Part shown: positions 1 through 64,000 of the stretch, piece by piece
Position numbering within the stretch: the stretch's first letter is position 1
How the letters are laid out: every line of letters begins with the position of its first letter
DNA from: Yinghuangia seranimata
GTDB lineage: Bacteria; Actinomycetota; Actinomycetes; Streptomycetales; Streptomycetaceae
NCBI RefSeq assembly: GCF_029953285.1
Contig: NZ_JASAOI010000028.1
Span: 1-64,000 of the forward strand
DNA: 64,000 nt
Reading direction: 5' to 3'
The notes under the pieces: generated by a model
Databases searched by the model: none
What the model was told of the DNA's origin: nothing
Seen by the model: only the letters and a program-made list of their open reading frames with translations
Position numbers and translations under genes: made by a program

Positions 1-1
1 G

Positions 2-35
2 GGGCCCCCGGCTTCGCCGGGTGTCGGGGGGGCCC
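2..35 (+). terminator. G/C-rich hairpin, probable terminator of the gene left of the window
   Basis: Two nested stems: an outer one (2-6 with 31-35) and an inner CCCGGC/GCCGGG stem around a TTC loop (7-21). It sits at the window edge with no gene to its left in view, so its assignment to an upstream gene is inference. Confidence 0.4.
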
Positions 36-68
36 GGGGCCGCGTGGGGGGGGGCCACCGCCGTTTGG

Positions 69-174
69 CCCACCCGTCGCCCCCCACCGCCCATATTCGA
101 AAGCGCTTCGCGCCTGCCCCTCCCACCCGTCGCCCCCCACCGCCCATATTCGAAAGCGCTTCGCGCTTGCCCCT
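69..174. repeat. Tandem duplication of a 53-bp repeat unit
   Basis: Copy 1 (69-121) and copy 2 (122-174) are identical except for one base. Each contains a CCCGTCGCCCCCC stretch, CCCATATTCG and a short palindrome AAGCGCTT. A third, diverged copy lies inverted at 28791-28840, so this belongs to a dispersed family. It lies just upstream of the oxidoreductase start and may hold regulatory or hairpin-forming DNA. Confidence 0.85.
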
Positions 175-236
175 CGCCCGCGCCTCCTGCGGGTCCCCGA
201 CGGGGCGCCCGTGGGGCCGTCGATAAGGTCGCAGCC

Positions 237-1199
237 ATGTTTGCCGTGAGCGCCGTGCGCATCAGCCCCGACGACCCGCTGTCCGGACTGGAGTTCGGGG
301 AGCGCCCCGAACCCGGCGCGGACGCCCCCCTGCCGCCCGGTTGGACGACCGTCACGGTCAAGGCCGCCTCGCTCAACCACCACGACCTGTGGACGCTGCG
401 CGGCGTGGGCATCACCGACAAGCAGCTGCCGATGGTCCTCGGCTGCGACGGCGCCGGCATCGACGAGGACGGCAACGAGGTCGTCATCCACTCCGTCATC
501 GGCGGCCTCGGCACCGACGAGCCCCGCTCGATCCTGACCGAGAAGTACGACGGCACGTTCGCGCAGAAGGTCGCCGTCCCGCGCTGGAACCTGCTGCCGA
601 AGCCGAAGGAGCTGTCCTTCGAGGAGGCGTGCTGCCTGCCGACGGCGTGGCTGACCGCGTACCGGATGCTCTTCACCAACTCCGGGGTGCGCCCCGGCGG
701 GACGATCCTCGTGCAGGGCGCGGGCGGCGGCGTCGCCACCGCGCTGATCGCGCTCGGCAAGGCGGCCGGCTACCGCATGTGGGTGACCAGCCGCGACGCC
801 GCCAAGGGCGCGCGCGCCGTCGAGCTGGGAGCTGACGCGGCGTTCGCGTCCGGCGAGCGGCTGCCGGAGCGGGTCGACTCGGTCATGGAGACGGTCGGCG
901 CCGCGACGTGGAGCCACTCGGTGCGCAGCCTCAAGCCGGGCGGCAGCGTCGTCATCTCGGGGGCGACCAGCGGCTCGAACCCGCCGGCCGCCGAGCTGAC
1001 CCGGATCTTCTTCCAGGAGATGCGCGTCGTCGGCTCCACGATGGGCGACAAGGAGGAACTCGCAGGGCTGCTCAGCCTGTGCGCCAACACCGGCGTGCGC
1101 CCGGTGATCGACACCGTGCTGCCGCTCGAGCGGGCCCGCGAGGGCTTCGAGCGGATGGAGCAGGGCGACCAGTTCGGCAAGATCGTCTTCACGGTCTGA
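237..1199 (+). CDS. Zinc-type alcohol dehydrogenase / quinone oxidoreductase family protein
   Basis: A 320-aa cytosolic medium-chain dehydrogenase/reductase. The N-terminal GroES-like domain contains SLNHHDLWTLRGVG and the LGCDGAG segment (about residues 55-85). The Rossmann half carries an AGGGVA nucleotide-binding turn near residue 165. No structural-zinc cysteine cluster is visible, so an NADPH:quinone-reductase-like activity is likelier than classical alcohol oxidation; the substrate is unknown. The frame is open back to position 21, but that stretch is the 53-bp tandem repeat and low-complexity Pro/Arg sequence, so the ATG at 237 was chosen. The gene stands alone, followed by a strong terminator hairpin. 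Confidence 0.85.
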   Translation: MFAVSAVRISPDDPLSGLEFGERPEPGADAPLPPGWTTVTVKAASLNHHDLWTLRGVGITDKQLPMVLGCDGAGIDEDGNEVVIHSVIGGLGTDEPRSILTEKYDGTFAQKVAVPRWNLLPKPKELSFEEACCLPTAWLTAYRMLFTNSGVRPGGTILVQGAGGGVATALIALGKAAGYRMWVTSRDAAKGARAVELGADAAFASGERLPERVDSVMETVGAATWSHSVRSLKPGGSVVISGATSGSNPPAAELTRIFFQEMRVVGSTMGDKEELAGLLSLCANTGVRPVIDTVLPLERAREGFERMEQGDQFGKIVFTV

Positions 1200-1211
1200 G
1201 ACGTACGCGGC

Positions 1212-1243
1212 GGGGGCGGGTCCGGAACGCCGGGCCCGCCCCC
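1212..1243 (+). terminator. Intrinsic terminator-like hairpin after the oxidoreductase
   Basis: A 14-bp stem (1212-1225 with 1230-1243, one G-T pair) around an AACG loop, starting 12 nt after the stop codon. No T tract follows, as is usual in actinomycetes. Confidence 0.75.
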
Positions 1244-1363
1244 GTGCCGTTCGCCGTGACGCCCGACGCCCGACGTCCGGGTTGCGGGCACCCCGGGTAC
1301 GGATGCGGGCGGGCCCTCGCGCACGCCTTAGGCTTGCCGCGACGTCACGGAAGGAACCCCTCG

Positions 1364-2905
1364 ATGGATCTGGGCCGACGCCGCTTCCTCGCGCTCGGCG
1401 CCGGGGCGGGGCTCGCGGTCGCGGGCGGCGGCCTGCTCACCGCGTGCGGCGGCCGGCCCTCGCTGCACACCGGCGGCACCCTGGCCGTCGCGCTCCCCGA
1501 GTACCCCGCGGTGCTCAACCCGGCGTCGGGGACCTCCGACGTCGCGCGGTGGATCGCCGACCCGGTCGTCGAGGCGCTGTACGCCTACCGCGACGACACC
1601 ACGCTCGAACCCGTCCTCGCCGCGGCCGACCCGCAGGTGTCGCCCGACGGGCTGACCTGGACCGTCCGGCTGCGGGACGGTGTGCGGTTCGGCAACGGCG
1701 ACGCGTTCGACGCCTCGCACGTCGCGGAGGTGCTTCGGCACGTCGGCCAGGCGTCGACCGCGGGTGACTGGGCGCCGTACCTGGCCGGCCGGTTCGCGTC
1801 CGTCGACGCGGTGGCGCCGGACACCGTACGGATCGTGCTGGCGCGGCCGTTCGGCGTGCTGCGGCAGTTCCTCGCCGCGCTGCCGGTCCCGCACGCCGCG
1901 ACCCTGGGCGACCCGCAGGCGCTGGTCGGCACCGGGCCGTTCCGCGCCGACGCGGTCGTGCCGGGGCAGTCCGTCCGGCTGCTGCGCAACGACGGCTACC
2001 GCGGGCCCAAGGCGCCGCTGGACGGCATGGAGTTCCGGATCGTCGCGGACGGCACCGCCCGCACCGCGGAACTGCGGGCCGGACGCGTGCGGATCGACCC
2101 GCGGCTCGGGCCCGAGGCGCTCAAAGCCGTGCAGAAGTCCGGCTCGCTCCAGGCGCACGCGGTGCCCGCGCCCGTCGACCTGGTCACCGCGCTCAACCTG
2201 CGGCGCGCCCCGTTCTCCGACATCGCGGTGCGGCGGGCCCTGGCGGCGGGCATGGACCGGCGCGCGGTGCGCGACACGGTGTGGAAGGGCTTCGCGCAGC
2301 TGGGGCAGGGGCCGGTCGGGCCGGCGACCGAGGGCTGGACCGACACGTACCAGTGGTTCGGCGAGTCGGTGGACGCCGACCGGGTCCGGGTCCTGCTCGG
2401 CGAGGCCGGGGTACCTGCCCCCGTGCGGTTCACGCTGCTGACCACGGGCCCCGACGAGGTCCGGGCGACCGCCGCGGCGCTGGTGACGCAGTGGAGCCGG
2501 GTCGGCTTCGACGTCCGGACCGAGGACGTGGACGCCGACACATGGCGGCGCCGCCGCCGGGCGGGCGACTACGACCTGGCGCTGAGCCTGCGTCGCCCGG
2601 CCTACGCGACCGGCCGCACCGCGTTCGACGTGCTGTCGCCCGCGGCCTCCGACCATCCCGACAACACGGGATACGCCAACCCCGAACTGGACCGCCTGCT
2701 GGCCGAGGCGTGGGCGACCCCGGACACCTCGCGCCGCGCCAAGCTGTGCGCGCTGGCCAACGAGATCCTGGTCCGCGACGCGGTGATGATGCCGCCGGTC
2801 CACCCGCGCCTGCTGGTCGCGCAGACGAGGGGCGTCGAGTCGCTGAACGAGAAACAGCTGGCCTTGGGGCGGCTGGAGCTGGCGGACCTGCACCTGAGGT
2901 CATAG
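1364..2905 (+). CDS. ABC transporter solute-binding lipoprotein, family 5 (peptide/nickel type)
   Basis: A 513-aa exported binding protein. The N-terminus has a twin-arginine-like motif (RRRFLALGAG), a hydrophobic stretch and a lipobox LTAC with Cys28, so it should be exported by Tat and lipid-anchored. The body has the family-5 (DppA/OppA) layout: VLNPAS near the start, DGLTWTVRLRDGVRFGNGD near residue 100, and a C-terminal domain with YANPELDRLLAEAW. No permease or ATPase genes adjoin it, so it is an orphan that may serve a transporter elsewhere. The ATG at 1364 has AAGGA upstream. The frame stays open leftward into the preceding gene, which is a shadow. Ligand unknown. Confidence 0.88.
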   Translation: MDLGRRRFLALGAGAGLAVAGGGLLTACGGRPSLHTGGTLAVALPEYPAVLNPASGTSDVARWIADPVVEALYAYRDDTTLEPVLAAADPQVSPDGLTWTVRLRDGVRFGNGDAFDASHVAEVLRHVGQASTAGDWAPYLAGRFASVDAVAPDTVRIVLARPFGVLRQFLAALPVPHAATLGDPQALVGTGPFRADAVVPGQSVRLLRNDGYRGPKAPLDGMEFRIVADGTARTAELRAGRVRIDPRLGPEALKAVQKSGSLQAHAVPAPVDLVTALNLRRAPFSDIAVRRALAAGMDRRAVRDTVWKGFAQLGQGPVGPATEGWTDTYQWFGESVDADRVRVLLGEAGVPAPVRFTLLTTGPDEVRATAAALVTQWSRVGFDVRTEDVDADTWRRRRRAGDYDLALSLRRPAYATGRTAFDVLSPAASDHPDNTGYANPELDRLLAEAWATPDTSRRAKLCALANEILVRDAVMMPPVHPRLLVAQTRGVESLNEKQLALGRLELADLHLRS

Positions 2906-3309
2906 GGGCGGACCCGGACGGCGGGTCGACCTCGCGCGTCGTCCGGGCGGTCCGACAGGTCGTCGACGACGGCGATGTCCACCGGGCGCCGCCGCCGCGT
3001 GGCCGAACTCGCCGTAGAACACGGCGTCCCGGTCCTGCAGGACAGCGCGCACGCGGCCGCCCTCGCACTCGGCGAACCCGCCTGCCGCCTGTCGTGCGGG
3101 GCCCGGGCGACGCGGCGACGGGCCTGCTGGGCTCAGGCGGCGCCCTCCCGGGGGCTCGCGCGGCGCCTTCCTGGGGGCGCGAGCGCGCCGTTCGCCGCGG
3201 TGGCCGTCGGGCCCACGTCCGTCCCCCACTCGTACGCGTGTGTGGACTCGCCACCCGTCCGGGTGGCGCAGGACGGCTCGGCGCGCCCGCCGGGGTTATG
3301 GTCGGCCGC
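2906..3309 (+). other. 404-bp intergenic region with a possible aminotransferase-like fragment
   Basis: No intact gene is evident. In the plus frame starting at 2975 about 30 codons read like a PLP aminotransferase segment (RRRRVAELAVEHGVPVLQDS), resembling the helix-strand before the PLP site of class-I/MocR enzymes. The rest of that frame is Arg/Ala-rich and unlike protein. It could be a decayed gene fragment or chance. The right end holds the promoter of the next gene (-10 TATGGT at 3297-3302). Confidence 0.3.
3297..3302 (+). promoter_or_regulatory. -10 box TATGGT positioned for a leaderless transcript
   Basis: TATGGT is followed by seven bases and then the ATG at 3310, so transcription would begin at or next to the start codon. 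No recognisable -35. Confidence 0.5.
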
Positions 3310-4854
3310 ATGGCGCAGGGTCAGGACGGTTCGCCTCCCCGGAACGTCACGCGGCGGTGGGCGCTCGGGGCCGCGGCGGCCGGGGCCGGTTTCGTGCTGT
3401 TCGGGCGGGGCTCCGGGCCGCGTCGGCCGCACCGCGGCACCCGCACGGCGCACGCCGCGCCGCAGCCCAGGCCCGTGCTGCCCGCGCGGCCGGGGCTCGT
3501 CGAGGCGGAGAACGCCCTGCCGGGGGACGCCGGTTGGCAGCTCGGACCCAAGGTGTCCTCCGACGCCGTCGGGCAGATCAAGGGCTATGCCGCCGAGGCC
3601 GCGGTGCCGGTCGGCGGGCGGGTGCGGCTGAAGGTGTCGGTGGACACCGACCAGCCGTTCGGTGTCGAGGTGTACCGGCTGGGGCACTACGGCGGCGCGG
3701 GCGGGCGACTCGTCGCGAAGGCCGAGGGCGTGCCCGGTGTGCGGCAGGCGCCCGCGCGGCTCGACGCGGACGACGGCACGGTCGTGTGCGACTGGGCGGA
3801 CTCGTGGGAGACCGAGGTGCCGACCTCGTGGACCGGCGGGGCCTACACCGCGGTGCTCACGAACGCCGACGGCTTCCGCAACCACGTCCCCTTCACCGTC
3901 ACCGAGCCGGAGCGTGAGGGCGACTTCCTCGTCGTGCTGCCGGTGACGACGTACCAGGCCTACAACGAGTACCCGATGGACGGCGCGACCGGCCGCAGCC
4001 TCTACTACGGCCAGGATCCGGCGACGCGGAAGTCCAACGCGCGGCTGAAGGCCAGGGTGGTCTCGTTCGACCGCCCCTACGCCGGCGGCGGCCTGCCGCA
4101 ACTGTTCGACCTCGACCACGCGTTCGTCCGCTGGGCGGAGAGCCGGGGCTACGACCTCGTCTACGCGACGAGCGTCGACCTGCACGCGGGCCGCGTCGAC
4201 CCGACGCGGTACAAGGCGCTGGTCTTCCCGGGCCACGACGAGTACTGGTCGCAGGAGATGCGCTCCCACGTCGAACGCGCGAGCGCAGCGGGCGTCGGGC
4301 TGGTCTTCCTCACGGCCAACAACATCTACTGGCACGTCCGCGTGGAGCCTTCCGCTTCGGGCGTCCCCCACCGGCTTGTGCGGTGCCACAAGGACGCCCG
4401 GTCGGGGTCGGACCGCGCCGCGCCGGGCCCGACGGTGCGGTGGCGCGACCTGCACCTGCCGGAGCAGGGGCTGCTCGGCGTCCAGTACGTCAGCGTCGTC
4501 AAGGGCGAACATCCTTTGGTGGTCCGCGAGTCCGGCCACTGGTTCTGGTCCGGTACCGGCTTGGCGGACGGCGACGCGCTGCCCGGCCTGGTCTGGGGCG
4601 AGGCCGACCGCCGGTTCGACGGCCTGGCGGAACCGCGGGGCACCGAGGCGGTGTTCCTGTCCAGGTCGGCGTACGTGGACGGGCACGGGCGCGACCAGAC
4701 GCAGGAGAGCTCGCTGTACCGCGCCGCGGGCGGCGGCCTGGTCTTCACGGCCGGCACGTTCCGCTGGCCGCAGGCGCTCGGCGACCCGAGGTTCGCGGAT
4801 CCGCGCGTGCAGCGCGCGACGGCGAACCTGTTCGACCGCCTGCGCGGTGCCTGA
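3310..4854 (+). CDS. Exported N,N-dimethylformamidase beta-subunit-like domain protein
   Basis: A 514-aa protein with a Tat-type signal (RRWALGAAAAGAGFVLFG after a short N-terminus) and so probably secreted. The mature part begins PGLVEAENALPG and continues with beta-rich domains typical of the large-subunit-like family named after Methylobacterium/Alcaligenes dimethylformamidase: TYQAYNEYPMDG, GYDLVYATSVDLH and FPGHDEYWSQEMR. The small alpha subunit is absent nearby, so amidase activity should not be assumed; many actinomycetes encode such stand-alone exported proteins of unknown role. ATG 3298 is an alternative start, but the -10 box geometry favours 3310. The frame extends left to 2281 only as a shadow. 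Confidence 0.8.
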   Translation: MAQGQDGSPPRNVTRRWALGAAAAGAGFVLFGRGSGPRRPHRGTRTAHAAPQPRPVLPARPGLVEAENALPGDAGWQLGPKVSSDAVGQIKGYAAEAAVPVGGRVRLKVSVDTDQPFGVEVYRLGHYGGAGGRLVAKAEGVPGVRQAPARLDADDGTVVCDWADSWETEVPTSWTGGAYTAVLTNADGFRNHVPFTVTEPEREGDFLVVLPVTTYQAYNEYPMDGATGRSLYYGQDPATRKSNARLKARVVSFDRPYAGGGLPQLFDLDHAFVRWAESRGYDLVYATSVDLHAGRVDPTRYKALVFPGHDEYWSQEMRSHVERASAAGVGLVFLTANNIYWHVRVEPSASGVPHRLVRCHKDARSGSDRAAPGPTVRWRDLHLPEQGLLGVQYVSVVKGEHPLVVRESGHWFWSGTGLADGDALPGLVWGEADRRFDGLAEPRGTEAVFLSRSAYVDGHGRDQTQESSLYRAAGGGLVFTAGTFRWPQALGDPRFADPRVQRATANLFDRLRGA

Positions 4855-5068
4855 ACCCACGTGCCGGGCGGCCCCGCGCAAAAGGGATTACTCAAGCACC
4901 GCCGCGCGATGAACGGGCGCCCACGGGCCCGTTGCTGTGGCACCGCACAGCCGTGCGCCGGTCGGCCGAATCGTTACATCAGAAGCACCTCCTCCTGCGC
5001 GCCCGCCGGTGGCAGGCTTGGGCATCTGCACCTTGCACGGCAATCCGCCCAGACCCGGTGGAGGCACG

Positions 5069-6418
5069 ATGCACGTTGCGATACCGCCCGGACTCAGCGC
5101 CGAAGGCGTCGGCCCCGCGGCGTCGGAGGCCGCCGCGGAACCCGCCGCGGAGTCGGCCGCCGAACCGACCGCCGAGCCCCTCGGTGAACCGCCCGACCGG
5201 CCCCGCGCGGCCGGCCCCGGCCCCGACGACCTGCCGCACAACCGCCTGTTGCGGCGCGCCGCACGGGCCCTGATGGAACGGCTGCCGGAGCTGACCGACC
5301 GGCTCGTGGCCGCGGTCTACGAGCAGGAGGCCGCGTACCGCGACGGTCCGGTGCCCGCCGACGAGCTGTGGCAGGGCTGCCACGAGTCGCTGCGCAGCGC
5401 CCTGCTGGTGCTCATGGTGCCGCACGGCCAGGGCGAACCCAGCCCCCAGACCTGGCGTTTGGGCCGAAGACGCGCTGAACAGGGCCTGCCGCTCGACGCG
5501 TTGCTCCACGCATACCGCATCGGCGGCGTGCTCGTGTGGCAGGCGCTCGTCGAGACGACGGTCGCGCAGGACCTCGACGGCGTCCGCGAGCTGGTGCACG
5601 CGGCCACCACGGTGTGGCGGGTGGTCGACCACCACTCCACGCTCGTGTCGGACGCCTACCGCAGCTTCGCGCACGAGCTGACCAGCCGTCACCACGAGCG
5701 CACCCGCGCGCTGTTGGACGCGCTGCTCGACGGGCGCGCGGACGCCGCCGACCTCAGCGCGGCGTCGGCGGTCCTGGACCTGCCCGAGGAGGGCCGCTAC
5801 GCGGTGGCCATGCTGCGGCACGGTCGCCCCGGCACCGGCCAGCACGACGGGCCGCGCCCGACGGGCGTCGAGGGCGCGCACCTGCTGTGGCGGTCGCGGG
5901 CGGACGCCGAGTTCGCCGTAGCGCTGCTGCACAAGGGCGCCGACGACGCGGACGCGCTGGCCGGCCTGGCGAAGGCGGTGGGCCCGTCGGCCAGTTCGCG
6001 GGCCGGGGTGGGCCTGGTCGTGGACGGCCTGCCGGCCCTGGCCCGGGCGCGTAGGCAGGCCGAGATCGCGCTGCGCACCTGCACGGTGGACGGCGAGGTC
6101 GCCCGCCTCGACGAACGCCTGCCCGCGGCGCTCGTGGCCTGCCAGCCCGACCTGTCCTCGGCGTTGGCGACCCGGACGTTCGGCCAGGTCCTCGCGCTGG
6201 ACGCGGCCGACCGCGAACTGCTGCTCGGCACGCTGGCCGCGTGGTTCGACGCGGGCGGCTCGGCGGCCCGCGCGGGCGCGCGGCTGTTCTGCCACCGCAA
6301 CACCGTCCTCAACCGGCTGCGTCGGTTCGAACAACTGAGTGGCCGGGACCTCGGGCTGCCGCGCGACCTCGTGGAGCTCGGCCTCGCGCTGGACGCCTAC
6401 CGCCTGACCGGCGTGTAG
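5069..6418 (+). CDS. PucR-family transcriptional regulator
   Basis: A 449-aa cytosolic regulator. After an Ala/Glu-rich N-terminal tail (about 40 residues) comes an alpha-helical sensor region (LPELTDRLVAAVYEQE), a central GGDEF-like/CdaR domain, and the C-terminal PucR helix-turn-helix (GARLFCHRNTVLNRLRRFEQLSGRDL, about residues 405-430) that defines the family. The ATG at 5069 has GGAGG eight bases upstream; the open frame further left is low-complexity. It is followed after 278 bp by the livFGHM-type operon on the same strand, so it is a plausible regulator of that transporter (inference). An inverted repeat GTAGGC/GCCTAC (6415-6441) overlaps its stop codon and may be a weak terminator. 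Confidence 0.9.
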   Translation: MHVAIPPGLSAEGVGPAASEAAAEPAAESAAEPTAEPLGEPPDRPRAAGPGPDDLPHNRLLRRAARALMERLPELTDRLVAAVYEQEAAYRDGPVPADELWQGCHESLRSALLVLMVPHGQGEPSPQTWRLGRRRAEQGLPLDALLHAYRIGGVLVWQALVETTVAQDLDGVRELVHAATTVWRVVDHHSTLVSDAYRSFAHELTSRHHERTRALLDALLDGRADAADLSAASAVLDLPEEGRYAVAMLRHGRPGTGQHDGPRPTGVEGAHLLWRSRADAEFAVALLHKGADDADALAGLAKAVGPSASSRAGVGLVVDGLPALARARRQAEIALRTCTVDGEVARLDERLPAALVACQPDLSSALATRTFGQVLALDAADRELLLGTLAAWFDAGGSAARAGARLFCHRNTVLNRLRRFEQLSGRDLGLPRDLVELGLALDAYRLTGV

Positions 6419-6696
6419 GCCAAACCGCCAGAAAAGCCTACCAACCGCCGCACGCCGCCGGGGCCTGTGCGGCTGCACAAGGCCGCCGCGCCCGGGTTGG
6501 TCGCGTGCCCCGTCATCGTCCGGATCTCTGGACGCTGCTCGCCGAACCGTGCTGTGGTGTCGGTCACTTCCAGGGAGCGGCGTTCGCGCGGGGGAGCTAA
6601 GCGAACGCTCGCGAGGCACCGCCGGCGAGCCCGTGCGGCGTCCACGTCCGCGATCCGTCTCTGCTCCATGTCCGACATCCGAGAGAAGGAGACCGG

Positions 6697-7569
6697 ATGG
6701 CACGGTCGGAAAACGGTCCACCGCACTCCGGCGGCGACGCCCTTCGCGTCGACCGGCTGCACGTCGCCTACGGGCGCTCCGTCCAGGCGCTGCGCGGCGT
6801 GACCGTCACGGTGCCGGCGAGCGGCATCGTGACGGTCCTCGGCGCGAACGGCGCCGGCAAGAGCACTCTGTTGCGCGCCATATCCGGCACGCTGTTCCTG
6901 CACCACGGCGCGATCGAGGGCGGCACGGTCAGCTACGGCGGGCGGACCCTCAACGGCCGCGACTCGGCCGCCGCCGTGCGCGCCGGGATCGTTCAAGTGC
7001 CTGAGGGCAGACGGGTGTTCGCGCGCCTGTCGGTCGCCGAGAACCTCCAGGCCGGGCTGCTCGGCACCGGCGGACGCCGCTCGGCGCGGGCCCGCGAGGC
7101 GCGCGACCGCGTCTTGGAGCTGTTCCCGGTGCTGGCCGAACGCGAGCACCAGCGCGCGGGGCTGCTGTCCGGCGGCGAGCAGCAGATGCTCGCGATCGGC
7201 CGCGCGCTGATGGCGGGGCCGCGCCTGCTGCTGCTCGACGAGCCGTCGCTCGGCCTTGCGCCGCGCATGGTCGGCCGCATCGCCGGCGTGGTCCGCGAGA
7301 TCGCCCGGCAGGGCACGGCCGTGCTGCTCGTGGAGCAGAACGCGGCGGTCGCGCTCGACCTTGCGGACACCGCCTACGTGCTGGACGTCGGCGAGGTGCG
7401 GCTCACCGGCCCGGCCGGCGACCTCGCCCGCACCGACGAGGTGCGGCGGCTGTACCTGGGCGAACACGACGCGCAGGCCGTGGACGGCGCGGCCCGCGAA
7501 CCGGCCGCCGCCACGGCGGGCACCGCGCCCGCTCGCGCCGCGGCCCCGCTGCGGAGGTGGCGCGGATGA
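6697..7569 (+). CDS. livF: Branched-chain-type ABC transporter ATPase (LivF-like)
   Basis: A 290-aa ATPase. Walker A GANGAGKST (about residues 49-57), signature LLSGGEQQML, Walker B LLLLDEPSLGLAP and the H-loop-type LLVEQNAA segment are intact. QVPEGRRVFARLSVAENL is characteristic of LivF rather than LivG. First gene of a five-gene operon, where LivF usually comes later. A GAGAAGGAGA ribosome site precedes the ATG. Its TGA overlaps the next ATG (ATGA). The C-terminal 35 residues are Ala/Pro-rich, longer than typical LivF. Confidence 0.93.
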   Translation: MARSENGPPHSGGDALRVDRLHVAYGRSVQALRGVTVTVPASGIVTVLGANGAGKSTLLRAISGTLFLHHGAIEGGTVSYGGRTLNGRDSAAAVRAGIVQVPEGRRVFARLSVAENLQAGLLGTGGRRSARAREARDRVLELFPVLAEREHQRAGLLSGGEQQMLAIGRALMAGPRLLLLDEPSLGLAPRMVGRIAGVVREIARQGTAVLLVEQNAAVALDLADTAYVLDVGEVRLTGPAGDLARTDEVRRLYLGEHDAQAVDGAAREPAAATAGTAPARAAAPLRRWRG

Positions 7570-8447
7570 CCCACGCCGCCACCACCCACAAGACCGACGC
7601 CGAACCGGACTTCACCGTCCCCGAACTGGCCGTGCGCGCGGTCACCGTCCGCTTCGCGGGCCTGGTCGCGCTCGACGCCGTCAGCTTCTCCGTCGCCCCC
7701 GGCAGCATCCACGCCGTCATCGGCCCCAACGGCGCCGGCAAGTCGACGTGCTTCAACGTGCTGTCCGGGGTCTACCGCGCCGAACGCGGCACCGTGCACC
7801 TCGGCGACCGCGAGCTGACCGGCCTGCCGCCGCACCGGATCGCCGCGCTCGGTGTGGCGCGCACGTTCCAGAACATCGTGCTCACGCAGGGCACCGTCGC
7901 CGACAACCTCATGCTCGGCCGCCACGCGCTCACCCGGGCCGGGTTCACCGCGACCGCGCTGCACCTGCCGTCCGCCGTCCGCGAGCAGCACAGGCACCGA
8001 GAACGCGCCCGGGAGATCGCCGAGTTCCTCGACCTCGGGGCGGTCTTCGACCAGCCGGTCACGCTGCTGCCGTACGGCGTGCGCAAGCGCGTCGAGATGG
8101 CCCGCGCGCTGTGCATGGAACCCAAGGTGCTGCTGCTCGACGAGCCGGTGGCCGGTATGAACGCCGACGAGCGGCTGCGCACCGCCGAGGCGATCACCGC
8201 CGTCCGCGACGGGCTGGGCATCTCGATCGTGCTGGTCGAGCACGACATGGGCCTGATCATGCGGCTCGCCGACGAGGTGACGGTGCTCGACTTCGGGCGC
8301 CGCATCGCGGGCGGCACGCCCGACGAGGTGCGCCAGGACCCCGCGGTCGTCCGCGCCTACCTGGGGGCGGGCGACGACGGCGACAACAGCGGGAACGGCC
8401 GGAACGGCGACAACGGAGACGCACGAGAGAACGAGGAGCGGCAATGA
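7566..8447 (+). CDS. livG: Branched-chain-type ABC transporter ATPase (LivG-like)
   Basis: A 293-aa ATPase with Walker A GPNGAGKST, Q-loop ARTFQNIVL, a LivG-type variant signature LPYGVRKRVEMARAL, Walker B VLLLDEPVAGMN and switch VLVEHDMGLI. The GVARTFQN and AGMN segments distinguish LivG from LivF. GGAGG sits eight bases before the ATG at 7566, which overlaps the livF stop; a GTG at 7557 is a less likely start. The C-terminal tail is a short Gly/Asn/Asp-rich run. Pairs with LivF as the ATPase heterodimer of the transporter. Confidence 0.93.
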   Translation: MTHAATTHKTDAEPDFTVPELAVRAVTVRFAGLVALDAVSFSVAPGSIHAVIGPNGAGKSTCFNVLSGVYRAERGTVHLGDRELTGLPPHRIAALGVARTFQNIVLTQGTVADNLMLGRHALTRAGFTATALHLPSAVREQHRHRERAREIAEFLDLGAVFDQPVTLLPYGVRKRVEMARALCMEPKVLLLDEPVAGMNADERLRTAEAITAVRDGLGISIVLVEHDMGLIMRLADEVTVLDFGRRIAGGTPDEVRQDPAVVRAYLGAGDDGDNSGNGRNGDNGDARENEERQ

Positions 8448-9334
8448 CCAAGCTCTCCGAGATCGCCCTCAACGGGCTCGCCCTCGGATCGGTGTACGCC
8501 CTCATCGCCCTGGGCTTCGTGGTGATCTTCAAGGCCTCCGGGGTGATGAACTTCGCGCACGCGTCGCTGCTGCTGCTCGGCGGCTACGTGATCGCCCGGT
8601 TCCACGACGAACTCGGCTTCGCGGGCGCGGTGGTGGTCGGCGTCCTGGCGACCGCGGCCGCCGCCGGCGTGATCGAGGTGCTGTTCATCCGCGGCCTGGG
8701 CAAGGTCGAACTGCACGTGCTGACGATCCTGACCATCGGCGTCGACATCCTCCTCACCACCGAACTGGTGCGCCGGATCGGCTCCGACAAGCTGTCGCTG
8801 GGCGACCCGTGGGGGACCGACGCGGCGCACATCGGCGACGTGTACGTCGCCGAGGCCCGCATCGCCGCGATCGTCGTGGCGGTCGTGCTGATCGGGGTGT
8901 TCTTCATCGCGTTCCGGTTCACCTCGTGGGGCCTGTCGATGCGGGCCGCGTCCGAGGACCGCGAGGCGGCCGCGCTGATGGGCGTGCGCATGAAACGCGT
9001 CCAGCTGATCGCGTGGTGCGTCGCGGGCGGACTCGCCGCGGTCGCGGCGGTGTTCCTGACCGCCGCGCCCACACCGGGGCTCGACCGCACGACCGGCCTG
9101 GTGGCGCTCAAGGCCTTCCCCGCGGCGGTGCTCGGCGGCATGGACTCCGCGCTCGGCGCGCTGATCGGCAGCCTGCTGGTCGGTCTCACCGAGGCGCTCG
9201 CGGCCGGCTACCAGAGCGAACTGGACGCGTTCGGCGGCGACGTGTCGAGCGTGGCGCCGTACGTCGTCATGATCCTGGTCCTGCTGGTGCGGCCGACCGG
9301 GCTGCTCGGGTCGAAGGAACTGAGCCGTGTCTGA
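8444..9334 (+). CDS. livH: Branched-chain-type ABC transporter permease (LivH-like)
   Basis: A 296-aa integral membrane protein with about eight hydrophobic segments. NGLALGSVYALIALGFVVIFKASGVMNFAHASLLLLGGY at the N-terminus is the LivH hallmark, and MRAASEDREAAALMGV is the cytoplasmic EAA-type loop that contacts the ATPase. Its ATG overlaps the livG stop (ATGA), preceded by GAGGAG. Together with LivM it forms the membrane channel. Confidence 0.93.
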   Translation: MTKLSEIALNGLALGSVYALIALGFVVIFKASGVMNFAHASLLLLGGYVIARFHDELGFAGAVVVGVLATAAAAGVIEVLFIRGLGKVELHVLTILTIGVDILLTTELVRRIGSDKLSLGDPWGTDAAHIGDVYVAEARIAAIVVAVVLIGVFFIAFRFTSWGLSMRAASEDREAAALMGVRMKRVQLIAWCVAGGLAAVAAVFLTAAPTPGLDRTTGLVALKAFPAAVLGGMDSALGALIGSLLVGLTEALAAGYQSELDAFGGDVSSVAPYVVMILVLLVRPTGLLGSKELSRV

Positions 9335-10466
9335 CCGGCTTGCCGCGCTGCTGCGCCCCGCCGCCCTCGGCACGCTGGCGGGGCTCGTCGTGCTCGCCGC
9401 GCTGCCCTTCTACCTGACCGACTTCTGGCTGCTGACCGGCCTGTTCGCGATGGCCGCCGCGCTCGGCGCGATCGGGCTGAACCTGCTGTCCGGAACGACC
9501 GGGCAGCTGTCGCTGGGGCACTCGTTCTTCCTGGCCGTCGGCGCGTACGGCTACATCTGGTTCGCGGGCGACGACGGCCGCAGCGGCACCCACGACGTCA
9601 CCGGGCTCGGACTGCCGACGCCGATCGCGCTGGTGGCCGCGGTCCTGCTGGCCGGCGTGATGGGCGGGCTGTTCAGCCCCATCTCGGGCCGGCTGCGCGG
9701 CATGTACCTCGGCGTCGCCACGCTCGCGCTGGTGTTCATCGGCGAGCACGTGATGAACAACGCCACGACGGTCACGGGCGGCTACAACGGGCGCGCCGCC
9801 GAGCCCATGACGTTCTTCGGCTTCACCCTCACCGACCGGGAACCGCACCTGGAGGTGCTCGGCATCGAGTTCGGCGCGTACGAACGCCTCTGGTACCTGG
9901 CCCTCGTGCTGCTGGTGGTCGGCGTCGTGGTGGCCCGCAACCTGCTGCGCGGCCGCCCCGGGCGGGCGCTCGGCGCGGTACGGGACAGCGAGATCGCGGC
10001 CGCCGTGATGGGCGTGCCCGTCGCCCGCTACCGGTCGGCGGCGTTCGTCGTGTCGTCCATGTACGCGGGTCTCGCCGGTGTGCTGCTCGCGCTGGTGTTC
10101 GGCCGGGTCATCCCGGACTACTTCGGCCTCGCGCTGTCCATCGACTACCTCGCGATGATCGTCATCGGCGGCCTCGGCTCGGTCGGCGGTGCGGTCGCCG
10201 GCGCCGCGTTCGTCACCGTGCTGCCGCAGCTGTTCGCGCACTACGCGGGCGCGCTGCCGCTGGTCACCGCCACCGGCACCGACGGCATCGGCCCGCAGGA
10301 GGCGTCCCGCTACCTGTACGGCGCGGCCATCGTCCTCGTCCTGCTGTTCTCGCCCGGCGGCCTGGCCGGGCTGGCCCGACGCACCGCCGCACCGCGCCGC
10401 CGCGCGGCCGGCCACGGAGCCACCTCCCGTCCGCGCACCAAGGAGCCCCAAGGAGCAGACACGTGA
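9327..10466 (+). CDS. livM: Branched-chain-type ABC transporter permease (LivM-like)
   Basis: A 379-aa permease starting with GTG eight bases inside the end of livH. LivM features are MAAALGAIGLNLLSGTTGQLSLGHSFFLAVGAY near residue 50 and the loop AVRDSEIAAAVMGV. About ten hydrophobic segments. The last 35 residues are a basic, Arg/Ala-rich cytoplasmic tail. Translationally coupled to both neighbours. Confidence 0.93.
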   Translation: MSDRLAALLRPAALGTLAGLVVLAALPFYLTDFWLLTGLFAMAAALGAIGLNLLSGTTGQLSLGHSFFLAVGAYGYIWFAGDDGRSGTHDVTGLGLPTPIALVAAVLLAGVMGGLFSPISGRLRGMYLGVATLALVFIGEHVMNNATTVTGGYNGRAAEPMTFFGFTLTDREPHLEVLGIEFGAYERLWYLALVLLVVGVVVARNLLRGRPGRALGAVRDSEIAAAVMGVPVARYRSAAFVVSSMYAGLAGVLLALVFGRVIPDYFGLALSIDYLAMIVIGGLGSVGGAVAGAAFVTVLPQLFAHYAGALPLVTATGTDGIGPQEASRYLYGAAIVLVLLFSPGGLAGLARRTAAPRRRAAGHGATSRPRTKEPQGADT

Positions 10467-11755
10467 AGCCAGGTTCGGGCACCAGAGCCGTCTGCGCGGT
10501 CCTCGCCGCGCTGGCGTTGACCGTGACCGCGTGCAGCACCAAGGACGACAAGAAGGACGACGGCGGGGGAGCCAACCCGTCCGCGCCCGGCAGCCCCGGC
10601 GGCAAGGTCAAGACCGGGCCCGGGGTCACCGACACCGAGATCCACATCGGCGAGCTCTCCGACCTGAGCGGGCCGTACGCGCCGCTCGGCAAGAGCGTCA
10701 CCAACGCCGAGCAGCTGTATTTCGACCAGATCAACGCGGCCGGCGGGATCTGCGGCCGCAAGGTCGTCATGGACGTCAAGGACCACGGCTACGACGCGCA
10801 GAAGGCGCGCACCGCCTACACCGAGATCTCGGGCAAGGTCGTCGGTATCTCGCAGATGGTCGGCTCCGCGATCGTCACGCAGCTGCAGGACGACATCGAG
10901 CGCGACGGGCTGCTGACGCTGCCGCAGGCGTGGGCGTCGACGCTGCTCGGCAAGAAGGTCATCCAGGTCACCGCGACCACCTATGACGTCGAGATCATCA
11001 ACGGGTTCGAGTACCTGGCGCGCACCGCGCCGCTCGCCTCCGGCGACAAGGTCGGACACATCTACACCGACGACGAGTTCGGCGCGAACAGCGCGCTCGG
11101 CGTCAAGTACGCGGCGCAGGCCGCGGGTGTCTCCGTGGTCGACCAGAAGATCAAGCCGACCGACCAGGACATGACCGCCGCCGTCACCGCGCTCAAGTCG
11201 GCCGGGGTGAAGGCGATCATCGTCAGCGCCAGCCCGCGGCAGGTCGGGCCGGTCATGGTCGTCACCGAGTCGGCGGGCTTCAAGGTGCCCGTGCTGTCGC
11301 ACTCGGTCGGCTTCCACCCACAGCTCCTCGCCGTCGCGGCCGCCCCGATGGAGGCGCGCCTCGCCATCACCAGCCCGGTCCCGGCGATCAGTTCGACCGA
11401 CCTGCCGGCCGTGGCCAAGCTCGGGTCCGACTACCTGGCGAAGTTCCCGGGCAGCTCGCTCGACCAGGGCGTGATGTCCGGCTACGCCGCCGCGGGCATC
11501 TTCGGCGAGGACCTGAAGGCCGCGTGCGCCGCGGGCGACCTGACCCGCGAGGGCCTGGTGGCGGCGCACCGCAAGCAGACCGGCATGGACCTGGGGCTCG
11601 GGCTGAAGCTGGACTTCTCCTCGAACGCCAAGCCGCCGTCGTACCAGACCTTCATCCTCAAGGTCGACAAGTCCAAGCCCGGCGGCCTGGTGACCGTCGA
11701 ACCGGCGCACGAGGTCCCGGGGGCGAAGTCGTACACGCTCCCGAAGACCGGCTGA
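10463..11755 (+). CDS. ABC transporter substrate-binding lipoprotein (Leu/Ile/Val/amide type)
   Basis: A 430-aa type-1 periplasmic-binding-fold protein. Signal peptide with lipobox and Cys24 (LTVTAC), then a Lys/Asp/Gly linker; binding-domain start VTDTEIHIGELSDLSGPYAPLG, followed by QINAAGGICGRKV and YTDDEFG, typical of the LivJ/amide family. Start GTG overlaps the livM stop (GTGA). As the last gene of the operon it presumably supplies the transporter with its ligand; the ligand (branched-chain amino acid, amide, urea or aromatic acid) cannot be decided from sequence. Confidence 0.92.
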   Translation: MKPGSGTRAVCAVLAALALTVTACSTKDDKKDDGGGANPSAPGSPGGKVKTGPGVTDTEIHIGELSDLSGPYAPLGKSVTNAEQLYFDQINAAGGICGRKVVMDVKDHGYDAQKARTAYTEISGKVVGISQMVGSAIVTQLQDDIERDGLLTLPQAWASTLLGKKVIQVTATTYDVEIINGFEYLARTAPLASGDKVGHIYTDDEFGANSALGVKYAAQAAGVSVVDQKIKPTDQDMTAAVTALKSAGVKAIIVSASPRQVGPVMVVTESAGFKVPVLSHSVGFHPQLLAVAAAPMEARLAITSPVPAISSTDLPAVAKLGSDYLAKFPGSSLDQGVMSGYAAAGIFGEDLKAACAAGDLTREGLVAAHRKQTGMDLGLGLKLDFSSNAKPPSYQTFILKVDKSKPGGLVTVEPAHEVPGAKSYTLPKTG

Positions 11756-11770
11756 CCGCACGCGCAGGAC

Positions 11771-11801
11771 GGCCGGGCCCGATCGCCAAGCGGGCCCGGC
11801 C
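11771..11801 (+). terminator. Terminator hairpin of the liv operon
   Basis: Perfect 11-bp stem GGCCGGGCCCG/CGGGCCCGGCC with a 9-nt loop, 15 nt after the operon's last stop codon. Confidence 0.85.
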
Positions 11802-11902
11802 GTTCGCTTGTCCTCACCGCGGCGTCCCCGAACCGGGCCCGACTGTACGGATTGTGACCGTCCACCACTTCCCGTCAGCGCCGGTTTCTGACTGACTGGT
11901 CA

Positions 11903-11933
11903 TGGGCCCGGGGCGGTGGCGTCCCCGGGCCCA
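11903..11933 (-). terminator. Terminator hairpin of the phosphatase-2C-like gene
   Basis: Perfect 11-bp stem TGGGCCCGGGG/CCCCGGGCCCA, 9-nt loop, nine bases beyond the stop codon of the leftward gene. Each convergent gene therefore has its own terminator. Confidence 0.8.
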
Positions 11934-11941
11934 CCTCTCCC

Positions 11942-12679
11942 TCAGACCGGGCGCAGGTGGACGATCCCCACCGGGTGGTGCGCGGACGCCGTGCGCAGTT
12001 CGCCGGCGCGGATGTGGGCCAGGAGGCCGTGGGCCCCCGTCTCTTCGAGGATGCGGATCGTGGTCGGGCGGTGGTCCGGGTGCAACGATTCCGCGCCGCC
12101 GCCGTTGATCAGGGCGATCGTGTGGACGCCGCGGCACGGGGTGGTGTCGTGCGCCGCGTCGGCGGCGATCGAGGGCCGTGCCCCCGCGGCGTGGTGGTGG
12201 CGCGCCGGGTCGGAGAGCGCCACGACGCCCACGTCGCGCCGGGTCAGGATCGTTCCGGGACCGAGCACGAGCTGGTCGACCCGGCCCTCCGCGAGCCGGA
12301 CCGCGACGATCGAGGCCGTCGGGGTGCCGTGCAGCGCGAGGTCGCAGCGGCCGCCGTGCAGGGCGGCCGTTTCCGCGATGGCGTCGGACAGGCAGTCCCG
12401 GATGGGGCGCTCGGGCCGGTCGGTGAGCCGGGCGAGCAGGTGCGCGCCGAGCCTGCGGAGGTACCAGCCGGTGCCGTGGCCGCAGCCCTCGACCGGGGTG
12501 CGGTGGGCGAGCGCGGTGGTGACGACGACGGCAGCCTCGGGGGTGGCCAGCGCGAAGACGCGGTCCCGGGGGCGGCGTGGTCCGCCGCCCGGCAGGTTGC
12601 GGTCGCCCGGGGCGCCGGCGTCCGAGCCAGCGTCCGAGCCGGGGTCCGAGCCGGGGTCCGTCACCACCTCGACATGCAC
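11942..12679 (-). CDS. Protein-phosphatase-2C-like domain protein (catalytic metal residues not evident)
   Basis: A 245-aa cytosolic protein. GHGTGWYLRRLGAHLLARL, CLSDAIAETAALHGGRCDL, TPTASIVAVRL and VDQLVLGPGTIL follow the layout of an actinobacterial PP2C-like family whose members have weak similarity to true PPM phosphatases. The usual DG/GDG metal-binding aspartates are not recognisable here, and the tail after about residue 170 diverges. The start is GTG (12679); the first 35 residues are a repeated GSDPGSDAGSDAG low-complexity run. A C-terminal fragment of the same family lies at 46714-47163. Function unknown. Confidence 0.6.
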   Translation of the reverse strand: MHVEVVTDPGSDPGSDAGSDAGAPGDRNLPGGGPRRPRDRVFALATPEAAVVVTTALAHRTPVEGCGHGTGWYLRRLGAHLLARLTDRPERPIRDCLSDAIAETAALHGGRCDLALHGTPTASIVAVRLAEGRVDQLVLGPGTILTRRDVGVVALSDPARHHHAAGARPSIAADAAHDTTPCRGVHTIALINGGGAESLHPDHRPTTIRILEETGAHGLLAHIRAGELRTASAHHPVGIVHLRPV

Positions 12680-13011
12680 GGTGATCAGTCTCGGGGAGGC
12701 GTGGGCCCCGGGTCAGGCGCACGGTACGGATTGGCTCGAACGTGTCACCCGTACGTGATCTGACTGCCCATCAGAAAACTGATCCCGCAGGCGGTCAGAG
12801 GGCCCCTGCGCCCCGTTCGCGGCGGGCGTCGGCCCCGTGGCACAAGGGATCGGGCGCGGGTGTGTACGCGCTGTGCCCGGGCGGATGCGCGCGCGTTGCC
12901 TCACAAATGGGTGGAAGTCAATGCTGTACAGCAAACCTGTATGGCCGTACAGTCCGAGACGACCACCCTGCCGCCCCCGTACCCCGGCCCGATCCCTGCG
13001 GAGGTCTCCCC
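12680..13011. promoter_or_regulatory. Divergent intergenic region upstream of the NCS1 permease
   Basis: This 332-bp gap has no gene. It contains CTGTACAG (12924-12931, perfect palindrome) and five bases later a 16-bp near-palindrome ctgtatggccgtacag (12937-12952). A GGAGG ribosome site is at about 13000. The two palindromes share CTGTA/TACAG half-sites and are good candidates for a regulator-binding site, perhaps of the TetR protein encoded at 14486-15139. Confidence 0.55.
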
Positions 13012-14520
13012 ATGGGGCACACCCCCGACGCGCCCGCCTCGTCCGTCGACGCCGTCCCCGCCGCCGAACCGCACGGCCCCGAGCAGCACGGCGTCGACAC
13101 CATCCCCGAGGCCGAGCGCACCGCCCGCCCCCGCGACCTGGTGGCGATCCTGGTCGGCGCCAACCTCGGCTTCACCAACATCGTCTTCGGCTGGCTCGCC
13201 GTCTCCTACGGCCTCGGCCTGTGGGCGGCGCTGTCCGCGACCGTCGTGGGCACGCTGCTCGGCGCCGCGTTCGTCGCCCCGCTCGCCCTGATCGGCCTGC
13301 GCTCGGGCACGAACAACTCGGTCGGCTCCGGCGCGTACTTCGGCGTACGCGGCCGGCTGATCGCCTCGGTGATCGGCGTGCTGCTGTCGACCGGCTTCAT
13401 GGCCGTCACGGTCTGGGCGGGCGGTGAGGCCATCGTGGCGTCCCTCGTGCGCCTCGTGGGCCTGCCGGAGTCCGACGCCGCCTATGCGGTCGGGTACGCG
13501 CTGCTGGCCGCCGTCGCGACCGTCGCCGCGGTGTACGGCTTCAAGTGGATCGTCCTGCTCAACCGGCTCGCCGCGCCGATCATGACGGCCGTCATTGTGC
13601 TCGGCCTGATCGCCTTCTGGCCGCACATCGACTTCTCCGCGCCGAGCGACCCCTCCGCGTACGCGCTCGGCTCGTTCTGGCCGACCTGGCTGCTCGCGAT
13701 GGTCAGCACCGGCATCGCAGGGCCGGTCTCGTTCGTCACGCTCACCGGCGACTGGACGCGCTACGTGTCCCCGAACCGGCACAGCGGCCGCTCGGTCGTC
13801 CGCGCGACCGGCCTCGGCATGGTCGCGGGCCTCGTCGTCCCGCAGGCCTTCGGCGTCCTGACCGCGGTCGCCACCTTCGACCCGGACACCGGCTACGTCG
13901 CGGGCCTGGTGCACGCCGCGCCCGCGTGGTTCCTCGTCCCGATCCTGGTCTGCGGCCTGGTCGGCGCGCTCGGCCAGTCCGGCATCGTGCTCTACAGCAT
14001 GGGCCTGGACCTCGACGCGATCCTGCCGCGGCTCAGCCGGGCCGCCTCCACGGTGCTGGTCGCCGCGGTGTCCATCGCCCTGGTGTTCCTCGGCAAGTTC
14101 GTGTGGGACGCCGAGGACGCCGTCACCACCTTCGTCCTCGTGCTGACCTCGCTGGCCACCCCGTGGGCGGCCATCACGCTCACCGGCATGGCCCGCACCC
14201 GCGCCCGCTTCAGCGAGCCCGACCTCCAGGTGTTCAACCAGCGGCGGCGCGGCGGCGCGTACTGGTACACCGCCGGGTGGAACCTCCGGGCCACCGCGGC
14301 GTGGCTGGTCGGCAGCGCCGTCGGCCTGCTGTCGAACGACTCGGACGCGTGGCACGGCCCGATCGCGGAGTGGTGCTCCGGCGTCGACGTGAGCTTCTTC
14401 ACCTCGGGGCTGGCCGCGGTGGCGTGCTACCTGCTGCTGACCCGCACGCCGAAGGCCGTCGCCGCGGTGCCGCGGCAGGCGGCCGTCACGGAAGCAGCAG
14501 CCGAGCCAGCACGTCGATGA
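13012..14520 (+). CDS. NCS1-family purine/pyrimidine permease (CodB-like)
   Basis: A 502-aa membrane transporter with about twelve hydrophobic segments. The first 40 residues are an acidic cytoplasmic tail. ARPRDLVAILVGANLGFTNIVFGWLA, RSGTNNSVGSGAYFGVRGR, GDWTRYVSP and GALGQSGIVLYSMGLDLDAI match the cytosine/purine/uracil/thiamine/allantoin permease family, which cotransports nucleobases with H+ or Na+. GGAGG lies before the ATG. The coding region overlaps the convergent TetR gene by 35 bp. Its substrate and the link to the TetR gene are inferred. Confidence 0.9.
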   Translation: MGHTPDAPASSVDAVPAAEPHGPEQHGVDTIPEAERTARPRDLVAILVGANLGFTNIVFGWLAVSYGLGLWAALSATVVGTLLGAAFVAPLALIGLRSGTNNSVGSGAYFGVRGRLIASVIGVLLSTGFMAVTVWAGGEAIVASLVRLVGLPESDAAYAVGYALLAAVATVAAVYGFKWIVLLNRLAAPIMTAVIVLGLIAFWPHIDFSAPSDPSAYALGSFWPTWLLAMVSTGIAGPVSFVTLTGDWTRYVSPNRHSGRSVVRATGLGMVAGLVVPQAFGVLTAVATFDPDTGYVAGLVHAAPAWFLVPILVCGLVGALGQSGIVLYSMGLDLDAILPRLSRAASTVLVAAVSIALVFLGKFVWDAEDAVTTFVLVLTSLATPWAAITLTGMARTRARFSEPDLQVFNQRRRGGAYWYTAGWNLRATAAWLVGSAVGLLSNDSDAWHGPIAEWCSGVDVSFFTSGLAAVACYLLLTRTPKAVAAVPRQAAVTEAAAEPARR

Positions 14521-15139
14521 GCAGGTCGCGGGCCATGGCGGGCGGCACCGCCGGGTCCTCCAGGACGATGGGCAGCCCGATCCCGTCGACCATCGCGAGG
14601 GCCTGGAGGGCCACCCGCCGCGGGTCCGCGTCGGCGCGGAACCGGCCCGTGGCGGCGCCGTCCTCGACGGTCTGCGCCAGCAGCTCCCGCCACTTCGCGT
14701 TGTCGGCGAGCACCTCGGCCCGCCACTCCGGGTCGCGCTGCGCCCAGCGCCACGCCTCGACCCACAGCTGCCACGCGTAGGGCGCGACCTCGTCGGTGAA
14801 GCCGACCACGAACGTGCAGACCTTCTGGACCCGCTCCCACGGGTCGGACAGGTCGGCGAGCGCGGCGCGCACCCCGTCGAGGTCGCGCTTCGCGGCGTAC
14901 CGGAACGCGGCGACGAGCAGGTCCTCGCGGTTGCCGAAGTAGTACTGCAGGGTGCTGATCGGCACCCCGGAGACCTCGGAGACGTCCGCGAACCGCGTGG
15001 CGTCCGCGCCGCGTTCGCCGATCACCAGGCACGCGTGCGCGAGGACGTCCTCCCGCCGGCGGCCCGACCTGCGGCCCGCGCGGCGCACGGGAGCGGACGC
15101 GGGCGGGACGGCGGATGCGGAGGTGTCGGACACGTCCAT
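14486..15139 (-). CDS. TetR-family transcriptional regulator
   Basis: A 217-aa DNA-binding protein. After a disordered Ala/Arg-rich N-terminus comes RREDVLAHACLVIGERGADATRFADVSEVSGVPISTLQYYFGNREDLLVAAF, a canonical TetR helix-turn-helix (about residues 30-78), then an all-helical ligand-binding domain. Tail-to-tail with the NCS1 permease with overlapping 3' ends, and divergent from the MarR gene at 15209. Candidate targets are the permease promoter palindromes at 12924-12952 or its own promoter; neither is proven. Confidence 0.92.
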   Translation of the reverse strand: MDVSDTSASAVPPASAPVRRAGRRSGRRREDVLAHACLVIGERGADATRFADVSEVSGVPISTLQYYFGNREDLLVAAFRYAAKRDLDGVRAALADLSDPWERVQKVCTFVVGFTDEVAPYAWQLWVEAWRWAQRDPEWRAEVLADNAKWRELLAQTVEDGAATGRFRADADPRRVALQALAMVDGIGLPIVLEDPAVPPAMARDLLIDVLARLLLP

Positions 15140-15195
15140 GTGTCTATCACGGCCGGGTGACGCCGCCGCATCCGGCGGCGGCGCCGAAACCGCCC

Positions 15196-15201
15196 TAAGC
15201 T
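15196..15201 (+). promoter_or_regulatory. -10 box TAAGCT for a leaderless marR transcript
   Basis: TAAGCT, then seven bases, then ATG 15209; there is no room for a ribosome-binding site after the predicted transcription start. No clear -35. Confidence 0.5.
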
Positions 15202-15208
15202 GCGCGCC

Positions 15209-15685
15209 ATGACCGATGCCGAGAGCCGTCGCGCGATCAACGAGGCCATCAACTCCGTCAAGCGCTTCGTCAACAGCCGCCAGCTGGACGCGCTGCACGC
15301 CGCCCGCTCCGGCGTCGCGCTCAACCTGGTCGCGATCGGCATCCTGCACCGCGTCCTCGACCACGGCCCGGTGCGGCCGACCGAGCTGGCCGAGCTCGCG
15401 GACATCCAGCCGGCCGCGCTGAGCCGGCAGATCCGGATCCTCGAGGAGGGCGGCTACATCGTCCGCATCGGCGACGCCGAGGACGGCCGGGTGTCGCTGG
15501 TCGACGCGACCGAGTCCGGGCGGGCGGCGTACGCGAGCTTCGCGGCCGCCAACGACGCGCTGCTGGCGGAGCAGCTCAAGGGTTGGACGGCGGAGGAACT
15601 GGGTGCGCTGGCCGAGCAGATGCAGCGGCTGGTCGCGGACCTGCGCGGTGTGAAGCGTGGTGCCGGGGCCGAGCACGCAGATTAA
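15209..15685 (+). CDS. MarR-family transcriptional regulator
   Basis: A 158-aa winged-helix regulator: VRPTELAELADIQPAALSRQIRILEEGGYIVRIGDAEDGRVSLVDATESG is the MarR recognition helix plus wing (about residues 53-103). Flanking helices form the dimer interface. It ends in TAA, and a textbook promoter overlapping a TTAA..TTAA palindrome begins with the next base, ahead of the dehydrogenase/kinase operon. It is therefore the probable local repressor of those genes. Confidence 0.92.
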   Translation: MTDAESRRAINEAINSVKRFVNSRQLDALHAARSGVALNLVAIGILHRVLDHGPVRPTELAELADIQPAALSRQIRILEEGGYIVRIGDAEDGRVSLVDATESGRAAYASFAAANDALLAEQLKGWTAEELGALAEQMQRLVADLRGVKRGAGAEHAD

Positions 15686-15714
15686 TTGACATGGTTAAGT
15701 AGTCGGGCTAGTTT
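15686..15714 (+). promoter_or_regulatory. Vegetative promoter with overlapping MarR-type operator
   Basis: TTGACA (15686-15691), 17-bp spacer, TAGTTT (15709-15714). The imperfect palindrome TTAATTGACATGGTTAA (15682-15698) covers the -35 box, where a bound MarR dimer would block RNA polymerase. Drives the acyl-CoA dehydrogenase and kinase genes. Confidence 0.75.
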
Positions 15715-15752
15715 CCCCGGACGAAAGCCGTCCGCGAACCGGGGAGAAGGCC

Positions 15753-17078
15753 ATGGCCTGGGACTTCCGCACCGATCCCGACTTCGAGCGGGAGCTCGAC
15801 TGGATCCGCGCCATGGTCGTCGAGGAGATCGAGCCGCTGGACCTGGTCCGGCACCGCATGAGCGCCGAGAACTGGCGCGCCGTCACCGGGCCGCTCAAGC
15901 AGCGCGTCAAGGACCGCGGGCTGTGGGCCGCGCACCTCGACCCCGAACTCGGCGGCCAGGGCTTCGGACAGGTCAAGCTCGCGCTGATGCACGAGATCCT
16001 CGGCCGCACCGGCTCGGCGCCGAACATCTTCGGCAACCAGGCCCCCGACTCGGGGAACAGCGAACTCCTCGCCGTCGGCGCCACCGACGCGCAGAAGGAC
16101 CGCTGGCTGTGGCCGCTCCTCGACGGCAAGCTCACCAGCTGCTTCTCGCTCACCGAGCCGCACACCGCCGGATCCGACCCGACCGGCATCACCACGCGCG
16201 CGGTGCGCGACGGCGACGACTACGTCATCGACGGGCACAAGTGGTTCGCGTCCAACGCCTCCCGTGCCGACTTCGTCCTCGTCTTCGCCGTCACCGACCC
16301 CGACGCCGAACGGCACCGCCGCGCCTCGATGTTCGTCGTCGAACGCGACACCCCGGGCCTGGAGATCGTGCGCAACGTGCACACCATGCACCACCCGTAC
16401 GACGGCGAGGCCACCCGCAACCTCGGCGGCCACGCCGAACTGCGGTTCACCGGCTGCCGGGTGCCCGCCGAGAACATGATCGGCGCGCCGGGCGACGCGT
16501 TCGTCCTCGCGCAGAAGCGCCTCAACGGCGGCCGCATCCACCACGCGATGCGCTGGATCGGGCAGTGCCGCCGCGCGTTCGACATGCTGTGCGAGCGCGC
16601 CGTCTCGCGCACGTCGCACGGCAAGCGGCTGGCCGACCAGCAGCTCATCCAGCAGATGGTGACCCGGTCGAACATCGAGATCGAGGCGTTCCGGCTGCTG
16701 ACCCTCAAGGCCGCGTGGACGTGGGACACCGACGGGCCGAAGGCGGCCCGCCAGGCGGTGTCCGAGGTCAAGTACTGGGGCGCGCAGATCCTCCACGACG
16801 TCGTCGACCGCGCCATCCAGGTGCACGGCGCGCTCGGCTACTCGACCGACCTGCCGCTGGAGGAGATGTACCGGCTGGCCCGCAACTTCCGCCTCGCGGA
16901 CGGCGCCGACGAGGTGCACATCCAGCAGATCGCCAAGATGATCCTGCGCCGCTACGAGGCCGTCGAGGGCTGGCCGAGCGAGCACGTCCCGACGCGTCGC
17001 GCGGCCGCCGAACAGCGGTACGCCGACTGGCTCGACCTGCCGGACGGGCAGCCGCGCTACCTGGGGCACTCCCTGTGA
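15753..17078 (+). CDS. Acyl-CoA dehydrogenase family protein
   Basis: A 441-aa flavoenzyme with the full acyl-CoA dehydrogenase layout: N-terminal helices, LTSCFSLTEPHTAGSDPTGI (FAD and substrate contacts, about residue 130), beta domain, and C-terminal helices with QVHGALGYSTDLPLEEMYRLARNFRLADGADEVHIQQIAK. It ends in GTGA, shared with the kinase gene start. Coupling an acyl-CoA dehydrogenase to an APH-fold kinase recalls eukaryotic ACAD10/ACAD11 and bacterial levulinate genes (LvaC/LvaA), in which a hydroxyacyl-CoA is phosphorylated before elimination. Substrate class here is therefore a hypothesis. GGGAGAAGG precedes the ATG. Confidence 0.93.
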   Translation: MAWDFRTDPDFERELDWIRAMVVEEIEPLDLVRHRMSAENWRAVTGPLKQRVKDRGLWAAHLDPELGGQGFGQVKLALMHEILGRTGSAPNIFGNQAPDSGNSELLAVGATDAQKDRWLWPLLDGKLTSCFSLTEPHTAGSDPTGITTRAVRDGDDYVIDGHKWFASNASRADFVLVFAVTDPDAERHRRASMFVVERDTPGLEIVRNVHTMHHPYDGEATRNLGGHAELRFTGCRVPAENMIGAPGDAFVLAQKRLNGGRIHHAMRWIGQCRRAFDMLCERAVSRTSHGKRLADQQLIQQMVTRSNIEIEAFRLLTLKAAWTWDTDGPKAARQAVSEVKYWGAQILHDVVDRAIQVHGALGYSTDLPLEEMYRLARNFRLADGADEVHIQQIAKMILRRYEAVEGWPSEHVPTRRAAAEQRYADWLDLPDGQPRYLGHSL

Positions 17079-18124
17079 GCGGCGGCGAGGCGGGGGCGAG
17101 AGCGGACGAGGCCGTCGTGAAGGACCCCGCGGACCCGGTGCGCCTGGCCGCCTGGGCCCGGGACGCCGGGCTGCTCGGCGCCGGGGACCTCACCGTCACG
17201 CGGTTGAGCGGCGGCGCGTCCAACCTCACCTACCGCGTGACCGGCGGCGGCCACGACTGGGTGCTGCGGCGGCCGCCCGCGTTCGGCGCGCTGCCGACGG
17301 CGCACGACATGGCGCGGGAGTTCCGTGTGCAGGCGGCGCTCGCGGGTAGCGGCGTCCCGGTGGCGGCGATGGTCGCGCTGTGCGGCGACCCGGGCGTGCT
17401 GGGCGCGCCGTTCTACCTCATGGAACGGCTGGACGGGGTGTTCCACACCCGGTCCGCCGACGTCGCGGCGCTGGCCCCCACCGTGGCCCGCGAGGCCGGG
17501 CTCGCGCTGGCCCGCGCGCTCGGGACGCTGCACGCCGTGCCGCCGTCCGCCGTGGGCCTCGGCGACCTGGCGCGGCCCGAGCCTTACCTGGAACGCCAGT
17601 TGCGGCGCTGGCGCGGGCAGTGGGACCGGGTCGGCTTCGACGAGGTGCCGGAGCTCGACCGGCTGCTGCGCGAACTCGGCGACGCGGTCCCGGCGTCCGG
17701 CCGGCTCGGCATCGTGCACGGCGACTACAACCTGGGCAACGTGATGTACCGGGCCGACGACCCGGCGCGGGTGCGGGCCGTCCTCGACTGGGAGCTGTCG
17801 GCGGTCGGCGACCCGCTCGCCGACGTCGGGCAGCTGCTGGCGTACTGGGGCGCGGCGGGGCGGCTGCTCAACGCGCACCGCGGCGGTCACCTTCCGGACG
17901 CCAACGCGGCGCTCCCGGGGCGCGACGAACTCGTCGAGGCGTACGTGGAGACGACCGGCGCGCCGCTGCCGGACCTCGCCTTCTACGAGCGCTTCGCGGT
18001 GGTGAAGCTCGCGGTGATCTGCGCGGGCTCGCTGGCGCGGGCGGCGGCGCCGGACCGGGAGCGCGTGGAGCGCACCGTCGGGCTGGTCGCGCGGCTGGCG
18101 GCGATCGCGGACGCGACGGGCTGA
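17075..18124 (+). CDS. APH-fold phosphotransferase (ACAD10/11-kinase or LvaA-like)
   Basis: A 349-aa kinase-fold protein starting with GTG inside the preceding stop codon. GGASNLTYRV (nucleotide loop), LRRPP, the catalytic loop HGDYNLGNVMY (about residues 214-224) and the metal-binding LDWELSAVGDPLADVGQLLAYW are intact, so it should bind ATP and phosphorylate a small hydroxyl substrate. The family is annotated as aminoglycoside phosphotransferase-like, but cotranscription with an acyl-CoA dehydrogenase points to hydroxyacyl-CoA metabolism, not drug resistance. Confidence 0.88.
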   Translation: MSGGEAGARADEAVVKDPADPVRLAAWARDAGLLGAGDLTVTRLSGGASNLTYRVTGGGHDWVLRRPPAFGALPTAHDMAREFRVQAALAGSGVPVAAMVALCGDPGVLGAPFYLMERLDGVFHTRSADVAALAPTVAREAGLALARALGTLHAVPPSAVGLGDLARPEPYLERQLRRWRGQWDRVGFDEVPELDRLLRELGDAVPASGRLGIVHGDYNLGNVMYRADDPARVRAVLDWELSAVGDPLADVGQLLAYWGAAGRLLNAHRGGHLPDANAALPGRDELVEAYVETTGAPLPDLAFYERFAVVKLAVICAGSLARAAAPDRERVERTVGLVARLAAIADATG

Positions 18125-18304
18125 GCCTTCGTGGGCGGTTCCAAGGGAGTGTTACACGAAGCGGAATGCCTACAACTCGGGCAAATGCCGCGAGGGTTGC
18201 GTCCCCGAAGGTAAAATCCCCAGTGATTTGTGATCGGCGGGTGGAGGATCACGTCTCTTTCCGTACAGGATGCTTAGCGTCCCGTCATGGTCGTACGGGA
18301 CACC

Positions 18305-18335
18305 GGGGCAGGCCCGGCCGGGGCGGGCCTGCCCC
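18305..18335. terminator. Bidirectional terminator between kinase and SDR genes
   Basis: Perfect 12-bp stem GGGGCAGGCCCG/CGGGCCTGCCCC with a 7-nt loop, between two convergent transcription units (stops at 18124 and 18366). Confidence 0.8.
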
Positions 18336-18365
18336 ACCTTCACGCCGGTGAGCGCCGGGCGCGGG

Positions 18366-19160
18366 CTACAGCGCCGTCATCCGCCCGCCGCTGACGACCA
18401 GGGTCTGGCCGGTCACGTACCGGGACGCGGGCGCGCACAGGAACGCCGCGCACGGCCCGATGTCCGTCACCGTGTCGCCGATCCAGCCCATCGGGATCAG
18501 GTCCGTGATGCGGCCCTCCATCGACGGGTCGAGCCGCATCGCGTTGTCGAGCGCGGGCGTGACGGCCAGCGGCGCGAGGCCGTTGACCCGGATCCGGTCC
18601 GGACCCCACTCGCGCGCAAGCGACTTGACGAACCCGCGCTGCGCGCCCTTCGCGGCCGCATAGAACGACAGGTTCGCGCTGCCCTGCATGCCCGCCGGGG
18701 ACGTGAGGAGCAGGTACGCGCCCTCGGTCGCCTTCAGGTACGGGTGCGCCGCGCGCGCGATCGTGAACGACGCGACCGACGCCACCGCCGCGTGCTCGTC
18801 CCACAGCTCGACCGGCGCGTGCTCCAGGTCGACCGGCTCGCTGGACCGGCGGCTCGTGGCGTTGTGCACGACGGCGTCCAGGCGTCCGAACCGGTCCGCG
18901 GCGTACGCGAGCGCCGCCTCGACCTGCTCTGGGTCGGTCACGTCGCACACCGCGGCGTCCGCCGTGCCGCCCGCGGCGGCGATCTCGGCGACCACCTCCG
19001 CACCGGCCTCCTTGCGCCGCGCGGTCACCACCACGCGCGCTCCGGCCTGCGCCAGCGCGACCGCGATGCCGCGTCCCACCCCGGCCGCCGCACCGGTCAC
19101 CAACACCGTCCGGCCGGCCAACGAGGCCTCCGGCACGAGGGATTCGGGCTGCCCGGTCAC
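18366..19160 (-). CDS. SDR-family oxidoreductase
   Basis: A 264-aa classical short-chain dehydrogenase. VLVTGAAAGVGRGIAVALA is the TGxxxGxG cofactor motif; SFYAAAKGAQRGFVKSLAREWG supplies the catalytic YxxxK; RVNGLAPLAVTPA and RYVTGQTLVVSGG are the usual C-terminal motifs. An Arg after the first strand (TARRKEAG) suggests NADPH. Start GTG 19160 overlaps the upstream gene's TGA by 4 nt, so the pair is translationally coupled. The longer open frame upstream is a shadow of that gene. Confidence 0.9.
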   Translation of the reverse strand: MTGQPESLVPEASLAGRTVLVTGAAAGVGRGIAVALAQAGARVVVTARRKEAGAEVVAEIAAAGGTADAAVCDVTDPEQVEAALAYAADRFGRLDAVVHNATSRRSSEPVDLEHAPVELWDEHAAVASVASFTIARAAHPYLKATEGAYLLLTSPAGMQGSANLSFYAAAKGAQRGFVKSLAREWGPDRIRVNGLAPLAVTPALDNAMRLDPSMEGRITDLIPMGWIGDTVTDIGPCAAFLCAPASRYVTGQTLVVSGGRMTAL

Positions 19161-19849
19161 GGGACCATCAGAGCTCCTCCGTCGAGCGGGAACGTCCCGC
19201 CGGTCAGATACCGGGCGCCGGGCCCGCACAGCAGCAGCACGACCTCGGCGACCGCCTCCGGCGACATCGCCTCCGCGCCGAGCGCGGCCTCGCTGCGGTC
19301 CACGTCGCTTCCGCGCAGCGCCTCGGCCTCGGCGTCCAGCGCGAACACCGTGGGTGCGAGCAGGTGGACGGCGACACCGTCGCGGGCCCACCGCCGGGCC
19401 GCCGACTTCGCGAGCGCCCGCAGCGACTCGGCGGCGGTGGCCAGTGGCACTACGCCCGCCCCGCCCTCGATCGCCACACTCGGCGCGACCAGCACGAACC
19501 GCGCCTCGCCCCGGCGTTCGGCGGCCGCCTTCAACAGCGGATGCGCGGCCTGGAGCGCGGCCAGCCCGTCCCGGACCGGCTGCTCGGCGAGGCGGTCCCA
19601 CTCCTGCGCGGACATGTCCACCACGGCGCGGGGGAGCGCCGACCCGGGCGTGTACGGCGCGTACACCACCAGTTCGACACCGTCCGCGGCGATCCCCGCC
19701 GCTTCGGCGTCCGCCGCGAGCCCGCCCCCGGACGCCGCCTCGCCGACGACGGTCCCCGCCGCCCGCAACGCGTCGCGGACCGCCCGCGCGATGTCGGACC
19801 CGCCGACCACCAAGGCCCCGCCCGGCCCCTGCCTCACCGTCACGACCAC
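19157..19849 (-). CDS. SDR-like protein with degenerate active site
   Basis: A 230-aa SDR relative. The fold is recognisable (ALVVGGSDIARAVRDAL at the N-terminus, LAKSAARRWARDGVAVHLLAPTVF, ARYLTGGTFPLDGGALMVP at the end). However the glycine-rich TGxxxGxG is reduced to VGGSDIA and the catalytic YxxxK is missing (LATAAESLRAL in its place). It may be a non-catalytic partner of the downstream intact SDR, as in heteromeric SDR pairs (inference). GTG start; upstream 92-bp gap to the SnoaL-like gene. Confidence 0.75.
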   Translation of the reverse strand: MVVTVRQGPGGALVVGGSDIARAVRDALRAAGTVVGEAASGGGLAADAEAAGIAADGVELVVYAPYTPGSALPRAVVDMSAQEWDRLAEQPVRDGLAALQAAHPLLKAAAERRGEARFVLVAPSVAIEGGAGVVPLATAAESLRALAKSAARRWARDGVAVHLLAPTVFALDAEAEALRGSDVDRSEAALGAEAMSPEAVAEVVLLLCGPGARYLTGGTFPLDGGALMVP

Positions 19850-19941
19850 ACCCCTTCCGCTCCCGCCGAGGAGATCGACCTCGTCAAGGCCGCCGCGACG
19901 CTATGTCGGTCTTCACGCGATGACAAGAGACGGTGAGGACG

Positions 19942-20355
19942 CTAGGTGAGCCGCTCGTAGCAGTCGTAGTTGCGCTGGGCGACGATCTTCCCGTCCCGGA
20001 ACTCGAGGAACACCGCGATGCGCGCGCGCAGCACATGACCCGCCTTCAGATCGCCGAGGGGGGCGGCGAGGGTGCCGGACCAGGTGACCTCCAGCGCGAC
20101 GTGATCGCCGGAGGCCACCGCGGTGAGCACCTCGTACCGTTGGTCCGCGAGCAGGGTACGGGCCCTCCCCAGGGCCTCCAGGCTCTCCGCGAGCCCACGG
20201 ACGAGGCCGTCCGGGAACAGGACGTTCGGCAGCTGCGTGTGCACCATCTCCGGGTGCAGGAACTCCATGAGTTCCGCCGGCTCGGCCAGTCGGGCGACGG
20301 CCTCGTGATAGCTGACGGCGGTGCGGACATTGGGGTGTTCCTCGATGTGCGCCAT
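19942..20355 (-). CDS. SnoaL/NTF2-like nuclear-transport-factor-fold protein
   Basis: A 137-aa protein with the cone-shaped NTF2/SnoaL layout: N-terminal helices (AVSYHEAVARLAEPAELMEFLHPEMVH), a central strand set (DHVALEVTWSGTLAA) and FLEFRDGKIVAQRNYDCYERL at the end. Such proteins are ketosteroid-isomerase-like enzymes or small-molecule-binding proteins. ATG 20355 was preferred to the frame start at 20403. Same strand as the two SDR genes and possibly cotranscribed with them. Confidence 0.8.
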   Translation of the reverse strand: MAHIEEHPNVRTAVSYHEAVARLAEPAELMEFLHPEMVHTQLPNVLFPDGLVRGLAESLEALGRARTLLADQRYEVLTAVASGDHVALEVTWSGTLAAPLGDLKAGHVLRARIAVFLEFRDGKIVAQRNYDCYERLT

Positions 20356-20487
20356 GCCGGCAAATGTTTCACGGCGGCCCTCTCCCGCACGCGGTCGACG
20401 CATGCCCGACTGTCGGGCCGGGTCCGTAACCTCTGAGGCATCCGGCGGGCGGTACGCGGCCGGGAACCACCGCCGGGGGAGGCCCTT

Positions 20488-22365
20488 ATGGACGTGACGG
20501 CGTATGTCGCACTGCTGGACAACCTGGACTCACCGGACGGCGCCGTGTTCGCCCGTCTGGAGGCCGAACTGCCGGACCACGTCCGCCGCGAGCGCGCCCT
20601 TCCGGCGCGGCTTGAGCGGGCCCGGGCCGTCGTCTACCACTTCGCGGGCGACGAACCGACCATCCGGACCTGGCGGTTGACCGGGGCGACGGTCGCCGCC
20701 CTCGTCGAGGGCTCCGCGCCGGCCGCGCCGACGCTGCGCCTCCTGCGCTCGCTGGCGCCGAAGCACGGCTGGGCGTACCTCGACGGCGTCCGTGGCCTCT
20801 CCGCCCTCGTCGAGCGGTGCCTCGGGGCCGATCCGGCGGCCTGGGCGTACGTCCAGAAGCGGCTGGCCGCCTACCCCGGGACGCTGCCCGGCCTCGTCGA
20901 GTCCGCGTCGTGGGGCGCGGACGAGCCGGGCGCGGCCCAGCGGCCCGTCGTACGCCTGCCCGCCACCCCGCGCGCCGTCACCGCCGAGTTCCGCCAGCTC
21001 CTGCTCATGCTGAGCGCCGACACGCTGGCCGCCCTCGTCCCGCACCTGCACCGGTCGACCGTGTTCGACCTGGCCAGGTTCGGCGCCCCGCTGTCCCCCG
21101 CGACGCTGGCGTGGCTCGTCGCCACCGAGACCCCCAAGCGCCGCACAGTGCTCGCCAAAGCGCGCTGGAGCCGCCCCGGACTCGCCGCCGCCCTGGTCGA
21201 TCTGGGCGACACCGAGGTCAACGCGGCGCTCTACCTCAACGCGCACACGTCGGTCGCCGTGCGTGCGCGCATCATGGCGGCCGCCGCCGAAGTGCCGCTC
21301 CACCCTTCGGTCGTCGCCCGGGTGTGCGGCTCGCCGGAGCGCGGTATGCGCCTGCCCGCGCTGTGGTCCGGCGACCCGCTGCTCGTCCGCGCCGCGCTGC
21401 TGCGCAACACCCACACCACCAGCTCGGTGCAGGCGCGCATGCGCGCCTGGCAGCAGGGCGGCGTCGAGGCGCTCACGCAGCACTACGCGCTGCCCGAGCC
21501 CACCGAGGACCACCGCCCGTCCGTGTTCAAGCCGCCGCGCTACCGCTCGCTGCTGCTGACCGCGGTCGCCCGCCTGTGGGCGCGCCACGGCCGCGACGAG
21601 GCCCGGCGGCTCGTCGACGAGCTGCCCTTGTGGCCGGGGAACGCCCGGTACTTCGCGGACCTGTTCGCCGCCGACGACGGGCTCACCCGGCTGACCGCGG
21701 ACGTCGCCGCCCGCACCGGCACGAAGGCGCTGGTCAAGCGGCTGCGGCGTTCGTCGTCCGCGCGGCTGTGGCCGCTGCTCGAGACGCCGTACGCCGACTG
21801 GGCGGTGATCGGACGCGCCGAGCGGGCGCGGCCGCTGTCGAGCGCGGCGTGGACGCTGCTGTCCGGCATGCCGGGCTGCCCGCGCCGCGAGGTGTCCGAA
21901 GGCCTCCACGACAACGGCGCGGCGCAGGTGGACGCGGGCCGCTGGCCGGCGACGCGCGAGGTCGCGGCGCCGCGCGAATGGGTCGCCGGCAGCTACCTGG
22001 TGGCCGAACCGGCGCGACGCGGCGAGCCGTTGCCCGCCGAGCACCTGTTCGAGGCGATGACGCCGGCGTCGCGGGCGCTGAACACGTTCGGGTGTCTGAC
22101 GGAGCTGATCGGGCCGCCGGCGCACCGGGCGTCCGGCGCGGGCGACGAGGGCGAGCCGGGCGTACCGGCGCCGGGCGTTCTGATGCTGCGCTACCGCGCG
22201 CACCTGCAGTCGCTGGTCGAGCGGAACCTGGGCGCGTCGACGGACGCGCGCGTGGTCGCGATGCGCCTGCTGCCCGATTTTCCCGGGACGACGGAGGAAC
22301 TGCTCGCTACGGCGGGCACCATCGCGCGGACGGACGTGGAACTGCCGGCCGCGGCGGGGGCCTGA
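20488..22365 (+). CDS. Unrecognised 625-aa protein, mostly alpha-helical
   Basis: No family recognised. No signal peptide or membrane segment. The sequence looks helical with short Leu/Ala-rich repeats (LRRLRRSSSARLWPLL, LYLNAHTSVAVRARIMAAA, VRAALLRNTHTTSSVQARMR) resembling leucine-rich-repeat-variant or HEAT solenoids. The middle section LGDTEVNAALYLNAHTSVAVRARI is the most repeat-like. GGGGGAGG lies close to the ATG, and codon bias is strong, so it is certainly coding. Single-gene unit, opposite to the SnoaL/SDR genes and followed by a separate promoter. Possibly a scaffold or regulatory protein. Confidence 0.8.
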   Translation: MDVTAYVALLDNLDSPDGAVFARLEAELPDHVRRERALPARLERARAVVYHFAGDEPTIRTWRLTGATVAALVEGSAPAAPTLRLLRSLAPKHGWAYLDGVRGLSALVERCLGADPAAWAYVQKRLAAYPGTLPGLVESASWGADEPGAAQRPVVRLPATPRAVTAEFRQLLLMLSADTLAALVPHLHRSTVFDLARFGAPLSPATLAWLVATETPKRRTVLAKARWSRPGLAAALVDLGDTEVNAALYLNAHTSVAVRARIMAAAAEVPLHPSVVARVCGSPERGMRLPALWSGDPLLVRAALLRNTHTTSSVQARMRAWQQGGVEALTQHYALPEPTEDHRPSVFKPPRYRSLLLTAVARLWARHGRDEARRLVDELPLWPGNARYFADLFAADDGLTRLTADVAARTGTKALVKRLRRSSSARLWPLLETPYADWAVIGRAERARPLSSAAWTLLSGMPGCPRREVSEGLHDNGAAQVDAGRWPATREVAAPREWVAGSYLVAEPARRGEPLPAEHLFEAMTPASRALNTFGCLTELIGPPAHRASGAGDEGEPGVPAPGVLMLRYRAHLQSLVERNLGASTDARVVAMRLLPDFPGTTEELLATAGTIARTDVELPAAAGA

Positions 22366-22435
22366 GCGGCGCGGCACCGACGGCCGCCGCGCCGCGTGAC
22401 CCGCGTCGCACCGGCACGCTGCACACACGAAACCC

Positions 22436-22464
22436 TTGTTGAGGTCAAGCAGTGCCCCTAGGGT
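22436..22464 (+). promoter_or_regulatory. Probable promoter of the second SnoaL-like gene
   Basis: TTGTTG (22436-22441), 17-bp spacer, TAGGGT (22459-22464), about 38 nt before the ATG at 22503. Confidence 0.5.
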
Positions 22465-22502
22465 GCGGTCCGTCGGTTCCGTACCCACCCGTAGGGAGCG
22501 CC

Positions 22503-22871
22503 ATGCCCGAGCGCGCCAAGGCCCTCGCCGCCGTCGACAACTACCTGGCCCAGCTGACCGCCGCGGACCTCGACGGCATCATGGCCGCGTACGCCGCCGA
22601 GCCGACCGTCAACGACCCGATCGGCTCGCCGCCGAAGGTCGGGCGGGACGACATCCGCGCGTTCTACGCGTCGATCCTGCCGCTGCAGCCCAAGGCCGAG
22701 CTCATCGGCCCGGTCACCGTCACCGGGGCCTACGCCGCGTTCCAGTTCCGGCTCGCGCTGACCATCGGCGAGAACCCGGTCGTCGTGCTCGCGACCGAGC
22801 TGTTCCGGCTCGACGAGGACGGCCTGATCGTCGAAATGACCGCCGTACCAGACCTGGAGGCGGGGGCCTGA
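22503..22871 (+). CDS. SnoaL-like / ketosteroid-isomerase-fold protein
   Basis: A 122-aa NTF2-fold protein: ALAAVDNYLAQLTAADLDGIMAAYAAEPTVNDPIGSPPKVGRDDIRAFYASI is the usual start (helix, helix, DP.G), followed by strands ending LFRLDEDGLIVEMTAV. The Asp in VNDPIG lies where ketosteroid isomerases carry a functional acid. GGGAGCG precedes ATG 22503. Unrelated in sequence to the other NTF2-like gene at 19942. Likely isomerase or lipid-binding protein; substrate unknown. Confidence 0.85.
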   Translation: MPERAKALAAVDNYLAQLTAADLDGIMAAYAAEPTVNDPIGSPPKVGRDDIRAFYASILPLQPKAELIGPVTVTGAYAAFQFRLALTIGENPVVVLATELFRLDEDGLIVEMTAVPDLEAGA

Positions 22872-23056
22872 CCCCGTTCCGCGCACGCCGCGTCCGCCTC
22901 GCCGCACCGGCGCGGCGCGCGGCGGTCCGGCGCGCCCCGGGACCGGAAAGCACCCCTCAGGTGATGGGTATTTGCCCCGGTTTGTTGTACAAGCGCGGGT
23001 AACGATTCCCGCCCGGGGCGTGATGTCCTACAAACGAATCAATAGCATCCGCGAAC

Positions 23057-24022
23057 ATGAGCACTTCCCCTGACGCAGCATCCCCCCTTCCCACCCGAGG
23101 CCAGGCGCTGCCCAGCCGCGTGCCGCAGTCCCGATCGGGCGGGCGGCACCGCAGACCGGAAGCACCGGAGATCCCGGAAGGCGCGCCACCGCTCGTCCTG
23201 GCCGTCCCGGGCCCCGGGAACCCGGCGCTGGACGAACTCGTCCGCGAAGTCGCCCTGCTCGCCCGCGCTGGCCGCCCCGGCCTGGACATCCGCCCCGCCC
23301 TGCTGGGCGAGGGCGCGACCGACCTGACGCCGGTCCTCGGGCCGGCCGGCGGGTCGGCGGCCGAGGTCCCGGCGGAGACCGACGAGGCGGGTGAGGCCGT
23401 CGAGTTCGCCGAGGCCGTCGAGGCCGCCGAGGCTCGTGAGGAGCCCGCCGCCGAGGAGCCCGACGCGGAGGCCGCCACCCCGGTCATCGTCCCGCTGCTG
23501 ATCGGCCCGAACCCCGAGGTCGAGGGCCGCATACGCGCGACCGCCGAGGCCGCCGGCCGTCCGCTGCTGGTCACCGAGACGCTCGGCCCGCACCCGCTGC
23601 TCGCCGAGGCGCTGCACGAGCGGCTGTCGGAGGCGGGCCTCGCGCGCGCCGACCGCGCGCGGCTGTTCACCGTGGTCACGGCGGCCGACGGCATCATCCT
23701 GGCGACCACCGGCGGGCCCGACGCGGTGCAGGCCGCGGACATGACGGGTGTGCTGCTCGCCGCCCGGCTCGCGCTGCCGGTCGTCACGGCCGACTTCGAC
23801 GTCGCGGGCAGTGTCGCCGACGCGGCCGCGCGGCTGCGCCAGATGGGCGCCGAGCGCATCGCCCTGGCGCCGTACGTCCTCGGCCCCGACCTCGACCCGA
23901 AGGTCGTGGAGAACGCCGCGGCCGAGGCCGACATCACCGCCGCCGAGCCCCTCGGGGCGCACGGCTCGATCGCGCAGCTCGTGCTGCGGGCGTACCTGGA
24001 GGCCGCGGGCATCCAGGACTGA
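23057..24022 (+). CDS. Sirohydrochlorin-chelatase-like (CbiX) protein lacking metal-binding histidines
   Basis: A 321-aa protein with two CbiX-type half-domains: LGPHPLLAEALHERLSEAGL and PLGAHGSIAQLVLRAY are typical chelatase segments. The N-terminal motif AHGS is replaced by AVPGPGNP and the usual GYHV/D motif by IGPNPEVEGR, so the histidines that bind the metal and tetrapyrrole are absent. An acidic Glu/Ala linker (about residues 95-135) separates the first strands. Probably not an active chelatase. ATG 23057 follows TAGCAT by eight bases, so it may be leaderless. Confidence 0.75.
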   Translation: MSTSPDAASPLPTRGQALPSRVPQSRSGGRHRRPEAPEIPEGAPPLVLAVPGPGNPALDELVREVALLARAGRPGLDIRPALLGEGATDLTPVLGPAGGSAAEVPAETDEAGEAVEFAEAVEAAEAREEPAAEEPDAEAATPVIVPLLIGPNPEVEGRIRATAEAAGRPLLVTETLGPHPLLAEALHERLSEAGLARADRARLFTVVTAADGIILATTGGPDAVQAADMTGVLLAARLALPVVTADFDVAGSVADAAARLRQMGAERIALAPYVLGPDLDPKVVENAAAEADITAAEPLGAHGSIAQLVLRAYLEAAGIQD

Positions 24023-24034
24023 CGGCGGAACGAC

Positions 24035-24068
24035 GCGGGCCCGGGCGGTGTCCACCGCCCGGGCCCGC
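24035..24068. terminator. Bidirectional terminator
   Basis: Perfect 16-bp stem (24035-24050 with 24053-24068) of nearly pure G/C between the convergent chelatase-like and dehydrogenase genes. The tight loop would open to at least four bases. Confidence 0.85.
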
Positions 24069-24073
24069 GCGCC

Positions 24074-25111
24074 TCAGAGCTTGATCATCACCTTCAGCGC
24101 GCGCCGTTCGTCCATCTCCTCGTAGCCCTTCGGGGTCTCGTCGAGGCCGATCTCCAGGTCGAACACGGGCGAGGGGTCGAGCCGCCCCGCGAGCACGTCC
24201 GCGAGCAGCTCCGGCAGGTAGGCCCGCACGGGCGCCACGCCGCCGCCCAGCGCGATGTTCCGGTTGAACATCTGCCGGATGTCCACGCCCGCGCTGCCGC
24301 CGTGCGGCACGCCCACGTATCCGACCGCGCCGCCGTCCCGCGCGATCGAGATCGCGGTGCGCATCGCGTCCTCGGTGCCCACCGCCTCCAGCACCGAGTG
24401 CACGCCCTCGCCGCCGGTCAGCTCGCGCACCGCCTCGACGGCCGCGTCACCGCGCTCGGGGACCACGTCGGTCGCGCCGAAGCGCCGTGCGATGTCCGTG
24501 CGCGCCTCGTGGCGGCCCAGCACGACGATCCGCTCGGCCCCGATCCGCCGCGCCGCCAGGACGCCGCACAGGCCCACCGCGCCGTCGCCGACGACCGCCA
24601 CCGTGCCGCCCGGACGCACCCGCGCGGACACCGCCGCGTGGTGCCCCGTGCCCATCACGTCGGAGAGCGCGAGCACCGCGGGCAGCAGCTCGTCGGGCGT
24701 GCCGTCCGGCAGCCGGACCAGCGTCGCGTCGGCGAACGGGACGCGCACGGCCTCGCCCTGCCCGCCGTCCGACCCCGGCTGCCCCCAGAACCCGCCGTGC
24801 GGGCACGAGGTGTACAGCCCGTCGGCGCAGTAGTCGCACACGCCGTCGGCCCACACGAACGGCGCCACCACCCGGTCGCCCGGCCGTATCCCCGTGACGG
24901 CGGCGCCCACGGCGTCCACGACCCCCAGGAACTCGTGCCCGATCCGCTGCCCCGGCTCCCGCGCCGCCACCCCGCGGTACGCCCACAGGTCGCTGCCGCA
25001 GATGCACGCGTGGGTGACCCGCACCACGGCGTCGGTCGGATTCCGCACCTCGGCGTCGGGCACGTGTTCGACGCTGATCGCTTTTGGCCCGTTGATCACG
25101 GTCGCGCGCAT
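24074..25111 (-). CDS. Zinc-dependent alcohol dehydrogenase family protein
   Basis: A 345-aa medium-chain dehydrogenase. Catalytic zinc ligands: ACICGSDLWAY (Cys about residue 37), GHEFLG (His-Glu about 58-59) and a later acid. The structural-zinc lobe is partial: ADGVCDYCADGLYTSCPHG has three cysteines. The NAD(P) motif is VAVVGDGAVGLCGVLAA (about residues 168-184). ATG 25111 is followed directly by RATVIN, typical of the threonine/glutathione-independent formaldehyde dehydrogenase-like subfamily. Single-gene unit ending at the shared terminator. Confidence 0.9.
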   Translation of the reverse strand: MRATVINGPKAISVEHVPDAEVRNPTDAVVRVTHACICGSDLWAYRGVAAREPGQRIGHEFLGVVDAVGAAVTGIRPGDRVVAPFVWADGVCDYCADGLYTSCPHGGFWGQPGSDGGQGEAVRVPFADATLVRLPDGTPDELLPAVLALSDVMGTGHHAAVSARVRPGGTVAVVGDGAVGLCGVLAARRIGAERIVVLGRHEARTDIARRFGATDVVPERGDAAVEAVRELTGGEGVHSVLEAVGTEDAMRTAISIARDGGAVGYVGVPHGGSAGVDIRQMFNRNIALGGGVAPVRAYLPELLADVLAGRLDPSPVFDLEIGLDETPKGYEEMDERRALKVMIKL

Positions 25112-25205
25112 GGTTCTCCATCAGCTGAGCGGGTTGATTGATCGCAAGTTCACCCTGGGCCCGGCGCGGCGCGCCGCGCAAACGCAAACCGCCCGTGTCA
25201 CGGTT

Positions 25206-25263
25206 CGTGCAGCGGGAACGGGCATTTCGCCGCTTGTGCAACGGATAAGGGCATTTGGCCGTC
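25206..25263. repeat. Two imperfect 29-bp direct repeats upstream of the CapA-like gene
   Basis: Units 25206-25234 and 25235-25263 agree at 21 of 29 positions, sharing GTGCA, CGG, GGGCATTT and GCCG. They lie 50-110 bp before the ATG at 25315 between divergent genes, a position fit for a regulator-binding array. Confidence 0.6.
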
Positions 25264-25314
25264 TACCCACGCCCATTCATTTCGCGCGAGCTTTCACGGG
25301 GAGACCGATCCGTC

Positions 25315-26571
25315 ATGCCCGACGTTCTCAGATCCGACCGGATGCGACCGCCTGTGTTCCGCACCGCGGTGGTGATGCTCGCCTGCGCCGGTGTGCTCGC
25401 CGCCTGCTCGTCCGGCGGTGAAGGCCGCAACGCGGGCGCGGACGGCCGGGGCAAGCCCGCGCCGGCGGCCGCCGCGCCGTCCTCCGCGCCGCCCCAGGCC
25501 GCCGCCGTCCCCGCCGCCGCGTCGCGCTTCACGCTGGTCGGCACGGGCGACGTGCTGGCCTACCCGTCGATCATGCAGCAGGCGCAGACCGACGCCGCGG
25601 GCGAGGGCTACGACTTCCACAAGATCTTCGCGGGCGTCGCCCCGGTCGTCCAAACCGCCGACGTCGCGATCTGCCACATGGAGACGGTGTACGGAAAGCC
25701 CGGCGGACCGTTCACCGGCTACCCGACTTTCAAGGCCCCGCCGCAGATCGCGCAGGCCCTGCTCGACACCGGCTACGACGGCTGCTCCACGGCGTCCAAC
25801 CACACCCTCGACGACGGCTTCGACGGCATCCAGCGCACGCTCGACGAGTTCGACCGCGTCGGCCTTAAGCACGCCGGCTCCGCCCGGACCGCCGACGAGG
25901 CCGCCACGACGACGATCTTCGACGTGAAGGGCGTCAAGGTCGCGCACCTGGCGTGGACGTACGCGCTGAACGGCATCCCGCTGCCCGCCGGCAAGCCGTG
26001 GGCGGTCAACGTCATCGACGTCCCGCGCATCGTCGAGCAGGCCCGTGCGGCGCGTCGGGCCGGGGCCGACGTCGTGGTGCTCAGCCTGCACTGGGGCACC
26101 GAGTGGCAGCGCAAGCCCGACTCGGACCAGCTGGCGTGGGCCCAGGAGTTGACCGCGTCGACGGACACCTCGAACGGCACGGGCCGCAAGGACATCGACC
26201 TGATCCTCGGCACCCACAACCACGTCCCGCAGCCGTACGCCAAGGTCAACGGCACCTGGGTGGTGTACGGCATGGGCGACCAGATGGCGAACTTCCCGGG
26301 CCAGGACAAGCTGCAGGGCAACTACAGCTCCATCGCCCGCTTCACGTTCGCGCGCGACGCGCACGGCGTGTGGGCCGTCGACCAGGCCGAGTTCCTGCCG
26401 CAGTTCTCCGACCCGGGGCCGCCGTTCCGGGTGGTGAACCTCAACCGCGAGCTGGACGCCGGGAACCCGCGCGGCGGCACGTACAAGGCGCCCTTGGACT
26501 CGATCCGCGCGGCGGTGCTGTCCGAGGGCGCCGCGGCGGACGGCCTGCGCGAGGTGGCCGACGGCAGGTAG
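25315..26571 (+). CDS. CapA-family exported metallophosphatase-like lipoprotein
   Basis: A 418-aa protein with signal peptide and lipobox LAAC (Cys31), then an Ala/Pro linker. The CapA (poly-gamma-glutamate synthesis) fold follows: LVGTGDVLAYPSI, VQTADVAICHMET, DGCSTASNHTLDDGFDGIQRTLDEF, VVVLSLHWGTEWQ and DLILGTHNHVPQP carry the metal-binding Asp/His/Asn residues of this calcineurin-like family. The alternative start at 25255 is rejected because CACGGGGAGA lies just before 25315. The frequent assignment to capsule synthesis is by family only; here it is a surface-anchored phosphoesterase-like protein of unknown substrate. Confidence 0.88.
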   Translation: MPDVLRSDRMRPPVFRTAVVMLACAGVLAACSSGGEGRNAGADGRGKPAPAAAAPSSAPPQAAAVPAAASRFTLVGTGDVLAYPSIMQQAQTDAAGEGYDFHKIFAGVAPVVQTADVAICHMETVYGKPGGPFTGYPTFKAPPQIAQALLDTGYDGCSTASNHTLDDGFDGIQRTLDEFDRVGLKHAGSARTADEAATTTIFDVKGVKVAHLAWTYALNGIPLPAGKPWAVNVIDVPRIVEQARAARRAGADVVVLSLHWGTEWQRKPDSDQLAWAQELTASTDTSNGTGRKDIDLILGTHNHVPQPYAKVNGTWVVYGMGDQMANFPGQDKLQGNYSSIARFTFARDAHGVWAVDQAEFLPQFSDPGPPFRVVNLNRELDAGNPRGGTYKAPLDSIRAAVLSEGAAADGLREVADGR

Positions 26572-26574
26572 CAC

Positions 26575-26610
26575 CCGGCGCGGGACGGGTCGTCCGCCGT
26601 CCCGCGCCGG
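26575..26610 (+). terminator. Terminator after the CapA-like gene
   Basis: Perfect 14-bp stem CCGGCGCGGGACGG/CCGTCCCGCGCCGG with an 8-nt loop, 4 nt beyond the stop codon. Confidence 0.85.
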
Positions 26611-26691
26611 CCCCGGTCCGCGCGTTCGCACCGAATGTCCGAATCCCCGGCGGAATTCGCCACCTCTTACCGGGGATTTACAACACACATC

Positions 26692-26720
26692 TTGGACCGG
26701 ACGCGCGTAGACCCTAGGGT
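26692..26720 (+). promoter_or_regulatory. Promoter of the 5'-nucleotidase-like gene
   Basis: TTGGAC (26692-26697), 17-bp spacer, TAGGGT (26715-26720); the ATG lies 35 nt downstream behind GGGAGGGG. Confidence 0.65.
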
Positions 26721-26754
26721 CGTGCGGCATCTACGCGCCCTTGGGAGGGGATTC

Positions 26755-28554
26755 ATGACCGCACGACGACGTCGCCGCGGCTGGCTCGCGTGCACCGCGG
26801 TCGCCGTGGCCGGCCTGCTCGGCAGCGCCGCGGGGACCGGGACGGCGGCCGCCGCCCACGGCGGCAACGCCCCCGCGTCGACCATGAACATCCAGCTGCT
26901 CGCCCTGAACGACCTGCACGGCAACCTCGAGCCCCCGCAGGGCTCCGCCGGCATGGTCACCACCGGGTACGACCCCGTCACCGGCAAGCCCGTCGGCCCG
27001 TTCGCCGGCGGCGTCCAGTACCTGGCCACCCAGCTGCGCGCCGAGCGGGCCAAGAACCCCAACTCGCTCACCGTCGCGGCCGGCGACATGATCGGCGCCA
27101 GCCCGCTGCTGTCCGGCATGTTCCACGACGAGCCGACCATCGAGGCGCTCAACAAGATCGGCCTGGACGTCAGCGCGGTCGGCAACCACGAGTTCGACGA
27201 GGGCCGCGCCGAGCTGCTCCGCATGCAGCGCGGCGGCTGCCACCCGAAGGACGGCTGCTACTCCCCGACGCCGGACTACAAGTTCCAGGGCGCGAACTTC
27301 CCGTACCTGGCGGCGAACGTCCTCGACGAGAAGACCGGCCTGCCGATCCTCGCCCCGGTCACCGTCAAGTACGTCAACGGCGCCCTCGTCGGCTTCATCG
27401 GCATGACCCTGGAGGGCACGCCGGACGTCGTCACCGCGGAAGGCGTCAAGGGCCTCAAGTTCAAGGACGAGGTCGAGACCGCCAACTTCTACACCAAGCT
27501 GCTCAAGGCGGTCGGCATCAAGTCGATCGTCGTGCTGCTGCACGAGGGCGGCCTGCCGTCCAGCGGCATCTACAACTACGACTGCAACGCGGGCGGTTCG
27601 CTCGGCCTCAGCGGCCCGGTCGTCGACATCGCGAAGAACCTCGACCCCGAGATCGACGCGGTGGTCACCGGCCACACGCACCAGTCGTACGTGTGCAACA
27701 TCCCCGACCCGAAGGGCAACCCCCGCCTGGTCACCAGCGGCGCGTCGTTCGGCCGCGAGTACACCGACATCCAGCTGACCTACGACAAGCGCACGCGCGA
27801 CATCGTCCGCACCGGGGTCACCGCGGTCAACAAGATCGTCACGCGGGACACCCAGCCGGCGAAGGACATGACCGACCTCATCGGGGAGTGGAACACGATC
27901 GCGGCGCCGGTCGCGAACCGCCCCGTCGGCTACATAGCGGCCGACGTCCTCGGCCGCGGCGCCAAGACGGCGGAGTCCCCGCTCGGCGACGTCATCGCCG
28001 ACGCCCAGCTCGAGGCCACCAAGGCCACCGACAAGGGCGCCGCGCAGATCGCGTTCATGAACCCCGGCGGCATCCGCTCCGACTTCCAGTACAAGGCGGC
28101 CGGCACCGAAGGGGACGGCGTCGTGACGTACGGCGAGGCGTTCACCGTCCAGCCGTTCACCAACATGATGGTGACCCAGACGCTGACCGGGCAGGCCGTC
28201 CTCGACGTCCTCGCCCAGCAGGTCTCCGGCTCGAACGCCGCGTCGCCGCGCTTCCTGCAGATCTCCGACGGGCTCACGTACTCGGTCGACTCCAAGCAGA
28301 CCGGCGCCGCGCGCATCGTCGCGGGCTCCGTCAAGCTGAACGGCGTGCCGATCGACCCGGCCGCGACCTACCGGGTCTCGTGCAACGAGTTCCTCGCCGG
28401 CGGCGGCGACGGCTTCCCGGCCTTCAAGACCGGCACCGCCAAGCTCAACGGCGTGTCCGACCTCGAGGCGCTCACCGCGTACCTCGGCGCGCACTCGTCG
28501 GCGGCCTCGCCGCTCGCGGTCCCCGCGGCGAACCGCATCACCTTCGTGAGCTGA
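26755..28554 (+). CDS. Secreted bifunctional metallophosphatase / 5'-nucleotidase (UshA-like)
   Basis: A 599-aa exported enzyme. Basic N-terminus TARRRRRGW, hydrophobic core, and cleavage near AAAAHG. The N-terminal metallophosphatase domain has LLALNDLHGNLEP, VAAGDMIGASP, GNHEFDEG, VLLHEGG and VVTGHTHQSYVC, the complete dinuclear metal site. The C-terminal 5'-nucleotidase domain has FMNPGGIRSDF, VTYGEAFTVQPFTN and CNEFLAGGGDGFP. Hydrolysis of extracellular nucleotides for phosphate or nucleoside salvage is the family role. ATG 26755 has GGGAGGGG eight bases upstream; the frame upstream is the promoter region. Confidence 0.94.
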   Translation: MTARRRRRGWLACTAVAVAGLLGSAAGTGTAAAAHGGNAPASTMNIQLLALNDLHGNLEPPQGSAGMVTTGYDPVTGKPVGPFAGGVQYLATQLRAERAKNPNSLTVAAGDMIGASPLLSGMFHDEPTIEALNKIGLDVSAVGNHEFDEGRAELLRMQRGGCHPKDGCYSPTPDYKFQGANFPYLAANVLDEKTGLPILAPVTVKYVNGALVGFIGMTLEGTPDVVTAEGVKGLKFKDEVETANFYTKLLKAVGIKSIVVLLHEGGLPSSGIYNYDCNAGGSLGLSGPVVDIAKNLDPEIDAVVTGHTHQSYVCNIPDPKGNPRLVTSGASFGREYTDIQLTYDKRTRDIVRTGVTAVNKIVTRDTQPAKDMTDLIGEWNTIAAPVANRPVGYIAADVLGRGAKTAESPLGDVIADAQLEATKATDKGAAQIAFMNPGGIRSDFQYKAAGTEGDGVVTYGEAFTVQPFTNMMVTQTLTGQAVLDVLAQQVSGSNAASPRFLQISDGLTYSVDSKQTGAARIVAGSVKLNGVPIDPAATYRVSCNEFLAGGGDGFPAFKTGTAKLNGVSDLEALTAYLGAHSSAASPLAVPAANRITFVS

Positions 28555-28579
28555 CGCCCCGCACCACGGCGGACGCGAA

Positions 28580-28613
28580 GCGGCCCCGCACACCGGGTGG
28601 TGTGCGGGGCCGC
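28580..28613 (+). terminator. Terminator after the 5'-nucleotidase
   Basis: Perfect 15-bp stem GCGGCCCCGCACACC/GGTGTGCGGGGCCGC with loop GGGT. Confidence 0.88.
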
Positions 28614-28630
28614 TTCGGCTGTCGGAGGGG

Positions 28631-28861
28631 TTACGCCACGCGGCGCAGCGCCGCCGTCACCCGCGTCGTCGCGACACTCCTCGCGTACCGGCGGCGGCGC
28701 GCGATGATCGCGAGCAGCGGGCCGTGGGCGTAGGAGGACGCGGGGCCGGCGGAGAACCGGGGCGCGTCGGTGTCGGCGGCGAAAGAAAGAGCGAGCGCGG
28801 AGCGCTCACGAATATGGGCGGTGGGGGGCGACGGGCGGGAGGTGGTGGCGGGGCTCGTCAT
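28631..28861 (-). CDS. Small hypothetical protein containing the dispersed repeat
   Basis: A possible 76-aa protein with a GAGAAG ribosome site before ATG 28861 and a TAA stop. Residues 11-26 (PSPPTAHIRERSALAL) are encoded by the repeat element also found at 69-174. The C-terminus is basic (LLAIIARRRRYARSV). It may be a real small gene or an open frame created by the repeat; only the ribosome site supports expression. Confidence 0.35.
   Translation of the reverse strand: MTSPATTSRPSPPTAHIRERSALALSFAADTDAPRFSAGPASSYAHGPLLAIIARRRRYARSVATTRVTAALRRVA
28791..28840 (-). repeat. Third copy of the 53-bp-family dispersed repeat (inverted)
   Basis: Read on the minus strand it matches the 122-174 unit over about 50 bp with six differences. 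The central palindrome is AAGCGCTT at 69-174 and GAGCGCTC here, a symmetric change that keeps the palindrome. Confidence 0.8.
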
Positions 28862-29217
28862 GGCACTTCTCGATTCGTTCGGGACCGCTCCTGGTGGGGG
28901 CGGCTCGTGACATGCCCTACGTTATGCGTCGGCGCCGACACGAGGCGTCCACCCGAGGTCGGCGATCTTCGGCCTCCGCCAGTGGGTCGGGAGACGTACA
29001 CGTACTCCTCAAGGATGAGGCGAAAGGCCCGGTCGTCTCAGGGCCGTCCCCGGGTCCGGGGCGCCCACGGACACCGGCGCGCCCCTTCGTGAACGCCTCT
29101 GACGGGGTCCACAGGCCGGTCTCCGGCTTGAACCGTTGCATCGGTGCATGTATCTCTGTCTGCGTCCGCTTCGCGTCCACGTTCGAACCACCGGGTCCCC
29201 GAGGCAGGGAGTAGGCC
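28862..29217. other. 356-bp divergent intergenic region
   Basis: Upstream regions of the small leftward ORF and the rightward thiolase. No gene, strong hairpin or convincing -35/-10 pair seen. The rightward ribosome site GAGGCAGGGAG is at the right edge. Confidence 0.5.
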
Positions 29218-30708
29218 ATGACGATGGATCCGCGCACCCCCGTGCTCGTCGGCGTCGCCGCCGTCCAGCAGCGCGTCGACCAGCCCGGCGGCGGGCTGGA
29301 CGCCGTCGAGCTGACGGCCCGCGCCGCCGGTGCCGCCGCCGAGGACTCCGGCGCGCCCGCGGGCGGCACCAAACTGCTCGGCTCCGTCGACCGGGTGCTG
29401 ATACCGCGCGGCATGTGGGGCCCGGGCGATCCGGGACGCCGGATAGCCGAGCGCTACGGCGCCGCCTCCGCCCGCACCCTCGTCGCCGAACTCGGGGTGC
29501 TGCAACAGACGTTGCTGACGCGCGCGATCACCGGCATCGTCGCCGGCGACACCGACGTGGCCCTGGTCGCGGGCGGTGAAGCCGCCTACCGCGACCGCAG
29601 ACTGCGCGGCACCGGCCTTCCGTCCATGGCCAAGCCGCTCCCGAACGTGCCGCCCGACCAGGTGCTCAGCCCCGGCGGCGACATCCTGCACCGCATCGAG
29701 ATCGACCGCGGGCTCCCGGTGCCGGTACGGCAGTACGCGATCCTGGAGACCGCGCTCCGGTACGCGGAGGGCCTCACGCCCGAGGAGCACGCCGCCAAGG
29801 TCGCCGAGCTGTGGTCGCGGTTCGCCGCCCGCGCCGTCGACAACCCCGACGCCTGGCACCGGGCCCCGGTCGCGGCCGAGGACATCGCGACGGCGTCGCC
29901 CGCCAACCCGATGCTCTCGCTGCCGTACACCCGCTCGCACTGCTCGCGCTCCGGCGTCGACCAGGCGGCGGCGCTGATCCTGTGCTCGGCCGAGGCCGCC
30001 GAACGGTTCGGGGTGCCGCGCGACCGCTGGGTGTTCCCGCTCGCGGCGGCCGAGTCGAACCTCATGATCCCGATCGTGGCGCGCACGCCGCTGCACCGTT
30101 CGCCGGGCTTCGCGGCGGTCGGGGCGTTCCTGGCGGCGTACACCGGCGTCTCGGCGGCGGACGCGACGTACGTCGACCTGTACAGCTGCTTCCCGGCGGC
30201 CGTTCGCATGCAGATGGCCGAACTCGGGCTGGGGGAGCGGGAAGACCTCACGGTGACCGGCGGCATGCCCTTCGCCGGCGGGCCGCTCAACAGCTACGTG
30301 CTGCACTCCACCGTGGCCATGGCCAAGGAACTGCGCGCAGGCGACGCGGGCGCGACCGGCTACGTGACGTGTGTGTCCGGCATGGTGACCAAGCAGGCGG
30401 GCGCGGTGTGGTCGAACGCGCCGTCGGACACGCCGTTCCACGGCGAGGACCTGTCGGCGCGCACGACCGAGGCGGCGACCACGTGCAACGTGGTCGGCGA
30501 CTACAAGGGCCTCGGCGCGGTCGACGGCTACACCGTCGCGACCGGCGCGGGCCCGGACGGGGCCGACCTGGCGATCGCGGTCGTCGCCGTGCCGGGGGAG
30601 TCGCGGACGGTCGCGACGACGGCGAATCCGGACGTGGTCAAGGCGTTCGGATCGGGTGAGTGGGTGGGGAAGCACGTGCACGTGAACGGGGCCGAGCTGG
30701 CTTTGTGA
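29218..30708 (+). CDS. Thiolase-like acetyl-CoA acetyltransferase (SCP2-type)
   Basis: A 496-aa protein of the non-canonical thiolase group. PRTPVLVGVAAVQQRVDQP opens the fold; GIVAGDTDVALVAGGEAAYRDR, DLYSCFPAAVRMQMAELGL and VTGGMPFAGGPLNSYVLHSTVAMA match SCP2-type thiolases, and the C-terminal part has the OB-fold-like extension (VDGYTVATGAGPDGADLAIAVV). The usual active-site Cys position is not clear, so acetyl transfer versus acyl-CoA thiolysis is undecided. ATG 29218 with a good ribosome site; the in-frame ATG at 29224 is an alternative. Stands alone between unrelated units. Confidence 0.88.
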   Translation: MTMDPRTPVLVGVAAVQQRVDQPGGGLDAVELTARAAGAAAEDSGAPAGGTKLLGSVDRVLIPRGMWGPGDPGRRIAERYGAASARTLVAELGVLQQTLLTRAITGIVAGDTDVALVAGGEAAYRDRRLRGTGLPSMAKPLPNVPPDQVLSPGGDILHRIEIDRGLPVPVRQYAILETALRYAEGLTPEEHAAKVAELWSRFAARAVDNPDAWHRAPVAAEDIATASPANPMLSLPYTRSHCSRSGVDQAAALILCSAEAAERFGVPRDRWVFPLAAAESNLMIPIVARTPLHRSPGFAAVGAFLAAYTGVSAADATYVDLYSCFPAAVRMQMAELGLGEREDLTVTGGMPFAGGPLNSYVLHSTVAMAKELRAGDAGATGYVTCVSGMVTKQAGAVWSNAPSDTPFHGEDLSARTTEAATTCNVVGDYKGLGAVDGYTVATGAGPDGADLAIAVVAVPGESRTVATTANPDVVKAFGSGEWVGKHVHVNGAELAL

Positions 30709-30739
30709 GTGGCGGGGCCGGTCGGGCTCGCTCGGGCGC

Positions 30740-30787
30740 GGGCTCACGGGCTCACGGGCTTACTGGGTCACGGGCTCACTGGGTCAC
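30740..30787. repeat. Six-unit 8-bp tandem repeat at a convergent gene junction
   Basis: Two GGGCTCAC units (30740-30755) and two copies of the 16-mer GGGCTYACTGGGTCAC (30756-30771, 30772-30787). The array overlaps the stop codon of the leftward gene at 30784, so copy-number change would alter its 3' end. Confidence 0.75.
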
Positions 30788-31050
30788 GGGGTTGTCGGGT
30801 CTCCGGGGTAGCGGACGTCGACCGTCCATGCGCCGCGCCGGACTTCGGCGAGACGCTGCTCGGCCATGCGGCGCGTGATGTCACGCGGCACGAGGCAGTC
30901 CGCGCACGCGCCCGGACCCGCCACCACGGTGAGGGTGACGGCGAACTCGCCGGTGTGCGCGATGTCGAGGCGGTAGTCGTCGGCGGCGAGGCCGGCCGCG
31001 AGCGGGGCGAGTGCGGTGGCGAGCGCGTCGTCGGGAGTGGTCGCGGTCAT
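30784..31050 (-). CDS. Small CxxC protein, third gene of the UGSC operon
   Basis: An 88-aa cytosolic protein with no recognised family name. It has a helix, a beta hairpin (YRLDIAHTGEFAVTLTVV) and the segment GACADCLVPRDITRRMAEQRL containing CxxC (Cys49, Cys52). It resembles small NifU-C-like or redox partner proteins only loosely. The ATG overlaps the UGSC stop codon (ATGA), so expression is coupled to the upstream gene. A role in metal or sulfur handling together with the UGSC protein is inference. Confidence 0.7.
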   Translation of the reverse strand: MTATTPDDALATALAPLAAGLAADDYRLDIAHTGEFAVTLTVVAGPGACADCLVPRDITRRMAEQRLAEVRRGAWTVDVRYPGDPTTP

Positions 31051-31610
31051 GACGGGTCCTTGGGGGCGGTGACGCTGTTCGCGTCGGCGGTGCCGGTGAA
31101 CAGGGCGAGCGCGGTCTCCACGGCGGCGTCGGCCATCGCGTCCAGCGCGGCGTCCGAGGAACCGCCCAGCGGGCCGGGGACGGTGAGGACGCGGGCGTCC
31201 GGAAGCCCGTACAACCCGCTGACCTGACGGGCGAGCTCGGTGAAGCCCGCGGTGGCGAGCAGGACGGTGGGGATGCCGAGCTGTTCCAGTTCGACCGTGT
31301 CGTACGCGCTCCAGGACGTACACGAACCGCAGTCCGCCGAACCCGTGATGACCAGGTCGGCCTCGGCGCGCAGCCGTTCCATCACCTCGGGCTCGGCCGG
31401 GAGCGCGGCGCTGACCTTGGCGATCTCCAACGACACGGCGGCGCCGGTGCGTTCGGCGACCAGGCGGGCGATCGCGCCCTGGATGTAGCCCGCATGGGGC
31501 TTGAGGTTGTCGAGCACCGCGATGCGCTTCCCGGCCAACAGCTCGGGGCTGGGGGCCAGTTGCTTCGCGGCGGTGCCGACCCGGCCTTCAGGGGAGAGGA
31601 TCTCGATCAC
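31047..31610 (-). CDS. UGSC-family protein, cysteine version (CGSC motif)
   Basis: A 187-aa protein. The GSADCGSCTSWSAYD segment (Cys94, Cys97) is the signature of the UGSC family, whose name comes from a Sec-Gly-Ser-Cys motif in selenoprotein members; here the first position is a TGC cysteine codon, so no selenocysteine insertion is needed. VIEILSPEG at the start and LYGLPDARVLTVPGPLGG near the end also fit. GTG start with GGAGGAG six bases upstream. Second gene of a three-gene operon. Molecular function of the family is not established; a thiol/selenol redox reaction is likely from the motif. Confidence 0.8.
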   Translation of the reverse strand: MIEILSPEGRVGTAAKQLAPSPELLAGKRIAVLDNLKPHAGYIQGAIARLVAERTGAAVSLEIAKVSAALPAEPEVMERLRAEADLVITGSADCGSCTSWSAYDTVELEQLGIPTVLLATAGFTELARQVSGLYGLPDARVLTVPGPLGGSSDAALDAMADAAVETALALFTGTADANSVTAPKDPS

Positions 31611-31639
31611 GCGGGGGCTCCTCCGTACATGAGTGGGGG

Positions 31640-32758
31640 TCAGGCGACGGGGACGGTGACGCTGCGCGTCCGGCCCCAACTCGGCACGACGAACGACTGC
31701 TTGCCCGGTCCGCCCGACACCAGGACGCGGATGTTGTCGGGGTGGTCGGTCATCGGCATCAGGTCGTCGTCGCCCAGCGCCTTCATCCACGGGCGCCACA
31801 GGTTCGCGTGGAAGTGCGCGCGGAAGTCGCCCGCGCGGCGGCGCGCCTTCTCGTACAGGAAGGACTGGACGTCCTGGCGCGCCCACCCCGCGCCCGCGAT
31901 GGTCGCGGCGTGCTCCGGGCCGAGGACGACGAAGTACTCGGCGTCCGACACCACGGCGTTGTTGGTGCCGAAGGTCGCCATCACGGTGGCCGCCTTGCCG
32001 AGGATCCCGGCGGGTTCGCGGCTTTCCATGTCGTGGAAGTTGTGCGGGTTCTCCATGGCCGCGACGGTGACCGCGCTGGCGCTGTCGAGGCCGAGGGCGC
32101 GCGGGTAGGCCGGCCACGGGCTCGCGGGGGTGTTCTCCGCGAAGCAGTAGGTGTACTTGGAGGGTTGGCCGTGCGTCGCGGCATCTCCCAGGCCGCCTGC
32201 GGCGGTTCCCTTCGCGGTGCCGCCCGCGACGTGCAGCATCACGAACCGGACGGCGCGGCCCAGCGTCGCGTTGGCGCGGTTGCCGGGGCCGAGCGTGCCG
32301 GTGCCCGCGTTGAAGCCGTACCGGTCGACGGCCTCGCCGTGCACGACGACCATCGCGGACACCGGGTGCGTCGTGGAGTTGACGCCGCGCAGGTTGAACT
32401 CCGGTGCGGTCAGGCCGCGTACGGCCGCGACCAGCAGCGGCAGGAGGCCGGCCGGGCAGCCTGCCATGACCGCGTTGACGGCGAGCACGCGCGCGGTCGC
32501 CTCGCCCAGGCGCGGGGCGAGCGTGCCGACGACCTCGTCGGGGTCGCCGTCGTACGCGGCGAGCATCGCCTCGACCCGGGCCGGGGTGGGGGCGACCACG
32601 GGCAGGCCGTCGCCCCAGCCGCGGGCCTCCAGCAGGGCGTACAGCGTCTCGGGGGATTCGTCGGCGAGCGTGAGGGGGACGTCGGCCCCGTCGACGTGGG
32701 GCCCGCCGTCGGGCGCCTTGTCGGCCGGGGCCTGCGGTGCCGTCTGTGCCGCGTCCAC
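31640..32758 (-). CDS. Conserved UGSC-operon partner protein, function unknown
   Basis: A 372-aa cytosolic protein that I associate with UGSC genes from context. Conserved-looking blocks are WGDGLPVVAPTPARVEAML, AVMAGCPAGLLPLLVAAVRGL (Cys101), LRGVNSTTHPVSAMVVVHG, GNRANATLGRAVRFVMLHV and the C-terminal MTDHPDNIRVLVSGGPGKQSFV. No signal or membrane segment. GTG start with GGGAGG upstream. A 29-bp gap separates it from the UGSC gene. The long overlapping open frame on the same strand (31047-32117) is a shadow. First gene of the operon behind the promoter at 32828-32856. Confidence 0.75.
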   Translation of the reverse strand: MDAAQTAPQAPADKAPDGGPHVDGADVPLTLADESPETLYALLEARGWGDGLPVVAPTPARVEAMLAAYDGDPDEVVGTLAPRLGEATARVLAVNAVMAGCPAGLLPLLVAAVRGLTAPEFNLRGVNSTTHPVSAMVVVHGEAVDRYGFNAGTGTLGPGNRANATLGRAVRFVMLHVAGGTAKGTAAGGLGDAATHGQPSKYTYCFAENTPASPWPAYPRALGLDSASAVTVAAMENPHNFHDMESREPAGILGKAATVMATFGTNNAVVSDAEYFVVLGPEHAATIAGAGWARQDVQSFLYEKARRRAGDFRAHFHANLWRPWMKALGDDDLMPMTDHPDNIRVLVSGGPGKQSFVVPSWGRTRSVTVPVA

Positions 32759-32827
32759 GCGCGCCTCCCGTCCTGGCGCCGGGCCTCCCGTGGCGGGCGG
32801 GCCGGGCGTTCCTCGTCCGTCGCGCCG

Positions 32828-32856
32828 AAGCTAGCTTGACGCCTCGTCAGGATCAA
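32828..32856 (-). promoter_or_regulatory. Promoter of the UGSC operon
   Basis: Read leftward: TTGATC (32856-32851), 17-bp spacer, TAGCTT (32833-32828), about 70 nt before the GTG start at 32758. Confidence 0.6.
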
Positions 32857-32864
32857 GACTTGCG

Positions 32865-32901
32865 TTCGATATTTCGAATCGCTTGTCTGGTCTTTCGAAA
32901 G
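32865..32901. promoter_or_regulatory. Paired TTCGAA-type palindromes in a divergent promoter region
   Basis: TTCGATATTTCGAA (32865-32878, imperfect palindrome) and CTTTCGAAAG (32892-32901, perfect). They lie between the UGSC operon promoter and the SDR start, in a markedly A/T-richer stretch, as expected for an operator shared by the divergent genes. Confidence 0.5.
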
Positions 32902-32916
32902 AATGGGGTGGTGGAG

Positions 32917-33723
32917 ATGGCGGTCGGCATCGACCTGGGCGGGCGTGCGGCGCTCGTCACCGGCGGCGGGGCGGGCATCGGGCGCGCGGTGTGCGTCCAA
33001 CTCGCCCGCGCGGGAGCGGACGTCGCGGTGGCGGACCTGCGCGGCGCGGCGGCCGAGGAGACCGCCGCCCTGGTGGCCGCCGAGGGCGTGCGCGCCGCCG
33101 CGCTGACCTTCGACGCCACCGACGCGGAGCAGGTCGCCGCGACCGTCGCCGAGGCGGCCGCGCGGCTCGGCGGCCTGGACATCGCGGTCAACAACGTCGG
33201 CATGACCGCGGGCCACGGCACCGCCGCGTTCGTCGACTGGACGCCGCAGGCGGTCCGCGACGTCGTCGGCGTGAACCTGCTGGCCACCGCCTACTCGTGC
33301 CAGGCCGAGGCGCGGGCGATGATCGCCGCCGGACGGGGCGGCTGCATCGTCAACGTCAGCTCCGGGGAGACGACCCGGCCCGCGCCCGGGCTCGCGCCGT
33401 ACGGGGCGGCCAAAGCGGGCGTCAACCACCTGACGCAGACGCTGGCCGTCGAGCTGGCGCCCCACCGGATCCGCGTCAACGCCGTCGCGCCGGGCACGAC
33501 CCTGACCGAGCAGGTCGCGGCGTCGCTGTCGGCGGACTTCCAGGAGGCCCTGCTGCGGTCGGTCCCGCTGGGCGCGCTGTCGCAGCCGGAGGACATGGCC
33601 CGGCTGGTGCTGTTCCTCGCGTCCGACCTGGCGGCGCACACGACGGGACAGTTCGTGCTGTCGGACAACGGGGCCTTCCTGTCGCGGAGCCGTCCTCCGT
33701 ACGAACACAACGCGACCGGCTGA
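32917..33723 (+). CDS. SDR-family oxidoreductase
   Basis: A 268-aa classical short-chain dehydrogenase: AALVTGGGAGIGRAVCVQLA (cofactor), NNVG after strand 4, NVSSGETTRPAPGLAPYGAAKAGVNHL (Ser-Tyr-Lys site) and RVNAVAPGTTLTEQ. Asp after the second strand (VADLRG) suggests NAD(H). Divergent from the UGSC operon across the TTCGAA palindromes, so possibly co-regulated. ATG 32917 chosen; GTG 32908 or 32911 are alternatives because GGTGGAG is only three bases from the ATG. Confidence 0.88.
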   Translation: MAVGIDLGGRAALVTGGGAGIGRAVCVQLARAGADVAVADLRGAAAEETAALVAAEGVRAAALTFDATDAEQVAATVAEAAARLGGLDIAVNNVGMTAGHGTAAFVDWTPQAVRDVVGVNLLATAYSCQAEARAMIAAGRGGCIVNVSSGETTRPAPGLAPYGAAKAGVNHLTQTLAVELAPHRIRVNAVAPGTTLTEQVAASLSADFQEALLRSVPLGALSQPEDMARLVLFLASDLAAHTTGQFVLSDNGAFLSRSRPPYEHNATG

Positions 33724-33786
33724 TGACGATCGTCTTTGGTCTTTGCGAACCTTTTGGCGGATTTCTGCGTCGTTGATCTTTGTGCT

Positions 33787-33792
33787 TATCGT
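33787..33792 (+). promoter_or_regulatory. -10 box TATCGT for a leaderless esterase transcript
   Basis: TATCGT, seven bases, ATG 33800. Same geometry as at 3297 and 15196. Confidence 0.5.
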
Positions 33793-33799
33793 CGACGCC

Positions 33800-34912
33800 A
33801 TGACTGCCCCCCTCCGCCGGGCGACCGCGCCGTCCGCCCGCCGAATACGCCTGCTCGCCGCCGTCGCGGCGGCCACCTCGGCCGCCCTGCTGGCGGCCGG
33901 CTGCTCCGGCGGTTCGTCCGACGGCAAGGGCGCCTCCGACGGGCGGCCGGACGCCAAGGCCGCGCCCGGCGTGTCCGCCCCGGGCACCCCAGGCGGAGCA
34001 CCGGGCGGCTCGACACCCCCGCCGGCGGGCCAGACGTCGGGCACCCCGGCCGCCCCGCCGATGACCGCGCCGCCGTCCCCGACCGGCGCGCCCCAGGCGT
34101 TCTCGACGGTGCTCACGGCCGCCGGGCGGCCGATCCAGCTGACCACGCTGCACGGGCCCAAGTCCGACGTGACCATGAAGGTCTGGATGTGGACGCCCCC
34201 GGAGTACGACGACCCCAAGTACGCCGGCACCCGCTTCCCCGTCCTCTACCTGCTGCCCGGCGGCGAGGGCAACGGCTACAACACGTGGACCGACAACGCC
34301 CAGCTCGGCCTGCAGGACTCCATCGCGGCGATGTCCAAGGCCGGGACGTCCCACCCGTTCATCCTGGTCATGCCGTCGATGCAGCTGGCCAAGAGCGTCG
34401 AGACCGAATGCTCGGACATCCCCGGCCAGCCGAAGGTCGGCACCTGGCTGACCGAGGACGTCCGCGACATGGTCCTCGCCAACTTCCGCGCCAACCCCGA
34501 CCCGAAGGCCTGGGGCATCATGGGCGCGTCGAGCGGCGGCTTCTGCGCGGCGAAGTTCGCCCTCCAGCGCCCCGACCGCTTCTCGGTCGGCGTCCCGATC
34601 GGCGGCTATTTCATCCCCGACTCCAAGCTGTGGGGCGGCAAGACCCCGGCCTGGGAGGCCAACAACCCGAGCCTGCTGGCCGGCAAGGGCGAGTCCTCGG
34701 CCAAGATCCTGATGGTCGTCGGCGGCGCCGAACCCGAAGAACAGCGTGTGGCGAGGAACTTCCTCCCCCTGGTGAAGGCCCCGGCCACCATCGAACAGTG
34801 GAACAACCCCGGCGCGAAGCACCTGACGAAGGACTTCAAAAAGGCCGTCCCGACGGCTTTGGAGTTCCTGACCAAGAACCTGACGGGCCCGACCCCGAAG
34901 CCGACAGGCTGA
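33800..34912 (+). CDS. Alpha/beta-hydrolase (esterase D-like) lipoprotein
   Basis: A 370-aa exported esterase. Signal peptide with lipobox LAAGC (Cys35), then a Pro/Gly/Ala-rich linker of about 80 residues. Hydrolase domain: FPVLYLLPGGEGNGYNTW (oxyanion side), FILVMPSM, WGIMGASSGGFCAAKFAL with nucleophile motif GxSSGG, and KHLTKDF near the end holding a possible catalytic His. The family includes mycolyltransferase-like and feruloyl/S-formylglutathione-type esterases. The frame start at 33743 lies upstream of the promoter and is not used. Confidence 0.87.
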   Translation: MTAPLRRATAPSARRIRLLAAVAAATSAALLAAGCSGGSSDGKGASDGRPDAKAAPGVSAPGTPGGAPGGSTPPPAGQTSGTPAAPPMTAPPSPTGAPQAFSTVLTAAGRPIQLTTLHGPKSDVTMKVWMWTPPEYDDPKYAGTRFPVLYLLPGGEGNGYNTWTDNAQLGLQDSIAAMSKAGTSHPFILVMPSMQLAKSVETECSDIPGQPKVGTWLTEDVRDMVLANFRANPDPKAWGIMGASSGGFCAAKFALQRPDRFSVGVPIGGYFIPDSKLWGGKTPAWEANNPSLLAGKGESSAKILMVVGGAEPEEQRVARNFLPLVKAPATIEQWNNPGAKHLTKDFKKAVPTALEFLTKNLTGPTPKPTG

Positions 34913-34958
34913 CGCCGGGGCGGGCCGAGGAGCCTCGCGGGCGCGGTCACTGGTCTGG

Positions 34959-34996
34959 ACGCCGCCCGCCCGACGGGAGCTGCGGGCGGGCGGCGT
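34959..34996. terminator. Bidirectional terminator
   Basis: Perfect 14-bp stem ACGCCGCCCGCCCG/CGGGCGGGCGGCGT with a 10-nt loop between the convergent esterase and flavoenzyme genes. Confidence 0.85.
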
Positions 34997-35014
34997 GAAT
35001 CTCATGATGGTGTG

Positions 35015-36121
35015 TCAGGCGACCGGGGTCACCACCCGCCCCTCGTGCGCCGGGTAGTCGGTGTAGCCCGCTTCGCCGCCGCCGTAGACGTTTTCGGTGG
35101 CCGGCGGCGCCAGCGGCACGCCCGCGGCCAGCCGCGCGGGCAGGTCCGGGTTGCTGATGAACAGCCGTCCGAACGCGACGAGATCGGCATGCCCCGCGGC
35201 CAGCACGCGCTCGCCGTTTTCCGGGCTGTTCGGCGTCGGCCCGTTGTGGTTGGCGATCAGCGTGCCGTCCCACCGCGGCCGCAGGTCGGCCTGGGCGCCG
35301 TACCGTCCGCGTTCGAGCACGTGCAGGTAGCTCAGCCCGAGCGGCGCGACCGCGGCGACCAGTGCCCGGTAGGTCTCCTGCGCGTCGGCCTCGGCGAGTT
35401 GGTTCTCGTCGTTGTCCGGCGACACCCGCAGCCCGACCCGGTCCGCACCGACCGCGCCCGCCACGGCCTCGACCACCTCGACGGGGAACCGCAGCCGTCC
35501 GGTGAGCGAACCGCCGTACGCGTCCCCGCGCACGTTGCTGTTCTCGGCCAGGAACTGCTGCAGCAGATATCCGTTCGCGCTGTGGATCTCGACACCGTCG
35601 AACCCGGCCGCCACCGCGTTTTCCGCCGCCGCCGCGAACGCCTCGACGACGCCCGCGATTTCACGCACCGTCAGGGCGCGCGGCGTGACGTGGTCGAGCA
35701 GCCCGTCCCGCGTGAAGATCTGCGCGTTGTCGATCCGTACCGCCGAGGGCGCCACCGGCAGTTCGCCGCCGAGCGTCGTCGGGTGCGTCATGCGCCCGAC
35801 GTGCCACAGCTGCGCGTAGATGGTGCCACCCACCTCGTGCACGGCCTCGGTCACGGCGCGCCACCCGGCGACCTGGTCGGCGGTCCGCAGGCTCGGAATG
35901 CCCGGCCCGGCCTTGCCGAGCGGGTCGACGTACACGCCTTCGGTGATCAGCAGCCCGGCCCCGGCCCGCTGTCGGTAGTAGGTCGGCGCCAGCGGGCTCG
36001 GCACGCCGGTCCCGTCGTCCGCCCGCCCGCGGGTCATGGGTGCGAGCGCGATGCGGTTGGCGAGGTCGAGGCGGTCGCGGCGGTACGGGGTGAGCAGCGC
36101 GTTCGACACGGTGTCGTCCAT
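35015..36121 (-). CDS. NADH:flavin oxidoreductase of the old yellow enzyme family
   Basis: A 368-aa FMN enzyme. LLTPYRRDRLDLANRIALAPMTRGRAD opens the TIM barrel; GTIYAQLWHVGRMTHP, AGFDGVEIHSANGYLLQQFL (substrate/FMN His-Asn), YGGSLTGRLRFPVEVV and LVAFGRLFISNPDLPARL are all family landmarks. It reduces activated alkenes or nitro compounds with NAD(P)H. ATG 36121 was chosen because the frame upstream lacks family similarity. Downstream partner of the RidA gene with a 46-bp gap, under the MarR gene's likely control. Confidence 0.92.
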   Translation of the reverse strand: MDDTVSNALLTPYRRDRLDLANRIALAPMTRGRADDGTGVPSPLAPTYYRQRAGAGLLITEGVYVDPLGKAGPGIPSLRTADQVAGWRAVTEAVHEVGGTIYAQLWHVGRMTHPTTLGGELPVAPSAVRIDNAQIFTRDGLLDHVTPRALTVREIAGVVEAFAAAAENAVAAGFDGVEIHSANGYLLQQFLAENSNVRGDAYGGSLTGRLRFPVEVVEAVAGAVGADRVGLRVSPDNDENQLAEADAQETYRALVAAVAPLGLSYLHVLERGRYGAQADLRPRWDGTLIANHNGPTPNSPENGERVLAAGHADLVAFGRLFISNPDLPARLAAGVPLAPPATENVYGGGEAGYTDYPAHEGRVVTPVA

Positions 36122-36167
36122 CCTTCGAAGTCCTCGTTCCTTAAGGGTGGTTGCTGCGGACGAACCG

Positions 36168-36602
36168 TCAGCGCGCGCCGGCACCGCGGTCGACGGCGGT
36201 GACCTCGACCTCGATCAGCCAGTCCGGCTGCGCGAGCGAGACGACCTCCAGGAGGGTGTCGGCCGGATACGGCTTGCTGAGGAACTCCTCGCGCAGCTGG
36301 ATGACTTCGTCGAGGTGCACGGCCATGTCGCGGACGAAGACGCCGACCTTGACGACGTCGGCCAGCGTCGCGCCGGCCTCGGCGAGCACGGTCTGGAGGT
36401 TCCGGAACGCCTGGCGGCCCTGCTCGAGGAACCCGCCTTCGACCGTCTTCCCGGACGCGTCGAACCCGGCCTGCCCGGACACGTAGATGAGCCCGCCGGC
36501 CCGGATGGCCTGGGAGATGTTGTACGGCTCGTACCAGTCCGGCGTCGTGGCGACCTTCTCGATCGTGGTGCCGGCGGGGGTCACTTCGAGCTGCGGGGAC
36601 AT
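36168..36602 (-). CDS. RidA/YjgF/Rid-family protein
   Basis: A 144-aa member of the Rid family (enamine/imine deaminase fold). YNISQAIRAGGLIYVSGQAGFDASGKTVEGGFLEQGRQAFRNLQTVLAEAGATLADVVKVGVFVRDM is characteristic. The catalytic Arg common in true RidA (near the C-terminus) is not clearly present, so a specialised Rid subtype is likely. GAGGAG lies before ATG 36602. First gene of a two-gene operon with an old-yellow-enzyme homologue, divergent from a MarR gene. Confidence 0.9.
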   Translation of the reverse strand: MSPQLEVTPAGTTIEKVATTPDWYEPYNISQAIRAGGLIYVSGQAGFDASGKTVEGGFLEQGRQAFRNLQTVLAEAGATLADVVKVGVFVRDMAVHLDEVIQLREEFLSKPYPADTLLEVVSLAQPDWLIEVEVTAVDRGAGAR

Positions 36603-36626
36603 GGCGCTCTCCTCGTCACTGCCTAG

Positions 36627-36683
36627 ATGCATGTGCCTGCATTTATTGCTTGCGCATGCATATGTTGCGCACGCATGTAAGAT
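36627..36683. promoter_or_regulatory. Divergent promoter/operator between ridA and marR genes
   Basis: Inverted repeat ATGCA-6-TGCAT (36627-36642) and a 21-bp segment TGCGCA..TGCGCA (36651-36671), then -10 TAAGAT (36678-36683) for the rightward MarR gene. Multiple ATGCAT/GCGCAT words in an A/T-richer stretch suggest a MarR autoregulatory operator. Confidence 0.55.
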
Positions 36684-36713
36684 CGTGTCAACAGCGAGCG
36701 TGAGGAGGGCCGC

Positions 36714-37175
36714 ATGAGCGCCACCGCAGCGGACCCGGAGACCGTCGAAGCGGGCACCGGCATGGACCCGCGCAAATGGGACGCCCTCATCACCCTCCAC
36801 GCCCGCGTCGAACACGAGCTCGGGCGCGCGCTCCAGCGCAGCCACAACCTGGGCCTGTCCGAATACCGCGCGCTGTGCCACCTCACCGTCGCCGACGACG
36901 GCGAACTGCGCATGCAGGAACTCGCCGACCGCATCGGCCTCAACCAGAGCTCCGTCAGCCGCCTCGTCGCGCGCCTCGAGGCCGACGGGCTCTCCCGCCG
37001 CGACCTGTGTCCCAAGGATCGGCGCGGCGTCTACACCGTCGTGACCGACGAGGGCCGCGCCCGGCACGCCGAGGCCGCGCCCACGTACCGCACGACCCTC
37101 GACGAGGCGCTCACCAAGGCGGCCGCCGACCTGGGGCTCACCGAGACCGTCGACGTCCTGCGCGCCTGCCGCTGA
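36714..37175 (+). CDS. MarR-family transcriptional regulator
   Basis: A 153-aa winged-helix regulator: LRMQELADRIGLNQSSVSRLVARLEADGLSRRDLCPKDRRGVYTVVTDEGRARH is the DNA-binding domain (about residues 65-120). GAGGAGGG precedes ATG 36714. Divergent from the RidA/OYE operon; the shared intergenic palindromes make it their probable repressor, perhaps sensing an electrophile the flavoenzyme reduces. Confidence 0.92.
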   Translation: MSATAADPETVEAGTGMDPRKWDALITLHARVEHELGRALQRSHNLGLSEYRALCHLTVADDGELRMQELADRIGLNQSSVSRLVARLEADGLSRRDLCPKDRRGVYTVVTDEGRARHAEAAPTYRTTLDEALTKAAADLGLTETVDVLRACR

Positions 37176-37190
37176 GCCGGCCCCGCTCGG

Positions 37191-37646
37191 TCAGTGCCCG
37201 AACCGCAGCACGCCGAGCGCTGCCAGCAGCAACGCCACCAGCGTGAACAGCGCGCTCGCGGCACCCGCGCCGACCAGCCCGGGGTGGACCCGACGCCGTT
37301 CCTTCCGCAAGTCCGGTCTTTCTGACGGGTGTTCCGGCATCCCCTCCACCACGGACGCCCCCGTCGTCCCCGAGCCCTCCGTCGACTCCGCCTTCGCCAT
37401 CTCCAGAAGCGCCCGCAGCGGCACCGGATCCAGCTCCGCCGCCACCGCGAACGCGTCCAACGCGAACGGCGTCACCAGCCGCGAACCGCTCAGCCACCGC
37501 TGCCACGACGCCCGGCTGTAGTGCGTCAGCGCCGCCAAATCCGAGAGCGACAGCCCGCGTTCGTCCTTCGCCCCGCGCATCCGCTCCACCAAGAGCCGTG
37601 CCGGGCCTGAAAGTTCCTCGGGCAGGGGTTTCCACACCGATCCCAT
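37191..37646 (-). CDS. XRE-type HTH protein with C-terminal membrane anchor
   Basis: A 151-aa protein. The N-terminal helix-turn-helix resembles the actinobacterial XRE group (ERGLSLSDLAALTHYSRASWQRWLSGSRLVTPFALDAFAVAAEL, about residues 29-73). A Glu/Lys-rich linker follows, then one transmembrane helix (GAASALFTLVALLLAALGVLRF, about residues 127-148) at the very C-terminus. A membrane-tethered DNA-binding protein is thus expected. GAGG upstream of ATG 37646. Convergent with the MarR gene (15-bp gap). Confidence 0.8.
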   Translation of the reverse strand: MGSVWKPLPEELSGPARLLVERMRGAKDERGLSLSDLAALTHYSRASWQRWLSGSRLVTPFALDAFAVAAELDPVPLRALLEMAKAESTEGSGTTGASVVEGMPEHPSERPDLRKERRRVHPGLVGAGAASALFTLVALLLAALGVLRFGH

Positions 37647-37950
37647 CGGACCTCATGAAGCCGCAGGAGGCGCGCGTGCATGGACGTCAGGTGAACATGC
37701 GGAAACCCCGGGGAACGGCCGTGCATCGTACCGGAATCGACGCGTTCCAACCCGGTTGGTCCGTACCCCGACGCCGCCTTGAGACATCCCAAACCGCAGG
37801 TCAGCGCGCCGTGGGACGGGGAGGCGTCCCACACCGCCATTCCAGCATCGATCTTGGCCGGAGACGTCCTCCAGGCTTGATCACGTGGCGGCGGGAAACC
37901 TCCCCGTTCGTCGTTCAACCCCCAAGCCCCTGACCACGAAGGCGATTTCC
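37647..37950. other. 304-bp divergent gap before the cell-wall protein gene
   Basis: No gene recognised. Contains an 8-bp perfect hairpin GTGGGACG/CGTCCCAC (37811-37832) about 120 bp before the rightward start. Codon use in the long open frames here is not coding-like. Confidence 0.45.
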
Positions 37951-38331
37951 ATGCAGATCAAGAAGAAGGCCGTCGGCTTCGCCGTCGCCGCCGCGCTCAT
38001 GGCGGGCGTCGGCGCCGTCGCCACCGCCGGCACCGCGTCGGCCGCCGGCACCTACGACTGCGGCGACGGCTACACGATCGACGGCACCGGCTACTACACG
38101 TACGGCTTCTCGTACACGCTGACCAAGGTCCCCTCCTACAACGGCTGGAGCTGGGACAACGCCGAGGCCCAGTGCCTCCTCGACTCGGTCGGCTACAACC
38201 TGTCCGTCGACGGCTGGTACGGCTACAACACCAAGAACGCCGTCGCCGACTTCCAGCGCCGCCACGGCCTTTACCCCGACGGCTACCTCGGCCCGAAGAC
38301 CTGGCCGGTCCTGCGCGCCTTCGCGCACTGA
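37951..38331 (+). CDS. Secreted peptidoglycan-binding domain protein
   Basis: A 126-aa secreted protein. KKKAVGFAVAAALMAGVGAVATAGTASAA is a Sec signal with cleavage after ASA. Mature part has a Tyr/Gly-rich N-terminal segment, then one PG-binding-1 domain: AQCLLDSVGYNLSVDGWYGYNTKNAVADFQRRHGLYPDGYLGPKTWPVL (about residues 70-120). Two cysteines (Cys38 region and Cys72 region) could form a disulfide. No catalytic domain, so it probably binds cell wall as an accessory factor. The earlier in-frame start at 37885 would destroy the signal peptide. Confidence 0.88.
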   Translation: MQIKKKAVGFAVAAALMAGVGAVATAGTASAAGTYDCGDGYTIDGTGYYTYGFSYTLTKVPSYNGWSWDNAEAQCLLDSVGYNLSVDGWYGYNTKNAVADFQRRHGLYPDGYLGPKTWPVLRAFAH

Positions 38332-38345
38332 GCCACACCCCACCG

Positions 38346-38377
38346 CCGCCCCGCCCGAGCGACCCCGGGCGGGGCGG
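38346..38377. terminator. Terminator hairpin
   Basis: Perfect 12-bp stem CCGCCCCGCCCG/CGGGCGGGGCGG, 8-nt loop, 14 nt after the preceding stop and before the convergent MarR gene. Confidence 0.8.
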
Positions 38378-38469
38378 CCCCGGCGCGTCCTGGGCCGCCC
38401 GACCAGCGCGCCCGGGGCGAAGGCCCAACTCCCAGCAAAATCAGCCGCGTTAGCCGCCTGAGCGCGCCA

Positions 38470-38991
38470 TCAATAACCCTGAGCGGCGCCCTTCAAAACC
38501 CTCATCGCCCGCGCAAACGCCCCAACTCCATCCCCCAACGCGGCGAAGAACGCCGCGTCGCACGCCTCCACAACCGCCACCGCCTGGTCCGCCAGAGCCC
38601 GCCCCTCGGCCGTCACCGCCAGCGCACGCGCGCGGCCGTCGTGCGGATGAGGCATGCGTTCGACCAGCCCGCGCGACTCGAGCGTCCGCAGCACCTGCGA
38701 CGTCATCATCGGATCCGTGGACGCGTGGTCCGCCAGCCGCTTCTGCGTGACCGGCCCCTCGGCCTGCAACCAGCTCAGCGAGGCCAGCAGCACGAACTGC
38801 ACATGCGTCAGCTCGTACGGCTTGAGCGCCGCCCGCTGCGCCGCCTGCCAGCGGTTGGTCACCTGCCACAACAGCAGCCCCGGGCTCTCCTCCGCATGAG
38901 CGAACCCGCTGGCCAGCCGGCGAACCCCGTGCGGCCCCCGGCCCTCGCCGGCTGCCGCGTCGTCCGACCCCTGTGCCCCGCGCGCGCTCAT
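38470..38991 (-). CDS. MarR-family transcriptional regulator
   Basis: A 173-aa winged-helix regulator: KPYELTHVQFVLLASLSWLQAEGPVTQKRLADHASTDPMMTSQVLRTLESRGLVERMPHPHDGRARALAVTAEGRAL is unmistakable MarR (helices plus wing, about residues 48-125). The ATG overlaps the stop of the EVE gene upstream (ATGA), so the two proteins are made together. Local role probably linked to the EVE protein. Confidence 0.92.
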   Translation of the reverse strand: MSARGAQGSDDAAAGEGRGPHGVRRLASGFAHAEESPGLLLWQVTNRWQAAQRAALKPYELTHVQFVLLASLSWLQAEGPVTQKRLADHASTDPMMTSQVLRTLESRGLVERMPHPHDGRARALAVTAEGRALADQAVAVVEACDAAFFAALGDGVGAFARAMRVLKGAAQGY

Positions 38992-39497
38992 CCCTCGACC
39001 ATAGCCGCACTGATCAGCGCGAAGTCCTCCGTACTCAGCTCCACCAACCCGCGCCGCAGCTGGTACCCCCAGTTCGGCCCGGCCGTCAGTGCCAACTCCC
39101 CACCGAACTCCGCGACTCCGACCTCCGTCGCCCCACCGACGTACTCGACCCGCCGCCGCCACGGCTTGAACTCACCCTCGTCCGCCTGCCACACGACCTC
39201 ATCGACCACCCGCCCGACAGCCGTGAACGCCTGCAACGGCGCCCCACCCCGCAACGCCGTCCGCGGCGAGTAATACACCAGCCAGTCCCCAGCACTCATC
39301 CGCAGCAACGGCGCCTTCTTCCCATGCCCCAACTGCGCAATCCCGCGCTCCACCCCCCGCCACACATGCTCCCGACACACCACCCCGACCCAAGCCCGCC
39401 CACCCCCGAGCGAGACCCCGCCCCCCGAGGCCCCGTCCACACCCCTCGCCCCGACCCCCGCGATCTCCAGCTCCAGCTGCCGCTGCATCATCTCCAT
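38988..39497 (-). CDS. EVE-domain protein
   Basis: A 169-aa protein. RAWVGVVCREHVWRGVERGIAQLGHGKKAPLLRMSAGDWLVYYSPRTALRGGAPLQAFTAVGRV is the EVE fold (PUA/YTH-like), typically binding modified bases in DNA or RNA. The rest (EYVGGATEVGVAEFG, LSTEDFALISAAM) completes the domain. The true start is uncertain: ATG 39497 follows CATAGT by six bases (leaderless geometry); ATG 39491/39488 are alternatives, with GGAG too close for a normal ribosome site. Overlaps the MarR start. EVE genes are common near restriction and other defence genes, though none is recognised here. Confidence 0.85.
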   Translation of the reverse strand: MEMMQRQLELEIAGVGARGVDGASGGGVSLGGGRAWVGVVCREHVWRGVERGIAQLGHGKKAPLLRMSAGDWLVYYSPRTALRGGAPLQAFTAVGRVVDEVVWQADEGEFKPWRRRVEYVGGATEVGVAEFGGELALTAGPNWGYQLRRGLVELSTEDFALISAAMVEG

Positions 39498-39619
39498 GCA
39501 TTTACTATGCGCGCTTACTATCTCCCCAGTCAACGGCCTTCCAACAACCACCCACACGACGGGCACCCGCCCCCCAACCGGCCGCCCCCGCCGTCGCATC
39601 CACCCCGCGATCAGCGTGA

Positions 39620-40096
39620 TCAGCGTTGACTCCCACCCCCACCCACCAACGCCTCCACCTCAACCACCAGCGCACTCATCTCGGCCCCCGCCTCCACCAC
39701 CGTCGTCACCTCAGCCCGCCACACCTCACCCCCAGCACCGCGCCCCATGACCGCCCACGTAATGGCCACATGCCCGCCGCTCCGAAACACCGCCGACGCC
39801 GTAAGCTCCCGCCCCCAAGACCCCCACGTCCGCGCCCCCTCCCACCCGCGAAACCCCTCGGCCAACTCCCCGAGAAACTCCGCCAACCCCCCAGCCCCAG
39901 CCGAAGTCGCCACCCGGACACGCGCACTCAACCCAACATCACTAACCGTCGCGACCAGGGTCGTCACATACTCATCCCCCTCCTCCCACCCCAACCTCAA
40001 CGCCCCCTGCTGAGGCCCCCCACCAACGACCAACTCTCCCGAATCCCACATGACTCGCGAGCCTAGCCACCGCCACCGAAACGACCGGTCCGCCAT
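39620..40096 (-). CDS. DUF6228-type protein
   Basis: A 158-aa protein matching my recollection of DUF6228: LRLGWEEGDEYVTTLVATVSDVGLSARVRVATSAGAGGLAEFLGELAEGFRGWEGARTWGSWGRELTASAVFRSGGHVAITWAV. The WRGAR-like and SGGHVALTW motifs are diagnostic. Function unknown; such proteins occur singly in actinobacterial accessory regions. The start is ambiguous: ATG 40096 used, GTG 40138 and ATG 40051 also possible. Not coupled to its neighbours. Confidence 0.7.
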   Translation of the reverse strand: MADRSFRWRWLGSRVMWDSGELVVGGGPQQGALRLGWEEGDEYVTTLVATVSDVGLSARVRVATSAGAGGLAEFLGELAEGFRGWEGARTWGSWGRELTASAVFRSGGHVAITWAVMGRGAGGEVWRAEVTTVVEAGAEMSALVVEVEALVGGGGSQR

Positions 40097-40162
40097 CGTG
40101 CGCCCCGACCGATCGCCCCCGCCTGCCGTCAAGGCCACTCCGTCGATGCCTTCGTCGGATTC

Positions 40163-41296
40163 TCAGTCGAGCCGGTCAACAAGGATCATCGCCACGTCGT
40201 CCCCCAAGCGGCCTTGCGTGTGACGAAGCAATGCCTTGTGCAGCTCCTCCAGGAAATCCGGCGGGGTGCAAGCGCTTGCCGCTTCCATGGCCTCGGACAG
40301 GGAAAAGAATTCACTGTCTTGATTGCGGGCTTCGATCACGCCGTCGGTGTACAGCAGCAGTCGGTCGCCGGGCGCGAACGAATAGCTCGCCGCCTTGGCG
40401 GGAGGGCCGGTGACCAGGTCTTCCAGCCCGAGGGGCGGTTCTGTTGAGGTGGGTACCAAAGCCTGCACCCTGCCCTGGTGCAGCATCAGCGGCGCCGGGT
40501 GGCCATGGTTGACCAGCTCCACCACGTGGTCGTCGGGCACCTGAGCCACGATCACGGTGACGAACGATTCCGTCGGGTCCTTCTCGTCGTCCTGACTCGT
40601 CCCCAGCGGCATGGCACGCTCCCGTCGCAGCGCCGCCGCGCAGTGGTCGATGACCTCCAACAGGTCATCCTCATAGTGCACGGCCTCCCGGAAGGCGCTC
40701 AGCACAGCCGCGGCCGAGCGAACCGCGGGCAGCCCCTTGCCCCGTACGTCCCCTACGATCATCCGCACCCCGTACCGCGTCTCCACAGCCTCGTACAGGT
40801 CACCGCCAATCTGCGCGCCGGCCTCTGCCGCGAGGTACATGCTCGCCGTCCGCACCGAACCCAGCCGGTCGGGAACCGGCCGCAGAAGGACGCTTTGCGC
40901 CGCCGCGGAAATTCGGCGTACCTGGTTGAGTTCACTCTGCCTGCGCGAATGCATCGCGCTACTGGTCGCGATACTCGCTGCGGACACCAGGAAAATCGCC
41001 AGGAAATTGGTGTAGACCTGCTGCGTGCCCCACGCCTGGTTGTAGGTGGCAGTAGTCACGCTGACAGCCAGAGCGACAGCCGCTGCCGAAATAGTTCCTT
41101 TAGGCCCCATCGTCACCGCAGCCAGCGCCGGCGTCGCGGTCAGGAGAGGACCGGTGTACAGAAAGTGTGCGGGTGAAAGTTCAATCCCCACCACAAGCAG
41201 CGCGATCGCGAACGGCACACACCGTGCGACCACGAACAGGAGCCGATTGTGACTACCCGCTCCTGATCGTCGAGCCGAACGGAAGAGCGACCGCAT
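40163..41296 (-). CDS. Membrane-anchored PP2C/SpoIIE-type serine phosphatase
   Basis: A 377-aa protein with a membrane region of about four helices (residues 18-115: FAIALLVVGIELSPAHFLYTGPLL, LAAVTMGPKGTISAAAVALAVSVT, NFLAIFLVSAASIATSS), then a SpoIIE-type phosphatase domain: AGAQIGGDLYEAVETRYGVRMIVGDVRGKGLPAVRSAAAVL, HPAPLMLHQGRV, LLLYTDGVIEARN and LGDDVAMILV hold the metal-binding aspartates. Probably a regulator of anti-sigma/anti-anti-sigma signalling at the membrane; no partner gene adjoins. TAAGGC followed by seven bases precedes ATG 41296, so possibly leaderless. Confidence 0.92.
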   Translation of the reverse strand: MRSLFRSARRSGAGSHNRLLFVVARCVPFAIALLVVGIELSPAHFLYTGPLLTATPALAAVTMGPKGTISAAAVALAVSVTTATYNQAWGTQQVYTNFLAIFLVSAASIATSSAMHSRRQSELNQVRRISAAAQSVLLRPVPDRLGSVRTASMYLAAEAGAQIGGDLYEAVETRYGVRMIVGDVRGKGLPAVRSAAAVLSAFREAVHYEDDLLEVIDHCAAALRRERAMPLGTSQDDEKDPTESFVTVIVAQVPDDHVVELVNHGHPAPLMLHQGRVQALVPTSTEPPLGLEDLVTGPPAKAASYSFAPGDRLLLYTDGVIEARNQDSEFFSLSEAMEAASACTPPDFLEELHKALLRHTQGRLGDDVAMILVDRLD

Positions 41297-41306
41297 GACT
41301 ACAGCC

Positions 41307-41471
41307 TTACGCGTCGCCGCAGACTGTTCCAGTCATCGCACTCCTCGCCCGGCAACGACTCCGCAGCACCACGCCAGAAAGCCACAACACCGAGCCCAGA
41401 CCCCCGGCCCAGACCCTCTTCTCCGATCGGGGCGAATCGAACTCATGCCGCTCCAGAATCACGTGTGCCAT
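41307..41471 (-). CDS. Possible small 54-aa protein upstream of the phosphatase
   Basis: An open frame MAHVILERHEFDSPRSEKRV.. ending TAA only 10 bp before the phosphatase start, with GGGGTGG before its ATG. A hydrophobic stretch (VWAGGLGSVLWLSGVVL) could be a membrane helix. No family recognised; it may be noncoding. Confidence 0.3.
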   Translation of the reverse strand: MAHVILERHEFDSPRSEKRVWAGGLGSVLWLSGVVLRSRCRARSAMTGTVCGDA

Positions 41472-41778
41472 CACGCCACCCCGACCCCCGCACCGCAATC
41501 ACACCCGACGTGACCGACCCCTCCCACCCCAGCCGTCGCCTCCCGCGCCGGACCCCGCCCTCTGGGGCGTGTCATGGCAACGGGAGCAGACGCCGAACGT
41601 CCGTGAGCGGTGCCAAGCGCCCGCGCTGCCCCCATGCGTACAGCACGCCGCTCAGGCGAATGGCTCCGGAGTGCGGATGTACGCACCGATGTACATGCAG
41701 GTCAGGGCTTGATCACGAGCATGGTCATATCGTGCCCGAGCGCTTCCTTGATGACCGTGCGCACGCCAGAATCCGAGC
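41472..41778. other. 307-bp region with no recognised gene
   Basis: No convincing coding sequence. On the minus strand a frame ending in TGA at 41707-41709 reads VIKEALGHDMTMLVIKP, plausible as a protein C-terminus, overlapping the divergent DUF6193 start; possibly the remnant of a lost gene. Confidence 0.4.
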
Positions 41779-42138
41779 ATGACCGAATCGTTGGATGACG
41801 CCTGGGACCGCCGGGCAGCCACCGCAGCCCACTGGGATGACCGCCACCGAGTGCCCAGCAAAATATGGGTCCCGCCGATCATGCTCGACTTGGTCAATAC
41901 GGCGCGGGCCAGCCCGCTGGGACGGTTTTACCCGTTCACCAGCCACGCCTGGCTGCGCTTCAGTACCGGGCCGCGTGTTGAGCCTTGGGACGCGGAAGTG
42001 TTGCCAATCATGATCGGGTTGACCCCCGATGCCCACTACCTAGTGGCCAACAGCGACGGGGCGGATGGCCTGGAGGAGATCCTCAAGACAACCAGCGCCG
42101 CGGAAGCGGTGGCGAGGGCAGCCCAGTTGATCACCTAG
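41779..42138 (+). CDS. DUF6193-like protein
   Basis: A 119-aa protein: ARASPLGRFYPFTSHAWLRFSTGPRV and the C-terminal SAAEAVARAAQLIT match my recollection of the DUF6193 family often called natural-product-biosynthesis related, though the role is unproven. N-terminal LDDAWDRRAATAAHWDDRHRVPSKIW. Only rightward gene in the accessory segment 38.4-45.5 kb. No strong ribosome site before ATG 41779; AGAATC five bases earlier might be a -10 box. Confidence 0.65.
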   Translation: MTESLDDAWDRRAATAAHWDDRHRVPSKIWVPPIMLDLVNTARASPLGRFYPFTSHAWLRFSTGPRVEPWDAEVLPIMIGLTPDAHYLVANSDGADGLEEILKTTSAAEAVARAAQLIT

Positions 42139-42205
42139 CGACTGGGCTCGAACCAGCATCCGACAGAACTCGCGCTCTGACCTTGGGAATCAGCTACACG
42201 ATCAC
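42139..42205 (-). other. tRNA-3'-half-like remnant
   Basis: On the minus strand the segment contains GGTCAGAGC (D-arm like), and GCTGGTTCGAGCCCAGT, which can fold as a T-arm with a TTCGAGC loop. No matching acceptor 5' strand or anticodon arm can be built, so it is not a functional tRNA. It may be a decayed attachment site or tRNA fragment in the accessory region. Confidence 0.35.
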
Positions 42206-42272
42206 CGCAACAGGGCCCCTGAGCTGCACCAACGCCCCATCCACCCAAGATCGCGTACCCAACCCCTGACCC

Positions 42273-42593
42273 TCATTCACTGTGCCGGATCCCCTCATCT
42301 GGCACGCCTCTGGCACGCTCCTGCTCGGCCCGCATGGCGGCAGCTTTCGCCAGAGCCATCCGCGCAGTGCGGTCACCTCCCGGATAGGCGAAGGCTGTGC
42401 CTTCAAGGGCCTGGTGGAAGGCGAGGTTCGCACGGTCGCACTCTCGTTGCAGCGCGATGCCCTCGGCCATCGTCTCGGCGGCCCAGCCCTGCGTCGGCCC
42501 ATGCGTCCGCACATGCTCGCTCAGCGCCACGGCCGCCCTGCCCGCCGCGAGCTTCAGGCTGATCAGGTGCTCCGGAACATCAACGTCGGTCAT
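42273..42593 (-). CDS. Small hypothetical protein, helical
   Basis: A 106-aa protein with no family recognised: MTDVDVPEHLISLKLAAGRAAVA.., then long amphipathic helices (AETMAEGIALQRECDRANLAFHQALEG, DRTARMALAKAAAMRAEQERARG). AGGAG sits nine bases before ATG 42593. Upstream neighbour on the same strand is the CPCC gene, 40 bp away. Helical composition and size suggest an accessory or regulatory protein of a mobile element. Confidence 0.6.
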   Translation of the reverse strand: MTDVDVPEHLISLKLAAGRAAVALSEHVRTHGPTQGWAAETMAEGIALQRECDRANLAFHQALEGTAFAYPGGDRTARMALAKAAAMRAEQERARGVPDEGIRHSE

Positions 42594-42633
42594 GCTGACA
42601 ACTCCTGCTGGGGCCTGCCCGGTGTGTGGCTGC

Positions 42634-42963
42634 TCAATGCGGTTGCTCGTCCATGAACCGCCTTGCCGCAGCCCACCAACTTCCCACGCCACCACGGCTC
42701 ACCGAGTCCGGGCCCACCCCATCAGCGATGAAGGCCGTGTACTCCTCGCGTGCCTGAGCCAGACTCATCGACCCGTTCGGACCACCCAAGACCTGATCGG
42801 CGTTGGAGTCGTCCTGCCCGTCGTCCTCCCACCCGCACTCCGGGCAGATCTCGAAGCAGGCGAACGACTCCAACGTCACGAGCCGGCAGCAAGGACATCG
42901 ATACGGTCCGCCGTCCATCCGCCGCTGCTGGTACTGCTCAGATCGACGCGGCTGTGAGTCCAT
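42634..42963 (-). CDS. CPCC-family cysteine-rich protein
   Basis: A 109-aa protein with RCPCCRLVTLESFACFEICPECGWEDDGQDD: CPxC and CPEC knuckles form the zinc-ribbon-like CPCC domain (about residues 21-50), followed by LAQAREEYTAFIADGV, typical of the family. Such proteins are often immunity or accessory proteins in polymorphic toxin loci, but no toxin is seen nearby. ATG 42963 follows TAGGGT by seven bases, a leaderless start; ATG 42918 would omit a short N-terminus. Confidence 0.85.
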   Translation of the reverse strand: MDSQPRRSEQYQQRRMDGGPYRCPCCRLVTLESFACFEICPECGWEDDGQDDSNADQVLGGPNGSMSLAQAREEYTAFIADGVGPDSVSRGGVGSWWAAARRFMDEQPH

Positions 42964-42970
42964 GCTCAGG

Positions 42971-42976
42971 ACCCTA
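42971..42976 (-). promoter_or_regulatory. -10 box TAGGGT of the CPCC gene
   Basis: On the minus strand TAGGGT lies exactly seven bases before ATG 42963. Confidence 0.5.
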
Positions 42977-43137
42977 GGACCGAGGGCTCGCCACGACGAA
43001 CGCTTTTGATCCGTAGCTCACGCCGGACCGGACAACCCCGGTCATCCAGGTCTCCGCCGGGCCACACCACACCACCTGTGGCCCATGCCGACCAACACAG
43101 TTGCTGTACTCAGCTGCTGGACGGCAGCTCTCGCCCG

Positions 43138-43347
43138 TCACCCGCCTCGGCCTTGTTCTTCGTGCCAGTACGAGTCATAAATCTGGACGGCGTCCTTGAG
43201 ATCGCAGCCCTGCACGCTGCGGATCACGTAGATCGAGGTAATGGCACTCCAGCCTTGTGCCTTCAGGAACCGCCGGAACGCGTCGTGCTCCGGCTGCTGT
43301 TCCCACACGGGCCGTGCCTGCTCCGCCGACTCCTGAAGCCGGCGCAC
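43138..43347 (-). CDS. Small hypothetical protein, possibly fused-gene remnant
   Basis: A 69-aa open frame with no family recognised: WSAITSIYVIRSVQGCDLKDAVQIYDSYW has the look of a compact helical domain. GTG 43347 used. In the same frame an in-frame TGA lies just upstream, preceded by a coding-like stretch ending RAPEDPGP, so it may be the tail of a longer gene split by a stop. Overlaps the 43263-43703 frame by 85 bp. Confidence 0.45.
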   Translation of the reverse strand: MRRLQESAEQARPVWEQQPEHDAFRRFLKAQGWSAITSIYVIRSVQGCDLKDAVQIYDSYWHEEQGRGG

Positions 43348-43703
43348 CGCCTGTTCCCATCAAGGTCCCGGGTCCTCCGGGGCCCGAATCGACGCGGCCG
43401 ACGCGCTGGTGTGAGGGGCATGAGCTGGCCGTCCTTCCAGACCGTGGGATGTGCGCCGACTCCGTCCCAGGTGATGCCGTCCTCGTGGTGGATGAGGCTC
43501 GGCAGCAGGGAGCTGACCCACAGGTCGAACTCGATCTCGACGTAGTCGCCGACGGGGATCACGTATTCAGTACGCCACGACTCGAACGTCACGATCACGG
43601 GTCGGCTTTCGGCGCGGACCACGAACCGAGCTGGCCGAACCGCGGGCTGCCCATAGCCGGGACGGTCTGGATAGGGGCCTTGAAACGGCGGATCGTGTTC
43701 CAT
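43263..43703 (-). CDS. Hypothetical protein with probable 3' frameshift
   Basis: A 146-aa frame. Residues 1-95 look genuine (SRPVIVTFESWRTEYVIPVGDYVEIEFDLWV, IHHEDGITWDGVGAHPTVWKDGQLMPL), a compact beta-rich domain without recognised family. The last 50 residues are Arg-rich and antiparallel to the coding sense of the 43138 gene, as expected if a one-base shift near 43400-43420 moved translation out of frame; the alternative frame ends at a TGA just upstream of the next gene. ATG 43703. Confidence 0.5.
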   Translation of the reverse strand: MEHDPPFQGPYPDRPGYGQPAVRPARFVVRAESRPVIVTFESWRTEYVIPVGDYVEIEFDLWVSSLLPSLIHHEDGITWDGVGAHPTVWKDGQLMPLTPARRPRRFGPRRTRDLDGNRRCAGFRSRRSRHGPCGNSSRSTTRSGGS

Positions 43704-43859
43704 GGCCGCAGCATGGCGTCGCCGTCACGTCCGCGCATCTGGTTTCCGCAACTGGCTGCGGGGAGTCATGCTCGGCGGTGCGGGATCGGGCTTGTGGGCC
43801 GGCAAGGTGGCCGCCGTCGATGGAGACGACTCTCTTGGAAGTCTTGTCCGTCGCTCGGA

Positions 43860-44282
43860 TCAATCTGAGGGGAAGAGCCGTCGTCCGCATGGCCCAGGGC
43901 ACGTGCAGGCTCCGACTGCGAGAAGCTCCGCGCGAAGTCCGTCAGAGGCGTTTGGATGGTGGACGATTACCGCCCGGTGGCTGAAGCCCCGACCGCCCAA
44001 TAGCTGCGCCTCGCGCTCCGCCAGCGATCGCAGTGCCGAATCCGGGGTGTTGGGGTTGCCCACCACGTTGTGCCGGACGGTGTGGTCGAGGTCCTCAGCC
44101 AGCACTGCAAGCGCATCCGCCGGGGTACGCCGACTGCGGGCCGTCCAGACCCGCACGGTCAGTACCTCGTCACGGGCCAGGACCCGCAGCCGGTCCTCGG
44201 ACACCTCTGCACTCCGGGTCTCAAGCACCCGTCGATACACACGCATCCACTCATCCCGCGTCGGTACAGGACGCTCTCTCAC
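43860..44282 (-). CDS. Leucine-rich-repeat-variant-like protein
   Basis: A 140-aa protein. VRVWTARSRRTPADALAVLAEDLDHTVRHNVVGNPNTPDSALRSLAERE carries repeats of the form V(R)xxVAxNPxTPxxxLxxLAxD, the leucine-rich-repeat-variant solenoid. No signal. Start uncertain: GTG 44282 is used; TTG 44315 or ATG 44246 are alternatives, none with a good ribosome site. Size and single-gene setting resemble immunity-type proteins. Confidence 0.6.
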   Translation of the reverse strand: MRERPVPTRDEWMRVYRRVLETRSAEVSEDRLRVLARDEVLTVRVWTARSRRTPADALAVLAEDLDHTVRHNVVGNPNTPDSALRSLAEREAQLLGGRGFSHRAVIVHHPNASDGLRAELLAVGACTCPGPCGRRLFPSD

Positions 44283-44426
44283 GTAAGCGATCGTGACATC
44301 AGCACCTCTGCCCAAGCCATCGAAATAACCGTGGGACGCACACCCGTCGGCTCATGGCTCCGGAGTGTGTTCCCTTCCCAAAAGTTCCCGCAGCTCACGG
44401 GCGTGCTCGGCGTGAGTGGCACTCGC

Positions 44427-44759
44427 TCATACCGGGCCCATGCCGAGCTGAGGCTCCACCGCCCGGCCGTCCAGGACCTCGATCGCCAGCACTGTGGTGC
44501 CGGCGTCGTCCACGTCGAGCCAGAAGACTGGCTCCTCGGTGGGGAGTATGACCATGAGGCCGCTGCCACGTCTCCTGCTGTCTGTACTCAGGCCTTTACA
44601 CGTCGGGGTGCACAGGCAGCGTCCGTAGTACCGAAGTTCCGCGATCTGGTCGGCGAACGCCTCGTCTCCTTCAGCGCGCAGCATCTCGACGATCTCAGCG
44701 GTCATCTCCGGAAACGCCTCACGAAACAGCGGCACTTCGCCGATGGCCTGTTCTGCCAT
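44427..44759 (-). CDS. Hypothetical protein with in-frame UGA and conserved-looking extension
   Basis: A 110-aa frame (MAEQAIGEVPLFREAFPEM.., CLCTPTCKGLSTDS with three cysteines). It stops at TGA 44427-44429, but the same frame continues to 44352 with 24 codons of ordinary coding sequence ending ELRELLGREHTPEP and a second TGA. The simplest reading is a recent CGA-to-TGA nonsense change; recoding is the alternative. ATG 44759 follows TACCGT by six bases (leaderless geometry). No family recognised. Confidence 0.55.
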   Translation of the reverse strand: MAEQAIGEVPLFREAFPEMTAEIVEMLRAEGDEAFADQIAELRYYGRCLCTPTCKGLSTDSRRRGSGLMVILPTEEPVFWLDVDDAGTTVLAIEVLDGRAVEPQLGMGPV

Positions 44760-44765
44760 GGGCAA

Positions 44766-44771
44766 ACGGTA
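44766..44771 (-). promoter_or_regulatory. -10 box TACCGT of the 44427-44759 gene
   Basis: Minus-strand TACCGT six bases before ATG 44759. Confidence 0.45.
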
Positions 44772-44930
44772 GGCGCCAGGCACCCGCGCCGTCACGGCTC
44801 CGGAGGGACACTGACGCCGTGCGCCATTCCGGCCTCTGACCTGTGGCGGAACGTGGATCAGGGGCCAATTCGGGGGGCGGCGTTTCGCGCTGGTTTCGCG
44901 ATCACGGAGTGAGCGGCTCAGGGGGCAAGG

Positions 44931-45488
44931 TCAATTTCCCGAGCGCACGAGCTCGTGTACGCGTGCGGCCTGGTCTCGGACCTCGTCGTCAGGATCGTGG
45001 GTTCTGATGTCTTGGAGGACCTCGGCAAAGGCGTGCCAGCGGGTTATGGAGACGGCCACGAGCGCGGCACGTCGTAGCAACGGATCCGGGTCGTGCAGAC
45101 CCCAGCGCAAGAGGGCGAAGGCCTCGCGGTCGTAGCCGGACCAAGCGACAACTGCGGTGCGGTACAGAACGTCAATCAGGAGGCCCGGGTCCCGATCCGC
45201 GATCGCCCTCGCCCGCAGTTGCGCGACGTCGTCTGTTGGCATCGCGGTTCGGATGCGTTCGGCCACGGCCTCGGCGTCGGCGCCGAGTACGGCGATGTAG
45301 GTGACGTCGATCAGGTCGTCTTCGACCCACCGGATGACCGTGTTGGCGTCAGACGTCAACCAGATCGCTTCGTTCGGGGCCTGTTCGGCGAGGTAGTCGT
45401 GCCTGTCAAACCCCAAGGCGGCCAGCGTTTCAGCCGCCGCCTCGTAGTCCACCGAGGCTGTGGGAAGGACGCGGATAGGTGTAGTCAC
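44931..45488 (-). CDS. HEAT-repeat-like hypothetical protein
   Basis: A 185-aa protein. An N-terminal alpha/beta part (TTPIRVLPTASVDYEAAAETLAALGFDRHDYL, NEAIWLTSDANTVIRWVEDDLIDVTYIAVLG) is followed by helical repeats LLRRAALVAVSITRWHAFAEVLQDIRTHDPDDEVRDQAARVHELV, HEAT-like. GGAGGAG precedes GTG 45488. The longer frame upstream to 45686 enters the inverted-repeat element and is not used. Reminiscent of immunity proteins; no toxin partner seen. Confidence 0.65.
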   Translation of the reverse strand: MTTPIRVLPTASVDYEAAAETLAALGFDRHDYLAEQAPNEAIWLTSDANTVIRWVEDDLIDVTYIAVLGADAEAVAERIRTAMPTDDVAQLRARAIADRDPGLLIDVLYRTAVVAWSGYDREAFALLRWGLHDPDPLLRRAALVAVSITRWHAFAEVLQDIRTHDPDDEVRDQAARVHELVRSGN

Positions 45489-45596
45489 AGGCTCCTCCAG
45501 CAGCTCGACGACGATCAAGATACCGGCGCCGGAAGGAAGTTGGCGGCCTTGACGGCGTCCTGCGCGTTCCGGATGACCATCCGGCGGAAGGGTGGG

Positions 45597-45761
45597 CCCG
45601 GAGTGTTTGCCGTTCCTTAATCGGCGGGGCGGGAGCATGCACGGGGTCCGTAAGCTGGCCGGCGACGGTCGGGGCGCCTCCCCCACCCGTTTTTCCCACC
45701 GCGGGCCCCCGAGCTTGCTCCCGGTGGCCCCCGCCTATCGAGGAACGGCAAACACTCCGGG
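45597..45761. repeat. MITE-like element bounded by 21-bp perfect inverted repeats
   Basis: The 21-bp ends 45597-45617 and 45741-45761 are perfect inverted copies (core GGAGTGTTTGCCGTTCC), with partial similarity continuing inward (GGCGGG..GGGAGCA) and a 123-bp interior. No target-site duplication is obvious and it encodes nothing recognisable. The interior could fold as a long hairpin. Could be a small non-autonomous mobile element or a large transcription stop. Confidence 0.6.
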
Positions 45762-46344
45762 GTTCGGGGAGGTGACCACGGTTGCTCTTCGCCGTTCGAT
45801 CGGGTGGGGCACCGCCGGGAACGGCATCTTCGCCGCACGCGCGGCGCACCGCAGGTGCGCCGCCTTGATCCAGTAGGGAACAATTCGGCAGTTGATCGTT
45901 CGAAAGGCGATCACGCGTGGGTGAGTGGCACTCAAGCTGCGACCTGGGGCACCCAAGTCGGGGACGTGTGGTGAGTGGCAGGCGTCGTCACGAACCGCTT
46001 AGGGGGATCGGGGGAAGGCCGGAACTTCCACCGGAGCGGCCGGCAGGCCGGTCGGCGCGGTACGCGTCGTCTCGCCGTAACCAGCGGTACGTGAGCCCTC
46101 GGCGCGCTGCGCTAGATCATGGCGGGCATTCGACTGTCGGCGAGGGACGGTTGCGATCCCGTATGCGGCCCCGGCGGCAACCACCGCACTGCTCGCGAAT
46201 GCTGCCGATGAGGCCTCCTGTCAACGGGGTTGGGGGTACCGTTCATGTCATCGAGTCTGTCTTTCGACCGCTCGTGCGACTCCCCAAGCCGAAAAGGTGT
46301 GTGGAGGGTCCGCCTCCACGCAGCTCAATGTGGAGGAGCGCACA
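45762..46344. other. 583-bp region with no recognised gene
   Basis: All six frames were read; none gives a protein I can support. Short G/C hairpins occur (GGCGCACC near 45850), and codon statistics look noncoding. Probably decayed accessory DNA. Confidence 0.5.
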
Positions 46345-46473
46345 TTGGCACGTCCTAAGGCACCGCGTGGTGGGGATCTGCAACGATCTTCACGGATGGA
46401 CCGCGTGACCTCATGCGTAAAGCTCATCGCAGCTGTCGCATCGATCGTTGCTTGGTTGGCTCGGCAGGCCTGA
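46345..46473 (+). CDS. Possible 42-aa small protein with a hydrophobic tail
   Basis: GGAGGAG lies six bases before TTG 46345; the frame reads MARPKAPRGGDLQ.. and ends with CVKLIAAVASIVAWLARQ, a possible single membrane helix, then TGA. A perfect terminator hairpin follows 90 bp downstream. Supported only by the ribosome site and terminator; no homologue known to me. Confidence 0.35.
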   Translation: MARPKAPRGGDLQRSSRMDRVTSCVKLIAAVASIVAWLARQA

Positions 46474-46563
46474 GGACCACACCCCGGTGGCGTCGGTGTT
46501 CTCTCGCAACGTGAGAGAGCCCCGGCCGCGTATCGATCGACCGGGACCCTCAGTCACCTCATG

Positions 46564-46596
46564 GGACGGCCCGGGGCTCCACCTCCCGGGCCGTCC
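46564..46596 (+). terminator. Perfect terminator hairpin
   Basis: 12-bp perfect stem GGACGGCCCGGG/CCCGGGCCGTCC, 9-nt loop. Its strength implies a transcript arriving from the left, although only a 42-codon frame is found there. Confidence 0.75.
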
Positions 46597-46713
46597 TCGC
46601 ATGAGGAGCTCACCTGTTAAGGATGCTATTCGGATTCGCCAAACTCCTACAGGTGGGAAACGTCCTTGAGTTTGACACACACGGCGTGTGTTGCATGGGC
46701 GTTGCGGCAGATG

Positions 46714-47163
46714 TCAAAAGCCTGATGGCCTGACCGAGGCGGCAGTGGCATCGTCTTGGGCCTTGCCGCCGGGCCAGCGGGTGCCGGCTGGGTCGGAGTG
46801 TTCGGCGGCGCGGACTTGGGCGATGAGGGCTTCAGGGCCCTTTTGGCGGAGGATCTCCAGCGCGCCTTGCCAGTCGGTGAGTTCGAAGCGGTCGACGGCT
46901 CGGGAAGCTCCGTCCGAGAGGGCGAAGAGGCCGCGGACCTGGTCGATGGGGATGCTGCCGGTGAGGGCTTCGGTGGCGGCGCTCGGGTTGGCGGCGGCGA
47001 CCCAGAAGCCTCCGGGTTGGCTGCGGTGGACGCGCATGGTTTCGACGTGGGCGCGGTGGGCCGCGGAGTGTTCGGCAGTGCCGGCGGGGGTGGAGCCCAT
47101 CGCGCTGCGGTACTTGCTGCCGACTTCGGCTTCGCGGTCGTCGGTGATGACCTGGATGCCATC
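46714..47163 (-). pseudogene. PP2C-like protein, N-terminal half missing
   Basis: The minus frame from 47163 to TGA 46714 reads DGIQVITDDREAEVGSKYRSAM, GGFWVAAANPSAATEALTGS, VRGLFALSDGASRAVDRFEL and DPAGTRWPGGKAQDDATA, the C-terminal half of an actinobacterial PP2C-like family (full members about 260-280 aa; the 11942-12679 gene is a relative). Nothing matching the N-terminal 100 residues exists upstream, where the frame turns to unrelated Arg/His-rich sequence. The break at about 47163 coincides with the edge of the truncated integrase gene. Confidence 0.75.
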
Positions 47164-47174
47164 GGCTCGGCGGT

Positions 47175-47417
47175 GTGGACCTCGTCGAACGTGAACATCG
47201 GCTCGCCCGGCGGGATGCGAAGCATGTCGGCCAGCGCCAGCGGGCCGGCCACAGCGTCGAAGTGATGATGACGCGGTACTCATGGGAGCTCGACGAGCAC
47301 GACGAGAACGCGAACAAGGTCATGGACGACGCGTTCAAGGAGTACGGCACGGACTCCGGGCCCGCCGATGACGACAGGACGGACCAGCCCGACGAGGGCG
47401 GTCAGAGCGACGGGTGA
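47175..47417 (+). pseudogene. Tyrosine recombinase (integrase) 3' fragment
   Basis: From about 47235 the frame reads RAGHSVEVMMTRYSWELDEHDENANKVMDDAF, matching the C-terminal end of actinobacterial tyrosine-recombinase integrases (AGHSVEV.LTRYA), including the catalytic-tyrosine region. Everything upstream that would encode the catalytic Arg-His residues is missing: the frame before 47235 is unrelated. Orientation and position (240 bp from tRNA-Arg) are those of an integrase beside its attachment site. Ends TGA 47417 after an acidic tail. Confidence 0.75.
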
Positions 47418-47473
47418 CAAGCGATCCGGCCCGATCAACGACCCTCACGGCTACGCTGGGGGCTCGTTGGCGT

Positions 47474-47555
47474 TCATACCGCGGGGATACCGGGAAACGG
47501 GGTCTGACCTGCGGAAACGGGCATCAAGATCATACCGAGCCCATACCGGGAACGG
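47474..47555. repeat. Two composite direct repeats beside the tRNA (candidate integrase arm sites)
   Basis: Block 1 (47474-47500) and block 2 (47530-47555) each contain TCATACCG, four or five bases, then ATACCGGGAA(A)CGG, giving two ATACCG half-repeats 11 bp apart in each block and 56 bp between blocks. They lie between the integrase remnant and the tRNA, where arm-type binding sites of tyrosine recombinases would be expected. Confidence 0.65.
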
Positions 47556-47615
47556 TGATTAGCAGCGGCTCAGCGTGGCCTACGGCTGCACATGGTCTGG
47601 ACCCTACAAACAGTA

Positions 47616-47637
47616 ATGGCCCCTGGTGAGGGGCCAT
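47616..47637 (-). terminator. Terminator of the tRNA-Arg transcript
   Basis: Perfect 9-bp stem ATGGCCCCT/AGGGGCCAT with loop of four, 19 bp beyond the tRNA 3' end, followed on the minus strand by TACTGTTT. Confidence 0.75.
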
Positions 47638-47656
47638 ATCCGCTGGTGAATCGAAG

Positions 47657-47728
47657 TGCCCCCGGCAGGATTCGAACCTGCGCACACGGCTCCGGAGGCC
47701 GTTGCTCTATCCCCTGAGCTACGGGGGC
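47657..47728 (-). tRNA. tRNA-Arg (CCG anticodon)
   Basis: A 72-nt cloverleaf: acceptor GCCCCCG/CGGGGGC plus discriminator A, D-arm GCTC..GAGC, anticodon stem ACGGC/GCCGT with loop CTCCGGA (anticodon CCG), T-arm GCAGG TTCGAAT CCTGC. All stems pair perfectly. CCA is not encoded. Reads CGG arginine codons, abundant in this genome. Its 3' end faces the integrase remnant, the usual arrangement when an integrative element uses a tRNA 3' end as attachment site. Confidence 0.97.
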
Positions 47729-47843
47729 TCGGGGCGGGTTGAACATTACCAGTTTGGGGGAGGTGCTCGCGCCAGGGTTTTGGTGGGGAGGGTGGGGCGG
47801 GGTGGGATGTGGCGATACGGCCACGTTCGGTGGGCGGGGGGCC

Positions 47844-47849
47844 TAGGCT
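47844..47849 (+). promoter_or_regulatory. -10 box TAGGCT for a leaderless response-regulator transcript
   Basis: TAGGCT lies six bases before GTG 47856. Confidence 0.45.
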
Positions 47850-47855
47850 CTGGGT

Positions 47856-48248
47856 GTGCGCGGGAGGCCGGGGAGTGGGGCCGGGCGGGTGCTTGTCGTG
47901 GATGACGACGAGGTGATCCGGCGGCTCATCGCGGTCAATTTGCAGTTGGAGGGGTTCGAGGTCACCACGGCGGTGGACGGCGAGGAGTGCCTCGGGCTGG
48001 TGCACGAGGTGCGGCCGCAGTTGGTGACGTTGGACGTGATGATGCCGCGGTTGGACGGGATCAAGACGGCGGCGCGGTTGAAGGCGGATCCGCGGACGAG
48101 TCACCTGAAGATCGTGATGATCAGCGCGTGCGCGCAGAGCCAGGATCTGGCGCGGGCCCGGGAGGCCGGGGTGGACGCGTATCTGACGAAGCCGTTCGAT
48201 CCGGAGATGTTGGTGCGGGTGGTGCGGGGTCTCGCCCCGGGGGATTAG
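47856..48248 (+). CDS. Receiver-only response regulator
   Basis: A 130-aa single-domain CheY-like protein: RVLVVDDDEVIRRLIAVNLQLEGF (acidic Asp pocket), VTLDVMMPRLDGIK with the phosphoacceptor Asp near residue 62, SACAQSQDLAR, and YLTKPFDPEML with the conserved Lys. No output domain. No histidine kinase adjoins, so the partner is elsewhere. GTG 47856 with leaderless geometry; later starts would cut the first strand. Placed between tRNA-Arg and argS as in related genomes (recollection). Confidence 0.9.
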   Translation: MRGRPGSGAGRVLVVDDDEVIRRLIAVNLQLEGFEVTTAVDGEECLGLVHEVRPQLVTLDVMMPRLDGIKTAARLKADPRTSHLKIVMISACAQSQDLARAREAGVDAYLTKPFDPEMLVRVVRGLAPGD

Positions 48249-48347
48249 GTACGGGCGACACTCGTTTGGGCCGCGGATCTCTTTCGGCGTACCGCCCAGT
48301 GATACTGAGGGGCGAGGCGCTGACCGGTTCGCTTACGCTTGGGTGTC

Positions 48348-50000
48348 GTGACCCCCGAAGAACTTTCCCAGGCTGTCTTGTCCGCTGTGCGCGCGTCCGT
48401 GGAGGCGGGCGAGCTCGCTGTTGCCGTGCCCGGGCAGGTGACGGTGGAGCGATCCAAGAACCGGGACCACGGGGATTACGCGACGAATGTCGCGCTGCAG
48501 CTCGCGAAGCCGGCCGGGAAGCCGCCGCGGGAGGTGGCGCAGGTCATCGCCGCGCGGCTGGGGGCCGTCGAGGGTGTCGCGAAGGTCGACATCGCGGGTC
48601 CGGGCTTCCTGAACATCACGCTGGACGCCGGGAGCGCCGGCGAGCTGGCGCGGGTGATCGTCGGGGCCGGTGAGGTGTACGGCCGGGGCGACGCGCTGCA
48701 GGGCCTCAAGATCAACCTGGAGTTCGTGTCGGCGAACCCGACCGGTCCGATCCACATCGGCGGTGTCCGGTGGGCGGCGGTCGGCGACTCGCTCGCGCGG
48801 ATCCTGAAGGCGGCCGGCGCGGATGTGAGTACGGAGTACTACATCAACGACGCGGGTGTGCAGATCGACAAGTTCGGTTCGTCGCTGCGGGCGGCTGCGA
48901 ATGGGCAGCCGGTGCCGGAGGACGGATATGTCGGTGAGTACATCAACGACATCGCGCGGGACATCGTGGCGCAGGTGCCCGGTGTCCTCGACAAGAGCGA
49001 GGCCGAGCAGAAGCAGGTCTTCACCGAGACCGGGCTCCGGCTCATGGTGGCCGAGATCCAGCGGTCGATGGAGGAGTTCGGCGCGCACTTCGACGTGTGG
49101 TTCTCGGAGAAGAGCCTGCACGACTCGGGTGCGGTGGAGAAGGCCATCGAGCGGCTGCGCGCCCAGGGGCACGTGTACGACGAGGGCGGGGCGATCTGGC
49201 TCCGGACGACGGACTTCGGGGACGACAAGGACCGGGTCCTGATCAAGGGGGACGGGGAGACGACGTATTTTGCGTCGGATGCCGCCTACTACCTTGAGAA
49301 GCGGGACCGGGGTAACGAGGTCTGCGTTTACATGCTCGGGGCCGACCACCACGGGTACGTGGGGCGGCTCAAGGCGATCGTCGCGTGTGCGGGGGACGAC
49401 CCCCAGCACAACATCGAGGTGCTCATCGGGCAGTTCGTGAAGATGCTGCGCGGCGGTGAAGAGGTCCGCATGTCCAAGCGGGCCGGCAACATCATCACGA
49501 TCGACGATGTCGTGGAGTGGATCGGGGTGGACGCGGCGCGGTATTCGCTGGCGCGGTCCAGCACGGATTCGACGATTACGTTGGATATTGATGTTCTGAC
49601 GAGTGCGACGAATGAAAACCCCGTGTACTACGTGCAGTACGCGCACACGCGGATGTGTGGCGTGAAGCGTAAGGCCGCCGAACTCGGCATCGTGCGCGGT
49701 GAGTTCAAGCCCGAGCTGCTGTCCACCGAGTGGGAGTCGAACCTGCTGAGCATGCTCGGCGAGTTCCCCCGCATCGTGGCGAAGGCCGCCGAGCTGCGTG
49801 AGCCGCACCACGTCGCGCGGTACCTGGAGGAGCTGGCGGGCGTGTACCACCGCTTCTACGACAACTGCCGGATCATGCCGATGGGCGACGACCCCGCGAC
49901 CGACCTCACCTACGCCCGGATGTGGCTGGCCGAGGCGGCGCAGATCGTCGTCGCGAACGGCTTGAACCTGCTGGGGGTGTCCGCTCCAGAGCGGATGTAG
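48348..50000 (+). CDS. argS: Arginyl-tRNA synthetase
   Basis: A 550-aa class-I synthetase that charges tRNA-Arg. N-terminal Add-1 domain (about residues 1-110), [28 protein letters not shown] with the HIGH-like motif (about 130), [11 protein letters not shown] as KMSKS-type motif (about 374), and the anticodon-binding helical DALR domain ending [17 protein letters not shown] 48348 is preceded by TACGCT eight bases upstream (possible leaderless start); TTG 48339 is in frame but less likely. Single copy here, next to a tRNA it aminoacylates. Confidence 0.97.
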
Positions 50001-50006
50001 CGCGTC

Positions 50007-50035
50007 GCGGCGGGTCTCCCTCGGAGGCCCGCCGC
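50007..50035 (+). terminator. Terminator after argS
   Basis: 13-bp stem (50007-50019 with 50023-50035, one G-T pair) around CTC, six bases after the stop codon, followed by TTTCA. Confidence 0.8.
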
Positions 50036-50097
50036 TTTCATCTCGGGATTACCGCAAAGAGCAACGCCAGTACGGGAGTTGGGGAGACACCGCACCA

Positions 50098-51486
50098 ATG
50101 AGCAGGTCAGCACACCCGGCCGGGCCCCGCCACGCCGACGTTCTTCCCGAGGGCCACCACCTCCAGGTGCCGGAGGACCTGAACGCCCTCGACCCCAAGG
50201 TGTGGTCGGCGACGACCGAGCGCGGCGACGACGGCGTGCTCCGTGTCGCGGGCCTCGATGTGCGCGATCTGGCACAGGAGTTCGGTACGCCCGCCTACAT
50301 CCTCGACGAGGCCGACCTGCGGGCGCGCTGCCGGGACTGGAAGGAGGCGTTCGCCGGAGCGGACGTCTTCTACGCCGGCAAGGCGTTCCTGTGCCGCGCC
50401 CTGGTCCGGTGGATCGCCGAGGAGGGCCTCAACCTCGACGTGTGCTCCGGCGGCGAGCTCGCCGTCGCGCTGAGCGCCGGCATGGAGCCGTCCCGCATCG
50501 CGTTCCACGGCAACAACAAGTCCGTGGCCGAGATCGAGCGGGCGATCGACGCCGGGGTGGGCCGGATCATCGTCGACTCGTACGAGGAGATCGCCCGCGT
50601 CGCGTTCGCCGCCGAGCAGCGCGGCGTGGTGCAGAAGGTGCTCGTCCGCGTCACGGTGGGTGTCGAGGCGCACACGCACGAGTTCATCGCGACGGCGCAC
50701 GAGGACCAGAAGTTCGGCCTGTCGGTGTCGGACGGCAAGGCCGCCGAGGCGGTGCGCCGCATCCTCAAGCTCGGTTCGCTCGAACTCCTGGGCCTGCACA
50801 GCCACATCGGCTCGCAGATCTTCGACACGGCGGGCTTCGAGGTGTCGGCCCGCCGGGTGGTGGCGCTGCTCGCGGCGATCCGCGACGAGCACGGCGTCGA
50901 GCTGCCGGAGATCGACCTGGGCGGTGGCCTGGGCATCGCGTACACGAGCGCGGACGACCCGCAGACCCCGGCGGACATCGCCCGCCAGCTGACCGAGATC
51001 GTCAAGCGCGAGTGCCACGCCGCGGACCTGACCGTCCCGCGCCTGTCCGTCGAGCCGGGCCGGGCGATCGTCGGCCCGTCGGCGTTCACGCTGTACGAGG
51101 TGGGCACCACCAAGGAGCTCGACGGCCTGCGAACCTACGTCAGCGTCGACGGCGGCATGTCGGACAACATCCGCACCGCCCTCTACGACGCCGAGTACAC
51201 GGTGTCCCTCGTCTCCCGCGCGAGCGGCGCCGAGCCGGTGCTGTCCCGCGTGGTCGGCAAGCACTGTGAGTCGGGCGACATCGTCGTACGGGACGCCTAC
51301 CTCCCGGCCGACCTGGCCCCGGGCGACCTGGTCGCGGTGCCGGCGACCGGCGCGTACTGCCGGTCGATGGCGAGCAACTACAACCACGTCACGCGCCCGC
51401 CGGTGGTGGCGGTGCGCGACGGGAAGGCGCGCGTCGTGGTGCGCCGCGAGACGGAAGAGGACCTGCTCCGCCTCGACGTGGGCTGA
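50098..51486 (+). CDS. lysA: Diaminopimelate decarboxylase
   Basis: A 462-aa PLP enzyme making L-lysine from meso-diaminopimelate. [20 protein letters not shown] opens the barrel; the PLP lysine is in [14 protein letters not shown] (about residue 93); [51 protein letters not shown] and GKHCESGDI are standard landmarks. First gene of the aspartate-family set lysA-hom-thrC-thrB. ATG 50098 with a GGGGAGA site. Confidence 0.97.
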
Positions 51487-51503
51487 GCGGCGCCGCGGTA
51501 AAT

Positions 51504-51521
51504 CCGGAGGGAAACCTCCGG
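51504..51521 (+). terminator. GNRA-type hairpin between lysA and hom
   Basis: CCGGAGG/CCTCCGG stem closing a GAAA loop, 18 nt after lysA. A second hairpin GGGATCA/TGATCCC lies at 51614-51632. The 256-bp gap holds no gene; these may be a terminator and a hom leader structure. Confidence 0.5.
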
Positions 51522-51742
51522 TACCCCGGAAAAACCCCCGGCGCACCGGAAAATATCGCGTGACGACCCGGTGTGCCGCGCAAGAATTCCCGTCTCGGAT
51601 CCTGGACGGGCGTGGGATCACCGGGTGATCCCGGCGACACTGGCCGGGTACCGCCGTGCGGGTGAGGCCCGGGCGCAGGCCGGGGCCGCCGGGCACGGGC
51701 GGACCAGTGGCAGAGAAGAAGTCCCTGATGAAGCGAGGTCGG

Positions 51743-53035
51743 ATGATGCGTACGCAGCCGCTCAAGGTGGCGCTGCTCGGTTGTGGTGTGGTGGGTTCCG
51801 AAGTGGCCCGCATCATGACGACGCACGCCACGGACCTCGCCCAGCGCATCGGCGCCCCCGTCGAGCTGGCCGGGGTCGCGGTGCGCCGCGCCGGCCGCGA
51901 GCGCCCCGGCATCGACCCGGCGCTGTTCACCACGGACGCGGCGGCCCTCGTCGCACGCGACGACATCGACGTGGTCGTCGAGGTCATCGGCGGTATCGAG
52001 CCGGCCCGCACGCTCATCCTGTCCGCGATGGAGAACGGCGCGTCCGTCGTCTCCGCGAACAAGGCGCTGCTCGCCGAGGACGGCGCGACGCTGCACGCCG
52101 CGGCCGCCAAGCACGGCGTCGACCTGTACTACGAGGCCTCGGTCGCGGGCGCGATCCCGCTGCTGCGCCCGCTGCGCGAGAGCCTGGCCGGCGACAAGGT
52201 GAACCGGGTGCTCGGCATCGTCAACGGCACCACCAACTTCATCCTCGACCGGATGGACTCGACGGGCGCCGGCTTCGCCGAGGCGCTCGACGAGGCGACC
52301 CAGCTGGGCTACGCGGAGGCCGACCCGACCGCCGACATCGAGGGCTTCGACGCCGCCGCCAAGGCCGCGATCCTGGCCGGTCTGGCCTTCCACACCCGGG
52401 TGACCGCCGCGGACGTGTACCGCGAGGGCATCACCGAGGTGACCGCCGCGGACGTCGCGAGCGCGCAGACCATGGACTGCGTGGTCAAGCTGCTGGCGAT
52501 CTGCGAGCGCGGCGCGGACGGCACGTCGGTCAGCGCCCGCGTGCACCCGGCGATGATCCCGCGGTCGCACCCGCTGGCGTCGGTGCGCGAGGCGTACAAC
52601 GCGGTGTTCGTGGAGTCCGAGGCGGCCGGCAGCCTGATGTTCTACGGCCCGGGCGCGGGTGGCGCGCCGACGGCGAGCGCGGTGCTGGGCGACCTGGTCG
52701 CGGTCTGCCGCAACAAACTTTCGGGCACGACGGGTCCGGGGGAGTCCGCGTACGCGAACCTGGAAGTACGTCCGGTCGGCCAGGCGGTGACCCGCTACCA
52801 CCTGAACCTCGACGTCGCCGACAAGCCGGGTGTGCTCGCCCAGGTCGCGGCCGTGTTCGCGAAGCACGATGTGTCGATCGACACCGTGCGGCAGCAGGGC
52901 CGCGACGGGGATGCCACACTCGTCATCGTCACGCACAGTGCCACCGACGCCGCCCTGTCGGCGACCGTGGCCGAGCTCCGCGGGCTCGACATCGTCCGCG
53001 ACATCGCCGGCATCATGCGGGTGGAAGGGGAATGA
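51743..53035 (+). CDS. hom: Homoserine dehydrogenase
   Basis: A 430-aa NAD(P)-dependent enzyme reducing aspartate semialdehyde to homoserine. [23 protein letters not shown] is the nucleotide-binding start, [18 protein letters not shown] and [18 protein letters not shown] (catalytic Lys region) follow, [22 protein letters not shown] is diagnostic. C-terminal ACT domain ([25 protein letters not shown]) probably gives threonine feedback control. ATG 51743 or 51746 (GAGG spacing slightly favours the latter); upstream in-frame starts at 51728 and 51707 are possible. Overlaps thrC by 4 nt. Confidence 0.96.
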
Positions 53036-54135
53036 CCATCGTGAGCGCGGTGAACGAAGCCGTTCGCGCCAACCAGACCCGGCAGTGGCGCGGGGTCATC
53101 GAGGAGTACCGGGACCGCCTGCCGGTGTCCCCTTCGACTCCGGTGGTCACCCTGCGCGAGGGCGGTACGCCGCTCGTCCCGGCCCAGGTGCTGTCCGAGC
53201 GCACCGGGTGCGAGGTGCACCTCAAGGTCGAGGGCGCGAACCCGACCGGGTCCTTCAAGGACCGCGGTATGACCATGGCCATCTCGAAGGCCAAGGAGGA
53301 GGGCGCGCAGGCCGTCATCTGCGCGTCGACCGGCAACACGAGCGCCTCGGCGGCCGCGTACGCGGTGCGCGCGGGCATGGTGTGCGCCGTTCTGGTGCCG
53401 TCCGGCAAGATCGCGCTGGGCAAGATGGGCCAGGCCCTGGTGCACGGCGCGCGCATCCTGCAGGTCGACGGCAACTTCGACGACTGCCTGACGCTCGCCC
53501 GCGACCTGGCCGAAAAGTACCCGGTCGCACTGGTGAACTCGGTGAACCCGGTGCGCATCGAGGGCCAGAAGACCGCGGCGTTCGAGATCGTCGACATGCT
53601 CGGGGACGCCCCGGACATCCACGTGCTGCCGGTCGGCAACGCGGGCAACATCACGGCGTACTGGCGGGGCTACAAGGAGTACGCCGTCGACGGCCTCGCG
53701 ACGCGCCGTCCGCGCATGTGGGGCTACCAGGCGGCCGGCTCGGCGCCGATCGTGAACGGTGCGCCGGTGACCTCGCCGCAGACGATCGCGACCGCGATCC
53801 GGATCGGCAACCCGGCGTCGTGGGACTTCGCGCTCGAGGCGCGCGACGAGTCCGGCGGCCAGATCGACTCTGTGACGGACCGTCAGATCCTGTCCGCCTA
53901 CCGGCTGTTGGCCTCGCAGGAGGGCGTCTTCGTCGAGCCGTCCTCGGCGGCGAGCGTGGCCGGTCTGCTCAAGGCCGCCGAGCTCGGGCTCGTCGACCCG
54001 GGGCAGCGCATCGTGTGCACCGTGACCGGCAACGGCCTCAAGGACCCGGACTGGGCGGTGGCCGGCGCGCCGAAGCCGACCGTCGTGCCGGTGGACGCGG
54101 GGGCCGCGGCCGCACAGCTCGGCCTCGACGGCTGA
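53032..54135 (+). CDS. thrC: Threonine synthase
   Basis: A 367-aa PLP enzyme converting O-phosphohomoserine to threonine. [35 protein letters not shown] with the PLP lysine (about residue 70), [18 protein letters not shown] phosphate loop, [15 protein letters not shown] and [14 protein letters not shown] fit the short bacterial threonine-synthase class. ATG overlaps the hom stop codon (ATGA), so hom and thrC are coupled. Confidence 0.97.
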
Positions 54136-54141
54136 CGACCA

Positions 54142-54174
54142 CGAAGGGCCCGGCGCCGTGTGCCGGGCCCTTCG
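54142..54174 (+). terminator. Terminator after thrC
   Basis: Perfect 13-bp stem CGAAGGGCCCGGC/GCCGGGCCCTTCG, 7-nt loop, six bases after the stop. It separates hom-thrC from thrB. Confidence 0.88.
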
Positions 54175-54500
54175 CACATCCGAGGCCGCGCCGAGCCGAC
54201 CCCCGACCCCGAGTCCGCGTGACCCCGCTCCCCACGGCCGGTTTCCGGCCACTGCATACGCCGATCCGTGTCGACAGGGCGACAGGGCGGGAAATCGAGA
54301 TTCCCTGGGCGTGCCATCCCGCTGGGGAACGTCCTTTCGCTACGCTGAATCCCTGACGCCGTAACAACCAGGGCCGTCCGAGACCGTCTTCCGGCAGCCC
54401 GCGTCGCTCATGTCGTTCCCCAGTGCCGGATGTGGTGCACCGTTCGCCGCGTCCTTCCAGGCGCCTGTCGGGACTCCACGAGGAGGAGTGTCCACAGCAG
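54175..54500 (+). promoter_or_regulatory. 326-bp thrB upstream region
   Basis: No gene. A candidate -10 TACGCT at 54341-54346 would give a leader of about 150 nt. GAGGAGGAG (54479-54487) lies unusually far (13 nt) from the ATG at 54501. Confidence 0.45.
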
Positions 54501-55415
54501 ATGGCCGGTCCTGCGTTCCGTGCCGCCCCCGTCCGGGTCAGAGTGCCCGCGACCAGTGCCAATCTCGGCCCCGGGTTCGACGCCTTCGGGCTCGCCCTCG
54601 GGCTGTACGACGACGTCGTCGTACGGATCGCCGACCAGGGGCTCTCCATCGACATCGCCGGCGAGGGCGCGGACACCCTCAAGCGCGATGAGAACCACCT
54701 CGTCGTGCGCGCGCTGCACGCGACGTTCGAGGCCCTCGGCGGCCGCCCGGCGGGCCTTGAGGTGGTGTGCGCCAACCGCATTCCGCACGGCCGCGGCCTG
54801 GGCTCGTCGGCGGCCGCGATCTGCGCCGGCGTCGTCGCCGCCCGCGCGCTGACGATAGGCGGCGCCGAGCGGCTCGACGACGAGGGCGCCCTCGCCGTCG
54901 CGACCGCGCTCGAAGGCCACCCCGACAACGTCGCCGCGTGCCTGCTCGGCGGCTTCACCACGGCGTGGACCGACGAGCTCGGCCCGCACGCCGTCACCAC
55001 GGCACCGCACCCCGACGTCGCGCCGGTGGTGTTCGTGCCGTCGACGCCGCTGTCCACCGAGGTGGCGCGCGGCCTGCTGCCCGCGCAGGTGCCGCACTCC
55101 GAGGCCTCCGTCAACGCCGGCCGCGCGGCCCTGCTGGTCACCGCCCTGACCAGCCGCCCCGACCTGCTGCTGCCGGCCACCGAGGACCGCCTGCACCAGG
55201 ACTACCGCGCGCCCGCGATGCCGCAGAGCGCCGCTCTGGTCGGTAAACTTCGAGGTCAGGGACACGCCGCGGTCATCTCCGGGGCGGGCCCCACGGTTCT
55301 CGCGCTGGTCACCGCCGAACGGGTGGACGAGGTCATCGGTGCCGCCGGCACCGAATGGGCCGCGACCAGGCTCGATGTCGACACCACGGGTGCGGGCGTG
55401 CTGCCCCTCGGGTAA
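54501..55415 (+). CDS. thrB: Homoserine kinase
   Basis: A 304-aa GHMP kinase phosphorylating homoserine. VRVPATSANLGPGFDAFGLALGLYDDV is the N-terminal signature, RIPHGRGLGSSAAAICAGVVAA the ATP-binding GHMP loop (about residues 94-114), SGAGPTVLALV the C-terminal motif. Supplies O-phosphohomoserine to ThrC although separately transcribed. The open frame continues upstream to 54423 without family similarity; ATG 54501 was chosen. Confidence 0.95.
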   Translation: MAGPAFRAAPVRVRVPATSANLGPGFDAFGLALGLYDDVVVRIADQGLSIDIAGEGADTLKRDENHLVVRALHATFEALGGRPAGLEVVCANRIPHGRGLGSSAAAICAGVVAARALTIGGAERLDDEGALAVATALEGHPDNVAACLLGGFTTAWTDELGPHAVTTAPHPDVAPVVFVPSTPLSTEVARGLLPAQVPHSEASVNAGRAALLVTALTSRPDLLLPATEDRLHQDYRAPAMPQSAALVGKLRGQGHAAVISGAGPTVLALVTAERVDEVIGAAGTEWAATRLDVDTTGAGVLPLG

Positions 55416-55987
55416 CCCACGAGATGGTTGCTCGTTGGCAGGAGGGCTGGCCACGCTGCGAACCACACGACGGACGTTTCGGCCGAGAACAGCCGACATC
55501 GGCCGGGCGGTCGACACCAAGGCCGACAGAGAGAGAGTCGGCACAGAGGGCCGACACGTCGACTCGGAGGGCGTCACGGGGTGGGGGAATGTCGTGTGGG
55601 TCCGGTAGTGTTAATGTCACCACCGCACCAGGAGTCGGGCCCTCGTCGGGCTGGGCCAGTTCGGTGCCCGGTTTCGTTTTCCGTGGCCACGGTTCTACGG
55701 GAGCTTCCCCTCCTGCCTGTCCCTCGCGACGAAACGTGGCCCCCCGAAGCCGATCGGCGTCCTTCGCGATGTCGTAGTGCGCGATTTCCCGGGACCCTGA
55801 GGACGAACCTCCCACAGATGATCGTGAGCCCGATCCCGCTGGACTCGATTTTGACGATTCCCGCCTTCAGGCGGACCACCGCACCGGATCCGCAGCCGGG
55901 CCACCAGGGCCCGGAAACCGGGCCGGACAGCACAACCGGTCGCCGAGCCGTATCAAGGCCGACGCCCGCTCCAGGGAAGGACCCTTC
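55416..55987 (+). promoter_or_regulatory. Long rho leader region
   Basis: 572 bp between thrB and rho with no gene. -10-like TAGTGT at 55606-55611 (no good -35), giving a potential leader of about 370 nt with several inverted segments (e.g. CCCGCCTTCAGGCGG near 55861). A long rho leader suggests autoregulation by attenuation, as in other bacteria; this is inference. Confidence 0.45.
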
Positions 55988-58057
<2,070 letters not shown>

Positions 58058-58073
58058 CGTCGGACGTTCCGAA

Positions 58074-58115
58074 CCGGGGCCCCGTGGCGCGCGGAACGCG
58101 TGCCCGGGGCCCCGG
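58074..58115 (+). terminator. Terminator after rho
   Basis: 11-bp perfect stem CCGGGGCCCCG/CGGGGCCCCGG with a 20-nt loop, 16 nt past the stop; G/C-rich with TTTGG after it. Confidence 0.65.
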
Positions 58116-58228
58116 TTTGGTCGTACAGCGCGGTCCTGGCAGACTGGTACGTCGGCCCCGGTTCACGTCAGCCCCTCATTCCAAACGGTGGCGACCCGGT
58201 GCCCTCCCGATTCGTCAAGGAGACTCCT

Positions 58229-58453
58229 GTGAAGCCCGAGATCCACCCGGAGTACGTGGAGACCGTCGTCTCTTGCACCTGCGGTGCCACGTTCACCACC
58301 CACAGCACCGCCACCAGCGGCAAGATCAGCGCCGACGTGTGCTCGCAGTGCCACCCGTTCTACACGGGCAAGCAGAAGATCCTCGACACCGGCGGCCGCG
58401 TGGCCCGCTTCGAGAAGCGCTTCGGCAAGGGCCCGGTCGCGGGCAACAAGTAG
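58229..58453 (+). CDS. rpmE: 50S ribosomal protein L31
   Basis: A 74-aa ribosomal protein: [26 protein letters not shown], then [32 protein letters not shown]. Four cysteines (two in CTC, two in CSQC) show the zinc-containing C+ form; actinomycetes also carry a C- paralogue used under zinc limitation. GTG 58229 has AAGGAG eight bases upstream. The longer frame from 58100 is noncoding. Confidence 0.97.
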
Positions 58454-58460
58454 CGACCTT

Positions 58461-58517
58461 CGACGCCGGAGGGGAACCGGGGGGCTCGTACGAGCCCTGC
58501 CCGCCCCTCCGGCGTCG
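58461..58517 (+). terminator. Terminator after rpmE with nested palindrome
   Basis: Outer 14-bp stem CGACGCCGGAGGGG/CCCCTCCGGCGTCG encloses GGGCTCGTACGAGCCC, a perfect 16-bp palindrome. Confidence 0.8.
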
Positions 58518-58612
58518 TTCGTTTGTCCGCACTTGTGGCCTTCCTCCGCCCCCAGCCGCAGCCCGCGCCCGTGTCGTCTTCCGGTAGCGGCCCTTTCTGA
58601 CAGGAGCACTCC

Positions 58613-59683
58613 GTGTTCGAGGCGATGGACGACCTGCTCGCCGAGCACGCCGAGCTCGAGCGCCAGCTCGCCGACCCGCAGGTCCACGCCGACCAGGCGC
58701 GGGCCCGCACCCTCGGGCGCCGCTACGCCGAGCTGAGCCCGATCGTCGAGACGTACCGCGCCTGGTCGCAGGCCGGCGACGACATCGAGACCGCCCGCGA
58801 ACTCGCCGCCGAGGACCCGGACTTCGCCGCCGAGGCGGTCGAGCAGGAGAGCCGCCGCGACGAGCTCGCCGAGAAGCTGCGCCACCTGCTGGTGCCGCGC
58901 GACCCGGCGGACGACAAGGACGTGATCCTCGAGATCAAGGCCGGCGAGGGCGGCGAGGAGTCCGCGCTGTTCGCGGGCGACCTGCTGCGCATGTACCTGC
59001 GCTTCGCCGAGCGGGTCGGCTGGAAGACCGAGGTCATCGACGCCAACGAGTCCGACCTCGGCGGCTACAAGGACGTCTCCGTCGCGGTGAAGGCCAAGGG
59101 CACCCCGGCGCCCGGCGAGGGCGTCTTCGCCCGCCTGAAGTTCGAGGGCGGCGTGCACCGCGTGCAGCGCGTCCCGGCGACCGAGTCGCAGGGCCGCATC
59201 CACACCTCCGCGGCCGGCGTGCTGGTGCTCCCCGAGGCCGAGGACGTCGACGTCGAGATCAACCCGAACGACCTGCGCATCGACGTGTACCGGTCCTCGG
59301 GCCCCGGCGGCCAGTCGGTCAACACCACCGACTCGGCAGTCCGCATCACCCACCTGCCCACCGGCGTGGTCGCCTCGTGCCAGAACGAGAAGAGCCAGCT
59401 GCAGAACAAGGAGCAGGCGATGCGTATCCTGCGGTCGCGGCTGCTCGCCGCCGCCCAGGAGGAGGCCGACAAGGAGGCCGCGGACCAGCGCCGCAGCCAG
59501 GTGCGCACGGTGGACCGGTCGGAGCGCATCCGCACGTACAACTTCCCGGAGAACCGGATTTCCGACCACCGGGTGGGCTACAAGGCGTACAACCTGGACC
59601 AGGTGCTGGACGGCGACCTGGACGCGGTGGTCCAGGCGTGCGTCGACGCCGACACGGCCGCCAGACTGGCCCACGCGGGCTGA
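58613..59683 (+). CDS. prfA: Peptide chain release factor 1
   Basis: A 356-aa factor terminating at UAA/UAG. N-terminal helical domain ([19 protein letters not shown]), [18 protein letters not shown], the catalytic loop [20 protein letters not shown] with GGQ (about residues 228-234), and the domain-4 tail [35 protein letters not shown] 58613 with AGGAG upstream. Followed by prmC, whose product methylates its GGQ glutamine. Confidence 0.97.
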
Positions 59684-59718
59684 CCCGGCACGCCGGGTGC
59701 CGCCCGGCGCCGGGCGGC
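59683..59718 (+). terminator. Tandem hairpins after prfA
   Basis: ACCCGG/CCGGGT with loop CACG (59683-59698) starts inside the stop codon; a perfect 20-bp palindrome follows (59699-59718). Confidence 0.6.
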
Positions 59719-59786
59719 GGCGGACCGGCACCCCTGCCCTCACGGCATCACCGCGGCCTCGGCCGCGGGACTGCGGACGGAGAAAG

Positions 59787-60632
59787 ATGAACCTGCTGCT
59801 CGCCGAGGTGGCCCAGGCCACCCTGCGACTGGCCGACGCGGGCGTGCCCTCGCCGCGCTTCGACGCCGAGGAGCTCGCCGCGTACGTGCACGGCGTCAAG
59901 CGGGGCGAGCTGCACACGGTCGCCGACGGGGACTTCGACGCGCGGTTCTGGGAGGCGGTGGCGCGCCGCGAGGCCCGCGAGCCGCTGCAGCACATCACCG
60001 GCCGGGCGTTCTTCCGCTACCTCGAACTGGAGGTCGGCCCCGGGGTGTTCGTGCCGCGCCCGGAGACCGAGGTGGTGGTCGGGTGGGCGATAGAGGCGCT
60101 GCGCGCGATGGACGTCGCCGAGCCGCTGGTGGTCGACCTGTGCACCGGGTCCGGCGCGATCGCGCTGGCCGTCGCGCAGGAGGTGCCCCGCTCGGTGGTG
60201 CACGCGGTCGAGCTGGACGAGCGCGCGTTCCGGTTCGCGGAGCGCAACGCCTCGGGCTCCCGCGTCCAACTGCACCAGGGCGACGCGCTGGCCGCGCTGC
60301 CGCACCTCAACGGCACGGTGGACCTGGTCATCAGCAACCCGCCGTACATCCCGCTTGAGGAGTGGGAGAACGTCGCGCCCGAGGCCCGCGACCACGACCC
60401 CGAGATGGCGCTGTTCTCCGGTCCCGACGGCCTGGACGTGATCCGCGGGCTGTCCCGCACCGCGTACCGGCTGCTGCGCCCGGGCGGCCTCGTGGTCGTC
60501 GAGCACGCGGACACGCAGGGCGGCACCGTGCCCTGGATCTTCAACGAGGAGTCGGGCTGGGTCGACGCGGCCGACCACCGCGACTTGAACAACAGACCGC
60601 GGTTCACGACCGCGCGCAAAGAAGGCGCGTAG
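59787..60632 (+). CDS. prmC: Peptide chain release factor N5-glutamine methyltransferase
   Basis: A 281-aa SAM-dependent methyltransferase. N-terminal helical substrate domain, FVPRPETEVVV, VVDLCTGSGAIALAVAQEVP (SAM motif I) and the hallmark VISNPPYIPLEEWE (NPPY, about residues 182-187), then RDHDPEMALFSGPDGLDVIR. Modifies the GGQ Gln of RF1 and RF2. ATG 59787 has GGAGAAAG immediately upstream; the frame further left is noncoding. Confidence 0.96.
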   Translation: MNLLLAEVAQATLRLADAGVPSPRFDAEELAAYVHGVKRGELHTVADGDFDARFWEAVARREAREPLQHITGRAFFRYLELEVGPGVFVPRPETEVVVGWAIEALRAMDVAEPLVVDLCTGSGAIALAVAQEVPRSVVHAVELDERAFRFAERNASGSRVQLHQGDALAALPHLNGTVDLVISNPPYIPLEEWENVAPEARDHDPEMALFSGPDGLDVIRGLSRTAYRLLRPGGLVVVEHADTQGGTVPWIFNEESGWVDAADHRDLNNRPRFTTARKEGA

Positions 60633-60680
60633 TCACATGCCCTGTCACCCGCATGCGTTTTCCCCGGAGGGACGGTCCCG

Positions 60681-61328
60681 ATGAGCCGACGTTACGACTG
60701 CTCCGACGCCCTGGACCGCGCGCACGGCCTGCGTGAGGCGGCCAGCGCCGTCCGCCGCGGCGAGATCGTCGTGCTGCCCACGGACACCGTGTACGGCCTC
60801 GGCGGCGACGCCTTCTCGCCGCACGCCGTGAAGGCCCTGCTCGACGCCAAGGGCCGCGGCCGCAACATGCCCTCGCCCGTCCTGGTCGGCTCGCCGACGA
60901 CGCTGCACGGCCTGGTCACCGGCTTCCCGGAGATCGGCTGGGAGCTGGTCGACGCGTTCTGGCCGGGCGGGCTGACCATCGTGGCGTTCCACCAGCCGTC
61001 CCTGCAGTGGGACCTGGGGGAGACCCGCGGCACCGTCGCGGTGCGCATGCCGCTGCACCCGGTCGCGATCGAACTCCTCAACGAGACCGGTCCGATGGCG
61101 GTCAGCAGCGCGAACCGGAGCGGCAACCCGGCGGCCACCACGGTCGACGAGGCGGTCGACCAGCTGGGCGAGTCGGTGTCGGTCTACCTGGACGGCGGCA
61201 CCTGCCCCACGACGCTGGCGTCGTCGATCGTCGACCTGACCGCCGGACGTCCGCGGCTGCTGCGCGAGGGCACGCTCTCGCTGGAGAAGCTGCGTGAGGT
61301 CGTGCCCGACTTGGAGGGCGTCAATTGA
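60681..61328 (+). CDS. tsaC: L-threonylcarbamoyladenylate synthase
   Basis: A 215-aa Sua5/YrdC-fold enzyme making the activated intermediate for t6A in tRNA. VRRGEIVVLPTDTVYGLGGDAFSPHAVKALLDAKGR, VRMPLHPVAIELLNETGPMAVSSANRSGNPAATT and ASSIVDLTAGRPRLLREG are definitive. It lacks the C-terminal Sua5 domain, i.e. the short TsaC form. The TGA overlaps the TTG of the next gene (TTGA). Confidence 0.95.
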   Translation: MSRRYDCSDALDRAHGLREAASAVRRGEIVVLPTDTVYGLGGDAFSPHAVKALLDAKGRGRNMPSPVLVGSPTTLHGLVTGFPEIGWELVDAFWPGGLTIVAFHQPSLQWDLGETRGTVAVRMPLHPVAIELLNETGPMAVSSANRSGNPAATTVDEAVDQLGESVSVYLDGGTCPTTLASSIVDLTAGRPRLLREGTLSLEKLREVVPDLEGVN

Positions 61329-61957
61329 CGCCGCCTCCATTCGCCGGCCCCGCGTTCGCCGGGGCCGGTCCCTTCCGCATCCTCTTCGTGTGCACCGGCA
61401 GCATCTGCCGGTCGCCGATCGCGGAGAGCCTGGCCCGGCTCGGCCTCTCGCGCCGGCTGCCGTCGTACGAGTTCGACCGCATCGAGGTCGCGAGCGCCGG
61501 CACGTGGGGCCACGAGGGTGCCGCGATGGAGCCGTTCGCGGCCGAGGTGGTGCGCGAGCTGGGCGCCGACCCGGGTGACTTCAAGGGGCGTGAGCTGCAG
61601 GACGAGCACGTCGCGGAGGCCGACCTGGTGCTGACCGCGACGCTCGACCACCGGGCGCACGTGGTGTCGATGGGCCACGCGTCCGGGCTACGCACCTTCA
61701 CGCTCAAGGAGTTCACCCGTCTGGTCGGTGTGCTGGAGCATTCCGCGGTGCCCGACGGCGACCTGGTGGAGCGCGGCCGCTTCCTGGTGCGCGCCGCGGC
61801 GGCGCTGCGCGGGCGGATGGCGGCGCCGGGTCCGGAGTGGGACGAGGTGGCGGATCCGTACGGGTCGCCGCTGAACGTCTTCCGGGCGTGCGCGTCGGAG
61901 ATCAACACGGCGATCGACCCCATGTTGACCGCGCTGACGGCGCGTACGGGGATGTGA
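61325..61957 (+). CDS. Low-molecular-weight protein tyrosine phosphatase
   Basis: A 210-aa phosphatase with the CX5RS loop FRILFVCTGSICRSPIAESLARL (Cys about residue 25) and the downstream general-acid loop EVADPYGSPLNVF. Starts with TTG overlapping the tsaC stop; an N-terminal extension of 15 Pro/Ala/Gly-rich residues precedes the fold. Length is greater than the usual 150-160 aa because of inserts, consistent with an actinobacterial subgroup. Genes of this type next to glyA/wecA hint at envelope or polysaccharide regulation. Confidence 0.92.
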   Translation: MTPPPFAGPAFAGAGPFRILFVCTGSICRSPIAESLARLGLSRRLPSYEFDRIEVASAGTWGHEGAAMEPFAAEVVRELGADPGDFKGRELQDEHVAEADLVLTATLDHRAHVVSMGHASGLRTFTLKEFTRLVGVLEHSAVPDGDLVERGRFLVRAAAALRGRMAAPGPEWDEVADPYGSPLNVFRACASEINTAIDPMLTALTARTGM

Positions 61958-61999
61958 TGTAGGTCTCGTCGACCTACAGTGGAGGGTGCCTCCCTCCAC
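61958..61999 (+). promoter_or_regulatory. Two adjacent hairpins between phosphatase and glyA genes
   Basis: TGTAGGTC/GACCTACA (61958-61978) immediately follows the phosphatase stop, then GTGGAGGG/CCCTCCAC (61979-61999). A duplicated CTCAGGAGT (62002-62019) then precedes the glyA ATG. Either a terminator or a glyA leader structure. Confidence 0.5.
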
Positions 62000-62026
62000 C
62001 TCTCAGGAGTCCTCAGGAGTTCAGCC

Positions 62027-63298
62027 ATGGGCTCGACCGACGTCCCGTTCTGGGGCCCCGATTTCCCCCTCCTGCAGCGCACCGATCCGGACCTCGCCGA
62101 TGTCGTGATGTCCGAACTGACCCGGCAGCGCGAGTGCCTGCAGCTGATCGCCAGTGAGAACTTCACCTCCTCCGCGGTGCTGGCGGTGCTCGGCAGCACG
62201 CTCTCCAACAAGTACGCGGAGGGCTATCCGGGGCGCCGCTACTACGGCGGCTGCGCCGAGGTCGACCGCGCCGAGGAGATCGGCATCGCGCGGGCCCGGG
62301 CGCTGTTCGGCGCCGAGCACGCGAACCTCCAGCCGCACTCGGGCGCGTCGGCGAACCTGGCGGCGTACGCGGCGCTGCTGGTGCCGGGCGACACGGTGCT
62401 GGCGATGTCGCTGCCGCACGGCGGGCACCTCACCCACGGGTCGAGGGTGAACTTCTCCGGCCGGTGGTTCAGCACCGTGGCGTACGGCGTGCGCGAGCGG
62501 GACGAGACGATCGACTACGACCAGGTCAGGGACCTGGCGCTGCGGCACCGGCCGAAGATGATCATCTGCGGCGCCACGGCATATCCCCGACTTGTCGACT
62601 TCGCGCTGTTTCGAGAAGTCGCCGACGAGGTCGACGCCTACCTGGTGGTCGACGCGGCGCACTTCATCGGCCTGGTGGCCGGCGGCGCGGTGCCCTCGCC
62701 GGTGCCGTACGCGGACATCGTCACCTGCACGACGCACAAGGTGCTGCGCGGCCCCCGCGGAGGCATGATCCTGTGCCGCGAGGAGCTCGCCGAGCGGGTG
62801 GACAAGGCGGTGTTCCCGTTCTGCCAGGGCGGCCCGCTCATGCACGCGGTCGCGGCGAAGGCGGTCGCGCTGCACGAGGCGGCGCTGCCGTCCTTCGCGG
62901 CGTACGCGCGGCAGGTGGTCGCGAACGCGCAGGCGCTGGCGACCGGCCTGGAGGCGGAGGGCATGCGCGCGGTGTCCGGCGGGACCGACACCCATCTCGC
63001 GCTGCTCGACCTGCGCGGCATGGGGGTGTCCGGGCGGGACGCGGAACTGCGCTGCGAGCGTGCGGGCATCACGCTCAACAAGAACGCGATTCCGTTCGAC
63101 CCGGCGAAGCCCATGATCGCCTCGGGCATCCGGGTGGGCACCCCCGCGGTGACCACGCAGGGCATGACCGAAGGCGACATGAAGGAGATCGCGACGCTGG
63201 TCGGGCGTGCGGTGCGGGACACCGACGGCAGCGCGGCACGGGAGATCGCCGCGGCGGTGGCCGACCTCGTGGCGACGCACCCCGCGTACCCCTACTGA
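62027..63298 (+). CDS. glyA: Serine hydroxymethyltransferase
   Basis: A 423-aa PLP enzyme interconverting serine and glycine with tetrahydrofolate. LIASENFTSSAVLAVLGSTLSNKYAEGYPGRRYYGGCAEVD, PHSGASANLAAYAALL, the PLP-lysine motif VTCTTHKVLRGPRGGMIL (about residue 241) and SGIRVGTPAVTTQGM are intact. Slightly unusual TYDV-type substitutions (CGATAYPRLVDF instead of GASAYPR) occur. ATG 62027 with CAGGAG upstream. Confidence 0.97.
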   Translation: MGSTDVPFWGPDFPLLQRTDPDLADVVMSELTRQRECLQLIASENFTSSAVLAVLGSTLSNKYAEGYPGRRYYGGCAEVDRAEEIGIARARALFGAEHANLQPHSGASANLAAYAALLVPGDTVLAMSLPHGGHLTHGSRVNFSGRWFSTVAYGVRERDETIDYDQVRDLALRHRPKMIICGATAYPRLVDFALFREVADEVDAYLVVDAAHFIGLVAGGAVPSPVPYADIVTCTTHKVLRGPRGGMILCREELAERVDKAVFPFCQGGPLMHAVAAKAVALHEAALPSFAAYARQVVANAQALATGLEAEGMRAVSGGTDTHLALLDLRGMGVSGRDAELRCERAGITLNKNAIPFDPAKPMIASGIRVGTPAVTTQGMTEGDMKEIATLVGRAVRDTDGSAAREIAAAVADLVATHPAYPY

Positions 63299-63310
63299 CC
63301 CGCCTGCCCC

Positions 63311-63339
63311 TTCCGGCCCGGCCGCCGGCCGGGTCGGAA
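63311..63339 (+). terminator. Terminator after glyA
   Basis: 12-bp stem TTCCGGCCCGGC/GCCGGGTCGGAA (one G-T pair), 5-nt loop, 12 nt past the stop. Confidence 0.75.
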
Positions 63340-63384
63340 CGCGCGGCCGGACGGCGCTCCGCGGACGACGCGCATAATCGGTGG

Positions 63385-63435
63385 GTGGCCGTGCCAACCG
63401 GACCCGGCCGCCAGGACGTCTTCAACCGTGGATGA
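63385..63435 (+). CDS. Possible leaderless 16-aa leader peptide
   Basis: CATAAT (63373-63378) lies six bases before GTG 63385; the frame reads VAVPTGPGRQDVFNRG then TGA, which overlaps an ATG (63432) starting a nine-residue frame. Tandem overlapping mini-frames before a membrane-protein gene resemble a leader-peptide attenuator, but coding is unproven. Confidence 0.3.
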   Translation: MAVPTGPGRQDVFNRG

Positions 63436-63486
63436 CCCTGATGGAGCAGCGTGTCCCCTGACGGGCGCACGCCGGACCGGTGGTTC

Positions 63487-63569
63487 TATCGTGGCGTGGA
63501 GAGCGCACAGAGGCGGAAGTGCCCCGTGTGACGGGCGAGGCCGGTGGCCCGCGGGGTGTCCTCTGTGCG
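63487..63569 (+). promoter_or_regulatory. Promoter and structured 5' leader of the wecA-type gene
   Basis: -10 TATCGT at 63487-63492 puts transcription start near 63499. The leader then folds as CGCACAGAGG (63504-63513) paired with CCTCTGTGCG (63560-63569), enclosing CCCCG/CGGGG and CGGGC/GCCCG arms. Another hairpin (TCCCGCCGGGA) follows near 63574-63590. Confidence 0.45.
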
Positions 63570-63654
63570 ATCGTTTCCCGCCGGGAAGACGATGACCCTT
63601 AATGTGCTGCGTGTGGTGCGGCGATCTGCAGAGTCCGGGGACGGTGGCTGAGTC

Positions 63655-64000
63655 TTGCGCGAGTACCTGCTGACGCTGTTCGTCTCCGCGGCCGTGACGT
63701 ACCTGCTCACCGGCGCCGTCCGCAGGTTCGCGATCGCCGCCGGCGCGATGCCCGAGATCCGCGCGCGCGACGTGCACAAGGAGCCGACCCCGCGCCTGGG
63801 CGGCATGGCGATGTTCGGCGGTCTGTGCGCCGGGCTGCTGATCGCCCGTCATCTGCCGGGCATGGAAGTGGTGTTCACCGACTCGACGGACGTGCAGGCG
63901 CTGCTGTCGGGTTGTGCGCTCATCTGCCTGCTCGGTGTGATCGACGACAAGTGGGGCGTCGACGCCATCATCAAGCTGCTCGGACAGGCGCTCGCCGCGG
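63655..64000 (+). CDS. wecA: Undecaprenyl-phosphate GlcNAc-1-phosphate transferase (MraY/WecA family), 5' part
   Basis: The first 115 codons of a membrane glycosyl-1-phosphate transferase, cut by the window end. TTG 63655 is the only plausible start, since an in-frame TGA lies two codons upstream. LREYLLTLFVSAAVTYLLTGAVRRFAIAAGAMPEIRARDVHKEPTPRLGGMAMF is typical, and LLGVIDDKWGVDAIIKLLGQAL contains the DD metal-binding pair of the family. At least three membrane segments visible. Initiates wall-polymer (teichoic-acid-like or other glycan) synthesis on the lipid carrier. Confidence 0.92.
   Translation, partial: MREYLLTLFVSAAVTYLLTGAVRRFAIAAGAMPEIRARDVHKEPTPRLGGMAMFGGLCAGLLIARHLPGMEVVFTDSTDVQALLSGCALICLLGVIDDKWGVDAIIKLLGQALAA

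Follow-up and report, generated by a model that had tools for sequence, protein, structure and literature searches.

Removal of a hydroxyl group before beta-oxidation has been recognised recently, and its chemistry is already known from mammals and Pseudomonas. Mammalian ACAD10 and ACAD11 (PMC12440821, PMC11342911) are fusions of an APH-class kinase with an acyl-CoA dehydrogenase (ACAD) that carries a catalytic Asp and an Arg/His/Arg phosphate site. When Arg626, His634, Arg637 or Asp753 of ACAD11 is changed, the phosphate step is lost or impaired (PMC12440821). In Pseudomonas putida, LvaA and LvaC are reported to be a kinase and an ACAD encoded by separate genes of a catabolic operon and to work through a 4-phosphoacyl-CoA intermediate; LvaB, an adjacent CoA ligase and the sigma-54-type LvaR also belong to the lva system, and homologues of lvaABCD are given for Alpha-, Beta- and Gammaproteobacteria (PMC6692424). 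LvaC is reported to be 56% identical to ACAD11 (PMC11342911).

Here, we describe a gene set from the soil actinomycete Yinghuangia seranimata, found in a window of 64,000 nt (the whole stretch of DNA that was analysed), which represents a variant form of the ACAD10/11–LvaA/LvaC module that lacks LvaB, an adjacent CoA ligase and a sigma-54 regulator. It shares with the mammalian proteins the APH-class kinase, the catalytic Asp and the Arg/His/Arg site, but instead of a fusion it consists of two overlapping genes, first the ACAD and then the kinase. Separate genes are a feature in common with P. putida, whereas none of the additional lva components was found and a MarR-family regulator stands in place of LvaR. 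The new part is apparently the repressor-controlled actinomycete version: among the literature matches listed, obtained with queries other than the combination of MarR with 4-hydroxy acids, none concerned a MarR-controlled or actinobacterial form.

Organization of the locus

In this Yinghuangia-type genome three consecutive genes on the forward strand follow the order MarR, ACAD, APH kinase. The first (15209–15685) encodes a MarR-family regulator of 158 aa (Pfam PF12802/PF01047, E ~5e-10), the proposed dedicated repressor; the second (15753–17078) an ACAD10/11-LvaC-type acyl-CoA dehydrogenase of 441 aa, the proposed 4-phosphoacyl-CoA eliminase; and the third (17075–18124) an APH-fold kinase of 349 aa, the proposed 4-hydroxyacyl-CoA kinase. 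The GTG start of the kinase (17075–17077) overlaps the TGA stop of the ACAD (17076–17078), so that the GTGA overlap of the first-pass annotation is borne out by the gene coordinates (17075–17078). An 812-aa open reading frame can be read mechanically over 15686–18124, the kinase frame being open through the ACAD; we rejected it as a single gene in favour of two. Pfam recognises both enzymes through general models only (ACAD C-terminal domain, E 1.1e-37; APH, E 6.2e-51), and their NCBIfam matches all lie far under the cut-off.

The immediate neighbours of the enzyme pair are the MarR gene, a divergent TetR gene and two genes on the reverse strand, which are kept in L038, L039 and L041 (Pfam). 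One of them, a conserved convergent neighbour (18366–19160), encodes a short-chain dehydrogenase (SDR) that might interconvert 4-keto and 4-hydroxy compounds; the other (19157–19849) overlaps it and encodes a shorter SDR-like protein of which the C-terminal part alone matches the SDR profile in Pfam. No CoA ligase or sigma-54 activator was found among the genes scanned in 5069–25111, a scan that left out the genes at 7566–8447, 9327–10466 and 20488–22365. As a further likeness to the mammalian systems, no LvaB-like gene was found in the genome: DUF6285 (PF19802), which we infer to be LvaB from the Pantoea operon L095, had no match in the assembly (97.98% complete) and turned up in 2 of the 14 genomes that served as controls. 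The same Pantoea operon was considered as a stand-in for LvaC and rejected. Because its identity to mouse ACAD11 is 35.9%, against the 56% reported for LvaC, we regard it as a distinct lva-like operon; P. putida LvaA and LvaC sequences were not part of the comparison.

Active-site residues and relatives of the two enzymes

The top solved relative of the window ACAD is mouse ACAD11 (E 1.7e-81; best beyond the top four, 2.5e-48), to which it is 41.7% identical over 355 aligned residues, less than the 56% reported between LvaC and ACAD11. ACAD11 Arg626, His634 and Arg637 align with Arg256, His264 and Arg267; Asp753 aligns with Asp383, the proposed catalytic base, which is Asp in place of Glu, the column having been fixed via chain 8v3v (A* mutant), with Asn at that place. 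The full set of four residues is present in 44/44 family rows of an alignment of hand-chosen representatives, a count biased by the fact that one search peptide held part of the motif (IHHAMRWI). Arg256, His264 and Asp383 are each absent from all eight canonical ACAD rows, which uniformly have Glu at the Asp383 place; Arg267 is also Arg in four of them. Pro90, which by alignment matches the conserved helix-breaking Pro463 of human ACAD11, has equivalents in 27/44 family rows and 1/8 canonical rows and is therefore not diagnostic. In a tree that, like the alignment, was built without P. putida LvaC itself, the 44 chosen family rows form one clade apart from the eight canonical rows (support 100/99). 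The window ACAD belongs to its own subclade and, with MarR alongside, reads HAMR where mammalian ACAD10/ACAD11 read HCMR.

The core of the kinase is intact. The catalytic loop HGDYNLGN, noted from the start, lies at residues 215–222 and provides His215, Asp217 and Asn222. The arginines of the CoA side are also present: Arg174 is the equivalent of ACAD11 Arg176, and Arg81, beside the alpha-C Glu82, was assigned from the published description because the number given there, 86, misfits the printed chain. The ACAD11 kinase ranks third among the solved relatives (E 7.5e-40, versus 2.9e-7 for a macrolide kinase). Chain 4hr3 is from Mycobacterium abscessus and chain 3dxp from Ralstonia. By sequence comparison, the window kinase is closest to the ACAD11 class and not to resistance kinases. 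The kinship with ACAD10/ACAD11 and LvaA/LvaC initially proposed for the pair is supported: the ACAD11 residues are all present, ACAD11 structures are the best solved relatives of the dehydrogenase, the ACAD11 kinase comes third for the kinase, and the two trees agree on the clade.

Distribution and linkage across genomes

A 7-row clade has identical inner branching in both enzyme trees (support 100/99 and 97/95), and in both the MarR-linked clade extends to Frankia and Acidimicrobiales; the long branches L095, L104 and L034 of the kinase tree are unsafe. Relatives of the MarR adjoin the ACAD gene in both Yinghuangia genomes, in the Embleya-type loci L039–L041 and L098–L101, and are divergent from it in L042, L044 and L086. 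In Frankia (L043) the enzyme pair is present and no MarR match was found nearby.

Do the two enzymes always travel together? The first-pass annotation had counted conservation of the kinase alone against its proposal, and here the result was mixed. Of 60 loci taken from named genomes, 22 have the two genes next to each other (<600 bp) and a further 2 have them within 3.5 kb. Another 29 show no kinase although the sequence extends 1.2 kb or more to either side; 27 of these belong to the family, out of 58 family loci. The remaining 7 are cut. Three Acidimicrobiales genomes whose ACAD is unlinked have kinases at other places. In the Yinghuangia genome itself, one such kinase lies on contig C46 (101 kb), which has no ACAD match. 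Its 43 ACAD matches reduce to 30 loci, 27 of them readable at one or more diagnostic sites, and among these the full residue set occurs in the two best ACADs alone, both of which adjoin a kinase of this class. The second pair is paralogous (contig C78; ACAD 61%, APH 47%), with adjacent genes and the same active-site residues. By eye, its operon also includes an SDR, a further ACAD and a ligase-like gene of 266 aa, with TetR upstream; the 4.3 kb of this locus (L002) gave no MarR match.

A conserved candidate operator overlaps the promoter

Upstream of the ACAD gene, a putative promoter of the TANNNT type (15686–15714, forward strand) combines a -35 TTGACA (15686–15691), a 17-nt spacer and a -10 TAGTTT (15709–15714) that matches TATAAT at 3/6 positions. 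A sigma-70 promoter scan listed none at 15686–15714. The pattern TTGACA-N16-18-TANNNT has a single match in the window, where 0.05 are expected, and 5 of 100 shuffles contain one. A 13-bp unit (TTGAC-N3-GTTAA) and a second unit directly adjoining it both lie within the -35/-10 promoter. Unit 1 (15686–15698) is the 5-3-5 inverted repeat TTGAC-ATG-GTTAA, the informative core of TTAATTGACATGGTTAA at 15682–15698; it covers the -35 and is kept in 6/6 regions compared. Unit 2 (15699–15711) is degenerate here (GTAGTCGGGCTAG), and reaches into the -10; three Embleya-type loci have TTAAC-N3-GTTAA here, and L039 deviates by one base. TTGAC, the spacing and TANNNT are likewise kept in 6/6 related upstream regions, which are not six independent cases. 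The first-pass annotation had proposed this promoter and a MarR operator of the form TTAA-N9-TTAA; the promoter and a conserved operator find support, and that pattern covers only part of the likely operator.

Unit 1 is the sole TTRACNNNGTTAA in the 64-kb window (0.01 expected) and one of 2 in the 9.8-Mb assembly. The other TTRACNNNGTTAA sites of G000 and G001 precede different SDR-like genes, which are 33% identical and not orthologous; G002, which lacks the MarR-linked form, also has one. Since a reversed-pattern control gives 0–2 hits per strand and genome, we consider these extra sites background and rejected a second regulon member. No clear 5-3-5 repeat was seen by eye in L086. In L042 and L044 the MarR–ACAD gap contains a related repeat, TTCAC-N3-GTGAA; an alignment of the MarRs gave no residue to which the half-site change TTGAC/TTCAC could be attributed.

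Discussion

We think it likely that these genes form a catabolic module for C4-hydroxylated fatty or branched acids, made up of a kinase, an eliminase and a MarR repressor. The enzymatic part is supported by the ACAD11 site residues, the structural relatives and the agreement of the kinase and ACAD trees. The dN/dS values in comparison with Yinghuangia soli (NG86), 0.12 for MarR, 0.10 for ACAD and 0.26 for the APH kinase, also speak for the module. Judged from the sequences, the kinase probably phosphorylates a CoA-bound 4-hydroxy fatty acid, from which the modified ACAD then expels phosphate. A CoA ligase encoded elsewhere would supply the 4-hydroxyacyl-CoA, and the APH-fold kinase would transfer phosphate from ATP to the 4-hydroxyl. 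Asp383 would then act as base, with FAD undergoing no net oxidation and Arg256, His264 and Arg267 holding the phosphate, whose expulsion would leave a 2-enoyl-CoA for ordinary beta-oxidation. MarR bound to both operator units across the -35/-10 would block both enzyme genes until an inducer releases it; this is probably either the substrate or one of the CoA intermediates. Against this reading stand the family loci that show no kinase nearby, the kinase on contig C46, the failure to find a CoA ligase among the genes scanned around the pair, the lower identity to ACAD11 than that of LvaC, the L043 pair with no MarR match nearby and the missing clear repeat in L086.

The same two-step chemistry may serve another substrate, a 4-hydroxyacyl-CoA derived from a terpenoid, a steroid side chain, an aromatic or a lactone instead of levulinate or a straight fatty acid, a reading that we hold only tentatively but that several neighbourhoods recommend. 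Outside the Streptomycetaceae, members of the clade have a P450 directly behind the kinase (L042) or a ChsH2-type OB protein and a thiolase beside the MarR (L044), and an AMP-ligase adjoins the pair in L043 and is near it in L086. Plasmids of Rhodococcus and others carry relatives as well: the kinase matches 245 records at E 1e-20 and the ACAD 222 at E 1e-50. By the coordinates among the matches listed, the two genes adjoin in Variovorax sp. PDNC026 and are separated by about 0.8 kb in Rhodococcus sp. DMU1. The common neighbours of the Streptomycetaceae copies, however, a branched-chain-amino-acid-type ABC transporter (window and L041) and the two SDRs, indicate no single substrate.

As to regulation, the palindrome might instead serve the divergent TetR or a general lipid regulator, with MarR controlling something else. 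The genome has 16 copies of the perfect form TTGAC-N3-GTCAA, several of them beside genes that by eye resemble acyl-CoA genes, and TTRACNNNGTYAA totals 18 places versus 4 for the reversed control. We nevertheless find this unlikely. In three Embleya-type genomes (11–12 Mb) this promoter is the sole site of the GTTAA form, the MarR–ACAD gap of L042 and L044 carries the related repeat, and the operator-bearing Embleya-type loci show no TetR match (upstream sequence covered: 8 kb in L041, 0.4–1 kb in the others), the gene next to MarR in L039 and L041 being the counterpart of window 11942–12667. Because conservation of the operator extends to loci in which no TetR was seen, MarR control of ACAD and kinase appears more strongly supported than was first claimed. 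Finally, the pair might be an ordinary FAD/ETF-dependent ACAD and a small-molecule or antibiotic kinase that has nothing to do with it, overlapping through operon packing. This would suit the general Pfam models and low NCBIfam matches but is very improbable given an Asp base, Arg256 and His264 missing from 8/8 canonical ACADs, a kinase far nearer ACAD11 than a resistance kinase, and a congruent clade in both trees.

The catabolic reading would extend hydroxyl removal before beta-oxidation to a regulated actinobacterial module. Its candidate operator is sharp and testable, and MarR with the tandem operator could find use as a 4-hydroxy acid sensor, while comparing the LvaB-free kinase with LvaA could reveal the role of LvaB. 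We give little credence to a more specialised, non-lva route in which the MarR-linked clade would handle gamma-hydroxyacyl-CoA from opened lactones, possibly also actinomycete gamma-butyrolactone signals, and MarR would directly sense a CoA or 4-phospho intermediate. Kinase genes of this class go under the annotations 'phosphotransferase family protein' and 'aminoglycoside phosphotransferase', and under either name they are probably metabolic and not resistance genes.

Domain organization and proposed function of the ACAD-kinase pair

Three consecutive genes on the forward strand encode a MarR regulator (15209-15685), an acyl-CoA dehydrogenase (ACAD, 15753-17078) and an APH-fold kinase (17075-18124), and each of the three proteins carries a clear Pfam domain. 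The GTGA overlap reported by the first-pass annotation is indeed common to the dehydrogenase stop and the kinase start. The source genome has a size of 9.8 Mb in 113 contigs, and the nearest named relative that we found is Yinghuangia soli (ACAD identity 94%). Between the window and Y. soli, purifying selection acts on all three genes, with dN/dS values (NG86) of 0.12 for MarR, 0.10 for ACAD and 0.26 for the kinase. By analogy with ACAD10/11 and with the Pseudomonas putida kinase LvaA and ACAD LvaC, the pair probably works as a kinase-eliminase: the kinase would phosphorylate the 4-hydroxyl of an acyl-CoA, ACAD would then eliminate the phosphate to give a 2-enoyl-CoA, and beta-oxidation would take over from this product. 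The first-pass finding is real and its interpretation mostly right. The chemistry itself has been described before; what marks this case as a variant of the known module is its MarR wiring, its tandem operator and its LvaB-free actinobacterial form.

The best solved relatives of the window ACAD are mouse ACAD11, human ACAD11 and chain 4hr3 (E 1.7e-81 to 1.4e-77), the next one following at E 2.5e-48. In ACAD11, Arg626, His634 and Arg637 have been modelled as holders of the phosphate of 4-phosphoacyl-CoA, nonconservative changes at these positions are described as the most disruptive to ACAD activity, and Asp753 is given as the catalytic residue (PMC12440821). They align with Arg256, His264, Arg267 and Asp383 of the window protein, the position of the catalytic Asp being fixed because chain 8v3v, the A* mutant, has Asn there. 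In an alignment of 52 chosen ACADs (44 rows of the ACAD10/11-LvaC-type family and 8 canonical rows), all four residues are present in 44/44 family rows, a count that is inflated, since a portion of the motif was included in one of the six search peptides. None of the 8 canonical rows has Arg256, His264 or Asp383, and all 8 carry Glu at the Asp383 position; Arg267 is not exclusive to the family, Arg being found also in 4 canonical rows. A less biased test was to search the source genome with the whole ACAD protein, which gave 43 matches, 30 of them taken on as loci. Among the 27 loci readable at one or more sites (L020, L022 and L029 were not covered), the residue set occurs only in the two best ACADs, that of the window and one on contig C78, and both adjoin a kinase of the same class.

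As the first-pass annotation had stated, the kinase catalytic loop is present. Two CoA-side arginines are present as well. Against 9o56, 3dxp and the ACAD11 kinase the protein gives E values from 2.9e-52 to 9.9e-39, against a macrolide kinase only 2.9e-7; this difference, together with the conserved loop and arginines, indicates that it is probably of the metabolic class. The whole source genome contains four kinase matches. For the one on contig C46, the source-genome ACAD search found no ACAD match on the same contig, and the one on contig C76 is distant (32%).

Distribution and linkage of the pair

A kinase without a dehydrogenase nearby had been proposed as evidence against the pathway, and on this point the result is divided. 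Across 60 loci from named genomes, a kinase lies within 600 bp of the ACAD in 22 and within 3.5 kb in 2, 29 have none although the flanks extend 1.2 kb or more to either side of the ACAD (two of these, L096 and L097, encode non-family ACADs), and 7 are cut by contig ends. Therefore, adjacency is common but not obligatory, which by that criterion speaks in part against the pathway. Many of the unlinked ACAD loci belong to Acidimicrobiia, and the three unlinked Acidimicrobiia genomes tested all hold kinases of the same class elsewhere in the genome. Loci L045-L059, L062-L064 and others, many from Acidimicrobiia, encode ACADs that carry the full phosphate-site motif and are around 60% identical to that of the window, with no kinase within the flanks examined.

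The ACAD tree sets the 44 rows of the family apart from the 8 canonical ones (support 100/99), and a seven-row clade (100/99) comprises the window, Y. soli, Streptomyces sp. SID3343 (L039), Embleya hyalina (L041), an Acidimicrobiales MAG (L042) and two Frankia (L043, L044). The kinase tree (41 rows) contains the same seven loci with the same inner branching (97/95). L086 was omitted from the ACAD tree because its ACAD is frameshifted; the called piece shows 59-72% identity to clade members. When 72 loci were searched at a threshold of E 1e-5, MarR matches were found only beside this group: in both Yinghuangia, in the Embleya-type loci L039-L041 and L098-L101 (genus g4, equated with Embleya since its genomes match as L039-L041 do), and in L042, L044 and L086, where MarR is oriented away from ACAD. 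At that threshold no MarR match was found in Frankia L043, and L060 is cut. Nine of 150 genomes drawn from the bacterial family have an ACAD match at E up to 1e-130 and six of these nine the MarR-linked form, so the module is patchy.

A probable tandem operator across the ACAD promoter

TTGAC-N3-GTTAA is found upstream of ACAD in 6/6 regions (window, Y. soli, SID3343, E. scabrispora, E. hyalina and the related genome G005; two genera, hence not independent), and a second 13-bp unit follows directly without a gap. In the window the units occupy 15686-15698 and 15699-15711. In E. scabrispora, E. hyalina and G005 the second unit is TTAAC-N3-GTTAA; SID3343 departs from this by one base, and in both Yinghuangia the unit is degenerate. 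The -35 begins unit 1, unit 2 extends into the -10, and the 17-nt spacing to the TANNNT box is kept in all six regions. The ACAD start codon lies 35, 67 or 115 nt from the beginning of unit 1, depending on the region, so that the operator block stands out as a footprint. The 6 nt between -10 and ATG in the four Embleya-type regions suggest that the ACAD message is leaderless in these genomes.

The sequence TTRACNNNGTTAA occurs only at the MarR-ACAD promoter in the related genomes G005, G020 and G030, at one further, non-orthologous place each in the source genome and in G001, and at one place in G002, which is without the MarR-linked form; a reversed-pattern control gave 0 to 2 matches per strand. 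The Yinghuangia TetR gene beside MarR has no match in the operator-keeping Embleya-type loci, of which only L041 spans several kb upstream, and the MarR neighbour in L039 and L041 is the counterpart of window 11942-12667, not TetR. The earlier assignment of the promoter to MarR is supported by this pattern, and the simplest reading of these sequences is a predicted MarR repressor sitting across the promoter. TTCAC-N3-GTGAA lies inside the MarR-ACAD gap of L042 and L044, and no clear repeat was seen in L086.

A genome-wide count of the palindrome TTRAC-N3-GTYAA gave 18 places in the source genome, that of the window among them, versus 4 for the reversed control. Sites of this kind lie on contigs C7, C9, C26, C27, C29, C39, C49, C52, C56, C66 and C69 (loci L106, L107, L109-L113 and L115-L119). 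Thirteen of 15 palindrome loci, the window's included, lie outside called genes and about 100 bp or less upstream of a gene start, with boundaries taken from a simple gene caller and with L109 and L115 looking like copies of one region. By eye, several neighbours resemble acyl-CoA ligase, hydratase or MarR genes, and these sites may serve as operator for a different lipid regulator.

Comparison with known systems and candidate further members

In P. putida, LvaA is described as partnering with the 12-kDa LvaB and the regulator LvaR as a sigma-54-type protein, whereas a MarR lies beside the module here; the P. citronellolis cluster is described as likewise without LvaB (PMC6692424). Judging from Pantoea operon L095, whose gene order is kinase, DUF6285, ACAD, SDR and AMP-ligase, LvaB would belong to DUF6285; no DUF6285 protein was found in the source genome. 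This lva-like operon with a DUF6285 partner (L095:2513-7551, Pantoea sp. Cy-639) encodes a kinase in which, by a weak alignment, Gln and Leu stand in place of the two CoA-side arginines; this could be a clue to what DUF6285 makes up for.

Possible further members of the module are two SDR genes convergent with the pair, kept in L038, L039 and L041, as well as an ABC transporter of the branched-chain type that lies upstream and is kept in L041. The SDR genes overlap (18366-19849), and the match of the second to the SDR profile is confined to the profile's C-terminal part; they are possibly an active/inactive pair. An AMP-ligase gene borders the ACAD-kinase pair in L043 and another lies near it in L086; two relatives of the L043 ligase, 45-50% identical, are encoded on other contigs of the source genome. 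A ligase-like gene of the source genome (contig C56, 80154-81749; L117) shows 45-52% identity to the L043 and L086 AMP-ligases and has the TTRAC-N3-GTYAA palindrome 56 bp upstream.

Elsewhere in the window, the region at 40-50 kb has a G+C of only 0.65-0.68, versus 0.68-0.79 in the remainder, and at 39-40 kb the GC skew is as low as -0.48. The stretch 39001-50000 includes genes for a SpoIIE-type phosphatase (40163-40840) and an arginyl-tRNA synthetase (48387-50000), and a second MarR gene (38470-38862) lies just before it.

What the first reader, a model, noticed from the sequence alone, without database searches (positions are those of the whole stretch)
47163..47728. Scar of an integrative element at tRNA-Arg(CCG): integrase and PP2C-like genes both lose their 5' ends at one junction
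The integrase 3' end (catalytic-tyrosine region, from about 47235) and the 3' half of a PP2C-like gene (up to 47163) face away from each other with only about 70 bp between, both abruptly missing their 5' parts. The integrase remnant points at the 3' end of an intact tRNA-Arg 240 bp away. Actinomycete integrative elements (AICEs) insert at tRNA 3' ends with int beside the att site, so this looks like an element that lost its core by deletion, leaving int stranded. From memory the equivalent tRNA-Arg near argS in S. coelicolor carries an AICE (integrase SCO5349).
Basis: partly seen in the sequence, partly recalled or inferred. Interest (0 to 1): 0.65.

Follow-up and report, generated by a model that had tools for sequence, protein, structure and literature searches.

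The report
Decayed integrative element beside a tRNA
Next to a tRNA-Arg gene, where mobile DNA of this kind repeatedly inserts, lie the leftovers of one such element: two large deletions removed its transfer and replication genes and left stubs of three genes side by side, an ordinary case of mobile-element decay.

Summary
Right of about 47241 is the last ~47 codons of a tyrosine integrase (full length 483 aa in a congener), ending 239 bp from the 3' end of an intact tRNA-Arg(CCG). Left of 47165 is the C-terminal half of a 276-aa PP2C-like gene that is intact in Yinghuangia soli. The ~75 bp between them is not filler: 47165-47243 is a 26-codon fragment of a GntR/UTRA regulator gene found in related actinomycete integrative conjugative elements (AICEs). 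So there are three gene stubs and two junctions. An AICE of Y. soli (G002:C12) has the order PP2C, GntR, Tra, RepSA, Int; the window keeps that order but has lost ~7.9 kb. A decayed left att probably lies at 44793-44806, followed by ~110 bp of element arm also found at decayed att sites in both congeners. The relic is therefore about 44.79-47.70 kb. All three Yinghuangia genomes carry AICEs or relics here. Accretion at tRNA-Arg and AICEs decayed to a partial integrase plus cargo are published (PMC9513070), so this is a new, well-dissected example of a known kind.

The parts
47656..47728 (-). tRNA-Arg(CCG), intact; its 3' end (47656-47697) is the 42-bp att core
   Evidence: ARAGORN; exact 42-bp copies as direct repeats in congener arrays
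47241..47417 (+). 3' stub of a tyrosine integrase gene (about codons 429-483 of the family)
   Evidence: tblastn and blastn to intact 483-aa integrase in L010 and relatives
47418..47655 (+). int-att spacer; carries the motif CTGACCTGCGG at 47504 (possible integrase arm site, inferred)
   Evidence: Aligned with L010, L011, L012, L014
47165..47243 (-). 26-codon internal fragment of a GntR/UTRA regulator gene of AICEs
   Evidence: 85% to L009:8564-8642 (intact 248-aa GntR+UTRA protein), 86% to L016:7753-7835
46738..47165 (-). C-terminal half of a PP2C-like gene (residues ~128-269 of 276)
   Evidence: 84% DNA identity to intact gene in G002:C12; PF13672 in the intact homologue
45843..46085 (+). 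Conserved non-coding block shared by related AICEs
   Evidence: 73-89% identity in 8 other loci of three Yinghuangia genomes
44931..45686 (-). HEAT-repeat protein gene, likely cargo
   Evidence: PF13646; lies between the two ends (inference)
44807..44925 (+). Left arm of the element, adjoining the decayed att; CTGACCTGTGG at 44836
   Evidence: Similar to L011:11062-11200, L010:11138-11251, L015:3849-3980
44793..44806 (+). Probable decayed left att (14 bp CACGGCTCCGGAGG left of the 42-bp core)
   Evidence: Only other copy of this 14-mer in the window is in the tRNA; position supported by the adjoining arm; core alone no better than shuffles

Best explanation
44.79-47.70 kb is the relic of an actinomycete integrative and conjugative element (AICE, RepSA/FtsK-Tra type) inserted at the 3' end of tRNA-Arg(CCG) by an integrase of the tRNA-Arg(CCG) family. 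Shown by sequence: the three stubs, their order and orientation, the breakpoints, the att core and the hotspot. Inferred: two deletions with little or no homology at the joints (1 bp at 47165, 3-4 bp at 47241-47244). One fused the PP2C gene to the middle of the GntR gene; the other fused the GntR gene to the integrase 3' end and removed tra, rep, xis and about 428 codons of int. The left att, under no selection, then decayed; the tRNA end stayed intact because the tRNA is needed. The element can no longer excise by its own integrase.
For: Stubs and their intact relatives. Breakpoints by direct comparison. Same gene order in the intact AICE of G002:C12, with ~7.9 kb missing in the window. 12 of the 13 closest integrases lie beside tRNA-Arg(CCG). 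Tandem att copies and other relics at the same tRNA in G001 and G002. Left arm and decayed att shared with relics elsewhere.
Against: No intact element with exactly this PP2C, GntR subtype and integrase was found; the GntR of G002:C12 is only 26% identical to the L009 GntR and lies on the other strand. The left att core keeps only 14 bp. No empty site is available in the genus. The genome is a draft, so the joints rest on one assembly.
Confidence: 0.92

Rival explanations
1. Parts of two tandem elements at the same tRNA recombined: the PP2C side comes from one AICE and the GntR and integrase stubs from another, so one joint marks a fusion between elements rather than a deletion within one.
For: Tandem elements are common at this tRNA; a relic at tRNA-Arg(ACG) in this genome carries the PP2C, block and arm without an integrase; the GntR types differ between elements.
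Against: Order and orientation in the window are those of a single AICE; a fusion is not needed to explain them.
Confidence: 0.25
2. Assembly artefact: unrelated pieces were joined in the draft genome.
For: The genome is a draft of 113 contigs and AICE sequences are repeated in it.
Against: The joints lie inside a 190-kb contig; the pieces differ by 11-25% from the other copies in this genome, so they are not misplaced copies of those; element order is preserved.
Confidence: 0.03
3. The chimaeric frames (46714-47283 minus, 47175-47417 plus) are real, expressed small genes.
For: Both frames are still open.
Against: Their first 20-40 codons read antisense or out-of-frame pieces of other genes. 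The PP2C stub lacks the N-terminal half of the fold; the integrase stub lacks everything upstream of residue ~429, including the LRH motif.
Confidence: 0.03

Closest known systems
[quoted passage not shown]
   Same: Truncated integrase and cargo left between att repeats after loss of the core by deletion
   Different: There the site is a glycosyltransferase gene in Streptomyces; here it is tRNA-Arg(CCG) in Yinghuangia, with a third (GntR) stub and a mostly decayed left att
Accretion of AICEs at a tRNA-Arg (PMC9513070 Figure 2; tandem Sav3708/Sav3728 in PMC3218068)
   Same: Several elements or remnants in tandem at one tRNA-Arg gene
   Different: In the window only relics are recognised; the congeners carry the complete-looking elements
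CIME (cis-mobilizable element)
   Same: Deletion derivative of an integrative element that keeps att ends and cargo
   Different: A CIME keeps usable att sites; here most of the left att core is lost

Membership tests
AICE (functional) | Integrase gene, complete | tested here: not met
   Only about the last 47-55 codons of 483 remain
AICE (functional) | RepSA/RepAM/Prim-Pol replication gene and FtsK-type Tra gene | tested here: not met
   tblastn of RepSA, Xis and Tra from G001 gives no hit in the window
AICE relic (decayed AICE) | Remnant of an AICE integrase adjoining an att site at a tRNA 3' end | tested here: met
AICE relic (decayed AICE) | Cargo or backbone pieces in the order of an intact AICE | tested here: met
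   Block, PP2C, GntR, Int as in G002:C12
AICE relic (decayed AICE) | Flanking direct repeats (att) | tested here: inconclusive
   Left copy only 14 of 42 bp, supported by the adjoining arm
CIME | Both att sites usable by an integrase of another element | not testable with these tools
   Needs an excision assay; the left att looks damaged

The most novel reading that the evidence does not exclude
The relic still works as a cis-mobilizable element: its tRNA-side att, arm motifs and the conserved hairpin block could be used by an incoming AICE with a tRNA-Arg(CCG) integrase, carrying the HEAT-repeat gene and other cargo along.
Probability: 0.06. Interest if true: 0.3.

Novelty: new member of a known kind. 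Interest (0 to 1): 0.13.

Why it matters
It shows at base resolution how an AICE decays at an insertion hotspot, and places an AICE accretion site at tRNA-Arg(CCG)-argS in Yinghuangia. It would help annotators avoid calling the stubs genes. It does not change current understanding.

Tried and rejected
Pfam gave no hit for the two stubs themselves, and none for the intact integrase at 1e-3; the identifications rest on intact relatives. A full-length distal att copy was sought and not found. The best left-att candidate scored no better than shuffles on its own and was accepted only because its adjoining arm matches decayed att sites elsewhere. The idea that the ~75 bp between the stubs is random sequence was rejected. 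Rfam found only the tRNA above its gathering score. An empty-site comparison could not be made: all three Yinghuangia genomes carry islands here, and the left flank (OYE, RidA, MarR) was not found beside this tRNA in the other genera sampled. The hairpin block has no match in the plasmid collection and its covariation support is weak.

Full report
Where it is. The window is G000:C6:1-64000 of a 9.8-Mb draft genome. Its congener G002 is Yinghuangia soli: contig G002:C16 has the length (135067) and the integrase position of NZ_JAKFHA010000023.1. The genus is therefore Yinghuangia. The tRNA-Arg(CCG) at 47656-47728 (minus strand) is followed by a response-regulator gene (47856-48248) and argS (from about 48339). 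The same order occurs in G001, G002 and G005.

What the three stubs are. (a) From 47241 rightwards the DNA matches the 3' end of intact integrases and the spacer to the tRNA: 73% to G001 (L010) and 77% to G002:C57 (L011). The full-length protein in G001 has 483 residues and the window starts at about residue 429. The stub keeps the 'GHS' and the tyrosine of 'TRYSW' but lacks everything upstream, including the 'YDLRH' motif. (b) 47165-47243 is 85% identical to L009:8564-8642 and 86% to L016:7753-7835. The L009 gene is an intact 248-aa protein with GntR and UTRA domains, in an element at this same tRNA in G001. (c) 46739-47165 is 84% identical to the C-terminal half of a 276-aa gene in G002:C12, which matches PF13672 PP2C_2.

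Joints. By direct comparison, the left joint shares 1 bp (47165) and the right joint 3-4 bp (47241-47244, CGG or CGGG). That fits joining with little or no homology; the repair pathway is not shown.

The intact model. In G002:C12 (L013 and L138) the order in window orientation is: conserved block, PP2C, HTH sensor, ATPase, GntR, small gene, FtsK-type Tra, RepSA, Int. The window shows block, PP2C half, GntR piece, Int end: the same order with about 7.9 kb missing. In G001 the element next to the tRNA has Int, Xis, RepSA, Tra and GntR, and the regulator and integrase points that abut in the window are about 5.8 kb apart there. One caveat: the GntR of G002:C12 is only 26% identical to the L009 GntR and lies on the other strand, so the exact parent element was not found.

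Integration site. 12 of the 13 closest integrase relatives found in 84,980 species genomes (L053-L065, 50-56% identity) lie beside tRNA-Arg(CCG) in the same orientation; more distant ones lie beside tRNA-Arg(CCT), Tyr, Ser, Leu and others. The 42-bp tRNA 3' end recurs as direct repeats in the arrays of G001, G002, G005 and G013, and with 3-5 mismatches in G007.

The other end. The 14-mer CACGGCTCCGGAGG of the att core occurs in the window only at 44793-44806 and in the tRNA. As a match to the att core alone it does not beat shuffled sequence. But the ~110 bp that follow match the sequence that follows decayed att sites in G002:C57 and G001, and the equivalent place in a relic at tRNA-Arg(ACG) on contig C31 of this genome. 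The motif CTGACCTGYGG lies just inside both ends (44836 and 47504). I take 44.79-47.70 kb as the relic, and the left end as likely rather than proven.

Hotspot. In G001 the stretch between the MarR-RidA-OYE flank and this tRNA is about 40 kb and holds at least one complete-looking AICE, a large recombinase-like gene (699 aa, not scanned) and a relic with an intact integrase and only the end of RepSA. G002 has a truncated integrase with a decayed att on C57 and an AICE next to the tRNA on C16. In the window the corresponding stretch is about 10.5 kb (37.2-47.66 kb). It also holds 42177-43117, 88-89% identical to part of the AICE at tRNA-Gly on contig C35 of this genome. An intact integrase of the same broad family exists in this genome at tRNA-Tyr (C108), not at this site.

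Comparison with what is known. A Streptomyces population study describes accretion of AICEs at a tRNA-Arg with a conserved remnant lacking traB, and separately AICEs decayed to a partial integrase, cargo and direct repeats (PMC9513070). Tandem AICEs at tRNA-Arg are also in PMC3218068. The present case is a further example in another genus.

Verdict. Observation confirmed with a correction (two joints, three stubs). Interpretation supported. Ordinary, well explained, low novelty.

Noticed in passing
window 45880-46080: Non-coding block with two conserved hairpins (CGGGGGAAG..CTTCCCCCG and GATCGGCC..GGCCGATC), found in 8 other loci of three Yinghuangia genomes; in the elements examined it lies on the cargo side of tra in the same orientation. 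Candidate cis-acting locus (single-strand origin or transfer locus, a guess); not in Rfam, no plasmid match, weak covariation.
   Followed up: partly
window 45600-45758: Perfect 18-bp inverted repeat GGAGTGTTTGCCGTTCCT around 123 bp, the only such pair in the genome at up to 2 mismatches; the stretch is 79% similar to G002:C16:1246-1397.
   Followed up: partly
window 42177-43117: 88-89% identical to part of an AICE at tRNA-Gly on contig C35 of the same genome; suggests a second relic left of the one described.
   Followed up: partly
L015 3849-6885 (G000:C31): Another relic in this genome at tRNA-Arg(ACG): truncated HTH-sensor gene, degraded PP2C gene, the block and the arm, with no integrase.
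   Followed up: partly
L010 8797-11285 (G001): Relic with an intact 483-aa integrase and Xis but only the C-terminal end of RepSA, between two decayed att sites.
   Followed up: partly
window 40163-41296: SpoIIE-type phosphatase gene (PF07228) inside the accessory stretch; not clear whether it belongs to an element.
   Followed up: no
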